A DNA stretch of 64,000 nt, taken from Tomocerus qinae. Lineage: Eukaryota > Arthropoda > Collembola > Entomobryomorpha > Tomoceridae. The translations under genes and the position numbers were made by a program. The first letter of the stretch is position 1; every line of letters begins with the position of its first letter. The notes beneath the pieces are model-generated. The model was not told the origin of the DNA and did not search any database. It saw only the letters and a program-made list of their open reading frames with translations. Below, one piece after another: positions 1-64,000 of this stretch. The stretch lies in contig CM034546.1 of the NCBI GenBank assembly GCA_020055645.1, positions 111,383,375-111,447,374 of the forward strand, in the 5' to 3' direction.

Positions 1-209
1 TAGAATTTTGAAAATAATGGTGCATGAGTTTAAATAGATAAACATAGTTTCTTTGAACCTTCCATGACGTTGTCGAAGTCGGTTTTTGTGCAGTTGCATG
101 GATCAATTTTATTGCTACTCCCTTTTAACGTTTCATTTGATGTGATGGATGACTGCAAATCACACAGTGAAGATAAAAACATCAATTTAATTTAATGGGG
201 AAGGATTAA
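1..209. other. Upstream flank of ionotropic receptor gene 1
   Basis: AT-rich sequence before the first receptor ATG at 210. No exon, RNA gene or clear promoter motif can be supported here. Confidence 0.4.
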
Positions 210-3200
210 ATGGGAATCATATATATAACGGAAGTTATTTTTGTTCTCTGCCTGAAAGTGTTTTTCTGGGAATTCTCTACAGCCCAGACCGAATATTCTC
301 AACTATTTCAAGTGCTTACGGAATCGTTTCCTTTAATGGATATAGTAATTGATCGAGCCAATTACTCTGAAGGTAAAAGTAACCGGTAACTGTAACAGTT
401 ACCTTTTATTTAATTGCATTAATTACTCATTCCTTACTTATTTTCGATTTATTATTTGCAATCCTTAAGCCGCCTATTTTGCTACGGGGAATCAACTCGC
501 GATTTGTAATAATGAAATTACTTACGGGGATAATTTTCCATTTTCGAAATGTGTCTCAGCAAATACTCTTAAAACGGTTGTTCTGCATCCAGAGAACGAC
601 ACTATTCTCACAAAATTGTTAAATGTGGTTTGTAAATTGTTTCTAAAATCTATTAGTGAAGTACTAAAATATGCCGTAGAAAATAACAGCTATATTTTGT
701 ACAGATTGGCAAAGTCGAGGGTGAATCTGAGCGAGAAAACACATGGAATTCTTACTTCTTAATAATTGTTCCTGAAAGTAGCAACTTCCCAATAGACTTT
801 CAACTCGATATTGTGACCATGAATAGGTTACACATATCAAGTGAGCTGTATTTTATTAAGACTGACAAGAATCAAAACATTTCCGGAAAAGGAAGCCGAA
901 TGTTTAGTGTTCATGAGCTTTATTTTCTAAAGAATCGAAAGTTTTTGAATGAAATCTCTCATGACAAAATCGAATTTACAGCAATCTTGAATAAAAGTGG
1001 CAGGAGGTCCGACTTCCAAAATGTTCCTATTATTGGTCTTTCAGTGGTAAAGTTATATAACTACATTAAAACTTTTACTAATACCACAATAAATCACTAT
1101 TTCTAAAATAATTACATTGTCACTACTACAAGTTTAAATCCACCTTATTTAATATTTTAGCAATGAATTTTTTGAATAATTTATAAATCGGAAGATGTTT
1201 GGGTTTAAAGATGATCTTCAACTAACATAAAATCATTTTGTTTACTTCAAGCTCTGTAAATTACACTAACTTTTATATGACTATTATTTGGAATAACACA
1301 AACCAATTGTGTAAACGTATTGAACAAAATCTTAAAATTAGAAACACGAATTTCGAAATTGTAGATGAAAGTATTCTGAATATTTGCATAATAGAATATA
1401 TATCTATAATGTAAATGTAGGATGATCCAGGCTACAAACTTGCAACAGAATATAATGGCTCGGACTTCGTTGGCGGATTTGAGGTAGAAGAATATCGATA
1501 TTTGAGAGATGCACTGAATTTTAGGTACTTGATTATAAAAACTGCATAACTAAAACGAAATCTGAAACAGATAGATCATACATGAATAAACACCCACATC
1601 TGTCTAAATAATTTTTTTTCAAGAGAGTTAGCTAGTAAAAGTACTGGTTACATAAGAGAAGGACCGAATGGTACTTTGACTGGGATGGCTGTTGAAATCA
1701 ACAAAGGACAAGCTGATATAGCGATTTCACAAGTAGAGTTCTTGGAATACAGGGTTATGGGCCGTGATGGAATTACATATCTTCATCCTACATTCCAAAA
1801 TCAGTTAAGTTTGGTATTGATTAAAAAGTCCAGAAGCTCCATAAGCTTTTAAAACACGACGTAAACATGTAAAAGATCAAATCGTTCATTTATGCTTTCT
1901 TAGAATTTTAGCATTTTTCAAGCAACCCCCAGCCAGTTCCATACGAGATATCTTCGTATCAGCCTTTACATTAGGGCTGTGGATAATTGTGTTAGTCATG
2001 TGGATTTTCGTCAATATAACTATTCGCATATTCAGGAAGATAACTAAGAAATCTTTTCTTCAATGTCATTGGAAAGATGAAGAAATTTTTGAAGAAAGTC
2101 TCATTTTGGTCTTCGGAATGTGTTGCCAACAGGTATACACGATATTAAACACGATTAAAACGCTTAGTTTTAGTCTGTTGTATCATGTTGATATCATGTA
2201 AGTCATTCTCCCAAGATTTAATACTGATATAAATGGGTTGGGGTTTATTAATCTGAATTAAAACTGCAGGGTTGGCATATCTCTCCTTCATCAGTTTCAG
2301 TAAGAATAGTTTTCTTCTCCGGTTGGTTCCTTGGCCTACTGTGCTACATTGGCTATTCTGCTGCCCTAGTATCAATACTAGCGATTGAAGTTGTTCCAAT
2401 TCACTCTTTTTCAGATCTTTTAAAAGAAAAATTTTTCATATACAGTGATGGGCATATTCCGACAACCAAATTCGTAATCAAGGTAAATCTACACGCATGG
2501 TGGTCCGATTTCCTATGCTACATATTGCACATTTGCCTTATGTTCAAGCACGTTTTGTAATTTTTATCTAGTAGTAAGTATGCATGTTTGTGTGAGTCAA
2601 TTTAGTGTACTTTCCTCAATGTATTATGACATTTTTGCTCACAATTTCTATATTTATTAACTTAATTGAATTTTGTTCTGATACGATTGTTCAGTATATT
2701 TTTAGCTATTTTTTGATACCTTACTTGCCCTCCTAGGTCAAGGTTCAAGGAATTTAAAATGGGGTGCTCCGTCATGTTAGGAGTAACCCATAATTTTCAT
2801 GCATCCATCACAAGGCTGCATCCATCACAATGCAGTGTAAGTGTAGCTGCATCCATCACAAGATGCGTGTATTTAAGCCTAAGCTCATTGAGCCGTGTAA
2901 ATTAGTATAGACTAGTAACTAAACATTGCGATGTAGTTTTTACATACCTAGCTATAAGAATCCAGCAATTTACCTACTAGAACCCAGCAACCTATGTTAA
3001 GCTTATGGATCTGGAACCTGCAAATTCCAGCATCCATTCCTATTAAATTGTAATATAATTTAGCGCTAATATTAAATAATAAGCACATTTTCTAAGCACG
3101 TCTAATCTAATACAGCGAACCATGTTCAAACCAGCCAGTCTTCTACGCGAGCTCCCAGAGTCAACACGACTAACTGCTCACCTGCGGCATTGTGCCAATA

Positions 3201-6200
3201 TTTTCTAAGCGTCCTAGTGACATCGCGGCCTAGTGCCATTATAGTTAATTGCGGACATTTGGTCCACCTATTTTAAATAAGCAAATTGTGTGTGTGTGTG
3301 CCCTTACGGGAATAAATTGTGTGAAAGGTAAAATACCCAGTTTACACTGACATATTTATTTTATCCTTACACATCATACATATCACGCACAGCATCATCG
3401 ATCATCACTGATCATTAGCAGTAGTTTGGCTGCAACAAAATAGACTTAACCCTTGACACTTCCACTGCCTGGGACACAAGACACAGCTGCACGCATTACC
3501 TAACCGTGGTAAACATTTTGGTCCTTCGTATGCCAGATCACTGACAGCAATCAGTGGTCTAGTGATTGAACAGTTTTTTTGTGTGCCTATGGACCTCTGG
3601 AAGTGAAAAGTGCCATTTTTAGACAATTAAGCATTGTCATTCCACAAATCAAGCCGCACGCCGCCGTTGGAACGGATACAAGTAAGCCTGTGTCATCTCG
3701 TCTCCAGTCGGTCACCTATCGTCAGTCGTCTCAGTCTCATCTCGTGTCACAGTGCCCCGTCCCAACAAGCAGAGATCCTTGAATCCCGCAAGATTCAAAA
3801 ATAAAAACATTGATGTCGGATTTTTAATATATTTTGTTAGTGTCAGTTCATAAAAATGAATTCACTAGTTAATAAACGTAGTGCACTCATCGCAAAGATT
3901 GACGTTCTGAAGCAGATCGTCGATCAACATTCTACTGCCCCCTCTGGATGTGCTAGATGTCCAACACCACCTTGAGAAGATCAAGGAACATGCAACAAAT
4001 AACGACAAGATATTTGATGAGATCGCCGACAAATGCAAAGCTGAGTCAGAAATCATGACTCATCATCTGGTCTACGACGCGGAAGATAAGAAGCTTGCAG
4101 CAATCAAGAAAGGACTGCTAATTATCTCAGCGACCTTCCCGTCCACGACAACTACAACAACAACTACTGCAACGGCCACACCTGCAAGTGCCGACATTAA
4201 ATTGCCGAAGTTGGAGCTGCCAACTTTCTCCGGAGAAAGTCATGAGTGGCTTTCTTTCCACGATCTGTTCGTTGCCAGCGTACAGAATAACGCCAAGCTC
4301 TCAGGAGCACAGAAGCTACAGTACCTGAAAGGTGCACTGAAGGATGAGGCTGCCAACCTCATCAAGAATATTACGTTGACCGACAGCAACTTCGACGTGG
4401 CCTGGAAGACACTCCAGACACGCTACGAAGATAAGAGAGAACTCATCCGCAGCCAGTTGGATCGTCTTCTCTCTCAGCCCAGCCTCACACAGGAGAACCC
4501 GACAGCTCTCCGCAAATTAGCAGACACGACGAGTGAATGCATCCAGACACTGGATGTCCTGAAGATTACGCCTGAAGAAACCAGGGACCTTCTCATCATT
4601 CACCTTGTCACCAAGAAAATCGACCAGGAGTCACGCCTACAGTGGGAGAAAAAGGTAAAATCAGATGCCATTCCCACCCTAAAGGAATTTTTGGAATTCT
4701 TAATTGAGCACGCACGAGTCACCGCCGCAGCCAAGATTGTCACCACTACACCGCAAGCCTGCAAGCCAAAGGGACAATCAGCGACTCAACCCAGCAAACA
4801 GTTTTCGTCTGCAGTGCACCACACTCACGCCGGGGAGTCTAGCCCCAAGAAACAAACATGCACGTTTTGCGGCGAAAACCACCACATTTTTACATGTACA
4901 GCATTTCGTGAACTAACCGTTGATGACAGAATCAATGGAGCCAAAAGCAAAGAGCTTTGCTTTAACTGCCTAGGGATTGGACACCGATCTGAACAATGCA
5001 AGAAGATACGATGTATCAAGTGTTCCAGCCCTCACAATCGCCTACTGCACAAGGAGAAAGCATCTAACCAGCATACAAGCACGCAACAGGAGGATACTAC
5101 TTCGGCGACGCCTCCCGAAGACCCTCCTAAATCTAACTTCTTCTCCACACAAGCCCAGAAAACCCAGCAAGTGCTCCTATCTACTGCAATAATTAAAGTT
5201 CGAGACAGCAAAGGATGTTTCCAACTCTGCCGTGCACTTCTGGACAACGGGTCGCAATGCTGCCTCATCACGAAGAAGTGCGCAACACGACTCGGTCTCA
5301 AGAAAAGACGAGTCAATATACCTCTGCACGGAATTTCAGGAATAGAAGCAGGAATAATTACGGAGAAAGCAGAAATCCTCTTCTTCCTGCCACAACGAGC
5401 AACCAACTTTCTCCATTGACGTCTTCGTTCAAGACAAGTTGACGTCCGACTTACCTGTTGCTCCACTCGCGGTCAAGTCATGGCCACATCTGGAAAGGAT
5501 CACATTGGCCGATCCTCTCTACCACCAGCCCGGAAAGATTGACATCATTCTGGGTAACGACATTTTTATGGATCTAATCATAGGCACGAAGCGGGGAGGG
5601 CCCTACTGGATCTCCACCAGCCTTGGAGACGCACATTGGATGGATCGTCGGAGGAAAAATCGACGACTCCCTCAGACCTGTCCCACCGCCATCAACTCCA
5701 CGACACCCAAAAAAGGAAAGTGCTGTTCTCACAGCCGCTGTCGCCTCCACTTCAGGAACTTTCACCGCCACAGCAACAACAGAAGCACTTTCCCCAACTA
5801 GCTCAGCAATCAACACGACAGAAGAAGATGTTGACGACAACTGCCTTTTCTGTCATCAAATGACACACTACCTACCTGACTGTCAATTCTTTTGGAAAGA
5901 ATCACGGATCCTTTTTGCAAGGCTCAACTGGATCCACCGAAGCAACTTTCCTGCAACACGGCCATCATTTTGGCAAGCAGCAACCACAGCCACTCCAAGC
6001 CTTGACGACTTTAGTGGCAACCCCGACATACGTCATCCCGCAACGGCGACGACAACTTGGCGTCAGAGAGCCACAGCTAGGCTCAAGTCGTTGCAAACTC
6101 AATTTTGGAACCAGCAGCAGCACCTCTTCACGTCAGCTCAAGTGAAAGTGTTGTAAAATATTTTTATTACTTCATGATATAGTTTTAATTCACTTCTATA

Positions 6201-9200
6201 GATTAATTTTTGCACGTATGCTCTTATGTCTCCACATATTTATTTTATTATAATGTTTCCGCATATGTATGTTGGTGAATCCGCATACATTATATTGTTT
6301 CCGCATATTTTCATTTTGAGCGTCCACATTAATTTTTATTATTACCTCATATTATTGTAGCTTGTAAGCAAATATTTCCTTTGTTTTGAAATTGGGAATT
6401 TCAAGGCGGGCAGTATGTTCAAGCACGTTTTGTAATTTTTATCTAGTAGTAAGTATGCATGTTTGTGTGAGTCAATTTAGTGTACTTTCCTCAATGTATT
6501 ATGACATTTTTGCTCACAATTTCTATATTTATTAACTTAATTGAATTTTGTTCTGATACGATTGTTCAGTATATTTTTAGCTATTTTTTGATACCTTACT
6601 TGCCCTCCTAGGTCAAGGTTCAAGGAATTTAAAATGGGGTGCTCCGTCATGTTAGGAGTAACCCATAATTTTCATGCATCCATCACAAGGCTGCATCCAT
6701 CACAATGCAGTGTAAGTGTAGCTGCATCCATCACAAGATGCGTGTATTTAAGCCTAAGCTCATTGAGCCGTGTAAATTAGTATAGACTAGTAACTAAACA
6801 TTGCGATGTAGTTTTTACATACCTAGCTATAAGAATCCAGCAATTTACCTACTAGAACCCAGCAACCTATGTTAAGCTTATGGATCTGGAACCTGCAAAT
6901 TCCAGCATCCATTCCTATTAAATTGTAATATAATTTAGCGCTAATATTAAATAATAAGCACATTTCTAAGCACGTCTAATCTAATACAGCGAACCATGTT
7001 CAAACCAGCCAGTCTTCTACGCGAGCTCCCAGAGTCAACACGACTAACTGCTCACCTGCGGCATTGTGCCAATATTTTCTAAGCGTCCTAGTGACATCGC
7101 GGCCTAGTGCCATTATAGTTAATTGCGGACATTTGGTCCACCTATTTTAAATAAGCAAATTGTGTGTGTGTGTGCCCTTACGGAAATAAATTGTGTGAAA
7201 GGTAAAATACCCAGTTTACACTGACATATTTATTTTATCCTTACACATCATACATATCACGCACAGCATCAACAACCATCATTGATCAGTGGCAATAGTT
7301 TGGCTGCATCAAATAGACTTAACCCTTGACACTTCCACTGCCTGGGACACAAGACACAGCTGCACGCATTACCTAACTGTGGTAAACATTTTGGTCCTTC
7401 GTATGCCAGATCACTGACAGCAATCAGTGGTCTAGTGATTGAACAGTTTTGTGTGCCTATGGACCTCTGGAAGTGAAAAGTGCCATTTTTTAGACAATTA
7501 AGCATTGTCATTTCACAAATCAAGCCGCACGCCGCCGTTGGAACGGATACAAGTAAGCCTGTGTCATCTCGTCTCCAGTCGGTCACCTATCGTCAGTCGT
7601 CTCAGTCTCATCTCGTGTCACAGTGCCCCGTCCCAACAAGCAGAGATCCTTGAATCCCGCAAGATTCAAAAATAAAAACATTGGTGTCGGATTTTTAATA
7701 TATTTTGTTAGTGTCAGTTCATAAAAATGAATTCACTAGTTAATAAACGTAGTGCACTCATCGCAAAGATTGACGTTCTGAAGCAGATCGTCGATCAACA
7801 TTCTACTGCCCCTCTGGATGTGCTAGATGTCCAACACCACCTTGAGAAGATCAAGGAACATGCAACAAATAACGACAAGATATTTGATGAGATCGCCGAC
7901 AAATGCAAAGCTGAGTCAGAAATCATGACTCATCATCTGGTCTACGACGCGGAAGATAAGAAGCTTGCAGCAATCAAGAAAGGACTGCTAATTATCTCAG
8001 CGACCTTCCCGTCCACGACAACTACAACAACAACTACTGCAACGGCCACACCTGCAAGTGCCGACATTAAATTGCCGAAGTTGGAGCTGCCAACTTTCTC
8101 CGGAGAAAGTCATGAGTGGCTTTCTTTCCACGATCTGTTCGTTGCCAGCGTACAGAATAACGCCAAGCTCTCAGGAGCACAGAAGCTACAGTACCTGAAA
8201 GGTGCACTAAAGGATGAGGCTGCCAACCTCATCAAGAATATTACGTTGACCGACAGCAACTTCGACGTGGCCTGGAAGACACTCCAGACACGCTACGAAG
8301 ATAAGAGAGAACTCATCCGCAGCCAGTTGGATCGTCTTCTCTCTCAGCCCAGCCTCACACAGGAGAACCCGACAGCTCTCCGCAAATTAGCAGACACGAC
8401 GAGTGAATGCATCCAGACACTGGATGTCCTGAAGATTACGCCTGAAGAAACCAGGGACCTTCTCATCATTCACCTAGTCACCAAGAAAATCGACCAGGAG
8501 TCACGCCTACAGTGGGAGAAAAAGGTAAAATCAGATGCCATTCCCACCCTAAAGGAATTTTTGGAATTCCTAATTGAACACGCACGAGTCACCGCCGCAG
8601 CCAAGATTGTCACCACCACACCACAAGCCTGCAAGCCAAAGGGACAATCAGCGACTCAACCCAGCAAGCAATTTTCGTCTGCAGTGCACCACAGCCACAC
8701 CGGGGAGTCTAGCCCCAAGAAACAAACATGCACGTTTTGCGGCGAAAACCACCACATTTTTACATGTGCAGCATTTCGTGAATTAACCGTTGATGACAGA
8801 ATCAACGGTGCAAAAAGCAAAGAGCTTTGCTTTAACTGCCTAGGGATTGGACACCGATCTGAACAATGCAAGAAGATACGATGTATCAAGTGTTCCAGCC
8901 CTCACAATCGCCTACTGCACAAGGAGAAAGCATATCAGCAACATACAAGCACGCAACAGGAGGATACGACTTCGGCGACGCCTCCCGAAGACCCTCCTAA
9001 ATCTAACTTCTTCTCCACACAAGCCCAGAAAACCCAGCAAGTGCTCCTATCTACTGCCATAATCAAGGTTCGAGACAGCAAAGGATGTTTCCAACTCTGC
9101 CGAGCACTTCTGGACAACGGGTCGCAATGCAGTCTCATCACGAAGAAGTGCGCAACACGACTCGGTCTCAAGAAAAGACGAGTCAACATCCCCCTGCATG

Positions 9201-12200
9201 GAATCTCAGGAATAGAAGCAGGAATAATTACGGAGAAAGCAGACATACTCTTCTCTTCCTGCCACAACGAGCAACCAACTTTCTCCATTGACGTCTTCGT
9301 TCAAGACAAGTTGACGTCCGACTTACCTGTTGCTCCACTCGCGGTCAAGTCATGGCCACATCTGGAAAGGATCACATTGGCCGATCCTCTCTACCACCAG
9401 CCCGGAAAGATTGACATCATTCTGGGTAACGACATTTTTATGGATCTAATCATAGGCACGAAGCGGGAGGGACCTACTGGATCTCCAACAGCCTTGGAGA
9501 CGCACATTGGATGGATCGTCGGAGGAAAAATCGACGACTCCCTCAGACCTGTCCCACCGCCATCAACTCCACGACACCCAAAAAAGGAAAGTGCTGTTCT
9601 CACAGCCGCTGTCGCCTCCACTTCAGGAACTTTCACCGCCACAGCAACAACAGAAGCACTTTCCCCAACTAGCTCAGCAATCAACACGACAGAAGAAGAT
9701 GTTGACGACAACTGCCTTTTCTGTCATCAAATGACACACTACCTACCTGACTGTCAATTCTTTTGGAAAGAATCAGAACGAAGTCAGCGGAAGTTTACCG
9801 AGAAGCGAAAGCTCTGCTTCTACTGTCTCGGAGCCAACTGCACGGATCCTTTTTGCAAGGCTCAACTGGATCCACCGAAGCAACTCTCCTGCAACACGGC
9901 CATCATTTTGGCAAGCAAGAAACCACAGCCACTCCAAGCCTTGACGACTTTCGTGGCAACCCCCGACATACGTCATCCCGCAACGGCGACGACAACTTGG
10001 CGTCAGAGAGCCACAGCTAGGCTCAAGTCGTTGCAAACTCAATTTTGGAACCAGCAGCAGCACCTCTTCACGTCAGCTCAAGTGAAAGTGTTGTAAAATA
10101 TTTTTATTACTTCATGATATAGTTTTAATTCACTTCTATAGATTAATTTTTGCACGTATGCTCTTATGTCTCCACATATTTATTTTATTATAATGTTTCC
10201 GCATATGTATGTTGGTGAATCCGCATACATTATATTGTTTCCGCATATTTTCATTTTGAGCGTCCACATTAATTTTTATTATTACCTCATATTATTGTAG
10301 CTTGTAAGCAAATATTTCCTTTGTTTTGAAATTGGGAATTTCAAGGCGGGCAGTATGTTCAAGCACGTTTTGTAATTTTTATCTAGTAGTAAGTATGCAT
10401 GTTTGTGTGAGTCAATTTAGTGTACTTTCCTCAATGTATTATGACATTTTTGCTCACAATTTCTATATTTATTAACTTAATTGAATTTTGTTCTGATACG
10501 ATTGTTCAGTATATTTTTAGCTATTTTTTGATACCTTACTTGCCCTCCTAGGTCAAGGTTCAAGGAATTTAAAATGGGGTGCTCCGTCATGTTAGGAGTA
10601 ACCCATAATTTTCATGCATCCATCACAAGGCTGCATCCATCACAATGCAGTGTAAGTGTAGCTGCATCCATCACAAGATGCGTGTATTTAAGCCTCAAGC
10701 TCATTGAGCCGTGTAAATTAGTATAGACTAGTAACTAAACATTGCGATGTAGTTTTTACATACCTAGCTATAAGAATCCAGCAATTTACCTACTAGAACC
10801 CAGCAACCTATGTTAAGCTTATGGATCTGGAACCTGCAAATTCCAGCATCCATTCCTATTAAATTGTAATATAATTTAGCGCTAATATTAAATAATAAGC
10901 ACATTTCTAAGCACGTCTAATCTAATACAGCGAACCATGTTCAAACCAGCCAGTCTTCTACGCGAGCTCCCAGAGTCAACACGACTAACTGCTCACCTGC
11001 GGCATTGTGCCAATATTTTCTAAGCGTCCTAGTGACATCGCGGCCTAGTGCCATTATAGTTAATTGCGGACATTTGGTCCACCTATTTTAAATAAGCAAA
11101 TTGTGTGTGTGTGTGCCCTTACGGAAATAAATTGTGTGAAAGGTAAAATACCCAGTTTACACTGACATATTTATTTTATCCTTACACATCATACATATCA
11201 CGCACAGCATCAACAACCATCATTGATCAGTGGCAATAGTTTGGCTGCATCAAATAGACTTAACCCTTGACACTTCCACTGCCTGGGACACAAGACACAG
11301 CTGCACGCATTACCTAACTGTGGTAAACATTTTGGTCCTTCGTATGCCAGATCACTGACAGCAATCAGTGGTCTAGTGATTGAATAGTTTTGTGTGCCTA
11401 TGGACCTCTGGAAGTTAAAAGTGCCATTTTTAGACAATTAAGCATTGTCATTTCACAAATCAAGCCGCACGCCGCCGTTGGAACGGATACAAGTAAGCCT
11501 GTGTCATCTCGTCTCCAGTCGGTCACCTATCGTCAGTCGTCTCAGTCTCATCTCGTGTCACAGTGCCCCGTCCCAACAAGCAGAGATCCTTGAATCCCGC
11601 AAGATTCAAAAATAAAAACATTGGTGTCGGATTTTTAATATATTTTGTTAGTGTCAGTTCATAAAAATGAATTCACTAGTTAATAAACGTAGTGCACTCA
11701 TCGCAAAGATTGACGTTCTGAAGCAGATCGTCGATCAACATTCTACTGCCCCTCTGGATGTGCTAGATGTCCAACACCACCTTGAGAAGATCAAGGAACA
11801 TGCAACAAATAACGACAAGATATTTGATGAGATCGCCGACAAATGCAAAGCTGAGTCAGAAATCATGACTCATCATCCGGTCTACGACGCGGAAGATAAG
11901 AAGCTTGCAGCAATCAAGAAAGGACTGCTAATTATCTCAGCGACCTTCCCGTCCACGACAACTACAACAACAACTACTGCAACGGCCACACCTGCAAGTG
12001 CCGACATTAAATTGCCGAAGTTGGAGCTGCCAACTTTCTCCGGAGAAAGTCATGAGTGGCTTTCCACGATCTGTTCGTTGCCAGCGTACAGAATAACGCC
12101 AAGCTCTCAGGAGCACAGAAGCTACAGTACCTGAAAGGTGCACTAAAGGATGAGGCTGCCAACCTCATCAAGAATATTACGTTGACCGACAGCAACTTCG

Positions 12201-15200
12201 ACGTGGCCTGGAAGACACTCCAGACACGCTACGAAGATAAGAGAGAACTCATCCGCAGCCAGTTGGATCGTCTTCTCTCAGCCCAGCCTCACACAGGAGA
12301 ACCCGACAGCTCTCCGCAAATTAGCAGACACGACGAGTGAATGCATCCAGACACTGGATGTCCTGAAGATTACGCCTGAAGAAACCAGGGACCTTCTCAT
12401 CATTCACCTAGTCACCAAGAAAATCGACCAGGAGTCACGCCTACAGTGGGAGAAAAAGGTAAAATCAGATGCCATTCCCACCCTAAAGGAATTTTTGGAA
12501 TTCCTTATTGAACACGCACGAGTCACCGCCGCGGCCAAGATTGTCACCACCACACCACAAGCCTGCAAGCCAAAGGGACAATCAGCGACTCAACCCAGCA
12601 AGCAATTTTCGTCTGCAGTGCACCACAGCCACACCGGGGAGTCTAGCCCCAAGAAACAATCGTGCACGTTTTGCGGCGAAAACCACCATATATTCACATG
12701 TGCAGCATTTCGTGAACTAACCGTTGATGACAGAATCAATGGAGCCAAAAGCAAAGAGCTTTGCTTTAACTGCCTAGGGATTGGACACCGATCTGAACAA
12801 TGCAAGAAGATAAGATGTATCAAGTGTTCCAGCCCTCACAATCGCCTACTGCACAAGGAGAAAGCATCTCAGCAACAAACAAGCACGCAACAGGAGGATA
12901 CTTCTTCGGCGACGCCTCCCGAAGACCCTCCTAAATCTAACTTCTTCTCTACACAAGCCCAGAAAACCCAGCAAGTGCTCCTATCTACTGCCATAATTAA
13001 AGTTCGAGACAGCAAAGGATGTTTCCAACTCTGCCGTGCACTTCTGGACAACGGGTCGCAATGCTGCCTCATCACGAAGAAGTGCGCAACACGACTCGGT
13101 CTCAAGAAAAGACGAGTCAACATCCCCCTGCATGGAATCTCAGGAATAGAAGCAGGAATAATTACGGAGAAAGCAGACATACTCTTCTCTTCCTGCCACA
13201 ACGAGCAACCAACTTTCTCCATTGACGTCTTCGTTCAAGACAAGTTGACGTCCGACTTACCTGTTGCTCCACTCGCGGTCAAGTCATGGCCACATCTGGA
13301 AAGGATCACATTGGCCGATCCTCTCTACCACCAGCCCGGAAAGATTGACATCATTCTGGGTAACGACATTTTTATGGATCTAATCATAGGCACGAAGCGG
13401 GAGGGACCTACTGGATCTCCAACAGCCTTGGAGACGCACATTGGATGGATCGTCGGAGGAAAAATCGACGACTCCCTCAGACCTGTCCCACCGCCATCAA
13501 CTCCACGACACCCAAAAAGGAAAGTGCTGTTCTCACAGCCGCTGTCGCCTCCACTTCAGGAACTTTCACCGCCACAGCAACAACAGAAGCACTTTCCCCA
13601 ACTAGCACAGCAATCAACACGACAGAAGAAGATGTTGACGACAACTGCCTTTTCTGTCATCAAATGACACACTACCTACCTGACTGTCAATTCTTTTGGA
13701 AGAATCAGAACGAAGTCAGCGGAAGTTTACCGAGAAGCGAAAGCTCTGCTTCTACTGTCTCGGAGCCAACTGCACGGATCCTTTTGCAAGGCTCAACTGG
13801 ATCCACCGAAGCAACTTTCCTGCAACACGGCCATCATTTTGGCAAGCAAGAAACCACAGCCACTCCAAGCCTTGACGACTTTCGTGGCAACTGCGACTTA
13901 CGTCATCCCGCAACGGCGACGACAACTTGGCGTCAGAGAGCCACAGCTAGGCTCAAGTCGTTGCAAACTCAAATGTGGAACCAGCAGCAGCACCTCTTCA
14001 CACGTCCAGTGAAAGTGTAGTAAAATATTTTTATTAATTCACATTATAGTTTTAAATTACTTTTATAGATTAATTTTTGCACGTATGCTCTTATGTCTCC
14101 ACATATTTATTTTATTATAATGTTTCCGCATATGTATGTTGGTGCATCCACATACATTATATTGTTTCCGCATATTTTCTATTTTGTGTTTCCACAATAA
14201 TTTTTATTATTACCACATAATATTGTAGCTTGTAAGCAAAAATTTTCTTTGTTTTGAAATTGGGAATTTCAAGGCGGGCAGTATGTTCAAGCACGTTTTG
14301 GAATTTTATCTAGTAGTAAGTATGCATGTTTGTGTGAGTCAATTTAGTGTACTTTCCTCAATGTATTATGACATTTTTGCTCACAATTTCTATATTTATT
14401 AACTTAATTGAATTTTGTTCTGATACGATTGTTCAGTATATTTTTAGCTATTTTTTGATACCTTACTTGCCCTCCTAGGTCAAGGTTCAAGGAATTTAAA
14501 ATGGGGTGCTCCGTCATGTTAGGAGTAACCTATAATTTTCATGCATCCATCACAAGGCTGCATCCATCACAATGCAGTGTAAGTGTAGCTGCATCCATCA
14601 CAAGATGCGTGTATTTAAGCCTAAGCTCATTGAGCCGTGTAAATTAGTATAGACTAGTAACTAAACATTGCGATGTAGTTTTTACATACCTAGCTATAAG
14701 AATCCAGCAATTTACCTACTAGAACCCAGCAACCTATGTTAAGCTTATGGATCTGGAACCTGCAAATTCCAGCATCCATTCCTATTAAATTGTAATATAA
14801 TTTAGCGCTAATATTAAATAATAAGCACATTTCTAAGCACGTCTAATCTAATACAGCGAACCATGTTCAAACCAGCCAGTCTTCTACGCGAGCTCCCAGA
14901 GTCAACACGACTAACTGCTCACCTGCGGCATTGTGCCAATATTTTCTAAGCGTCCTAGTGACATCGCGGCCTAGTGCCATTATAGTTAATTGCGGACATT
15001 TGGTCCACCTATTTTAAATAAGCAAATTGTGTGTGTGTGTGCCCTTACGGAAATAAATTGTGTGAAAGGTAAAATACCCAGTTTACACTGACATATTTAT
15101 TTTATCCTTACACATCATACATATCACGCACAGCATCAACAACCATCATTGATCAGTGGCAATAGTTTGGCTGCATCAAATAGACTTAACCCTTGACACT

Positions 15201-15908
15201 TCCACTGCCTGGGACACAAGACACAGCTGCACGCATTACCTAACTGTGGTAAACACCTTATTGGCCTAAAATTTTTCTTTTTAGGAGTTGGAAGAAAAAA
15301 ACCGAATTCCTAAACTGCCAGAGTCTGTAAGGAATATAGAAGTCAGTGAAACTATCGGCCATATTATCAAAAGCAAATCAACAGTAGTTACCATCTCAGA
15401 TTCATTTTACCCAATTCTTCAAGGATTAGGGTACAAAGAAGACTTTGCTTGCAACGTGCTTTCAAAAGTACCTGTCAGTCCCAGACCACTGAAGAGCAGT
15501 ATGGTTGTTAAAAGAGGGAGTCCACTAAGAGAATTCTTCAACTACAAGTAATAAAGTCGAAATTTGTACTTTCATTTCAGGAATAAGCATTGTCATTAGC
15601 GATTAAAATATTATGAAGAGTATTTAAACTTTTATTCAATCCATGTTTTCAAAAACTAATACTTTATTTTCAGAATATTATGTATGCAACAAAGTGGGGT
15701 AAAGCATCGTCTGATGAGTCATTACATAACTGAAACAGCAATTAGTTGTCTTGTCAAGAATGGTGGATTTCAATCATCTCTAGGCATGAAAGATGTGTTT
15801 ACTGCAATTGGGCTGCTATGTTCAGGATGCACTGCCAGTCTAATTTTTCTCATTTTTGAAAAACTCTTTGCTAGAAAAAGTCAAGTACATAAGGTATCGG
15901 AATGGTAG
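210..15908 (+). CDS. Divergent ionotropic receptor (IR) gene 1, nine exons
   Basis: Ligand-gated cation channel of the chemosensory ionotropic receptor family (iGluR-related), expected in sensory neuron membranes. Exons assembled by hand: 210-372, 470-627, 705-1046, 1421-1524, 1624-1827, 1904-2132, 2270-2482, 15285-15547, 15674-15908. They join in frame to 636 residues, normal for a divergent IR. The first exon encodes a hydrophobic signal peptide. Exons 4-5 hold ligand-binding half S1. Exon 6 has the FKQPP entry to M1 and the pore segment. Exon 7 has M2 with IGYSAALVS, the counterpart of the iGluR SYTANL motif. Exon 8 is S2, and exon 9 has M3 (about 15790-15875) followed by TAG. The donor of exon 5 (GTCCAG) is weak, but it is the in-frame choice that avoids a TAA at 1849-1851. 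Intron 7 is 12.8 kb and is filled by an LTR-retrotransposon array. A candidate poly(A) signal AATAAA lies near 16059. The ligand cannot be inferred. Confidence 0.88.
2536..2540 (+). repeat. Left target-site duplication (CCTTA) of the retrotransposon array
   Basis: CCTTA lies directly before the first LTR (TGTTCAAG...). The same five bases lie directly after the last LTR at 15256-15260. A 5-bp duplication is usual for BEL/Pao and Gypsy integrases. Confidence 0.85.
2541..3515 (+). repeat. LTR 1 (975 bp)
   Basis: Starts TGTTCAAGCACG and ends GTGGTAAACA. It contains three copies of GCATCCATCACAA (2801-2813, 2818-2830, 2849-2861), a TATTTAA-like box after them, a short GT run near 3287 and an AATAAA near 3311, consistent with promoter and polyadenylation functions. 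Its last ~140 bp differ at many positions from LTRs 2-4, although the rest is nearly identical to them. Confidence 0.9.
3519..3538 (+). other. Primer-binding-site candidate of interior 1
   Basis: TGGTCCTTCGTATGCC begins three bases after LTR1. It has the TGG start expected of a site pairing with a tRNA 3' CCA end, and it recurs after LTR2 (7392) and LTR3 (11333). The tRNA could not be identified. Confidence 0.5.
3856..6156 (+). pseudogene. Gag-protease ORF of interior 1, frameshifted
   Basis: The same reading begins with the ATG at 3856 as in the intact middle copy, but it is broken. One extra C in the run near 3940 shifts the frame, so the long open stretch starts only at 3950. A second shift near 5383 ends that frame at 5419. 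Further changes fall near 5600, and 67 bp that encode most of the C-terminal zinc-knuckle region in the middle copy are missing after 5908. The central part (Gag region, two CCHC-like knuckles, protease LLDNGSQ) is otherwise almost identical to the middle copy, so decay is recent. Confidence 0.85.
6157..6415 (+). other. 3' untranslated part of interior 1 with polypurine tract
   Basis: AT-rich segment with several CCGCATAT-like words, ending in a purine-rich stretch (CAAGGCGGGCAG) directly before LTR2. It is nearly identical to 10097-10355 and more diverged from 14021-14283. Confidence 0.6.
6416..7388 (+). repeat. LTR 2 (973 bp)
   Basis: Shares the TGTTCAAG...GGTAAACA ends, the triple GCATCCATCACAA motif, the GT run and the AATAAA with the other LTRs. 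Its 3' end matches LTR3 and LTR4 rather than LTR1. Confidence 0.9.
7727..10096 (+). CDS. Intact Gag-protease polyprotein of the BEL/Pao-type element (789 aa)
   Basis: The only undamaged ORF of the array. Order: N-terminal charged helical segment; Thr-rich linker (about 95-110); a Gag region of DUF1759 type from KLPKLELPTFSG (about 112) to about 270; zinc knuckles CTFCGENHHIFTC (about 335) and CFNCLGIGHRSEQC (about 368) plus a third Cys/His group; an aspartic protease of DUF1758 type with LLDNGSQ (about 460; Asn where Ser/Thr usually follows the Asp) and the ILGND loop (about 564). After a Pro/Thr-rich linker comes a second Cys-rich module (CLFCHQMTHYLPDC about 662, CFYCLGANC about 697), then a stop. 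Autonomous BEL/Pao polyproteins continue into RT, RNase H and integrase, which are absent here. It probably relies on a partner element for reverse transcription and integration. Confidence 0.9.
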   Translation: MNSLVNKRSALIAKIDVLKQIVDQHSTAPLDVLDVQHHLEKIKEHATNNDKIFDEIADKCKAESEIMTHHLVYDAEDKKLAAIKKGLLIISATFPSTTTTTTTTATATPASADIKLPKLELPTFSGESHEWLSFHDLFVASVQNNAKLSGAQKLQYLKGALKDEAANLIKNITLTDSNFDVAWKTLQTRYEDKRELIRSQLDRLLSQPSLTQENPTALRKLADTTSECIQTLDVLKITPEETRDLLIIHLVTKKIDQESRLQWEKKVKSDAIPTLKEFLEFLIEHARVTAAAKIVTTTPQACKPKGQSATQPSKQFSSAVHHSHTGESSPKKQTCTFCGENHHIFTCAAFRELTVDDRINGAKSKELCFNCLGIGHRSEQCKKIRCIKCSSPHNRLLHKEKAYQQHTSTQQEDTTSATPPEDPPKSNFFSTQAQKTQQVLLSTAIIKVRDSKGCFQLCRALLDNGSQCSLITKKCATRLGLKKRRVNIPLHGISGIEAGIITEKADILFSSCHNEQPTFSIDVFVQDKLTSDLPVAPLAVKSWPHLERITLADPLYHQPGKIDIILGNDIFMDLIIGTKREGPTGSPTALETHIGWIVGGKIDDSLRPVPPPSTPRHPKKESAVLTAAVASTSGTFTATATTEALSPTSSAINTTEEDVDDNCLFCHQMTHYLPDCQFFWKESERSQRKFTEKRKLCFYCLGANCTDPFCKAQLDPPKQLSCNTAIILASKKPQPLQALTTFVATPDIRHPATATTTWRQRATARLKSLQTQFWNQQQHLFTSAQVKVL
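10097..10355 (+). other. 3' untranslated part of interior 2 with polypurine tract
   Basis: AT-rich segment following the stop codon, ending in the purine-rich CAAGGCGGGCAG motif before LTR3. No coding capacity seen. Confidence 0.6.
10356..11329 (+). repeat. LTR 3 (974 bp)
   Basis: Same ends and internal motifs as LTR2. One extra C is visible near 10696 relative to LTR2. Confidence 0.9.
11667..14020 (+). pseudogene. Gag-protease ORF of interior 3, frameshifted
   Basis: Begins at the equivalent ATG. A 4-bp deletion near 12061 shifts the frame in the Gag region, and a 2-bp loss near 12278 shifts it again. An open stretch resumes by 12495 and carries the zinc knuckles and protease (LLDNGSQ). 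A 1-bp loss in an A run near 13515 breaks it once more, leaving a shifted tail to 14020. The C-terminus and the 3' UTR are more diverged from the other two copies. Confidence 0.85.
14284..15255 (+). repeat. LTR 4 (972 bp)
   Basis: Last LTR of the array, ending GGTAAACA and followed at once by CCTTA, the right target-site duplication. Its first 30 bases carry small changes (GTTTTGGAATTTTATC) not shared with LTRs 1-3. Confidence 0.9.
15256..15260 (+). repeat. Right target-site duplication (CCTTA)
   Basis: Exact copy of 2536-2540 directly after the last LTR, only 24 bases before exon 8 of IR gene 1. The insertion therefore lies close to the branch-point region of that intron. Confidence 0.85.
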
Positions 15909-16244
15909 GGTAGAAACTTAAACTTAACGTACACTTACGCAGTAATAAAAAAAATTTAATTTACATATTTTTATGAAGCGATTACACAATTATAATTTTT
16001 AAATTGTATTTAATTACAATGATTGCGGTCTCCCACAACGGTCCGGTTTTCTCGTGTGAATAAAATACAGTCAGTTTCTGATTTCCAATAATTTATCATC
16101 AAGATGCTCGATTTTTATTTTCCATTTGAAATATAAAGCCATTTGAAAGGCACTATAAGGAGTTACATATTCTAGGTTCTTGCCTCATCACTATGGGGTT
16201 TCCGAATTCATTAAGATAGTACAAACCAAGGGATACCCCAACCC
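15909..16244. other. 3' flank of IR gene 1
   Basis: AT-rich sequence with a candidate AATAAA poly(A) signal near 16059. No other feature seen before the inverted repeat. Confidence 0.4.
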
Positions 16245-16474
16245 AGTGTGCATCGAACGTTATAGGGTGACGATAATAGAATGTTTTGCTCTCTTTCTGC
16301 AGCCAGTTTGAGGTTTGGGTGCATTCAGTTGACTTTTAGCTGTGAAAAATCCCGTGGTCATGGATACAGCCACTGATTCCCCCGGGGCCTGCACCCAGTT
16401 TTCCTATCTAAACTGGCTGCAGAAAAAGAGCAAAACATTCTATTATCGTCACCCTATAACGTTCGATGCACACT
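16245..16474. repeat. Large inverted repeat (65-bp arms, 100-bp spacer)
   Basis: Arm 16245-16309 is the reverse complement of 16410-16474 with one visible mismatch. Weaker pairing continues inward (GGTTTGGGTGCA against TGCACCCAGTT). It would form a long hairpin in DNA or RNA. No flanking duplication was recognised. It may be a small foldback element or the upstream region of the OTU gene. Confidence 0.85.
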
Positions 16475-16568
16475 GCCCCAACCAGTTAAAGCTCCTTGGT
16501 ACAAACAAACATTTTGACAAATTGAACAACTTGGTTCCAAATTATGTCAATAGTGTCACTTCGTCAAG

Positions 16569-17843
16569 ATGGGTTATGTCATGTCTACCGTACCCTTACA
16601 GAGTCAAAATGTCCAAATGGCTCTTCTGTTTAAGTTTAACATTATCGAAAACCGTGGAGGAGGCGATTGCCTGTTTAGATCTATTGCTGTATACACAACA
16701 GAAGATGAAAATAAGCATGCATCAGTTCGAACGGAAGTATGCAATTTTATCGGACTAAACTGGAAGACATATATGAGAGATATTATAACACAACATAAAG
16801 GAGAAGTACGCTATTTTTCAAAGATACAATCTAGAATGGAAGAACTTTCAAGTGATGAAATTGAGACAGCAAGAAAAGCATACTTGGATTTCATGAAAAG
16901 GACAGGTACTTACGGAACAATAACCGAACTAATAGGAGCAGCAAAGCTTTTCAAGTTCAATTTTAGCGTTATACAGGAACAGAATTGGGAAAAGGTTACA
17001 GTAAGCCATTACCCTATGAAGATGAGTTATTCTTGGGCATATTTTCTTTTCACTGGACATTACATTTCTGGGCACTGGCGAGTGGTAACCCCAACCCCGG
17101 ATAAATACATGTGGGTACTGCTTTATGGAAAAATAAGCTGACGTTTTTAGACAGCAATTAAATACATTGACTTAAATATATTTATTTGGCATGGATTAGA
17201 TATCTACCACCGAGCTCTACATATCAGCGACAGAAATCGAATTCCAAGCAGTACGTCATAAAATGGAATGGACCGAGAGAGAACGATTATGTCCATGTCC
17301 AACGCACTCACCAAGAAAATCGTGATTCTACAGGTGCAGGTGTTAAACGAAGGAAAATATGTCTAGTAGACATAATTGAAAATCCACTATTGAAGGAATT
17401 TGGTTTCGAATCTAAGAAGGACTTTGAAAATTACTCTTATCAAAATATTAAACACGGAATTTTCGTGGCACAACTCGAAAAACCAGGGGAAATGATTTTA
17501 AAACTAAATCCAGGCATACAGACTCCTGAGCAAATATCTAAGAGTAACATTGTAAGTTATTGGGGTTTTGAAATGAAATTATTTCTGTTCTTATTATATA
17601 ACTAGTGAGAATTGAATTCTCACTAGCGGTTAAAAACAACTGAATTCAGAATCAACTGATTGACAAAGTCATTTATTCCAGACTTTAACGATCCTCTCGG
17701 GAAACCTTCTCTTCCGTGGACCATTGGCCAATAAAAGAATGTCATACAGATGCGACGTTAGTGTAAAAAAAGACGATGTTTATTGTCTTGAAAACCTATC
17801 CACGAGTCAAACTGTCTACGTTTATTGCCAAATAGAGCAATAG
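16569..17843 (+). CDS. OTU-like cysteine protease gene, probable three exons
   Basis: Likely deubiquitinase or deubiquitinase-like protein. Exon 16569-17110 encodes the OTU fold: the active-site Cys in NRGGGDCLFRSIA (about residue 37), a middle element GTYGTITELIGAAKLF, and a C-terminal GHYISGHWRVV that supplies the expected His. A donor GTGGGT at 17111 joins in frame to 17200-17551, and GTAAGT at 17552 joins to 17682-17843, giving about 351 residues. The C-terminal ~170 residues match no family I recognise; they include KRRKICLVDIIENP and end YCLENLSTSQ...QIEQ. The first of these two splices is inferred from phase only. Without it the ORF ends at 17141 (190 aa). The start may lie upstream, since an in-frame acceptor (TTACAG) sits near 16601. 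OTU domains occur in cellular genes and in several transposon and virus groups, so origin is open. Confidence 0.6.
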
Positions 17844-18879
17844 TTTTCAGTTATGTATGTACAATGTACACCGTGCCTGGTAGAAGCAGCTTTCTTTCGC
17901 CTCGATTAGTAGTTCTATTAGGACATATTATTATCTAAATGAAATGAAGGACATTTTGGAAATCTGCCTTTACAACTTCGGTTTGTGCCTCAACAAACTA
18001 TCACAGTTATTAAATTGCTCCATCATTAAGTGACAACTCTGATACCCAAACCAAATGAATGTACCAAAAGATATGCCAACAAAACTGTATATAAGGTATC
18101 CGAAAGAAACCCCACGCAATGTTAGTCGAATTTATTTACACAGTTAATTATATGGAATACGCATACTTAATTTCATTCTACATTATATCTATAGTATATC
18201 AAAGATTTGGTATGCAAATAATAATATTTTGTTCTAAAATCGTACCTCCATTTTAGTGAGTAATTAAAAGTTAACAGAATGACACATCAAGCGAAACTGA
18301 CATATTTTACTGTTTTTAATGATGTGAATACGTGAATGGGAATGCAATCGCAATCTTTATGTAATAAATATAATTGACCCAATATCCAATGCAAACTCTG
18401 TCAAGATTGACTTTCCTCTTCATATTATGTGCAAACATAGAAATGGAAACCATAAATCAATGTAAGCATACTAAAAAATAATACTTTTATGATAAATGAA
18501 CCAGTTAAGCTGTATTATTCTGCATCTTGCAACATACATATTCACCTACACATTCATTAATGTATTTTCATGAAATAAATGAATAAAAATTCCATAAATC
18601 ACAAAATATTTCTAAAAGTTCGCAGTTCGGGTCGGGGTGTTCTTGGGAGTCTTGCGATCTTGTGAGTTCCAATGAGATTGTGTTAACTAAAGGGTGCTAC
18701 CGAGCTAACACACTTTTGGCAACCGGGAAAAGCAAAACCAATTAGACTAAAGGAGGAATTGTGTAGCAATAAGTTAGATTTTTGCACAGTAGTGCAAAAT
18801 AAGATCATTCGAAATTTTTAGTGGCTAGAAAAACTTCTAAAATCGAAGCTATTGTTTTTGTTAGATAGTTAACTTTGTA
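17844..18879. other. Intergenic, no gene seen
   Basis: AT-rich sequence between the OTU-like gene and NDUFB7. No convincing exon, repeat or RNA gene. The last ~150 bases are probably NDUFB7 promoter and 5' UTR. Confidence 0.4.
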
Positions 18880-19537
18880 ATGGGGGGTAACGTTTCAGCG
18901 GATTGGAACTCCAAAGCATCTAAGCCATCATGGATCCAAGTTGATCCCTCTCCCACAACACCTGATTGGAGAAAAGGTGAAAATGTTGCGGACCCTAACT
19001 ATGGGTATGAAGACAGAAAACGAAAGGAAAGAGGTAGGAATGTGTGGTTCCATTTTACAGATATTTTTTTTCAAAAATTTAAGATATTTTCGTATGACAT
19101 GACGTATGCACTATGCAGATTCTATGGGTTTTTGTAAAAGTTTTCTAAAAATTTGAAATAGTGATATATTTTTTGGTTAAATTGCAGTTATGATTGCGAC
19201 TCCGGCAGAATTAGAATCGGTTAGAGTCCCGTTAAAGCACAGAGACTATTGTGCCCACAAATACATTGATTTCGTAAAATGCAGAAAAGATAAGTTTCCA
19301 TTTGTCTATCGATGTGCTCACGAACGTCATGAATGGGAACTTTGCGAAGTTGACGAGTAAGTTGATACAAAAGAAAATAATTTAAATGATATGTTTATAA
19401 AAATATTTTTTCCAACTTTAATTTGCTGTAATATGAAATTATGCAGTTATATGATTCGAATGAAAGAATATGAGCGTGAGAGAAGACTTTTGGAAAGAAA
19501 GCAAAGGAAAGAAGCCAAAAAAGCAGAGTGCGACTAA
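18880..19537 (+). CDS. NDUFB7: NADH dehydrogenase (ubiquinone) 1 beta subcomplex subunit 7 (NDUFB7/B18)
   Basis: Accessory subunit of mitochondrial complex I, on the intermembrane-space face. Exons 18880-19033, 19188-19356 and 19447-19537 join to 137 residues, the usual length for the family. It starts MGGNVS, fitting the known N-myristoylation of this subunit at Gly2. Exon 2 carries a CHCH domain with twin Cx9C motifs, CAHKYIDFVKC and CAHERHEWELC, which form disulfides after Mia40-dependent import. Exon 3 is a Lys/Arg/Glu-rich helix ending in Cys-Asp. Splice sites are GT-AG throughout. A candidate AATAAA lies near 19700. Confidence 0.95.
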
Positions 19538-19943
19538 AAATCACTAATAATAATGTCGTAAGTAGTCTGTATAAAAGCATGCCATCATTTTGTCAGTGCG
19601 TTTGCTTTGTCTATAAAATGTAATGTACTTTTCAAACAAGTTGTTTGATTGAATTCAAATACATCAGTTGGAATACAAATCGTCTATCCTATACCCAGTA
19701 ATAAATGTAGAACCGTGAACTGGTTGTAAATTGTAAATGTTTTGACCAAACTGTTGCATTTATTCTAAAGAAATTGTTCACTCATTGCATTACAAGTTGC
19801 ATAATGTGACATGCTTATAATATTTATAATGTACTAACTACAAACATAAATATAGTTTTCTAAGTACTGTAGTTTTGGATTCCTAATTTTAAATAAAATC
19901 CTTAAGGTAAACACATTTTGACAAATGCAATATAATTATGTAT
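19538..19943. other. Convergent 3' region between NDUFB7 and the envelope-like gene
   Basis: Contains the NDUFB7 3' UTR with AATAAA near 19700, and probably the 3' UTR of the opposing gene (TTTATT near 19891, an AATAAA on the minus strand). No coding sequence seen. Confidence 0.45.
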
Positions 19944-21683
19944 TTATGTGCTTTCGATACTGGAAGCTCGATGATTTTCTGCAATTGAAGGACTACTTAT
20001 CGATGTAATATTGTAAACCAATCTTTCCTTGCTGTAGAGAATGTCACTTCTATGTATTTTATATTTATAAATGCCTACTACAACTAAAGCAATCATTATT
20101 AACGTTTGTATAGAAAATAGGACCCAAAGAACTGTTGACGAGCTTGATTCTGAGTGCAATCCTTCTTGAATTGTTAAGTGGAGTTTCTCCGAGTTTGGGT
20201 CTACATCTGTTTTAATCATATTTGTATCCGAGAGAACAATTTCATTTTCGACAGTCTTTATATCGTTCAGTCGATTTTCTTTGATAAAATGTACAGGTAT
20301 GACTTGATTTATGATTAACTGATTCATGCAAGGTTGTTGGACATGATATGATTCAGAATGAAACATTAGGACACAATTACATGGAAGGCGAACTTCTAGT
20401 GCTCCAAAATCTTGGTGGTTTAATAAGCGATTTGGTTTATCATCGCATTTTACTAGTATCCCAACGATAGAATTTCCAGTCACAATGTAAGTGTCTGAAG
20501 AAACTCGGAGAAATATTGGAATTTTAGGGCCGTGGTCATTTAATGTAAGACAGTCGTAACTGCAATGTTTTCTAACGCTTGTTAAGGATTCCGAGAAAAA
20601 GGAACTGACACACATATCTGGGAGTTGGCTATCCGTATTGTCAATCACTTGACATAACGAACGAGATTTGCATGTTGTTTTTCCTAAAGAACCCGATGTG
20701 GCATCGTACAAAACCTTCTCAGGATCCATCTTAATTTGGCACAGTTTCTTTTCTTTCCCATCAGAGTATATAAATGGAACAGGTTTAATTTTATACATCT
20801 TTTGCTTAAATCGTTTTCGAACAGGTATTAAGATCCTCACCAAAAATTTTCCAATGTCTGTAAATGAACAATCAGCAATGGGCATTTTGTAATAAATCGA
20901 AGTCTCATTAATAGGTACAGATGGAGTCAAGTTGAGTAACGACATTTGCTTTTCAACTGTGGCCAAGTCATTTGAGAAGTTTGCAATTTTAATTAACGAG
21001 CTGGGAATATTTTTATTATTGCAAGTTATTTCTGCCTGATTCCACCGAGTTTTCTCAACCCAGTAATTGAACATTAAGGAATTTTGATGGGATGCCAAAG
21101 CATTTATGTAGTAAGCTGGTCCAATGCGATCGCTTGAAGTCATCTTATTTGAAAACTCTTGTTCGAATTTCTGATTCATGGTTTTATATATCTGTTTGAT
21201 GTTGTACACGTAATCTTCAATAGAACGAGTGAACAACCCATATTTTCCAACCGGGCATTTTTTCAACTTTTCTATATGGATTTCTAATTCCTTTTGTGAA
21301 GTCAGCGTTCCAGGAAAATGTGGCTCGATGGAATTACATAAATCCTCTGGAAGAGATACTGGAGCAGAAAATAAAATGCCACTTCTATTTTGAGGCAGTA
21401 TATCGTTCTTGAAGCGTTCAATGAATTTTTCAAAGTGAAAGAATACTGGGCAACTGTAGCTCGGCGAGAACTCGTCTGTTTCACATTTTCCTCTCCAATC
21501 CCGTAATGTTATATCCATGTTGCCCCAAACGGGTAGATTGAATTCATAAATCATAGGAATGAAAGAACTGTAGTATACCGGAGCATCTAATTCTTGTTTG
21601 TAGAGCCCATAAGTCAATTTAACAGGGTACTCATTTTCGGCAGAATAGACTGAGGGAAGTAACACCATGAGACCCGTCAACAT
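19944..21683 (-). CDS. Stand-alone envelope glycoprotein-like (F/Env-type) membrane protein, 579 aa
   Basis: Intact single-exon ORF for a type I membrane protein. It has an N-terminal signal peptide (MLTGLMVLLPSVYS), a long Cys-containing ectodomain with N-glycosylation sequons, one transmembrane helix at about 517-539 and a 40-residue cytoplasmic tail. Layout and local patterns (YGLYKQELDAPVYY near the N-terminus; KMYKIKPVPF in mid-ectodomain; late Cys pairs) recall baculovirus F-like and errantivirus envelope proteins. This is a judgement from pattern, not an alignment. I see no clear furin site followed by a fusion peptide, so fusion activity is doubtful. No LTR, gag or pol flanks it. A 58-nt intron (21695-21752, GTAAGT...TTTACAG) appears to lie in the 5' leader, suggesting a captured cellular gene. 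An unrelated insect membrane protein is the alternative. Confidence 0.5.
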   Translation of the reverse strand: MLTGLMVLLPSVYSAENEYPVKLTYGLYKQELDAPVYYSSFIPMIYEFNLPVWGNMDITLRDWRGKCETDEFSPSYSCPVFFHFEKFIERFKNDILPQNRSGILFSAPVSLPEDLCNSIEPHFPGTLTSQKELEIHIEKLKKCPVGKYGLFTRSIEDYVYNIKQIYKTMNQKFEQEFSNKMTSSDRIGPAYYINALASHQNSLMFNYWVEKTRWNQAEITCNNKNIPSSLIKIANFSNDLATVEKQMSLLNLTPSVPINETSIYYKMPIADCSFTDIGKFLVRILIPVRKRFKQKMYKIKPVPFIYSDGKEKKLCQIKMDPEKVLYDATSGSLGKTTCKSRSLCQVIDNTDSQLPDMCVSSFFSESLTSVRKHCSYDCLTLNDHGPKIPIFLRVSSDTYIVTGNSIVGILVKCDDKPNRLLNHQDFGALEVRLPCNCVLMFHSESYHVQQPCMNQLIINQVIPVHFIKENRLNDIKTVENEIVLSDTNMIKTDVDPNSEKLHLTIQEGLHSESSSSTVLWVLFSIQTLIMIALVVVGIYKYKIHRSDILYSKERLVYNITSISSPSIAENHRASSIEST

Positions 21684-24600
21684 AAAAACCTTCCCTGTAA
21701 ATTATAATTTATTAAAACATCACTGAAAATTAGTAAAATCACTTTGACTTACCATTCGTCTACTGCCTGACCGAAATTAAGCAATACATGTTAAGAATAT
21801 TAAGCTCATGCAAAACGCTGTAATAATGTGTTCAATTTGCAACAAAAAATTTATAGATTTCTTTAACCTAAACTTTTTAACAAATTGATATTATCGTTCT
21901 TACATCTTTTTTGTCCCGAGTCGTTGAAAAACATTTTTGGCATAACTGGATCACTTTTCATTTTCAATTTATATTTGGAATTTTGTATTTACTTTCAATT
22001 GCAACCTATATTGAAGTCGGTAATTTGACTTCAATAATTGGCTTGTCCACTTGTCTATACTTACATTCAACACGTTCGACGTTTGGATTTGTTTTGCTGC
22101 AGTTTGTATGCGAATGTTTTCGTTATTACTCTTATTACAGTACAAGTGCATTAAACATTAAGTTAAAAAGCAGAAAAATCGTTGTTTTTATAAAAACTGA
22201 GTTAATCGATATTCCAAGAGTGAACAATAATTAGGACAGTGCTCAGATTGGGATTGTATTAAACGAGTACTTATACGATTTGTGGCAGGACTGGTGACTG
22301 CGCTCTAACTGGTCTTATTACAGCCACATTTTTAGTATATCAATATGGAGTGAAGTGTGTAATAGTGTTGAGCAAAACTTTTACATGAACTTTATCTCAA
22401 CGGAAGAAGGAAGTCAGCAGCTGTGTACTTAATATGTACACCAACCTTGGACTATTCGATCCCTGCTTCTGTCTATTATCTTTGTTAAGACAATCTTAAT
22501 CAGTCCCTTTTTCGAATTATCTGGAGACCACACTTTTGTTGTTTATGGCAGGCCACAACATGTAAAAAATAAACTGTTTACTGCTTGTATGACATCGAAT
22601 GAAGTGGAAGGAAATATCTTATGTCTGTTATTGACAAGTCTTTGTTTTCATGGTTAATTATTTACTAGTAGTGTGCTATCTTATACAAAGCTAACAGTAC
22701 AACAAGCTTATTAATGTGCAGTCAAGTACAAGTCTAGTTACAATTAAAAACTGAATTCTGATTTTAATGTGTCATTCATGGTTTAGATATGACATTATTT
22801 TCTATTAATGCTTTGCTGCAGATAAGTGAAGGATGATGCATTTATTTATTGACGGTGATTCAATGACAATAGGATGTAGGCCGGATACCGAACACAGAAC
22901 CCAGAAAATGTAGCTATACTAATTTTAAGTACCTAACCGCTGCACCATTCGTGATTACTACAGATACACAAAGTTATACAAGTCATAATTTTAATTTTTA
23001 CCCTATTATGTGTATAAGTAGTTCGTGTTCATCGTGGTAATTGTTGTATCATGAATCATGATAAAATTGAATCATACTATTTACATACAGCGTATAATAC
23101 TCGGTATTGTTATATGTTGTTGTTGTCAACTGTGCATGTACATGCATTAAGCCAGAATGTTTGTAAAATTGAAAATGCTTAATCAACTCAGAAAAAGGAT
23201 GCGGTTGAGTATGGTTCGTGTCATGTCATGAATGACGGCTTCTGTTGTAGTTTGCACATCATTGAATCTCTTAACTTGGTTGTAAACATTGTATTTAGAT
23301 ATTTAGCTAGAGATTTTTAAAGCTCATTAATGACAGTGGCTTACATGATGACTAATTCTAAAGCTCTAATCATGAGTCAGGTCAATCCCTTCTGAAATGA
23401 CAACTTGGATCCAATAAGAATTCTGTTTGGTTGAGTTTCATAGGATAAAGAGGTTAGTTACGGAAAATGTTATATACATAGTATCAGCAATGAAACAATT
23501 GTTCAAGTTGCAGAAACAAGTTAAGTAGAAAGAAGAGCTGGTGCGCTTATGGTGTTCCTTTTTATCTTCCTGATTGCGTAAACCAAAATAAGTAAATACT
23601 ACGGCCTACCCAATGAAATTTTGATCACATTATCACAGAATTGCTACGCTAGCAGATATAATAATAAGGAGTATAAGGAGTTAATAAATTGACTAATCAT
23701 CTCTTATCTGTTAGTATTATAATAATACTGAATTACAATACAACCATCGAATTTTATTCTAATTTGCCACTGTTGTACTTTTAAGTTAGGGTAATTCAGT
23801 CAATTCTAAGTATTTGTAGGTGAACAGAACAGTAACTTCAATATCCCACTTGCCTAGCTAGTCTACACTGTTTATGATATTAGAAACAAAATGCTGTCTT
23901 TTAGATGTAGTCCTAGTCAACAACTTCCATGTAAAGCTTTTGTTAGTCATACTAAATTCTATACTTTGCATATTGTACTTCATTGACTCTGTACTGTCAG
24001 GGCTTGTTTTATACCGATAGTGGCACAATATGAAATAAGATGTTAGTGGGTTGGTAAGTTATGAATACATCTAAACCTATTTCTTTAGCTCCTTTGCATA
24101 CCCTCCGAATAATACGTAAACGATATCTATATCCGTATTTCTTGATATAATGTATGTCTCACATATCTCATCAATATGTAATTTAACTAATTTCAATTTT
24201 GTTTTGTCGATTTTGACACTAAAGCCAAAATTCGTTATTTTACACTCTTTTTCAGATATGCTTAAATATTTGAGCACACGCATAATCGAATGGTATAAAG
24301 ACCATTTTCATAAACATCAATATGCAGATAGACCGTGAAAGTAGGAATCTATCTGCGACTGGTATTCATTCAATAAATGCTAAACTGTTTGTTCGTTGAG
24401 CAACATTTGAGTATGTGATGCCCTTTGATTACATCTTTAGTTAATTTTGTACATATGTAAAAATAACCGTAGCCAAAAGCACGGTTTACGCAAATTATTG
24501 CATCGACAAATGATTTCACATTTAGGAATCCGCAGATAGATATCAGTTGTTTGTGATTTACAATTTCAATGCATGCTAAGTATGACCCTATTTCTGCTGA

Positions 24601-25077
24601 TAGCATTCGGTAAATTCACTATACAAACTATACATTATTCTCAACGAAGAAGACATAAGATAATTCCTACTTTATCTAATTCTTTTTAGAGATACTACCT
24701 AATATCGCGTGATACAAAATTGTCATTTATTTAATCACAGCTAAATGATACAGTGGTCACATTTTGACTAGCTTTTATTATCCCCGGATGAATATTAATG
24801 TCAACCCAGGTTAAAAGGTAACTCCCTTCTGCAGAAACGTACTCTATTTGTATAAAGCCTCTGTAACCAATTATTCGTAGTGAGCCCGAATTGGATACAC
24901 ATAAAATACTTTATTCTTCTGTAATATTTCAATTGTTTAGATACCTACTTCTAAAAATCACAATACGCATTAATTTACAACGAAATTTTATATATAGATA
25001 GACGGTTTAAACATTTTATGTTCGATTCGAATAGAAGAAAATAATTCTACAAAGCTCATAGTTGATAGTGTTCAAAA
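21684..25077. other. Long intergenic region
   Basis: AT-rich. The first ~70 bases hold the probable leader intron of the envelope-like gene on the minus strand. Two short minus-strand open stretches (24077-24283, 24370-24606) lie close together but match nothing I recognise and have poor coding character. No RNA gene or structured repeat could be supported. Confidence 0.4.
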
Positions 25078-25914
25078 ATGAATTCTGGAAGAAATGTAAG
25101 AAAATCAACGGCAGAACAAAGTCGTGCATCGTTAGAAGCCAAAGCAAAACGAAAGAGTGTTTCTGAGAATAAATTAGATAACCAAAGTCCTTCCTCACAG
25201 TCCATTCAAAAGAGACAAAAATTGGGCACAACAGAAAAGGATTTGAAGGCAACAAGTAAAGTTAAAGCCAAACCCGGAAGGCCGCCAGGTCCAAGAAGGA
25301 AACCAAGGCAAAAAGTGCTTACGAATTCAGCAAAAAATTATGTAAGTAAAGTACGACTTAAATTAAACAACAGCTTTACAATATACGGTAATTTATTTCT
25401 TACATAAATGGTTACAAGCGACGATATTACGAATTGTCCATTTCAGGAAAGTTCATCGATCACCAATTGTACTGTAACAGATCAAAGATTACCTTCTAGG
25501 GAAAACGAAAATTCCCCTAAAGTAGTTTCATTTGATGGTCTGAAAGGTGGTACCGAAAACCAATCAAATCTGGAAAGTGAAAGTATGAAGAAATTAAGCT
25601 TTTTAAAATACAATAATTCGTTTTCAAAAACACCATCTCCTCTGGTTGTGGATATCTCTGGAAATACTTCCCCTCAAATTATAAATAGCCAAGAATTGTT
25701 AGAATTTTTGTGTGCATTTGAAGGAAAAGAGAATAAAGAGACAGAGTCAGAAAACGAAATCTCTATCGTAAAAGATGAATCCGGTTTACCGGGTATCGAG
25801 CGATTGGAAAAAAGCCCAAGCAGATTTTTTGAGTGTCCACTGTGTTACAAAATGTTTACAGATGGAAACTTGGCCCGGAGTCATTTGGCTGATACTTGTC
25901 CAAAATTGAGCTAA
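25078..25914 (+). CDS. AT-hook and C2HC zinc-finger protein, two exons, unknown family
   Basis: Exons 25078-25341 and 25447-25914 join in frame (GTAAGT...TTTCAG) to 243 residues. The N-terminal half is basic and Ser/Lys-rich, with an AT-hook-like GRPPGPRRKPRQK at about 66-80, which suggests binding to the minor groove of AT-rich DNA. The middle is acidic and Ser/Asn-rich, probably disordered. The C-terminus has one zinc finger, ECPLCYKMFTDGNLARSH with a final Cys five residues later (CxxC...H...C). A nuclear, chromatin-associated role is inferred. I do not recognise an orthologue. Confidence 0.72.
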
Positions 25915-26021
25915 AATATTCCCATCCATAATGACTATCTATGATTATAATGACAATGTTTAATATAACTAAATGTAATAGAAGACACTGTGACTTGTGA
26001 CTAAAGAAATGTTAATTTTAT

Positions 26022-28810
26022 CTAAGGTTGATAACGTCGATGGTGCAACTGGACAAATAATTTTTCTAGTAATAATAAGAATAAAGAAATTCCCCAGCCT
26101 ATACATAACGTAAGAAATGCAGTAAAAACATCATTTAATCCAAGATTTTCTCTGTAGCTTGTTGTTTTCTTTGTGCATTTCACTAAAGTTGCTAGATAGT
26201 AATTATTTATATATCTACTGTTCAGTCCTCGCTCCATGACTATTAGCAATCTGAAAAGAGAACACAAAATTAATTACACACAAATTCATCAAATATACTA
26301 TTTAGCTATGTAAGCTACATAAAATGTATATTAGGCAGATATTTGCTACTGAAGTACTATAAGTTTTAGTTTGTACTTTGAATTGAAAGCTTCCTTAAAC
26401 GGACATCGCTTTTTAACGTAGAATCCACTAGTTAGTACAACTTTCCCTAAAGGAACTTTGGAGAAGACATTGCAGATTGTCTTGCCTGAATAATTCAATT
26501 CTCTTGCAGATAGACATATGTTGTCTAATGTAGTGAGGAACATACTACCCCCGTTGGTAATTCTTTTTGTTGCATCAACATCACTGGTGTAACTATATTC
26601 ATCTTCTTTGGCATGGTACATTTCAGATGGATCATCCTAAACGAAACAGTAAAATCATGCTTTATTTAAAGCCAGGTTGCATTTTGCTTGGGATAGGATT
26701 TATAGCTTAGTGACCCAAAATGGAAAACCAAGTTATATTTAGGTCATTTCAATTTCTACTCATCTATTTTTGTACATACTATCATTTTATACCTCTAAAT
26801 TTGAATTCGTCAAAGGTGAAACTTACATTATCTAGAAACGACGAGTAGAACATTGATGGATCGGAAATCTCCATGAAATTGTTTTCAACCAAATCCGCCA
26901 AAGAATTAATTGGCAGAGTCTCTTGTGTTAGTGAAGAAATTATAGCTGCAGAGTAGGATGTGAAAGTAATCATTGACATGTATAAGCCGGTTAAGAACAC
27001 AATTCGCATGGCCATTGTCTTGGGATTTGTATAAAAACCTGCATTTGAGTACCAAAATCAATTAAAAGTTAATCCCGGCGTATAATACCGCATCGAGTTA
27101 TTTTTTTAGTCTTTGAAAAGTGACATACTCCGCTGTCCAATGACACTGACAGCCCACAAATTAGTTTCTTCCAAAGGCCACATGATTTCATCTTCGTAGT
27201 CAAATCTTTGCAATTGTCTTTCCAAAATTCCGATAATGAATACACAAAATATTATGAGAAGCCAAGCTACAAAAAGCGTGGCCCATAAATCCGTTTTGAA
27301 AGGCTCATGAAAAATGTTCCTTACGGAACTTGAAGGTGGTTGAAGGAAGAAAGCGTAGACTCTGGCCAATTTTAAAACGAATTAGTAATTATCGTTCCTT
27401 AAAATTGATATGAAATTGTAAAACATTTTTGAGAGCACAGACTATGAGAATACAATACCTATCAATTCCCAACGGTAGAAGAGGAGTTAAATGATATACA
27501 TAGGATAATATCGTATAAGAATGAAGAATGGAAACGTCAGCTTCGTCTTCTATTAGTTGACGACCAATTCCTATCACTGTGCCGTTTTCTATTGCGATAT
27601 CTTGACTTCCTTTAATAGCACGAATACTATACAATACAAACTGTTTAACATTATTCGAAAACAAGATTGACGGTAGTAAATTATCTGAATGCAAGTTTCT
27701 TAAATAAATTACTAGCAGCTTACGAAAAGTTGAGAAGATGCTTAATGTCCCATAAATCATATACCCCTAGACCTCCAATAAATTCCACAATTTCGTTTTG
27801 ACTGTAAGTGGCCACAGGAGCATCAACCTCACTGTCCTAAATATAGCATTAGAGGTTCTGTTAATTTAAAGTTAAATAATTTAGGATTATGCTCCGTATA
27901 TTTCCCACCACAGCAGTTGCAGTAATAACCGCTCCTTTGAAATCATTCCTTCTTAAACTAGTTGTGGAAAAGATATTGCAGTCCAATTTGCTTTCATTTC
28001 TAAGATACGGAACTTTCTGTACGAAAGAGATATTTTTAATTGAGTACAACTCCAATATCGTTGTTTTAAGAGACCCGTCTGGCAAAAGAGCTTGATAAAG
28101 GATGAAGACGTAGTCATTTAGGAGGAAGTTCATTGCGAGGGGCTCCAATGATTTTTCAAATTTATTTTGTTCTAGTCTTGAACCCAAAATGGAAGGCCAG
28201 ATCACAATTATCAACAGTGTTGAATTATAAGTCACAGGATTTGTAGCAAGCAATCGTCTCTGCAAACCAAATTATTATGATTTATGGTGTCATCAATTCT
28301 TCATTGTCAGGTTATCTTAACCATTGCCAATTCATAAAATTATGCTTGTAGGTACTTGGACTGCCAATGTTTGTAGTTCAGATTCATTTTCTGGAGTGAA
28401 AATTAATATCGTTTTCTTGAACTGAATTAAATTAAAATCGTTCATTTGATGATAACAACTATCCACAGGGACCTTGGCCATTTGGAATCCATCCGAAATA
28501 GCTCTAATCTCTATTGAACACATACAATAAAATGGACACTGTGTGGTATACATATTAAATCCCTTATATAGAGTATATTCAGATATCAGGACATTCAGAT
28601 TTCGAATTGTTTTCAACAATACCACTTACCTAAACCCTCATGGGTTGTAGAACCACAAAAAATGACGTCAACACCAATGAAATGATTAGTGCATGTGGTA
28701 GATGTACTGGAACTTGATGCGAATAGGAACGGCTCAAATAATTGGGCTTTAGTGACAATATATTCAGCAATTAAGTATAGCAATATTGCAATCCATGTTA
28801 AAATTGTCAT
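26022..28810 (-). CDS. Divergent ionotropic receptor (IR) gene 2, nine exons
   Basis: Ionotropic receptor paralogous to IR gene 1. Exons in gene order: 28810-28630, 28510-28356, 28259-27909, 27836-27724, 27626-27439, 27359-27129, 27038-26827, 26636-26377, 26250-26022, together about 639 residues in frame. Exon 1 gives the signal peptide. Exon 3 has RRNDFKGAVIT before S1, exon 6 starts with AFFLQPP and M1, exon 7 has M2 with TSYSAAIIS (SYTANL counterpart), and exon 9 has M3. Exon number and nearly all phases match IR gene 1. The junction between exons 5 and 6 is the least certain: donor GTGCTC is weak, and the acceptor could be two bases earlier. Expected in the membrane of chemosensory neurons; ligand unknown. 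Confidence 0.85.
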
Positions 28811-30778
28811 TGCTAAAATTGACGCGTAAAATTACTTTAAAACGAAACCTAGCATTTCAGTAAACATACTAAAACTCTACAATCTAACCCAGATTTAACT
28901 CAACCCATAAACCCTATACTACAACCTACAACGTTGTAAAGGATCCATTCAGTACTAGATTTTTAAAGGATACGGTATAAAAGCATGCTAATTGAAAGCT
29001 TACAGGTTGACAAATGTATTCTGTCATCCTTTAAGGACGATTTCCAATTACATAGTAATGCCTGCAACATTCTCTGCTTCGCAAATTGATTACTTTCAAG
29101 TAGTTCTTAGCGCAAGGACAATTTACACAGGAAGGTTGTGCTTCCAATCAATTTCATTTGGATGCACAATTATAAGGGTTAGATATTTTATGTAAATATT
29201 TTCTCAGGTATGTATACTTACAATTAAATGTTATTGGAAATACTGAATGTTTACACCTGTTATACGATAACTCTCATTCATACCTATATCTATTGTAATT
29301 TACTAGGTTAAACTTGTTGTATCATACTTGAATAACTTTGGCTTTGTTGAAAAATCTTATATCTACGTACTCCGTAGTTTGTCATCTTGTCAAAAAAGTC
29401 TTTGATAATCTAGAAACTACTGTGAAGACCAACAGATAAGAACATCTTATTGAAAAAGGGACATATTATGTAATGTACAGTATGCCTAACAAGAACCTGT
29501 ACATGTAAATTGGGTATGTAATTACTAGCATGATAATTTTTAACCATAATGTGGAAATTGAAGTGTCGTCATATTATATTATTGTGTAACTTTGGCATAC
29601 GAGTCGTTTTCCGTTTGCTATTTTACTACACTTTATTTTAGCGATTATTTTTTTCAATCACATTAAAGTGCAAAAATTCATCGCATATAGTTTGAGGGAC
29701 ATTGCCTATTATCTGCATGCTTAAGATATTACCTGTGTGAATACATGTTAGATGCCTATGCCGTTTTCCGGCAAAATTCCCGTCGTCACCTGTTATACTG
29801 CTAGCCGTAGTCTCAGCTAGCTAAAATATCAACATGGACTAATCAATAAAACTAAATTGGTATGCACTTCGTTTGAAAAAGCTTGGCCATAAACAATATA
29901 CTATTTATTTTGGGTAAACTAAGTTATGAGCTGAATCGACTGAATCTATTTGGTAACACGTGCTGACACAGTTTTAACGAGTTACAAATATTATACTTCC
30001 GTTGTGATTAAAATCGCCAGCAATATATATCTGCAAATAAACTACCACAAGCTAACACTGTATTGGTAAATTGGTATACGGATTGAGGTCAGTGGTGCAG
30101 AGTCTACTGTTGTTTACATATACAGAAACACCACGCCCAATGAGACACTACATTATTAAAGAATTTTGTGCACATATTTAAAAAATAATTTTTCCTTGTT
30201 TGTTTTAATAAAAATTATCCTACTGCCATGAATTGAACTGACATAATATATCTACCTACATGGGAATATGGACTACATTAGAAATAGATTCTTTAATTGC
30301 AATTGCATTATGTTTATTATATTAAGTCATTAGGTAAATGTGAGATTTTCTTCAAACACTTCATTCGTGTTCAGTTTGCCATAATATATTAACCAAATCT
30401 ATTGTTAGGTATTTGGAAAGCAGTTTTGGATTTTGGATTACCCTTGCACTTATTCAAATGATAGATAAAAAATAAACAATTGTTCCAAATATTATATTGA
30501 TTGTCAGTTGTTACAAAATATTCATATATACACTGCATGGTGAACTAAACTCTTCATCCATTTTTCTGATATTGAACTCTGGATGCTAACCGATAATGCT
30601 AAAAGCATTTAAATACTTAGGATGTACAGAAACTTTACAGGTATTCAGAATTACTTTAGGTGAATGTATATGTACAACTTTTCATAAACTGACACATTCT
30701 CACTATAATATTTTGGAAAACTATTACACTTAGAATGATGTAGAAGCAGAGCCCATTACAAGAAATACAAGCAAGGCA
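28811..30778. other. Intergenic between IR gene 2 and MsrA
   Basis: AT-rich and divergent-promoter in layout (IR gene 2 leaves to the left, MsrA to the right). No exon, RNA gene or repeat supported. Confidence 0.4.
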
Positions 30779-31683
30779 ATGGAGGAAGAAGAAAAAACAA
30801 TTTGTTCATCCGATTTGACAACCTGTGAGAAAGCGTCTTTTGGGATGTCTTGATTTTGGTTTCCGGAAGCACTCTTCGGTGTCGCTGAGGGTGTTTCATG
30901 TACCTATGTAGGCTTTACTGGAGGAGATTCAAAAAATCCTACTTACCGCAGGCTGTAAATCCAATTATTTTAATAGTCTTAATCAAAACTACAATGATTA
31001 ATATTTATTTTTATCTCTTCTTTTGAATAAGCAGAGGAAATCATACTGAGACCGTGGTTGTCGAATACGATCCGAAGATCACTTCCTATCAAAAAATGCT
31101 AGAAATATTCTGGAGAAATCATGACCCTTCTTCAAAATGTTCCAGACAAGTACGGCTTATCTGTTTATCAGTTATTCATCTTATTTAGAATTCAGTACAA
31201 AAATCAGAATTTAATACTCTGTTGACAATTCTAGTATATGTCCGCTATATTTTATCATTCGATGGAACAAAAGCAAGCTGCCATGAAATCTTTGGAGAAT
31301 GAGTCAGCTATAAAAACTGTGAATACAAGAATATTACCAGCGAAAGAGTTCTATTTCGCTGAAGAGTAAGTCACTCATTACCAAAAAAGTACTACTTTTT
31401 CACTTGTTAACGTTATTAAAGACTTTAGGAATATAATCAAAAATATATTTTGTGATTTAGCTATCACCAAAAATACATGCTGCAGAGATACCCTTATGTT
31501 TTGGCTCAGCTCGATATTGAACCGGGTCGTCCACTTATAGAATCTTATATAGCGACAAGATTAAATGGATACGTGGCAGGCTTTGGAACAATTGAATCTT
31601 TTGAAAAGGACAAACTAAGTTTACCACCAAATGTTGAAAGCTACGTGAGAAATCTAATCACCAAAAATAATAAGCGAAAATAG
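30779..31683 (+). CDS. MsrA: Selenoprotein methionine-S-sulfoxide reductase A (MsrA), Sec at the catalytic site
   Basis: Reduces methionine-S-sulfoxide in proteins and free methionine. Exons 30779-30954, 31035-31149, 31235-31365 and 31461-31683 join to 214 residues, normal for MsrA. The catalytic motif, GCFW in most family members, reads Met-Ser-TGA-Phe-Trp here: the in-frame TGA at 30851-30853 is residue 25, exactly where the nucleophilic Cys belongs. Downstream family signatures are intact: FPEALFGVAEGV, YVGFTGG, PTYR followed by HTE, VEYDP, FWRNHDP, SAIFYH. Everything after the TGA stays open through three further exons, which a real stop would not explain. A SECIS-like element lies at 31874-31963 in the 3' UTR. 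I read TGA as selenocysteine. The start ATG gives a short acidic N-terminus (MEEEEK), so the protein is probably cytosolic. Confidence 0.9.
30851..30853 (+). other. In-frame TGA recoded as selenocysteine
   Basis: The codon falls at the catalytic nucleophile of MsrA (residue 25), preceded by FGMS and followed by FW. Selenocysteine at this position is known for MsrA in some algae, bacteria and invertebrates. Recoding here depends on the downstream SECIS. Confidence 0.85.
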
Positions 31684-32478
31684 CAAAATTAAAATAGTAT
31701 TTGTGACATTTATTTTGTAGTTGTAGATATTATGTTAAACATTATGCTTATTGGTCTCACAATCTCATGTTTGTAAAGCCATTATGTACGCTCACAAAAC
31801 TAAACTAGTGCCTAGCTAGATAAACGTCACTTTGTCACTATTCCCTATATGCCGAGAAAACGCATTTTTTCAGAACTTTCACGAGCAAAACGAAATGACG
31901 AATTAACTTCCAAACCTTATCCAAAGGATTAGTAATTCCGATGCAAAATATTGCCGTGAAGTTTGGTTAGAGTTTAAGATTTTTTAAACTTGTACCTGTT
32001 CTAAAATAAGTAATTAAAGGACAAAAAATAATGGCTACCATAAAACTGCCCTCTAATCTTCATTTCCTTTATTATGGTTAAAAATTAAATTCTACTGTTC
32101 ATGAACTACCTTTACACATTCTCATACCATTACAACCAAGCTGTATAAAACAAGGCGATGACATTCACTAAAATAAATGAGAATACTGACAGATTTAGTA
32201 GAAACCCAGCAGAAATAATCCTTGCTTTAGCGGGAGTTTAGGAAGAGACATTGGAAATAAAACATTAGGAGGACTAAAAAATAATATTTTCAGTTTTGCA
32301 ATCGCTTGCATTTAACATATTTAACAAGTCTCTCTTGCGGATTGTGAGCTGTATAATCGTATCTAAATAAATGGTAACATAAAGTTTGGGAAAAGGTTTG
32401 TTAAGTTTTTTATGATAATATTACTTTACGTACATTTATATTTAGCTAAAACCCTTTATATTCTTTGAATTTTTTCAG
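31684..32478 (+). other. MsrA 3' UTR and downstream spacer
   Basis: Holds the SECIS element (annotated separately), then AT-rich sequence. A short ATG-started frame at 32158-32241 (28 codons) has no identifiable donor or homologue and is not called as a gene. Confidence 0.5.
31874..31963 (+). promoter_or_regulatory. SECIS element in the MsrA 3' UTR
   Basis: Folding by eye gives the full eukaryotic SECIS plan. Helix I: AACTTTCACGAGCAA (31874-31888) with TTGCCGTGAAGTT (31951-31963), 13 pairs with two single-base bulges. Internal loop on both sides. Non-Watson-Crick quartet: ATGAC (31895-31899) opposite CGAT (31939-31942). Helix II: GAATT/AATTC, ACT/AGT and TCC/GGA, 11 pairs with small bulges. 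Apical loop opening with AAA (31912-31914); a CCTT/AAGG mini-stem inside it is possible, as in form II. It starts 190 bases after the stop codon. It would recruit SBP2 and the Sec elongation factor. Confidence 0.85.
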
Positions 32479-32567
32479 CCAAAAACCAACATTGGGCACT
32501 ATTATTTCTATTAGTTGGTATTTGGATTGGGCTTCGACCCAACATTCGTGGTGATCCAAATTAATCG
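32479..32567 (+). other. Candidate coding exon upstream of the NCBP2AS2-like gene
   Basis: Flanked by TTTTTCAG and GTAAGT. One frame reads a short hydrophobic segment (HWALLFLLVGIWIGLRP) and stops with TAA at 32562-32564, five bases before the end of the exon. It would be the tail of a small membrane protein whose first exon I could not place, with an intron in its 3' UTR, or the 5' leader of the next gene. Confidence 0.4.
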
Positions 32568-32832
32568 GTAAGTGTCAAGTAAAATTATTATACGCAATAA
32601 TTCTGTTATAATTTTGAATTTAGGTACGATACAGTACGTTTCGTTCTAATTTCTTATCTATTCCTATTTTGCTATTACTGAGTAATTATGTATGCACAAA
32701 TGTGTTATTGCTAAATATGTTAGAAATCCTAGAAATCCTATGAGAAAGAAATTATAGACGCATTGGTCACGTCATCCAATTTTTCTAGCTTCTCTGGACA
32801 CTGAAAGGCGGGTCAAAGAGTCGTTTGTAGAG

Positions 32833-33072
32833 ATGGTGCTCCGAATCCTGATGCGATATTTAGCAAATAATCCTCAACTTATTGACAGATTGGCAAACTC
32901 ATACCCTATTCGTCGCGCAGCTCAATTAACTGTATACCTTTTTCATCGGTCGAAAGCAGTTATGGAAGACCACAATGTTAAGGGCAGAGCTTTAAAATTC
33001 AAAGGAAAATTTACAGAGGAGATGAAAAAAGAGTGGGAAAAATTGCATGGTGGAGGACCAGGTCCAAAATAG
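32833..33072 (+). CDS. NCBP2AS2-like small conserved protein
   Basis: 79-residue ORF starting MVLRILMRYLANNPQLI and containing SYPIRRAAQLT, the pattern I know from human NCBP2AS2 (MVLRRLL...PIRRAAQLT). The molecular function of the family is poorly defined. The C-terminus is basic with a Gly/Pro end (GGGPGPK). The ATG is in good context after TTTGTAGAG. An upstream exon (32479-32567) with a donor pointing to this region may share the transcript. Confidence 0.8.
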   Translation: MVLRILMRYLANNPQLIDRLANSYPIRRAAQLTVYLFHRSKAVMEDHNVKGRALKFKGKFTEEMKKEWEKLHGGGPGPK

Positions 33073-34640
33073 TAAAATTCATATGCCTCGTATATACTTT
33101 ATAAGTTAATAGTGATGCTTTGTATAAGTACCTAACGTTTTAAAGCACTCCTTGTAAACAAAGTACTGATTAAGGAGTTGCTCACTGTTAATAATAGTCA
33201 TGAACATGAAAAGTTAGAAATTCTAAAACGCATTTGTAAATATTATGTATATTTTATTCCATAGTTGAACAGATAACAAATATATAATAATAATAATGAG
33301 ATAAGTTTGTAAAATGTATGTATAATTGTTTAGAACACCTTTTGGAATCTGACCCAATTACATAAGTACATCATGTAATAATTCGAACACTTTGTGCTAA
33401 ATGTAATGACAATGACAGGAACAATAAATGAAATGATAGAAATGTAATATTTTCATCGATAAAACGAAAGGAACATTTCCATTTAAGCAAGTAGAATTTA
33501 AATAAACTCTAAAACAACAATAAGGATTCTCTACATAGGAAGCAGGTAGAAATAATTATTTAGTTAATAGTTACGCATTGATGTAATCATTGTAAATACA
33601 TTCCTGCATACAAACATATAGTATTCCTAATTGTTTTCTGGTTATACGATTTTTATTGCATAGTACATAATTTTATTGATACAATGTAAAGCAGTTATAT
33701 ATGGCTGAGACACTCCATCCCTACCGTAATGTTATTCTTGATATGAACACAAATTAAGTAACAAGTAACCTACTGTCATGAACATTATTTACATGTTCAT
33801 GAAAAAACTCTTAAGAAATATATTACATAAAATTAACTTAATTACAACGTGACACAGTCGAAATTTTTGTGGACAAATCTTTTGCCTCAATATAAAAACA
33901 AAATGACACTAAATTGTTTTCTTTCGAAGGGATTATACTGTCGCGTACCACAAAAGTAGAGATTGAAAAAAGTATTCAGGGACGAATAAATAAAGGTGTC
34001 TTGACATCTGTAATTCTTTGAACGTTTCAGAGTAGTATGTACACATTACATGAAGTAAGTATATAGGTAGTAATAAATATAGCATGTATCCACATAGCAC
34101 ATAATTGTAATGTACTCTTACGCTATGTAAGGAAGTCATCGATAGTAAAAACTACTATTTATCTTTTGAATCTCTAACCAGGAAAGAGCTATGTTTAAGT
34201 AAATTAGACGTTTAGCATTTTGAAACTAGACCAAAAATGTCTTCAGCCTTATTAAAAGGCATTAGAAAAGTGTGAATAGAAAGCATACTAGTAGATCTCT
34301 GAAAAACCGATCGTGGTTACAAATTACAATATTACAAATGTACAAAACTACATCTTTAACTAACTACATTAATCATCTTTCATGTCTATACATAATAGGT
34401 ATTACACACATGGCTTTTTAAGTTGCTATTATTGTACAATGTAATAATTACTTAACGTAATTTTATATCACAGGAACATTGAGAAAATAATATTGGCTGT
34501 AGTTTTACTTAGTTGTATTGCGGAAGTTGATACGAAATCAACAACGATTACAAACGGTCTATAAGTGCGTTTTTGTTTAAGTATCACGATGAATCATGTC
34601 ATTAGACGTAATTCAGGAAGAATTTATATCATCTTGTTTA
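33073..34640. other. Intergenic, convergent 3' ends
   Basis: AT-rich region between the NCBP2AS2-like gene (+) and the end of sidekick (-). It must hold both 3' UTRs. Several AATAAA words are present (for example near 33422 and 33500), but none can be assigned with certainty. Nothing else seen. Confidence 0.4.
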
Positions 34641-37600
34641 TTAAATGAAAGATGAAAATCCTGGAAGTGGAGCTCGTGATCTGGCCATGTTGTTTAGCAC
34701 TATTCGACCTTGTCCACTCAAACTTGCTGTGGCTTCTGGCTCAGAATCTGTATAGCTGGAATAAGTTGGCGGTGCTGCTGGAGCTGTGCGTACTGGTTTC
34801 TGCTTCTGCCAGGACTGTTTCAAAGTGTCGTTGACATTGGCATAATGATTCACAAATGAATGAGGTCCTACTGAACCGTCTACTTCATCTTCCACTTCTG
34901 TCTCACTTCCCTGCAAAAATGAACAGCAAATTAGTTTAGATACGCACAGCGAAAGAAAGACATCAATCTATGTTTCTACTAAATTGATAATTACAAAAAG
35001 CATAACCAAATTAAAGCGGAGTTAGCTTAATACATTTGTACAAGTAATTCAACGAAAAAGCAGTAGATACGCATTAGAGAAATTCAATAATAAAGTAAAA
35101 TAAAACTAAAAATAAGAGTTAGTTAATGTGATGATTAATGTTTGACCAAAAAAAATTATAGACTGCTTTCTTCTGAGAGGTTAACAGGCATGTCAATCTT
35201 AAATCGTCACAGTAAACAAACATAATATCGGGTCATAGCGTCATAGCCATAGTATCGTCATGTCATTACTCATTACCCCTGTCGTCACTTGTCATCCTCT
35301 ACAGTTTCTATAGTTATAAATTGCTACCACAATTTACATTTCAGAATTGGATACATGCAATTTTGAGAAAACAGTATATAATTTATTTGGTCAAACATTA
35401 GTTATACAGTCTGAGAATACTACACTGTGCATGGAAAGATAATATTAGTATGTTTAGTGTTTAGCTAACCGTTTCAAGAAAGGGACAGATGTAGAAGATG
35501 GCTTCAAATAGATGATAGAACAGACATGTGGAAGCATTTCATACAAGTACAACGTATATACAGAGTTTTGACTTTTGTAGTGTCTTTTGATTAGTATTTG
35601 CACATTAAGTTTAAGTAGATAGATCACACCTTCGTTTAACATGGGGAAATCTACTATTGGGAAAAATGGTACAAGGTGACGACAATAAGGATGAAGATGT
35701 GATCAGCATAAAAGCACAAATGTGTGACAGAAGTATGAATATTGAACTACATGTTACGTTTTAGCATGCACTTTTTGTACAGAAAAATTTCCATTATATC
35801 ACAGATTGGAAAAAAGCTTTGTAATTTCGTCTTAATACAAATTGTTAGTAATAGTGTGCAATTATTCGGTACAAGGGCCTACCCGGCTGCGAGACCAGTA
35901 GCCATTATTAGTATTACTGGCTTTTCTTACACCGTTAGCACTACTACATGGTTTGCAAACAGCTTTATCACTTTTTTCAATAAGGCGACTAATACTGTGC
36001 TGACTAATTTGAAATAGTTTAATTTTCTTTCTCACTTGTGAATCCGTCGAGCTAATTTCTGAAGGTTTTTCCGTCAAACTACTCTCGTCAGGATTGTTGT
36101 CGTACGCCTTGTCACTTTCATCGTCCGTGTAGGTCACAGAACCAGGCGTTGGTCTTGGAGGTGCTTTAGCTGCTGCTGTGTTTTTCCTCTTTAGAGTAGA
36201 TATCTTTTTCTGTGACTGCCTTAGCTCTACTGATGATCCATATAGAACTCCCTCTTCGATACTCGTTGTCTCTGCTAAGCTTCGCTCGGATTCATCTAAA
36301 AATTAATAATCCTGGTTAAAAATCAGAAACAAATGCATATACGCTTTGAACTTACGTTTATATTTGTACGATTTTGTTTTGACACATAAGTAGGCCACAA
36401 GTCCAATAATGAGGACGACGGAGATTGAAGCAATGACAACTAGGAACCACGTTTGACGGTAGAAAGGACTCTGTTGTAAGAAGCCGTACTCCAAGTATAA
36501 CTTCGATGGAGTAAAAACCTAAAAGATAGTTGTCATCAACATTTAAATAGGAAAAATCCATAAAACATACATTAAGCACGCATATTTATACAAACGGTAA
36601 ATCACGGTGCTTACATTCTCATCTGATGTAGTAGGATAACTAATTCCATATTGATTATAAGCAATAATTCGGAAATTATATCCCGTGGATGGCAAAAGAT
36701 GTTGATATGAAAGTGTGTACTCCGTCATAGGACCACTATCCGTTTTATAAATCGTTTGCCAACGATTTTCATCTAGATAAAGAAAAAGTTAGTTAAATTA
36801 ATTAAATTCATCCAAGTTACATGAAAATTAGGCATTGAACTCAGCATTGGCAATGTTGCAATCGCAAATTATTTTCAATTCCCACTATAACTACCATAAC
36901 TCTTGCAAATAAATATTACTCACACCATTTAACAGCTTTCACTTCACATTCCTTTTCAAACATTCACCGCATTCAGCCAAAATACGGATTCATACAGAAT
37001 GCAAACCACATAGTTTCTATACAACATCATACAATACTGCATTTTTGCATTAAGCGCAAAACACGTAAGTGATGGTGTGAGTAGTAAATATTTTCCAAAC
37101 ACAACAACCAGCTTTCTTAGTAGTTTTAATGCACCCATCTTAACTTGCAGTCAAGATTTTACCATATAAATAACCATACGTCACTCACTACATACCATAC
37201 TAATAAATATATTATAGCTTTGAATCTTTCAATACATAATATAGCAAACGTTACGGGGTTAACATGTGTGAATTCATCTAACAATCGCTGCCCACAGTGC
37301 AATAGGTCAGTTCGAACAATTTACAAAATGGCACAACCAGACTAATATTTCAGCTACAACTATGTAACAATTCATAGCACATAAACAACGCGGACAAAAC
37401 AATTGGCAAATTATAATCTAAGGTATCAGTACATAGAGCGTATTGTGTAGCGAGAACGCATTTTATGTTTTATTGTCACTTACACATTTCCCACTCTTTG
37501 GTCACTGAAAATTGTAAAAGAATTCGATTAAAGAAACAGAAATAGAACTGAAACTTATTAACTACAGTGTATTTTCAATCCCTACTTGATTTACATATTT

Positions 37601-40600
37601 CTGAACTATTTTGTTAATTAACCCACTATTAGTTAATTAATCAGTATCTGTAATTATATCTATAATGAAACGTATGTAGATGGATTCAGCAATTAATAAT
37701 ATAATATATTAATTGCATAAATTAAGATAAAGATTTTCTAGTTGTAAGTGAGATTATTGCATAAATTAAGATAAAGATTCTCTAGTTGTAAGTGAGATTT
37801 TTCTTCTTACCTCTCCTTTTTGCTTCGATGTAATAACCATTTATTTTTGACTTTTCATCGTTGCTCCATTTAAACAAGACTGAAGAGAAACTTTTCGTCA
37901 ATGTTAATTCCTTAACACTCTTAGGTGATCCATTTTGCGGTCCAGTGCTGACATTTTTCCAAACGGCTGGTCCAAGTTCATTTAATACAGAATTCTTTGC
38001 CCGAACTGAGAAGCTGTAGCTAGTTTCTTCTTCAAGATTCTCAACAAGAAGAGAGCAGCATGAGACTTTCTGTCTCACCTGTTTCGAAATGACATGATCT
38101 TCACCACTATTCACTCCAGCATCAAGAACAGTTTCATAAGTGACGAGATAAGTAGCAATTTCCCCATTAGGTCTCGTTGGTTTTTCCCAAGTGAGTTTCA
38201 AACTTGTCATTGTGATGTCATAGAAAGATATATTAGACACAATGCCTGGTATTCCCTGTTCCGTTCGAACTGTAAATGGTTGAGTAAATGGTCCATCTCC
38301 AGCAGGATTGAAGGCAGCCATGCGGATAGAATACCAAGAATACATTTCTAGGAAAAATAAAGTATGCGAAGTGCACCAGGCAGGAACAACTTCCAATTCT
38401 TCTTCCTCTGAGCTATTTGTGTGGTAGTAAATCTGTGCAAAAAGTTATTTGGTGAGAATAAATCACAGTTGATTGATATTCACTCATTATTCATTCAATG
38501 AATACCTTGTATCCTAGAAGATCTCCATTCTGTTGATTTTGGAATGGTGGTTTCCATTCAATCTGGATATCAGTAGATGAAACAGCTTTAACAACTACAT
38601 CACGAGGCTCACCGGTCGGAACAGCTTCTCCCACGTACACAGTAATAGGCCTTGACGAATCGCCTTCTCCACGAGAATTAAATGGTGCAACTGTTATCTC
38701 ATAATTTTTATCACGGGTTAAATCTGTAAGTACAACACTTTTGGCACTTGTTCCATGGATTTCTTCTTTTGGCGTAGATTGAGCGGAAGCTACTGGATAG
38801 TCCACAACTTGACGGAAAAGTACACGAAAGCCGCCTGTCTCAGCGTCCCCGTTCCATATCACCCCTGTAGGTTTCCAACTCACACGAACACTGGTCGTCG
38901 TTATCGGAACAACTAGAACATCTCCGACTACTCCCGTGGGTGCTATTTCAAATAACAATACATACAATAGAAAACAGAGTCGCAAACATTATCAATGAAA
39001 ATCAAGTATAAAGCAAATACCTGCTGGTAGTGTAAATGTAGTATTAGACTCCGGCGAAAATCCACTTGAACCAATATCATTCGTTGCTTGTATACGGAAT
39101 TTGTAAGAGGTAAATGGCTTAAGATTTTTCACGGTGTATGACGTTCCTGCAGGTGCCACTCTGTCATTTACTCTTTGCCAATGTGAATTTCCTTCGTTGA
39201 ACTCAACAGTGTAGTATCTACAGTAATAAAAGTGAAAATTGATTTTATTATTCATAAAATAGTTATCCTAAATCTACAGCACTACGAGAATGAGCCAAGA
39301 ATATATTGACTAAAAGGAAACCTTATGGGAGCAAATCCATCACGCCCAGGTGTCCACGAGAAAGTTATTTGGTGAGACTGAACTTGTGAAGGCGAAACTC
39401 TCGGAGCGGAAGGCGGTTGTGGCAATTCTCGATTATTTGTAGTGTATACTAGAAGCTTTGCTGTTTCTCCCCATCCAAGCCTTGTCTTAGCAGTTATTGA
39501 GAACCAATAATACTTTTCCCGTTCTAGTTCCGTAGCTCTATTTGATAAGATTATAAATTAATCCTTTTCATGGACATTTTAAGCTTTGACATTCAGTAGC
39601 AAGTAAACATACCTAAAAGTTCTTGTTTCTGGTGGAAATTCCATAGAAAAGCTAGCACTAGTAAACCCATCTAGTGTATAGGTAATTTTGTATGCTAGAA
39701 TGACACCATTTGGGTCTGCAGGAGCATCCCATATCATTCTAGCTGTTGTAGTAGATACATCTGGGAAGGAAATATTACTTGGCGTTCCCGGAACTAAAAT
39801 GTAAGTACATGTGTCAGGAAATTTTTCAAGTACTTGAAATAAACAAACAAAATATACACATACCATCATCCCATGTTTGCACAAGTACTGGTGGATCATT
39901 CAGCACTCCATCGCCAACACGTGTATAGCCTAATACTTGAATGTGATATTGAGTGAACTTTTTCAATTGGGTTAGCGTTGTTGTGAATGTTGCATTTGAT
40001 GGAATTTGCATGAACTGAAACGGAACATTTTTTGCTCCGTAATAAACTTTATATCCGTCAATGATTCCATTACAATGCTCGTCAGATATAGATCCCCATT
40101 TGACCACGATTGTTGTAGACGATGTAGCATTCGCGTCTGTTATATGAGGACCCTCTCCAGGAACTGTATTACAACATATATATACATGATAATAGTGTAT
40201 TAGATTTTAATATCCTTATTCCAACCTAAACTAAAGTTTCACGTATAAACTTGAATTAATTTTAAGATTTAAGGTCTTAGTTTCATTGAAGGCAGATTTT
40301 AAGACAATCTAAATTACCACTTGTGTGGAATTTGAATTTCTTAACTCCTGCCAAATGAAAATCGTAGACAAATTAAAATCTGAAGGAACAATATTATATT
40401 AGATAGTCTATGGCCATTTTCTGTGGATCGCCATTTTCAATTTTGGGTTGATAAATATAATTAGTTTCACCTGATTCTCTAGTGCGTTCTATAGCGGGTT
40501 TGGACGGTTCTGATAGTCCTACATCATTAAACGCTGACATGACCACTTCATAGAGAGTATATTCTTCGAGGTTTCCCAATACAAAAGAATTTCCTGTTGG

Positions 40601-43600
40601 ATTTCCGATAGTTTGATATTCGTATGGGCCATTGGTTCCACTGGGTCGATACGAGACATTATAGCCTCTAGGATTTCCGTACCATTCGGTCACTTGCAAA
40701 GGCTTAAATAAAAATGTGACAAATTAAATGAGAGTTGACTCTCCCTGAAATTGATTACAGTGTAAGTCGTAGGAAAAAGTTTCACTCACAATCCATCTAA
40801 CTTTGAGTTGAGTTGCCGACATTGCTCTCACGGTAACATTTCTGGGTGCATGAGCAGGAGGGGCTTGTAAACTCTGGAACAATTGTGAATACGTTGACGG
40901 AGGTGATGGTCCCACGACATTGTGAGCAATGAGCCTAAGTCGATACTGAACATATGGTGTCAAGTTTTTAACAACAATGGATTCCATGCTAGTTACAGCC
41001 ACTCCATGATCTGTGTGGCTGATGGCATTTGTAGTGCTGGAGGTCTCAGCTTCTTCACAATACTCAAAAATATTGTGCCAAGTAGAATTTCTGTTTGTCT
41101 GAGCTTGAACAGTCCATTTAGTAATAGATGAGTTTCCATCAAAGCCAGGAGTAAATTGTAGGACGACAGAAAACGGTTGGATATTTGACACAGCAAGATT
41201 AAAAGGCGGACTTGGCAAAACAGGTTCTACGCCAGATTTGATGCTTGCAGTTTTGCATTGTCCCTTTCCTACCTGAGTGACTCCACAAACTTCAAATGAG
41301 TAATACGTACTTGCTTTCAGTTGAGTTATTTTCACACTTGTAGTATTGTTAGTAATATTTAATGTCTTAAAACTTTCGGGGAGATCCTTCACTCCATAAC
41401 GAACAAGATAACCGACTAAAATCCCATTTGTCTTCAGGGGCTTAGACCAAACTACTTTGACAGATCTATCTGAAATCTCCTCGAAATGTAACGAGCTAAC
41501 TTCATCAGGCACATCCTCCAGAGTTTTTATTAATATTGGCACACTCTTTTTACCATCTCCAGGATTTGTGAAGCATAAAATAGTGATGTTAAATTCTTCG
41601 AATTTTTCGAGTCCACAAATGAGTCCTTGTTGTTCAGCAAGCGGGTCAAAGGGACTTGGTGGGACGGAAACAGCATTTTTCAATTCATCTTTCTGCCATG
41701 CTTGTATTTTGTAGCCCTGATTTATTCCATTGATTTGTTGTGGATCTGGAGGTCTCCATTTAGCTTGAATACACGTTGAATTTACAGCTTCCGCTTGTAC
41801 TTTTGTTGGAGATGCATTTGGCACTCCTTCTCTTGTTTTGATTTTGATACTCGAACTGTAGAGCCCAATTCCTTTGTTATTATAAGCCGCTATCTGGATT
41901 TCGTAGTCTTTCCATGTAATCAAATCTTCAATAAGGTAATTTCTCTGAGCCTATTTGCATACAAACAATTTCTATATAAAGTAATTGCATCTGGCATGAC
42001 AAGATTTGTGTAATTCAATACTGCAGGGCAACATTAAACATTATGATAAAATACAAGTTCCCAAATAAATTATACAACGTACCTCGTTTGTTATGTTCCG
42101 ATAAGACCAGGGACTTTCGCCATATCCATGCAATTTGTATCTCATTATGTAGCCCAAAATCTGTCCGTTGCGATGCTCCTCGATGGGTTGATGCCATTGA
42201 ATTATAATTTGAGATGGAGATCTTGCCGAGCCCACTAGTCCCACAGGAGGGCCAGAAGGTGCTGGAATTAAACGCATAAAATTTTATTTATTTGACTTCA
42301 CGAGTGCATCCATTCAGAGATTATGATGTAATTATTGCACTTCTTATGATATCTTACGCTCTTGAGGTAAAGTGACAACATTAGACGGTTGAGAAGCCTC
42401 TCCTTCACCCACAGCGTTGATAGCACTAACGCGGAATTGGTATGAGCAAGCCGGTTTCATTCCATTGATCACTATGGATTTCGTTTCGGAAGATACATTT
42501 GCCAGAAGAGTTTCCCATCCATTCAAAACATCTAGTTGCATCTGTGCGTCAGGATTCACTGTCCGTTTTTGTATTATGTACTTGATAATTGCGCTGTTTC
42601 CATCAAATCCGCTTGCCCATGTTAAATTAACTGCCTTAGAATTTGCACCCTGTCATTTTCAAAACAATTAGCATCCACTTAAAGTTACACTTATGCATAC
42701 ATTATGCTTTTGAGGAATCTCATTAAAATAAACAGATAAAGTACAAGTAAAAACACTGCTGTAACAATGTATGCTAATCTTTGTGCTTGTAAATATTTAC
42801 AAAATGCATAGAATAGCAAAATTCATTACCCGAGCAAGTACTGGAAGCTTTTCGGCTCTGACATTTGAAGGAGGATACGGCAACTCAATAATCTTCAAGT
42901 GTGCTACTCTTTCATCGTGACCACCTTGCGAACGCACAATGCATTTGTAAGAACCAACATCGCTAGCCCTGACTTCTCTAATTTCCAGGGTACCATCCAA
43001 ATGTACTACGATTCGTGACGATACACCAGCAATAATCAGTCTACACATTAGTATCAAATAAAAAACGAAATTAATTATTAGTTTTAAGTGAAACGAAACA
43101 GTAGTTAAAAATACTGTTGCAAAATGGCAAAAATTATAATGCAGGATACGTTGTCATTAGGAAATCTATATAAACTGTTTTACTACATAAAACAACCCAA
43201 TCTACTAAAATTAAAAATAGCATGCAACTGAACAAAACAATGAAATTCTCAAAATATTTACTGCAAGTAAAAGCAAATATCCAAAAATAAAAATTTTCAT
43301 ACTCGTCATTATGTTCCCATTCGATCTCATAGGGAAGGGCAGGATCACTACTGACTTTGCACTGAATGGTAGCCACATGTCCTAGAATGACTTGTGTGTC
43401 TGCAGGTGGCTGTATAATTTGCGTTCTTACGAGAATAGAGACATGCGATGATCCTATGACAGTTCCTGCAGCATTAGAACGAATGCAAGTGTAATGACCA
43501 CCGTCCCTGGATCTGACAGCTGCAATAAGGAGACTTCCTGTGTCCAAAATTTGGAACCTCCCTTCGGAAAGCACTTCTTCCGTTTCTGATTCAAATAAAA

Positions 43601-46600
43601 ATATCATCTAAGCTTTAGTCTCATCAGACAGTAACGCAATAAGCACTTGTTTTCAATTCAAAGCTATGCACACGAAAGAAAACAGACATCTGATGCTTGC
43701 ATACCGTTTTTGTACCAAGTAACATTTGGCAATGGAGCTCCACCAACTTCACAGAAAAGAGTGACATCGTTTCCTTCCAAGACAGTCTTATTCTCTGGGG
43801 CTTTGATCATCACAGGAGGAGAAGCTGTAAGCATAAATCATGTCTCGTTAATTTATCCTATGCAAACAGAAAAATCTTAACAAGGACAACACAAAAGCTC
43901 TTCTTTCTGAAACCAAAAAGGCGAAAACACAAAAACATAATCTACTGATAAGTGTTCATAATAAATGTGCACGTGTCCATAACTGTAAATGCAGATCTTA
44001 TTAATAAATATTGTGCAAAATCAAAAACGGGGTGAAAAGATTATAACCATGCAATATGTGAATGCATCCAAAAAGAACTCGTGCACATTTTTAAACAGTA
44101 GTTATTATATTTCACTGAAAAAAAAATCCAACTCAAACCAAACTGCATATTAATAAGTAACTTACAGCTTAACTTTTATAAAATATTCTATTTTAATACC
44201 ATACTTACATACTACAGTACTATATGCTACTTATCTCCAAACATTTTACTGGTAAAAATTGCATTTTATAAGTAATGAGGTAAAGTGTAGGTGAATACGT
44301 CGGAAAATCTCCCGTACCAGAAAATCTCCCCTATTGGAAAATCTCCCCGTTGGACAATCTCCCTATTGGAAATCTCCCCGTTAAACAATCTCCCTATTGG
44401 AAAATCTCCCCGTTAGACAATCTCCCTATTAGAAAATCTCCCCGTTAGACCAACTAATCTCCCCGCTATGAGAAATAAGGAGAAACGACAAAACGAAAAT
44501 CGATACATATTATTATCAAGTAATTAATAGTAGTGACCAATCTCGTTTAAACCATTTTTTCTTATCCTAGTTCCTTCCTTTACTAACAATTTGGGGCGGG
44601 CAGCAAATATATTGCTTTTTGTGCATCAGTTTTGGTATTTATTAATAGCAAATACAAATAATAATTGGATGTAAGTATTTTTGAAACAGTAGAAGGACAA
44701 ACATTTTACTTCAAGTACAGGTAAACAGTGTACAGTTTTCGATTACATTATTGGAAACTCATAGTCTCATAATTCCCATGTCCGATCCACCTCTATGTCT
44801 CAATTTACTAAGTTTTATAGTTTCGATTTTCGTTCTGTCGTTTTTCCTTATTTCTCTTACCGGGGAGATTAGTTGGTCTAACGGGGAGATTTTCTAATAG
44901 GGAGATTGTCTAACGGGGAGATTTTCCAATAGGGAGATTGTCTAACGGGGAGATTTTCCAATAGGGAGATTGTCCAACGGGGAGATTTTCCAATAGGGGA
45001 GATTTTCTAGTACGGGAGATTATCTGCTGATACCAGTGTAGGTGTAGGTATGCATAGTGTGATCCAATCCACTACTAATGACTATAAATTATGTGCAACC
45101 AAACTAATTTTCCATCACTAACTAAAGGGGGATGTGCAATTCAAAGGGGTGTAGCAGTGCTTGCTGGTCAACACTTGACGAGAGTTAAAAAGATTCAACT
45201 CGGTCAAATAAATGAAGCATTATGACAACTTAAAGCACAAAGGAAACTATATCAAAATGTCAAAGGAGTTATGAAAACGAAAGTTTGCACAGCAATTGTT
45301 CTCTTGGTTGCGTAACTTGGTTTCATACCATTACCATTCATAGGTTTGGCCAAGAGTAGATCATGTAATGTAAGTTTGCCAACTTTAGAAGACGGAATGT
45401 TCCTTTTAGAGTGACGATTCATCTTACTCAAATCTGTAATGATCATGGATAAGTAAATGGGCCATAATTATTTACAAATGATGCTAAAGGTCACCCTACT
45501 GATATGCATTCTGCAGTAGAGTTATATGTTTAGCTTTATGTACAGCGATGAAAAGAGGATAATTTACAACAGCTTTTTAACATCTAAAATGTATACAATT
45601 TATTATTATGCCGAATTTAGTTACTTTGACTAATCCAAAAATGTCACTTACTTTTAACTCGAAGCCAAGTGTAACTGTTTGCCTCCCCCGCAGAATTGGA
45701 AGCCCAGCATTGATACATTCCAGCATCTTGAGCACGAAGGTAATGAACTGTTAAAGAACCTTCCTGATCCACAGAGTAACCGGGTAGGTCAGGATTGTCA
45801 ATTTTTGTAGTATCTTTGTACCAAGTGATGTTCGGCTTAGGAACTCCCCCAACAGGACAGTACAGTACAATTTCTTTACCGAATTCTCCGAATGTTTCAG
45901 TTGGTGAGGTTTGAAGGAAATATGGCTTTTCTGTAACATGTAAAAATTAACGAATGTTCATTACTCTCGGGAGGAATGTAATTGTCAGCTACACAGGGTA
46001 GTATATCTCAGAATTTATTGTAGGAGGAGTGCACACATTAGCGCTTTGTTATAAGAAGACAAAGAAATTTTACCTAAAACTGACAAACGGGCAGAGGCAG
46101 ACTGAACAGGAAACATGGAATTTCGGAGTCGGGCTTGACACGTGTATTCCCCTCCGTGAGAAGATTCAACTTTTAAAATAGACAGAGTTCTGTTGTACAG
46201 ATCGTTGAAAGAAGTTGGGATTCCTGCTGATTCAACGGGCACTCCATCCTTCAACCAAATTGTTTCCAGTTCATGAAGCGGCCGTGCATTAGCAATACAC
46301 TGGAGTTCAAATTCGCTTTGTCCTTTTGACACATGAGCATCCATTGGGGGCACAATAATAGAAGGTGCAATTTGCTCTGAAACGGATTCGCCCTGATTTG
46401 TCACCACGACCTGAATGTAGCCGGACATCTCCTCTTGACCCAAGTATGTATTTGTAGCTTTCGCCCTGTATGCTTTCTGATCCGCTCCGTTGACATCTAA
46501 AATGATTTGCTTGAAGTCGGGCGTGGACACGAATTTATTACCATACAAAAATGAATTGTCTCTTGATTGCCAAGCTACAGAAGGAGGGGGATGACTTCTA

Positions 46601-49600
46601 ATAGCTGGTAATTCTAATACAGCCGCTTCTCCAGAGCGTACTACTACAGTCTTTTCCTCTTGCGATTCGAAAGGTGTCATATCTACATAGGTACATATTT
46701 GTCATCATCATTGACCGAAAATACCTTGAGACTATTTATAAATGAGCCTCTTCTAGAAAAGGAAGCGAATCGTAATTTTACTTACATGCTACAATGACAC
46801 GGATTTTCTCCGAATAAATTGCTCCTATGTCATTTCTAGCGATGCACTGATAGTCTCCAGCATCTTCCACCCTCGATGCTTGAATTTTATAGAAATGATC
46901 TGCACTAAATTCACCCAGAAAGTGCCCATCCTTCAACCATCTGTACTCAGGCTGTGGGATCCCTGTTGACAAAAGAATATTCCATATGAAAATATGTTTT
47001 ATTAATAGAAATGAATCAGAGAATTAAGAGTAAGTTATTTGTATAACTATATTTAGGGGTTTTGTTTCAATATCTTTTCGGGTTTGGGTATTACAAAGCT
47101 TTGTGGTAAAATTTTATTATTACGAATTTTTCTCTCTATCTACGATGAACAGATTGATGATGGCAATAATGATTGGGGATTTACAAATTCTTAAACTTCC
47201 TTATTTCAAATCTATGCCAAATACTTTGTAGGTTAGATAAATGTCTTTTTAGATTCCTATTTATTTTACTTAGATTGCTGATAACAGTAAATAAGCCATA
47301 TTCAATAATGAAGTGATTACACTGGAAGTACTATTATACTCTTGTTATTAGTCAATATTACTATACATCTGTAGTTATTATGGCTAAGTCTTAGTGGACC
47401 AATCTTATGTAATAAATCACGATCTTTCTACTCTTTTTATTTATAATATGCATCAGCAATATTTTTTACTGTACTTTGTATTTAAAAAATGTACAATGTC
47501 TTGTACTGTAGCCAACTACATTATAATAATACTATAACTGATAATGTACTCGTGCATATTGCAATGAGCAAGCCAAAAATCGTTACAATAATAAGTTCTT
47601 ACGAGAATGAGAGCGAATCTCAAGCCACAAAGAATGAAGCAGATCGTGCTAGTCATCGTGACAATATTTCATTACATTTCATGACTCAACTTGCCTCTTA
47701 CCACCAAATCAAATGCAACTCATAGTGTAATATATACACTCGTATATATTCCTATTCTTATTAGGCAGATTGCTTGCTGATAGGTCCAAACGTCATTTGT
47801 ACATCATACAAGAATATGGAACTAAACACATCAGTCAAATCTGATAGAAAAATGGAATTAGCTCATCTTTTGCCTTCTATGTTTACCTAGTTGTTTTGAC
47901 AGACAAAATGGTCAAATAGTTTCGAAAGGACTAATTGCCTTCCACTTGTAAGAATACCATTACATCTTAAAATGAGAACCGTGAGCAGCTGTATGTTTCG
48001 TATTTGTAAAATAAAAGTGCACAATTGCTTTGAATCTCTGAATTTCAAATATCTTCTACAATTCTTATAATTTCGCTTGTTGAGTTGAGTCAATTGGTGC
48101 AATTCATGAAAAATTGAAATACTTTGATAAATTACTAGCCTATATTATGTCTGAGCATAGATAATGTATGATTGTGTCTTGTGAGCACAAGGCTTTGTGA
48201 GAACAGCATTGAATTCCCTTGACGAAATTCAAGAAATACACTCACCTGGATAACTTGTGTCCTATGGCATCTTTTGTTCCCTGACAGTAGATAAATTACA
48301 TGACCATTACTTACAGGCATATTACACTGGTCCGCCTTAAAATACTTTTCTGTTTAAGTTTACGAGAACTAGCTTTACCTAATTCTGTATTTCTGTTTCA
48401 TTGCCACTGGGGAACTAAATTAAAAAGATGTCATCAATCATTCAATTTTGTTAAAGTCAAAGTATCTCAATACATGAATACGACTTACTTTTATTCTTTA
48501 CAAAACGATTGTGCAATCTGCAACCATTTTAAGGTACAAAAGCGCATCTCAGGTAGGAAAAGCAGAATCAAAAGAACAATTACGTAGAAAATCTACAGAT
48601 ATAAAAGAATGGAAACTGGAGAAGAAAATCAACAAAGGCGTATCTACTACCTATTTACTATTTCAGAGAAGCGTATTAACTGCTTATAGTGTCTACTATT
48701 ATCACCTATATCACGTAGTTTTGGATCTGGGAACTAACAATGAAATCCGAAACTGCAAAAAAACGTAATTTTCCATGCAATTTACAATGTCTGCTTTAAT
48801 TCTCTTTTGTACCCGACAGTGAGTGAGTAAGAGAGACAGAAGGTTGAGAAAAAGGGCCACCGGGCCGCGCAATCTTGAACATTTAGACACTTGTTGTGGT
48901 CGAAGAATTCCTTTATCTCCATGATATCATTATTATACTATGCAGTACCTTATGACAGTCGATGTGCATAGAAGAACGTTAAAACATTATTAAGGAAGAT
49001 GTATTACATTGCAGTAAGCCTAGAGCTACCTGCGCAATCTTTGAACAAGTATAAGCTATGGACACTCTTTGTTTTCGGCAAATCCATTTTTAATTTTTTG
49101 CTGAACCTTCTTAGCTACTCATCATGACAATATCATAAAAGCTTGGATCATTGAATCGCCAGGTGAATCATCTTTGCGATTACTCCACAGCCTCCTTTTT
49201 TGATGATGTGCTATTTATACAGGTACAGGTATTTATTAGGTACAGACCAAAAGCACCTTTTCCTAATATAGAAAAAGAGATCTTCATCCGCAACATTTAT
49301 CTAGTAATGTCCAAAGCTAGCCTTACCAGAAATACAAACATTTAATGCGTAACGAATGACTCGAACTAGCTGGTCATTTTATTTAGAAAAATTGAATTCA
49401 CAGTCGTTACAATGCTAAGCCAATTTACTCTGTAGGCATGAAACTCTCCTTGATGCACAATTAATACAAGGTACATATAAACTTTACGCATTTGACAAAT
49501 AAATCTATACTCCTTTCATGACTGTCTATATACAAATCTACGTTATATAAGGCCTTTCGTATAAGATGGCCCTTAATAATAAATATCTACCTTGGTTGAT

Positions 49601-52600
49601 ACAAGTTTCTTTGAGATTCAGAGTCAAATGTACGGAACGTAAATACTAGTTATGGAGCACAAGACTTTCTGTGAATCAATTGAAAAGAATGTGGAATTGT
49701 AAAAATAGCCTCCTTCACTTCCAAGTTCAAAAGGAACAATTACAAGTACAGTTGGCAGTTACATTTTATTGTATTCAGTTATTGAATTTCAGTTTTGGTC
49801 TTGGCTTTTCCCACTAATAAATTATAAAGGTTCTACTCGACACTACAATTGCCTTGCTTATACGGTCAAGATAGTTTATTGTGTCGAAACTCGCAGCATG
49901 CAGGTAGGGGTAGGATAGACATACAAATAGAATTCATTCAAGTGAATAGAATGGTTCCTTTAGGTGGACCTCGATTTGTAGATTATTGTGGGACTTTTCA
50001 CAATGAGTCAGAAATACAACAATTACAACGTTCAGTTACTACTATGCTGATCTTATGCAGTTTCTGACATTTTAAATCGTAATACGGATAAAAGTTTTCA
50101 TTATTTGTCACATTCAACATTAATTTCTTATTTCTACATCTGAGTTTCATTGGCTTGGTTAACCTGTTTGATAATTGTAACACAAAATCGTTTGCTTAAA
50201 AATGAAAATAAATGGTAAAAAAGTTTCCCTCAAATAGAGAAACTTGGACCAAAAGAAATGGGCTGATAAATATAAAGTGCTTAATCACGAGCAAAGAAAA
50301 ATTCGTAAAAACGAGAGGAGATTGGCATTTGATTGTTACTTTTTTCCTGTAACAAAATGGATGTAGTAGTAGAATATCATGTCTTGAGTAGGGGAATGTT
50401 GAATAAAGGTTTCAAATATAGGTACTACATTCGTGTAAAAAGGAAAGAATGGGATTTGTTTGTCTACATAACGCCAAGGATAGAGATTGAGAGCCCTGTA
50501 CTAGTCCCTGCACACATTCGTGCACTCATGCACATAATATACAAACATACTATACATGAATAGATAAATAATAGTCGGAGTAGTCGGAGAGATGTATTTA
50601 AGGCAGGTCTTAAATATACAAAGATATACACTTATCATTGCTTTGGTTTAAATGTGCATAGAGTACGGACAAAATAACAACATGCAATGAAATGTAAAGA
50701 GTGGGGAAGTGTACCCTGCTGCTTTGCTCTGCATGTCAAACTTCTACAAGGCTAACCCTCCCCAGATGAGAATTCTTGTGTTACCTAACTTTGCTTCGTG
50801 TTACGTAGGGTTGCTGAGAATATTACTTAAAAGTGAATACCTAGGAACGCACATCTAAAGGTAGCATGAACTAATGCACGTCCGTTCTCGAAGAAAACGA
50901 GCGTAGGATACGATAGACAAGTCAGGGCAAGTGCGTTACACACAAAAAAAAACCTTTCACGATGAGATTCAAAAACGAATAATGCCACACTCTACACGGC
51001 TTCTTTGCTGCATATGGTGAACAACCAAGTTTATTATACATATATATCGACATATCATGCATTTAAATATATCTCCGAGGTTTACGGCTATACTAAGGTA
51101 GAGTAGTAATGGAGTTAGAGGTACCTCTACAATTCCAAGACTTTCCACAGCCAATTCTTTCTTCTCACTTTGAATAGAGAGAACAGAGAGTGGAAAGGGC
51201 CTTAAAGACCTGCTGAACCTTTCTATACAGAAAAAATTGCCTACTAGCCAGGAAACGGAACGCAGCTCGGTTAACTTTACTTCAGCCGTTTTACACACAC
51301 AGCTTTCGAAAATCTATGCAAGAAGAACTACTATTCTAATCTACTCTAATCTCAACACTAAGGGATGTGAATATGCTGCCAGTCTACCAATTCAGTGTTA
51401 GGTAACTCTACCTTCATTAGCTTATCCAGACGAAACCAAGTCCATAAGTTGAAGAAAGGAAACCTTATACTACTACTATATACATCACCATCAACCCTAT
51501 CTCTATCATCCCTTCATAAAAAGTCCACTCTGATAGAATTCAACGCAGGACACGGCAGGGACCACAAATGTCTGCAGTTCTGAAGGAAGAGACAAAAAAA
51601 TGTATCCCTTTAAAATGTATATCTACACCACAACAGATTACGATACAAGTTCTTTCCTACTGTCTTGTTGCTTTTTTACTTTCATCAAAGATGTGACTGT
51701 ATATACGTAGGAGAAGTAGACCCTGTCAAGCCAAGTTCTCATCAAATCTTCAGGATAACGTCAAATGTGTCATGCTTTTTTTGAACTTTAGATTTTTCGA
51801 TAACTCTGCCACTCCGGACGCTAGAAACTGTTTTCATAACTCAGGTCTTGGTGGATTACAGTATAGACTTACAATATGAATTAGATTCCAATACTGCTTT
51901 TATTGCATAATTCTTTCACGGATGAAAATTCATGATAAGAGAAGGGAATTCATTGAAATCATGTGCATAATAAATTCTTAAAGGGAGGAAACCAATAGAT
52001 CATGAATTTCATGGGTACTTAAAATTAGAGTTGATATTCACTTGTACTTCATATCCAGCAAGCGTAACGTAGTGTCAAACCTTTTGAACGCTTCACTGAC
52101 ACAGGAATCCCAATGCCTGCTAACAGTCAACTGTCAAGTGCAGCTATAATGACACTTTAACTATTTTTTAGAATCCTGTATTGTCTCTGCTGTACCCAAT
52201 TAGATTCAAACTTAAAATAATTTGCTATCAAAGTTAGATAATACTTATTTTTGGCGTAACTAATTCGATAAGAAGAAGATAATAATAATAAAATTTGCAT
52301 TTATTTCCTTGAAAATAACATACTATTATTTGCTGCTTAAAATTTGGCTTACAACATTTGATTTATGAAACCTAATGAATTGTATTCTCATATTAATGGT
52401 GCGGTAACATTTACATTTAAGGGAACTGAAAACTTAATTACAGTAAATTGTGATTCTTATTATAATGTTATGTGTACGTGTGTGCGATAATGAAAGTTAA
52501 CCTATCATGAGATACCTCCCGGTATTTAAATGTAGTTGTAGTAGTATACTACGAATGGTCACTTCAGTTCAGTCAACCCTAACCCTTAATGTAGAGTTAG

Positions 52601-55600
52601 TAGAGTGGGGCTGCAAGTTTAACTCATTCATTCGACACTAACCTTTAATTTCATCCATCCTTCAGCTAACATCCCTTTCCTCTCTACTATGAATTTCATG
52701 TTTTCCTTGCCAACTCCTCTTTTCCTGCCGTGCCGTGTTATGCCATTCATGATCTTTGCCATTAAACAATAACTATGTTTTACATGTACTCCCAGATTTC
52801 CAGTCTATATCATACCACAATATAAAATTCTAAATGCGTTTTCTGTCTGTTTGGTATCTGCCCTCTTCTCTTCCACTTCATAATGCAATCTAGGATCGAC
52901 TTTCAATTTTTCATTTTATTCCTGTAACATCTGGGAGTTTGACCCAACGTTTCAAAACAGTAAAAAGAGAATAATGATGTAACAATAAATTCCAGAGAGA
53001 ATAACAAGGCAATAAGCCATAACCAAAATAAGCCAAAAGCAAAGCCTTTCAAAGTATGATTGATTAATCTCAAACAGAGAGTTGGTTGTTGATTCCGTAT
53101 GATCCGTAACCATAAGTCATAGCCGTTGATGATGATAATGGAGTGAGTGAAGGAAAATTGAACGCCTATCTCGACTTGGGGCACACATCAGAATAGAGAC
53201 TTGCATGGAATAAAAGAATAAAGGACGATCGTTGATGATTATTTATTATGATGCGTGTGATGATGAGTATTGATTATTCTAAACTTAAACCTCTCACACA
53301 CAATCGCTAAATTCACTTCAACTATTCCGCAGGGCTGTACCTCCTATTTTAACACTCATAGAGAAGACCTATGCAAAAGCGGAAACCTCTCAGCCTATTT
53401 GTCTACATCTGCCACAGACATATTCAAGTGCTTTTTCAAGTGTATTTGTCATGTGTACAAAGTGAACTGTGCATTATGCAGGGTTACGTTAGCACATTAT
53501 AGAGATGCCAATCGTAGAGGCACTATTTTTATGAGTTTACGACATCCATGTACATCTACATAGTTGAACCCTTTTTTCTATCATCTGCGTGTGACGATTG
53601 TATTTTCCCTTTGTGTATACAGATAGCTCGTCTGTGGTATACCGTATAATTGAATTTCATTATTCCACAAAAGTTGGCTAATTCCGTAAAAATGACTGCA
53701 CAATGGTGGACGATTGAATATTGAATAGAAGCATGACTACAGCAGAAAAATATGTTTTCTATCTGCTTTGCTTTGCATATCGAATTATTCTAATCGATTC
53801 CACTGGGATAGAAAGTACTCAATATATAATGAGATACCTATTAGCATAAACAAAACGTATTGATTTACACCTGTGATAATATCTAAGACATTGAATAAGA
53901 GAATTCCCAGTTGAATACTTAGAATTAGCAGTCGATTATGCCAAAGTGCCATTCTGCTTAAAGTAGTGTGATTACTGCCTTGTTATTTCTAAATATTTGT
54001 CCACGCAACGACTATTGTCAGCGAAAAATACATGTTAAACTCATTCGCTGACCCAAGTACTCTTTTAGGTTATCGTTGTATTTCATGCTGATTAGATTTT
54101 CCTTCTTTTATTACAGCTGCGTTTATCAATACATATTTCCCTGAAAAATGTTATTATAGGGTCAAAGGAAAGTGGAGGGAGAGTGAGAGGAGGGTACCAT
54201 TCGTGACCTATCGGATTCACATTACCTAACTTTTCGTTCACTAGAAGCCTGGAGCCGGCGTTTCGAATTTCAGGCGATGTTCACCATGTAGTTCTATTTT
54301 GTGGCATGCCATCATGAAAACACAAAACAAATATCAACTATTACAATGCTTACAGGGCTTTGCAAATGTCTTAACGTTCTGAGCCCAGCGGCCTAATGAC
54401 TCATATGCAAAACAGAGAGCTTAAAATTGACTGTGAATTTATTAACAACTGCAGCCAAGGAAAACATATCTGCTTATATTGATTTGATAAAATAATCAAA
54501 CTCCATCAACAAATCATCGGTCATCTAATTCCTATAAATCGTTGGAAAGTTTTTCTAAAATATATTGCTTCCGTTTTAAATTTAAGGTTTCTCAATGAGT
54601 CCTGCGCTACTATTTAATAAATACATACGAATAACCCTGTATAGGTGTATGCATCATATCTTTCGCTTCATATGGGTTGTGGTATATTGTGTTGTGCATT
54701 TCGAGTTATAATGGTGAGTTTTTTCGTGTCGGATATTTATAATAACTTTTCTAACAACTAGACGCGCCTGCAACACATTAATTGTTCGTATAGGTAGGAA
54801 AACATTTCGATGGCAGGCTCGTCACGTCATGACAGGCAAGTCGGTAGCAATGAGTGGTGTAGAATTGTCAGCCAGTTGTGTTTGTGTTGTTTAGTTACAT
54901 TAGAGTCATAATAATATCTTTCTTGATTTTATGCACCATATGCGCATTTCCAATTTGTCCCAACACATGCAGGAGAAATGCGATGATTCGTCACACTAAA
55001 CCCCAAAAGAGTCGGGCTACTACTAAGTACATTTATTATCTTTACATTTTAGTATAGAATAGTTATTATGACGATGAGGGTTTGTTTTAGGAGATTCTGG
55101 GACACTCAAAATCCACGTAATTTGGCTACCCGTCGTATATTTCATCTTAACAGTCAAACCCAAAAGTTCTTATGCACATGAGGGACGGCATACGTAGTCT
55201 AAAGATTATTTACACTGTCAACTGTCAGACTAGTTTAATCTTGACAAAGAGTTAGTATCTGCACATAGCTATCCGTGCGAGAAAAAAGAGTGGTATGAAT
55301 TTATGAGCCCATAGAGTTTATTTCATGACTCTTTATGTATGAAATGTTGATACAGAGTGACAGAAGGTACGAACATATTCTGGGGAGTTACTTTTACTCT
55401 AAGAAAAGGAGTAGCAGTGCAGTAGTCATATCATATGTTGTAGAAAGAAAGACGCAAATGACAAAAAGACACGAAACGAACATTATTTCGAAAGGAAATT
55501 GAAAACTTGGTTCGAATGACAGCATAAATGTATAATTAGACCCAAATGGCCCTCTGCTGTAATTGTAATCATAATCATGTAAAAGGATTCTTTTCGGAAA

Positions 55601-57138
55601 ACCTTGAACATTACTTAATTACACTGCTCTTGAATAGCTTCATGAATTTATAAATTACTACTATGCTGTTCCCGATAGGGGTTAATTGAATTTAAGTGTA
55701 AACTTGGACATTGAACTAGGAAGACGGTAACAATACAACAGTCAGTGCTTAATTTAAAGCAGCAGTCAGTGCTTAATGTAATTCCACAATTGAAAGGGGT
55801 AATTAATTTTGATTTAAGGTTTTAATTTAGAATTAACACTTTTACAACACTAGATATAAATCAATGGTTCTTCCATGAATAATTTTTAATATCTTGATAA
55901 CGATTACTAAGCACAATGTGAGAAGTTTGAATTTAGTCTTTTGAATAGAAGAGTCGCGCTTCTGACTCTTTAAAGTTAGGAGTTACAGAACCCATAACAA
56001 TAATACACACTAGTCTCAGGCTAATGCACTTTAGGATTTCATAGGTGGTCAACCAGCTTGCAAATTGAGTCACAAGCAGAACCCCCTACGGATTTCATCA
56101 TTTTTAATACCAGAAATATCATTGTGGCTAACCTGAGTATTCAAACATAAATCATGCTGTAGGATTACATAGAGGAGACCGTGCTTTGAACATTTATGCA
56201 CGAAAGGTTTAAGAATATTATAACGCCAACTTATTTCAGCTCTCTAGCAGTCACCTCTTGCTTCTTGTCAAATAAATATTATTTAGTATCGACCAATTAT
56301 CCACTGAAGTAAGGATTCCGAGCAGGAAGGAATAAAATTATCTTGCATAATCATAGCATTACCAAATTTTATGAGTCTTTCTACAGGTGAATACATTTCT
56401 ACATCAAACGTTCTAGCACTTACATTTTCATCACAAATTCATTAAATTTTTTGCTAATTATTCTTGCATACCTACGATTGCAATAAAACGAAGTATTTCA
56501 CACTTCACTCAATTGTATCTGTAAAGGTAAGGAATTTTAATTGCAGTCAACCCTAATAAGTACAGTACTGTAAACAAAAGTTGTGTTATGGAAAACGGAG
56601 TAGCAGTAAAGGTGGGATATAATGCTGCAAACAATTTTCCCGTGGTAAGTACTTGTAAGCAACTAAGCACATGATTTTACACGCACAAACTATGTAATAA
56701 TGTAATCATAAATGGAGTTGCTTCCGAACCTGAAGGGCTAGGCTAGAAAATAGTAGCCAATAATGATAAAGGAACTGGCTAGTATAATTTGAATGGAAAT
56801 TGTAAAACAAAGAGGGATAATTGAGGAGGGGCGCAGTGATTCATTCACCAGAAGTGCATTACTTCAATGACTTAAGTACGTCCATCCATCTCCATCATAT
56901 TACGCACGAAACCAGAGTTTTTACTCCACAGTACTTATGCTGACTTAGTTAAACACACATTAGGGATAGAGAGCACAAACACAATACAATGATGCAAAAG
57001 AAACATTTCACGTAGAATGATTCAAATTACCTAGAGCCTGACACTGCAGAATTTTCGTTCGTCCCTCTCCAACAATACTCCCCGCGGCAGATGGTTGCAT
57101 GATGAATCGTGGGGCTTGCAGTTGACTGTTGTCCGACC
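34641..57138 (-). CDS. sdk: Sidekick, Ig/FnIII cell-adhesion receptor (lacks first exon)
   Basis: Homophilic adhesion protein of synapses and epithelial vertices. I traced 22 exons: 57138-57031, 46962-46786, 46682-46074, 45930-45652, 43824-43705, 43585-43303, 43040-42830, 42649-42358, 42261-42083, 41950-40790, 40702-40471, 40163-39864, 39793-39613, 39537-39322, 39217-39021, 38942-38506, 38432-37811, 37504-37484, 36772-36615, 36518-36356, 36295-36036, 34910-34641. They join in frame to 2157 residues, against about 2200 for the family. Order: six Ig domains, thirteen FnIII domains, one transmembrane helix (about 36410-36470) and a cytoplasmic tail ending GFSSFI, the family's PDZ-binding terminus. 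The first exon begins inside a codon, so the signal-peptide exon(s) lie upstream and were not found. Intron 1 is about 10 kb. The 21-nt exon 37484-37504 can be skipped without losing frame. Confidence 0.93.
37484..37504 (-). other. 21-nt cassette microexon of sidekick (VTKEWEM)
   Basis: Bounded by TTTTCAG and GTAAGT. Its phase fits both neighbours, so inclusion adds seven residues (VTKEWEM, first residue split across the junction) inside FnIII 13, and skipping keeps the frame. It adds residues in a surface-loop region between two exons of the same domain. Confidence 0.7.
37712..37799. repeat. 44-bp tandem duplication in a sidekick intron
   Basis: 37712-37755 and 37756-37799 are direct tandem copies with one visible mismatch, starting 12 bases inside the intron that follows exon 38432-37811. 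Confidence 0.85.
44284..45044. mobile_element. Foldback element with minisatellite inverted arms, in a sidekick intron
   Basis: Arms 44302-44504 and 44823-45026 are inverted copies. Each is built of alternating ~16-bp units such as AATCTCCCCGTTAGAC and AATCTCCCTATTGGAA, followed by an inner unique part ending at AACGAAAATCGA. The ~320-bp centre has no coding capacity. Ten-base direct repeats AGTGTAGGTG at 44284-44293 and 45035-45044 look like a target-site duplication. That size would fit a Mutator-like element, but no transposase is present, so family assignment is tentative. Confidence 0.8.
45335..45433 (-). other. Candidate 99-nt cassette exon of sidekick
   Basis: Lies between the exons at 45930-45652 and 43824-43705. 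It has an acceptor (ATTACAG) and a weak donor (GTAATG), is a multiple of three, and its phase (2 + 96 + 1) fits both neighbours. It would insert 33 basic residues including SKMNRHSKRNIPSSKVGK between Ig domains. Coding support is limited to frame and splice signals. Confidence 0.3.
46963..57030. other. First traced intron of sidekick (10 kb)
   Basis: AT-rich with scattered short ORFs on both strands, none recognisable. A short direct repeat (CAGTCAGTGCTTAAT) occurs near 55740 and 55763. No mobile element with clear ends and no RNA gene could be supported. Confidence 0.5.
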
Positions 57139-60100
57139 CTGTTGATGACAAAACAAAAAGAGTTAATTCATCTTCATATACATCTCCAGTTGATCACGTT
57201 GTCTTATTCTCACAACTGATTTATGAACAATCCAAAGAAAGTTACTCTTTTCAAGCGAAAACCATTAACCTTGCATTATAACGCAATTTACCTAATGAGC
57301 ATTATCTTGAAAATGCGAGTTTTGTTGATGCTACTTTTTAATCAGCAATTGAATATTATTTCTACAACTATCAGTACAGGTGAAAAATTTCCGATTGCAG
57401 TACACACATCAATCAAATTACCTCAAAATGTAAATTATGATTAGTCTCAGTACCTAGTACATGCAATTTTAGTTCTGCAGAATAGTAGTATGGTGGATTC
57501 AATATTGATTCTGATAACAAAACGTAAAAGTAGGACAAATATGTTAGCCCAGAAATTAAGTCCATAATGTTTACAAATGCTAACGATTGCCGAGCCTCTG
57601 TACTGATGTCATACACATTGGAATTTGGAATGCAATAACAATAAAGTGTTGTCATTAAAGCTAATGTAGGCAATCGACCCGACTAGGGCATTTGCACTAA
57701 ATATCCATGTGGTGAATGGTCACATTTTAATCTGTATTTTATTAGCAAACAGTAACAATTTACAGAGTAAATAAAATATGTTCGTGATGCAATTCACGTG
57801 TGGTATAGCTATAAAGTAAACACTGATAATACAGATAACGGTAGAGATTAGAGGTGTAATTTAAATCGTTTAAAAGCCAGTTTACACACAGTAAAGTCAA
57901 AAAATAGCCATTGTCACAGCAGTAAAGCTTGACTGTAAGTGAAGATTGATACACAATTGTAAGTAAGGAAAATCTGCAATTTAAGCCCAACTTTGTTAGT
58001 AGTACAGATTTATCCTGACTAATTTAGATCCTGTACCCCCTGCCATGTTAAAACCAATTTCGGACTATAATAGCAATCCCTAAATAATTAAGCCCGTGAG
58101 AACTTGACATTCTTACTCTAAATTGGATGCTATTCTCCCACAGGTCTTTCCCTCCTCTACTTATCTTTAGTTTTCAGTTGTTTCCTAAGCTCAATTAAAC
58201 AGCAAGCAAAGTATCGAGACCACAGAAAAAATAGTGCAGAATAGTATACGAGGGAGTTTGACTATTTATCTTGGAGTTTCGTCTGACTCACCGTGAGAAA
58301 AGGAAACTGTAAATTTTGCAAAGAGTACTCGGTGAGAAATGCTAATAGACACTGTAAGCCGCAGTCAGAAAGCATTTATCACCAGCAATCTGTTAAACAT
58401 GACAAGCTAGAACAAAATCTTACACGTACCTGAGTATCTAAAGCTAAGCTAAATTAAAACCAATCTTCTTTCACATTTACCATGAATTTTTAAGAAAATT
58501 CTAAAACAAGGTAGGTAATTGATCACTTTTTGTGTGCATGTAGAAAGATCATAGCTCATGATTCATTAAAGAAGCTGACCTTGTACCAAGTTGACTCTGA
58601 TACTCATTATGTTTCGATGTGTAGAGAGACTTAAACTTTGGCACATAAATACGTGGCTAAACAAATACGGCAGTGGCAACACCCACAGTTCACTCAGTCA
58701 GATCAACTTCTATCAAGAGTGGATTGACTTGCAATCAATATCCTAATCTCTGATTTTTGCTATCTCCTTGTCTAGCTAAGAACTGTATCAAGTCCAATTT
58801 CATTGTCAGTTGTATGCATCCTCTCAAGACATCGACACCACAATGTATCATTGAAAGCATCATCTGTACCTACAATTAAGTTAAGTATGCAAGATGTCTT
58901 AAACCAGACTTGAATTATATAACAAGTAAATTGATGCAAACTTATGTCCTTATTGAGTAGTACATACACAACTGTATCACTCCTATTGCATAAGGATTGC
59001 GTATGTAATAGGTGATAGTTTCTGTAAAACCTATGCGTATCTCTAACAAGTCAGTGATAACGAGGACAAGACAAATGCTTCTCCATTTAATTACCACTGC
59101 CAATGCCAATTCATTTAAATATTTGCAATCGTGAACTCACCTAAGTACAGCAGACTAGAATGACAATGTGTTAATGCCATGTGACTTACGATTGGAGGTT
59201 CTAGATGCAAGATACATATTGACTACTCATGACACAATATTATCTCTCTCCCTATCTTACAATTGTAAGTGCATGTACATAAAACTCGTCTATGTGCGTA
59301 CGGGTTGAAATGAAAGGTACAGAAGTTAGGTAGGCATAATGGACGCAGTTTTATGTGCCAGTGCCACAGGGACTCTCTGTCTCAAACCAAACCAGTAGCG
59401 CAAGGGAGTCAATCAAGTTTTAAGTTAGGCTGGACTCTACTGGGAAGGTTCATTTGTCTTAAGGCTTGAATTCCATCTTATACTAACAATACTGAATTGA
59501 TAAACGCAACGGAGCACAAATGAAGGTTACGTTAATTTTCTTGAAATCACTCCACTACCTACAAACCCTAAGATACTCATTAATGTTAACCAGGCGGCAG
59601 GAGTTATGCACTTTTATTTATGCTATGGGTATAATTCACTATGAACTTGTACTCTCCTCAACTTTATGACACAACTTGCTCATTGTTTGCGTATAACCAA
59701 TTATTAGTATGTAACTTGCAACTTGCTGCATCCGCCAACAACAATATTGAACGTATCAACAACATACAATGGAATATTATTTTCAGTACCTTTCTTTCCA
59801 CCTACACCCAGCAGCCAAGACTCAGGAGAATACTATAACCTACCTAAGCGCTTAATCATATGCAAAAATGTATCCAATCGTACACACATTTTACCACAAC
59901 AAATCACTATGTACCTCTATACAGAAGTATTTTATTTGATTTTACAACCTTTTCTTCTAGAGTTACTACTACAATACAGTACTCCCTTGTGAAAAATGCT
60001 TTAAATTCCTTTTCGCTATTATCAGTTTCATTGTTATGTCACTTATGTACAAAGTGAGCTCATTTTTGACAAGCCTTAAGAAAGACTGTGTCAGTCACTG

Positions 60101-63100
60101 CCTTGTCAGAAGAGTTTTTGTTTACATAATTTTGAATATATGTGATACAATAACAATATCAGTCCATCCATCTATGCAAATTCTTTCAACGCACTAAAAA
60201 ATGTATCCGTTTCGTGTAAATTGAAACCAACAATTAAAACGTTATAATAATACTGCAAATCCCTATTGTTCTCCATGTGAAATTTGATGGTAATGACCGC
60301 TAAATAAAAATAGAATAGCAAAATGTATTTACTTAAGAAAGTGTTGTACAGATAGTCTGAGTAATGTCCATACTCACATATTAATACGTCATTCTGAAAA
60401 AAAACTGGATTCATGACATCCGACTCTGATCGAATTTATCGGTCGTTTATGGTCCTTTTCGAAATTGCGACATAAAGGGTTCATTGTGCAAAAATAAAGA
60501 GAAGCCCATTTTCCTCGTGGTTTATTGCCATTATCATTACGAGTGTTATTATTCGAACGAAGACAAAAAAGGAGGGAAGAGGGAGCAATTACTTAAAACC
60601 GGATTCCGTAGGTTAAAGGCTATACGTCTCATCAATATCTCAAACTCTCGGCTCGTCTTAACTCACGTCTTTGCAAGACCACTTATTCCCTACATTGCAA
60701 CACTCTAAAAGATCCTGTACACAGGAAATTTATTCATGCATTTTTATTCTTTAAGCTACTGTTTTATTAATACTGCGTTGTGGAATAAAACCTGAGAGAC
60801 ATGACACAGTACACTAAAGGAGAAAAGACACATTGTGTAAGGAGTGTGTTCGATTCCCATAAAACGCCTTAATTTGCTTAATGTTAAATGCATGTACATT
60901 ACAATGCGTTTAAAAACATGTCCATCACAATGTGTTTAAATACATGGAATAAATGCTTTGACCAATAACATAGCTGCTTGTCCATCATAGCGTCTCGGTA
61001 TAACCATCTGGTTTTACTCTCTAGTATAATATGCAATGGTTCTTTTTGTTTTCATAAAATGACACTAAGGTTAGTTACCTAAATGGAGGTTGCATATAGT
61101 CATTACTGAATAAATACGTAGTATAGCTATATAGAAAAAAGAATCTTTCATACCTTTGCATGTTGAAAGTATAACAGTGCAAGTACACAAGTAAAATAAT
61201 ACGAGTGAATTTTATCTTTCGTAAACTGGTGTAACGCAAGTGATTGTTATAATAAAGACCGAAGCAAATAATACCAACCCGCTCTTTGCGGTTGTATACG
61301 TGAGTTTGTGTTTTAGAGGGACAGATAAATAGTAGCTATAGTTTTTGCATGTTGATTTTCAGTTGTACGTGAGTGCGTTGGTATCCGTCTGTCTATTTGC
61401 TTGAAGATTGAAGCAACCTGTTTTGCCTGCCCCTCTGCTTTCCTCTACCTACAATCCTTTGTTGGATGTCGCTACGTAATGGAGAAAAATATCCATTTGC
61501 CAGAAAAGTTGACGATTCACATTCGTTTAAATGTACATGCATAAAATACTCATTTTCCCATCTATAGAAATTCTATTTGAAAAATGTTAAACAATGAGGC
61601 AGGCACAGCCTTTTATCTATTATTGTAAAATTTTATGCAAATTTATTCTTTAACCAGCATATGTATACTAAGTAAAATACACCAAAGATGAAAATTACTC
61701 TCCTCACCTTATTGTTAGTGTCAGTGGGATATAAAAATTTGAATTCTAGACTTTATTACAACAGGCTCTTGCTATGCATGCAATAGCCTTGAACCTTACT
61801 AACCCATTAGAATTCACGCCAATTCTCTGAGGTATTCCATCCCTAACTGAATACCTACATGCACTTAAATCATTTACATAAGCATGAAATGCGAAGGATT
61901 TAATGCTAGTTTAGAAATCTACAATTATGCATCTATTAACTGCCGAAAAAAACTAGCATGCCAAATATTTGCAACAGTATCATAAGATTTTTCAGCATCA
62001 CTGCTCTAAAGAGTAAAATGGTTAGGTCGCAACTAAAACGAGTAGGATGTTACGGTAGGAAAGGAATTTAAAAATATTAACTTTAGCATGGATCTCCCAT
62101 TTGCTCAGTTAATGATGTAATGCTTGTAGTTAAAGTGTGTAGGATTCTTATGTGGGGTAGTTATGCTGCTACAGTTTGAGTTTATGTAACAGTCAGTTAG
62201 TAGCGTAACTTTCATTGAGATCATAAAGATAATGAGTGTTTTGCTACAAGGAAGACGAATGCATGAAGAGACGTTAACCGTTAGTTCACTTGTTTAAGAA
62301 GTCAGTAGTTGAAATAAACCTAACTTACTGGTAATTTTGTATTAGTGTAACATACATCATATGAGTCTCCTTGTTATTAAGTAGAGTCTTGTACACTAAA
62401 ACTTTTCGCCTAATTCGCTATTATCAACTAAGTATTCAAGAGATAGAGTAAACAGTGTAGCACTCTATAGCGTGGTGTGGTCAAGCGCATCTTGGAAAAC
62501 TAGTGTAAACAAGCTGACAGAGACAGACATAACTGTGTTCAACTGGACGGGTTATTATATACCAAAGTTAAGAATTCAGAAGACATACAAGAACATGTAC
62601 TTATTCAGGACAGGACCAATGGGTGGGAGAAAATTGCTCGAATCTTGAACCTACCTGACTTGGAAAAACGAGTAACTTATTAAACTAAGTATTATCGTGC
62701 AGAGTAGAAAGAGCAATTAGACTTTTTCCATTTATTCTCTAATCCCGTACACTAATTGCTTAATTATAATCAAAAACACAGATAATGCTAAATTATGGCT
62801 AACTATATACATATTTACAAGTAAATGATAACGCATTACTGACTACCGACTGCCAATCTACAATTTGTCTCTCAATTCATCACTTCCATATCTCAAATTG
62901 CTTTCTAGAGAAATAAGACAAAAGAATTCCTGCAGGTACTGAAACATAGTGAACTGTATATTTACTTACACAACATTATAGGCTTTAAAAAAAGAATTTC
63001 CTTTTCCGTTGCGTCTTGTTTTGTGTGTCCTGTTGATTCAAATACGACCATTAACTTACATAACGCACTTGCAACTACCAATTCTGTTATTTTGTTCACA

Positions 63101-64000
63101 GTAATTTCAGAGTGTTTTATATTCTACTACCAACGTCTGTTCTCTATTTAAAAAGTACCATGTAGGGTTTCTTTTTTAGTTATACCAAAGACTACTCTTC
63201 TGGCAGTTTGCACAAGAAATGCATAACATTAAGGCGATGCTTATTGTTAGTAGTTTTTCTTGGTTTTATGACTTCCACGCTTTGTCTTGAGCATAAGTCA
63301 CATTAACTTTACTTCACGTACGTTCTAACTACTAGGTAATGAAAAATTCATCGCTCCATGTATTACTGCACCTATAGGCATAATCCACTGCACTATATTC
63401 GCTTCTACAAAAGTGATACAACAGCGAATAGCGTCTCATGTCCCATGCATTGTTTATATGCAAACTATAAAAGGAGCATTAAAATGAAACCTAATGTAGA
63501 CAAAGGTGGGGAGACCGATTTAGCACACATAACACTTTGTTAGTGTAATCCAATAGACTGAAATGTGATACAACATGAGAAATGAGTTGTAAATAATCAA
63601 AGAAATAAGATAAAATTTCTGGAAACTAATACGGTGATTCAGAGCATTTCAATTCACAAAGCATTATGTATTGAATATTATGATTTGCCATGAAGACCTA
63701 CATGCAAATATCTTCAAACCGCATGTCCCTGCCAACTGTCCCAAATGCACACCCTTATCTCGATTACCACTTACCCAAATATTAAATGTGTCTTTGCTAA
63801 CAACTTGTAAGTCTATACAACATTATCCAATTACCTACTACTATGTAAATCTTTTGTTCATGAACTGATATTCTATAGTTAGGGATTGGCATTTGTACAT
63901 ATCAACAAAGACAGTAATGAAAATAGCCATGAACTACATACTTGAAATATATTCCGCGAAACCATAACACAATGTAAGAACAACTGCGAACGAGTAGACA
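57139..64000. other. Sidekick upstream region, no gene supported
   Basis: Presumably intron and possibly the unlocated first exon(s) of sidekick on the minus strand. AT-rich, with only short ORFs lacking family features. Imperfect short repeats occur near 60889-60946 (two ~24-bp versions of CATGTACATTACAATG). Nothing else seen. Confidence 0.4.

What the first reader, a model, noticed from the sequence alone, without database searches (positions are those of the whole stretch)
30779..31683. MsrA with selenocysteine at the catalytic position
Seen: an otherwise intact four-exon MsrA has TGA exactly at the catalytic Cys codon, and all downstream family motifs remain open. Known: most animal MsrA enzymes use Cys, and Sec-MsrA is reported only from scattered algae, bacteria and invertebrates. 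Inference: this arthropod makes a selenoenzyme MsrA, implying a working Sec machinery and probably higher catalytic rate. I cannot confirm whether a hexapod case has been described.
Basis: partly seen in the sequence, partly recalled or inferred. Interest (0 to 1): 0.92.

Follow-up and report, generated by a model that had tools for sequence, protein, structure and literature searches.

The report
Springtail selenocysteine methionine-sulfoxide repair enzyme (MsrA)
This springtail gene very probably builds selenium, as the rare amino acid selenocysteine, into the active site of a protein-repair enzyme; such enzymes were already known in crustaceans, ticks and centipedes, so it is a new member of a known kind that extends it to six-legged arthropods.

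Summary
In detail: a four-exon MsrA gene (30779-31683, GT-AG introns, 214 aa) has TGA at 30851-30853, exactly at the catalytic codon. The TGA is best read as selenocysteine (Sec): a SECIS-like hairpin lies about 190 nt after the stop (31873-31962; 0 of 400 flank shuffles as good), and the genome has three tRNA-Sec genes, SepSecS, eEFSec and an SPS2-like gene with in-frame TGA. The animal is a springtail. Sec-MsrA is already reported from Daphnia, Ixodes, a centipede and other invertebrates, with insects stated to have only Cys forms. What I add: a second Sec-MsrA with its own SECIS, and three relatives without Sec (Ser, Cys, Lys) and without a significant SECIS; the Ser and Lys copies also lost the active-site Glu. 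Weak points: no expression data; SBP2 untested; Rfam does not call the window SECIS, though it gives the sister copy's a sub-threshold match; the scanner was written after I had seen the hairpin. New member of a known kind, moderate interest.

The parts
30779..30954 (+). MsrA exon 1 (start ATG, catalytic TGA, FWFPE motif)
   Evidence: splice model; homology
30851..30853 (+). in-frame TGA = Sec25, the catalytic position
   Evidence: aligns with the catalytic Cys16 of 4u66
31035..31149 (+). MsrA exon 2 (active-site Glu64)
31235..31365 (+). MsrA exon 3 (Gln97 is the last residue of exon 2, Tyr98 the first of exon 3)
31461..31683 (+). MsrA exon 4 (His143, Tyr146, C-terminal helical domain PF20939; TAG stop)
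31873..31962 (+). SECIS-like element in the presumed 3' UTR; core A-TGA-C at 31895-31899, 3' GA of the quartet ending at 31941, AAA at the head of the apical loop
   Evidence: NOT called by Rfam

Best explanation
The gene is a functional selenoprotein MsrA. The UGA at codon 25 is decoded as selenocysteine under direction of the 3'-UTR SECIS (in animals through SBP2, eEFSec and tRNA-Sec; general knowledge). The selenolate attacks methionine-S-sulfoxide held by Phe26, Trp27, Tyr56, Glu64, Tyr98, His143 and Tyr146, giving methionine and an oxidised Sec that a thiol reductant (thioredoxin or glutaredoxin; which one is unknown) reduces again. Shown: codon, gene model, SECIS-like element, active-site residues, family membership, tRNA-Sec and three protein factors of the Sec pathway. 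Inferred: actual Sec insertion, enzyme activity, rate advantage, reductant.
For: TGA exactly at the catalytic codon of an otherwise intact, spliceable gene. The best SECIS candidate of 81 in the window, both strands, lies about 190 nt after the stop; 0 of 400 flank shuffles match it, and 55 of 600 whole-window shuffles (one strand) have one as good anywhere, i.e. 0.0014 expected per kb per strand. Internal controls among the five members of this subfamily in the genome: both TGA copies have a strong candidate (0 of 400 shuffles each); the three non-TGA copies do not (80, 203 and 31 of 400). Three tRNA-Sec genes at 76-77 bits against a cut-off of 47, anticodon TCA; SepSecS; an SPS2-like gene with TGA at its Sec site; eEFSec. 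Equivalents of CoMsrA Phe17, Trp18, Tyr47, Glu55, Gln89, Tyr90, His137 and Tyr140 are kept. Window against L019 after the TGA: pN 0.244, pS 0.938 over 185 codons.
Against: Rfam's SECIS model does not call the window element, although it gives a sub-threshold hit on the L019 one (30.2 bits, gathering 35). The scanner was written after I had seen the window element by eye, so its statistics lean towards it; L019's element was found with it afterwards. The two Gly of the GCFWG motif are Ser24 and Phe28 here, as in the other rows with FWFP. No RNA or protein data. SBP2 was not tested. pS is saturated, and pN/pS covers both lineages, not the window branch alone.
Confidence: 0.92

Rival explanations
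1. A recently inactivated copy: TGA is a plain stop in a decaying paralog, the real function being carried by the L019 Sec-MsrA or the Cys-MsrAs.
For: The genome holds a second TGA+SECIS copy (L019) and Cys-MsrAs, so the window copy may be dispensable; its sister L016 has Ser at the catalytic codon; Rfam does not call the window SECIS.
Against: Intact splice sites and frame for 189 codons after the TGA; the named active-site residues are kept; a SECIS-like element is still present; end branch shorter than that of the Ser sister (0.34 against 0.66).
Confidence: 0.05
2. Functional UGA readthrough without Sec, as proposed for insect SPS1-UGA.
For: Such a case is described in Hymenoptera and in two paraneopterans, the latter with complete Sec machinery in the same genome, so machinery alone does not exclude it (PMC4561486, passages).
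Against: SPS1-UGA lacks a SECIS (same passages); the window gene has a SECIS-like element, and the position is the redox residue.
Confidence: 0.02
3. Sequencing error for TGC/TGT (a Cys-MsrA).
For: A single base would do it; no reads were available.
Against: The FWFP context marks rows that read W (57 of 65) and no Cys row (0 of 44); a SECIS-like element is present; the paralog L019 has the same TGA.
Confidence: 0.01

Closest known systems
Sec-MsrA of non-insect arthropods (Daphnia pulex, Ixodes scapularis, Strigamia maritima; PMC4244043, section 22 read)
   Same: Same enzyme family, Sec at the catalytic position; a SECIS downstream is reported there for each Strigamia selenoprotein gene
   Different: Here in a springtail (hexapod), with two Sec copies in one genome and Ser, Cys and Lys relatives beside them
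Selenoprotein MsrA of Clostridium oremlandii (CoMsrA; PMC4333827, passages). I take the best PDB matches, 4u66, 7c13 and 4lwj-4lwm, to be its structures; one search shows no organism
   Same: Catalytic plus C-terminal helical domain; Phe17, Trp18, Tyr47, Glu55, Gln89, Tyr90, His137 and Tyr140 have identical equivalents (1.5e-39)
   Different: GCFWG is SUFWF here. The bacterial enzyme has no Cys besides the catalytic residue; the window protein has four (my count). The Sec-insertion signal here is of the eukaryotic, 3'-UTR kind
Insect MsrA of the same subfamily (cockroaches, termite, beetles, louse, wasp, midge)
   Same: PF01625, in most of them with PF20939
   Different: Cys at the catalytic position and no FWFP context
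Insect SPS1-UGA (PMC4561486, passages)
   Same: In-frame UGA at an ancestral Sec site
   Different: No SECIS at that gene; a SECIS-like element is present here

Membership tests
MsrA (PMSR, PF01625) | catalytic domain over the curated cut-off | tested here: met
   128.4 bits against 23.7
Selenoprotein MsrA with helical domain (PF20939) | C-terminal helical domain | tested here: met
   28.7 bits against 23.7, profile positions 9-31 of 51
Selenoprotein MsrA with helical domain (PF20939) | active-site residues equivalent to CoMsrA Phe17, Trp18, Tyr47, Glu55, Gln89, Tyr90, His137, Tyr140 | tested here: met
   Phe26, Trp27, Tyr56, Glu64, Gln97, Tyr98, His143, Tyr146
Selenoprotein MsrA with helical domain (PF20939) | GCFWG (GUFWG) motif in full | tested here: not met
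   SUFWF: both Gly replaced, as in other animal-type rows with FWFP; not required for the animal Sec-MsrA rows
Eukaryotic selenoprotein | in-frame UGA at the redox position | tested here: met
   30851-30853
Eukaryotic selenoprotein | SECIS element downstream of the stop codon | tested here: met
   own scanner: 0 of 400 flank shuffles; fold z -2.37 and -2.79. By Rfam not met
Eukaryotic selenoprotein | genome encodes tRNA-Sec, SepSecS, SPS2, eEFSec | tested here: met
   Controls over the cut-off: tRNA-Sec 5 of 14, SepSecS 3 of 14, selD 2 of 14, eEFSec 0 of 14. The SPS2-like exons on C9 lie under the selD cut-off one by one; only the C3 copy passes it
Eukaryotic selenoprotein | genome encodes SBP2 and PSTK | not tested
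   PF01248 was asked for SBP2, unanswered; PSTK was not asked
Eukaryotic selenoprotein | Sec incorporated in the protein | not testable with these tools
   needs 75Se labelling or mass spectrometry
SPS1-UGA-type non-Sec readthrough | no SECIS at the gene | tested here: not met
   a SECIS-like element is present, with the Rfam caveat

The most novel reading that the evidence does not exclude
One springtail genome holds a graded series within one selenoenzyme subfamily: Sec+SECIS (window, L019), Ser without SECIS (L016, sister of the window gene), intronless Cys (L001) and intronless Lys (L004). The Ser and Lys copies also have Gln for the active-site Glu while keeping open frames, so they may have become non-catalytic methionine-sulfoxide-binding proteins (sensors or chaperones) descended from a selenoenzyme.
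Probability: 0.25. Interest if true: 0.62.

Novelty: new member of a known kind. Interest (0 to 1): 0.42.

Why it matters
It puts Sec-MsrA in a hexapod. If the insect Cys genes descend from the same ancestral Sec-MsrA, as PMC4244043 argues, the change to Cys did not happen at the base of hexapods but later. My trees do not prove that descent: they group the insect Cys rows with a mite's Cys row and, also with other Cys rows and the W rows with FWGP, not beside the springtail rows. The same genome offers Sec, Cys, Ser and Lys members of one subfamily, a natural experiment on what selenium adds and how it is lost. It also shows how standard annotation loses such genes: the Orchesella cincta record omits the stretch around the catalytic residue and the Folsomia candida record starts downstream of it.

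Tried and rejected
Pseudogene, non-Sec readthrough and sequencing error were considered and rejected for the reasons in the rival explanations. Rfam on the window found no SECIS; kept as counter-evidence. An alignment of the SECIS candidates of window, L019 and the SPS2-like gene was of no use (57% mean column identity, helices not in register). Four own genes as one clade (window, L019, L016, L001; L004 left out for its long branch, 2.46): rejected (p-AU 0.0014), so I do not claim that the Cys copy L001 derives from the window gene. The exact tie between the window/L016 pair and L019 is unsettled: sister with support 86, 81/29 with other rows between. Species name: not reached (mitochondrial COX1 was considered but not searched). 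DNA of other springtails: not tried (by the tool descriptions metagenome scans are capped at 0 and genome contigs is bacterial and archaeal), so conservation of TGA in orthologues rests on proteins that read W at this position (51 of the 120 database rows aligned), which I take, without proof, to be TGA read as Trp. The listings of nine paper searches (several list only part of their papers, e.g. 12 of 580 and 15 of 30) show no report of a springtail Sec-MsrA; the library lacks most subscription papers. Structure prediction was not run.

Full report
What is there. Reading 30779-31683 on the + strand gives a four-exon gene with GT-AG introns of 80, 85 and 95 bp, a 645-nt frame, a TAG terminator and a single internal stop, TGA at 30851-30853. 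An in-frame stop lies upstream and the ATG at 30779 is the first after it. The protein (214 aa with residue 25 = U) matches PF01625 (128.4 bits) and PF20939, 'Selenoprotein methionine sulfoxide reductase A, helical domain' (28.7 bits), both over their cut-offs. The best solved relatives are MsrA chains 4u66, 7c13 and 4lwj-4lwm (1.5e-39 to 4.1e-38). PMC4333827 (passages) describes the Clostridium oremlandii selenoprotein MsrA (CoMsrA), whose structures I take these to be. Residue 25 falls on its catalytic Cys16; Phe17, Trp18, Tyr47, Glu55, Gln89, Tyr90, His137 and Tyr140 correspond to identical residues Phe26, Trp27, Tyr56, Glu64, Gln97, Tyr98, His143 and Tyr146. Not all is the same: the two Gly of the GCFWG motif are Ser24 and Phe28, as in the other FWFP rows.

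Whose DNA it is. Sidekick exons on the minus strand (about 37.8-46.7 kb; ORFs) are 73% identical to Orchesella cincta, 70% to Folsomia candida and 68% to Allacma fusca; the other named arthropods among the 120 rows listed reach at most 58% (two unnamed rows reach 73%). The window is therefore from a springtail, a hexapod that is not an insect in the narrow sense. The species was not identified. The assembly has 334 Mb in 115 contigs.

The SECIS. Reading the sequence after the stop by eye I saw a hairpin with an A-TGA-C / C-GA-T core, AAA at the start of the apical loop and a long lower helix at 31873-31962. A scanner that I wrote afterwards ranks it first of 81 candidates in both strands of the window (40 and 41). 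In 3'-flank shuffles 0 of 400 are as good; in whole-window shuffles 55 of 600 have one as good anywhere on the strand scanned, 0.0014 per kb (1 of 20 in the first trial). Single-strand folds have z = -2.37 (97 nt, 4 of 200 shuffles as good) and -2.79 (90 nt, 3 of 200). Because the scanner was written with this element in view, its better test is elsewhere in the genome. The other TGA-bearing MsrA, L019, has a still better candidate (-23.6; 0 of 400), which Rfam's SECIS_1 model also matches over its full length at 30.2 bits, E 0.022, under the gathering score of 35. The three relatives without TGA have none that is significant (L016 80 of 400, L001 203 of 400, L004 31 of 400). Against: Rfam lists no SECIS in the window at gathering threshold nor in 31684-33000 at E up to 10.

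Sec machinery. The same genome has three tRNA-Sec genes (76.4-76.9 bits, gathering score 47; 5 of 14 control genomes pass that score) that ARAGORN also calls tRNA-SeC, anticodon TCA, and SepSecS in four pieces on C5 (best 6.8e-35). It has an SPS2-like gene on C9 with TGA at its Sec site (FTELKG-TGA-GCKLPQ, L030). Its exons match selD one by one at 28-53 bits, under the whole-protein cut-off of 125; that it is SPS2 rests on the motif and is my reading. A SECIS-like candidate lies about 480 nt after its last matched exon; it is the second best of the L030 strand in the scan, was not shuffled, and Rfam does not call it. eEFSec is present (63.5 bits, cut-off 27, profile 1-84 of 119; no match in the 14 controls). 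SBP2 was asked for twice without an answer. PMC5644144 (passages) reports six tRNA-SeC and four SECIS in another springtail, Holacanthella, without naming selenoproteins in the passages seen.

The gene family in this genome. Two searches agree on seven MsrA loci. Two are ordinary Cys-MsrAs (L017, L018). Five are of the helical type: the window gene (TGA), L019 (TGA, five exons, one GC-AG intron), L016 (TCG, Ser, introns kept, 5' end not resolved), L001 (TGC, Cys, intronless) and L004 (AAA, Lys, intronless, one residue inserted before it). The Glu55 equivalent is Glu in the two TGA copies and the Cys copy, and Gln in the Ser and Lys copies; L004 has also lost the Tyr47 equivalent. The window gene thus looks like a working copy and L016 and L004 like non-catalytic ones. 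In a 50-row tree the window gene and L016 are sisters (100/99), inside a 15-row clade with Orchesella (99/97); L001 lies just outside it (93/88), and forcing window, L019, L016 and L001 into one clade is rejected (p-AU 0.0014), so the Cys copy is older or of other origin. Between window and L019, pN is 0.244 and pS 0.938 over the 185 codons after the TGA (differences by codon position 66, 33, 118): constraint on the part that a plain stop would leave untranslated, though pS is saturated and both lineages are included.

Relatives elsewhere. In 170 database proteins (the 120 listed of the 784 hits, and the 50 new ones among the 120 listed of 2283) the position reads W followed by FWFP in 57 of 65 rows with W, and FWFP follows in 0 of 44 rows with Cys; 54 rows had no match and 7 matched elsewhere. 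I read the W rows as TGA translated as Trp by gene callers; that is inference. Annotated records of known Sec-MsrA carriers are cut or garbled at this spot (Daphnia pulex, Amphimedon, Nematostella), as are Orchesella and Folsomia, while cockroaches, a termite, beetles, a louse, a wasp and a midge have Cys.

Place in what is known. [quoted passage not shown] PMC3473315 (passages) lists it in Amphimedon, Trichoplax, Nematostella, Capitella and Branchiostoma. A springtail case is therefore an extension within a known kind. The listings of my searches show no report of it, but they are partly capped and the library lacks most subscription papers. The 20-fold rate advantage of Sec is published for the Clostridium enzyme (PMC4333827, passages), not measured here. 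Verdict: supported, new member of a known kind; the five-member series is the more interesting part.

Noticed in passing
L016 (G000:C1:137813500-137818500), minus strand, exons 2806-2992, 2517-2580, 2321-2435, 2001-2131, 1670-1907: Intron-bearing MsrA sister of the window gene with Ser (TCG) at the catalytic codon, Gln for the active-site Glu and no significant SECIS: a likely pseudoenzyme derived from a selenoprotein. Its 5' end is not resolved.
   Followed up: partly
L001 1435-2121 (C2:1.61 Mb) and L004 1300-2142 (C2:1.88 Mb): Two intronless helical-type MsrA frames 0.27 Mb apart, one with Cys (FGMNCFWAPE), one with Lys/Met (FGMSMKFWFSE).
   Followed up: partly
L019 (G000:C4:10715000-10722000), minus strand, 3618-2555; SECIS 2402-2333: Second, more conserved Sec-MsrA with TGA, a strong SECIS candidate and one GC-AG intron.
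   Followed up: yes
L031 (C3:48325500-48331000) minus strand, position 2162 of the reverse complement: SPS1-like copy beside a 430-aa open frame, with TGA where the intron-bearing SPS1 (L032) has CGA (Arg); the scan of this strand gave only weak SECIS candidates.
   Followed up: no
window 3911-5419, 7712-10096, and 11652-12134 with 12186-13667 (+): Three very similar head-to-tail ORF sets (by eye), the middle one with DUF1759 and a sub-threshold aspartyl-protease match (the others were not scanned): apparently retrotransposon gag-like copies.
   Followed up: no
window 19944-21701 (-): Open frame of 585 aa with no Pfam match.
   Followed up: no
window 2252-2560 (+) and 26782-27057 (-): Ionotropic-receptor-like pieces (Lig_chan just below its cut-off); neighbouring ORFs look alike by eye but were not all scanned.
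   Followed up: no
P0096, P0097, P0103, P0110: Rows on a branch with Cys rows that read W in 'GWFWGPD', possibly bacterial Sec-MsrA read with TGA as Trp; a GUFWG/H motif is described for bacteria (PMC13188914, passages).
   Followed up: no
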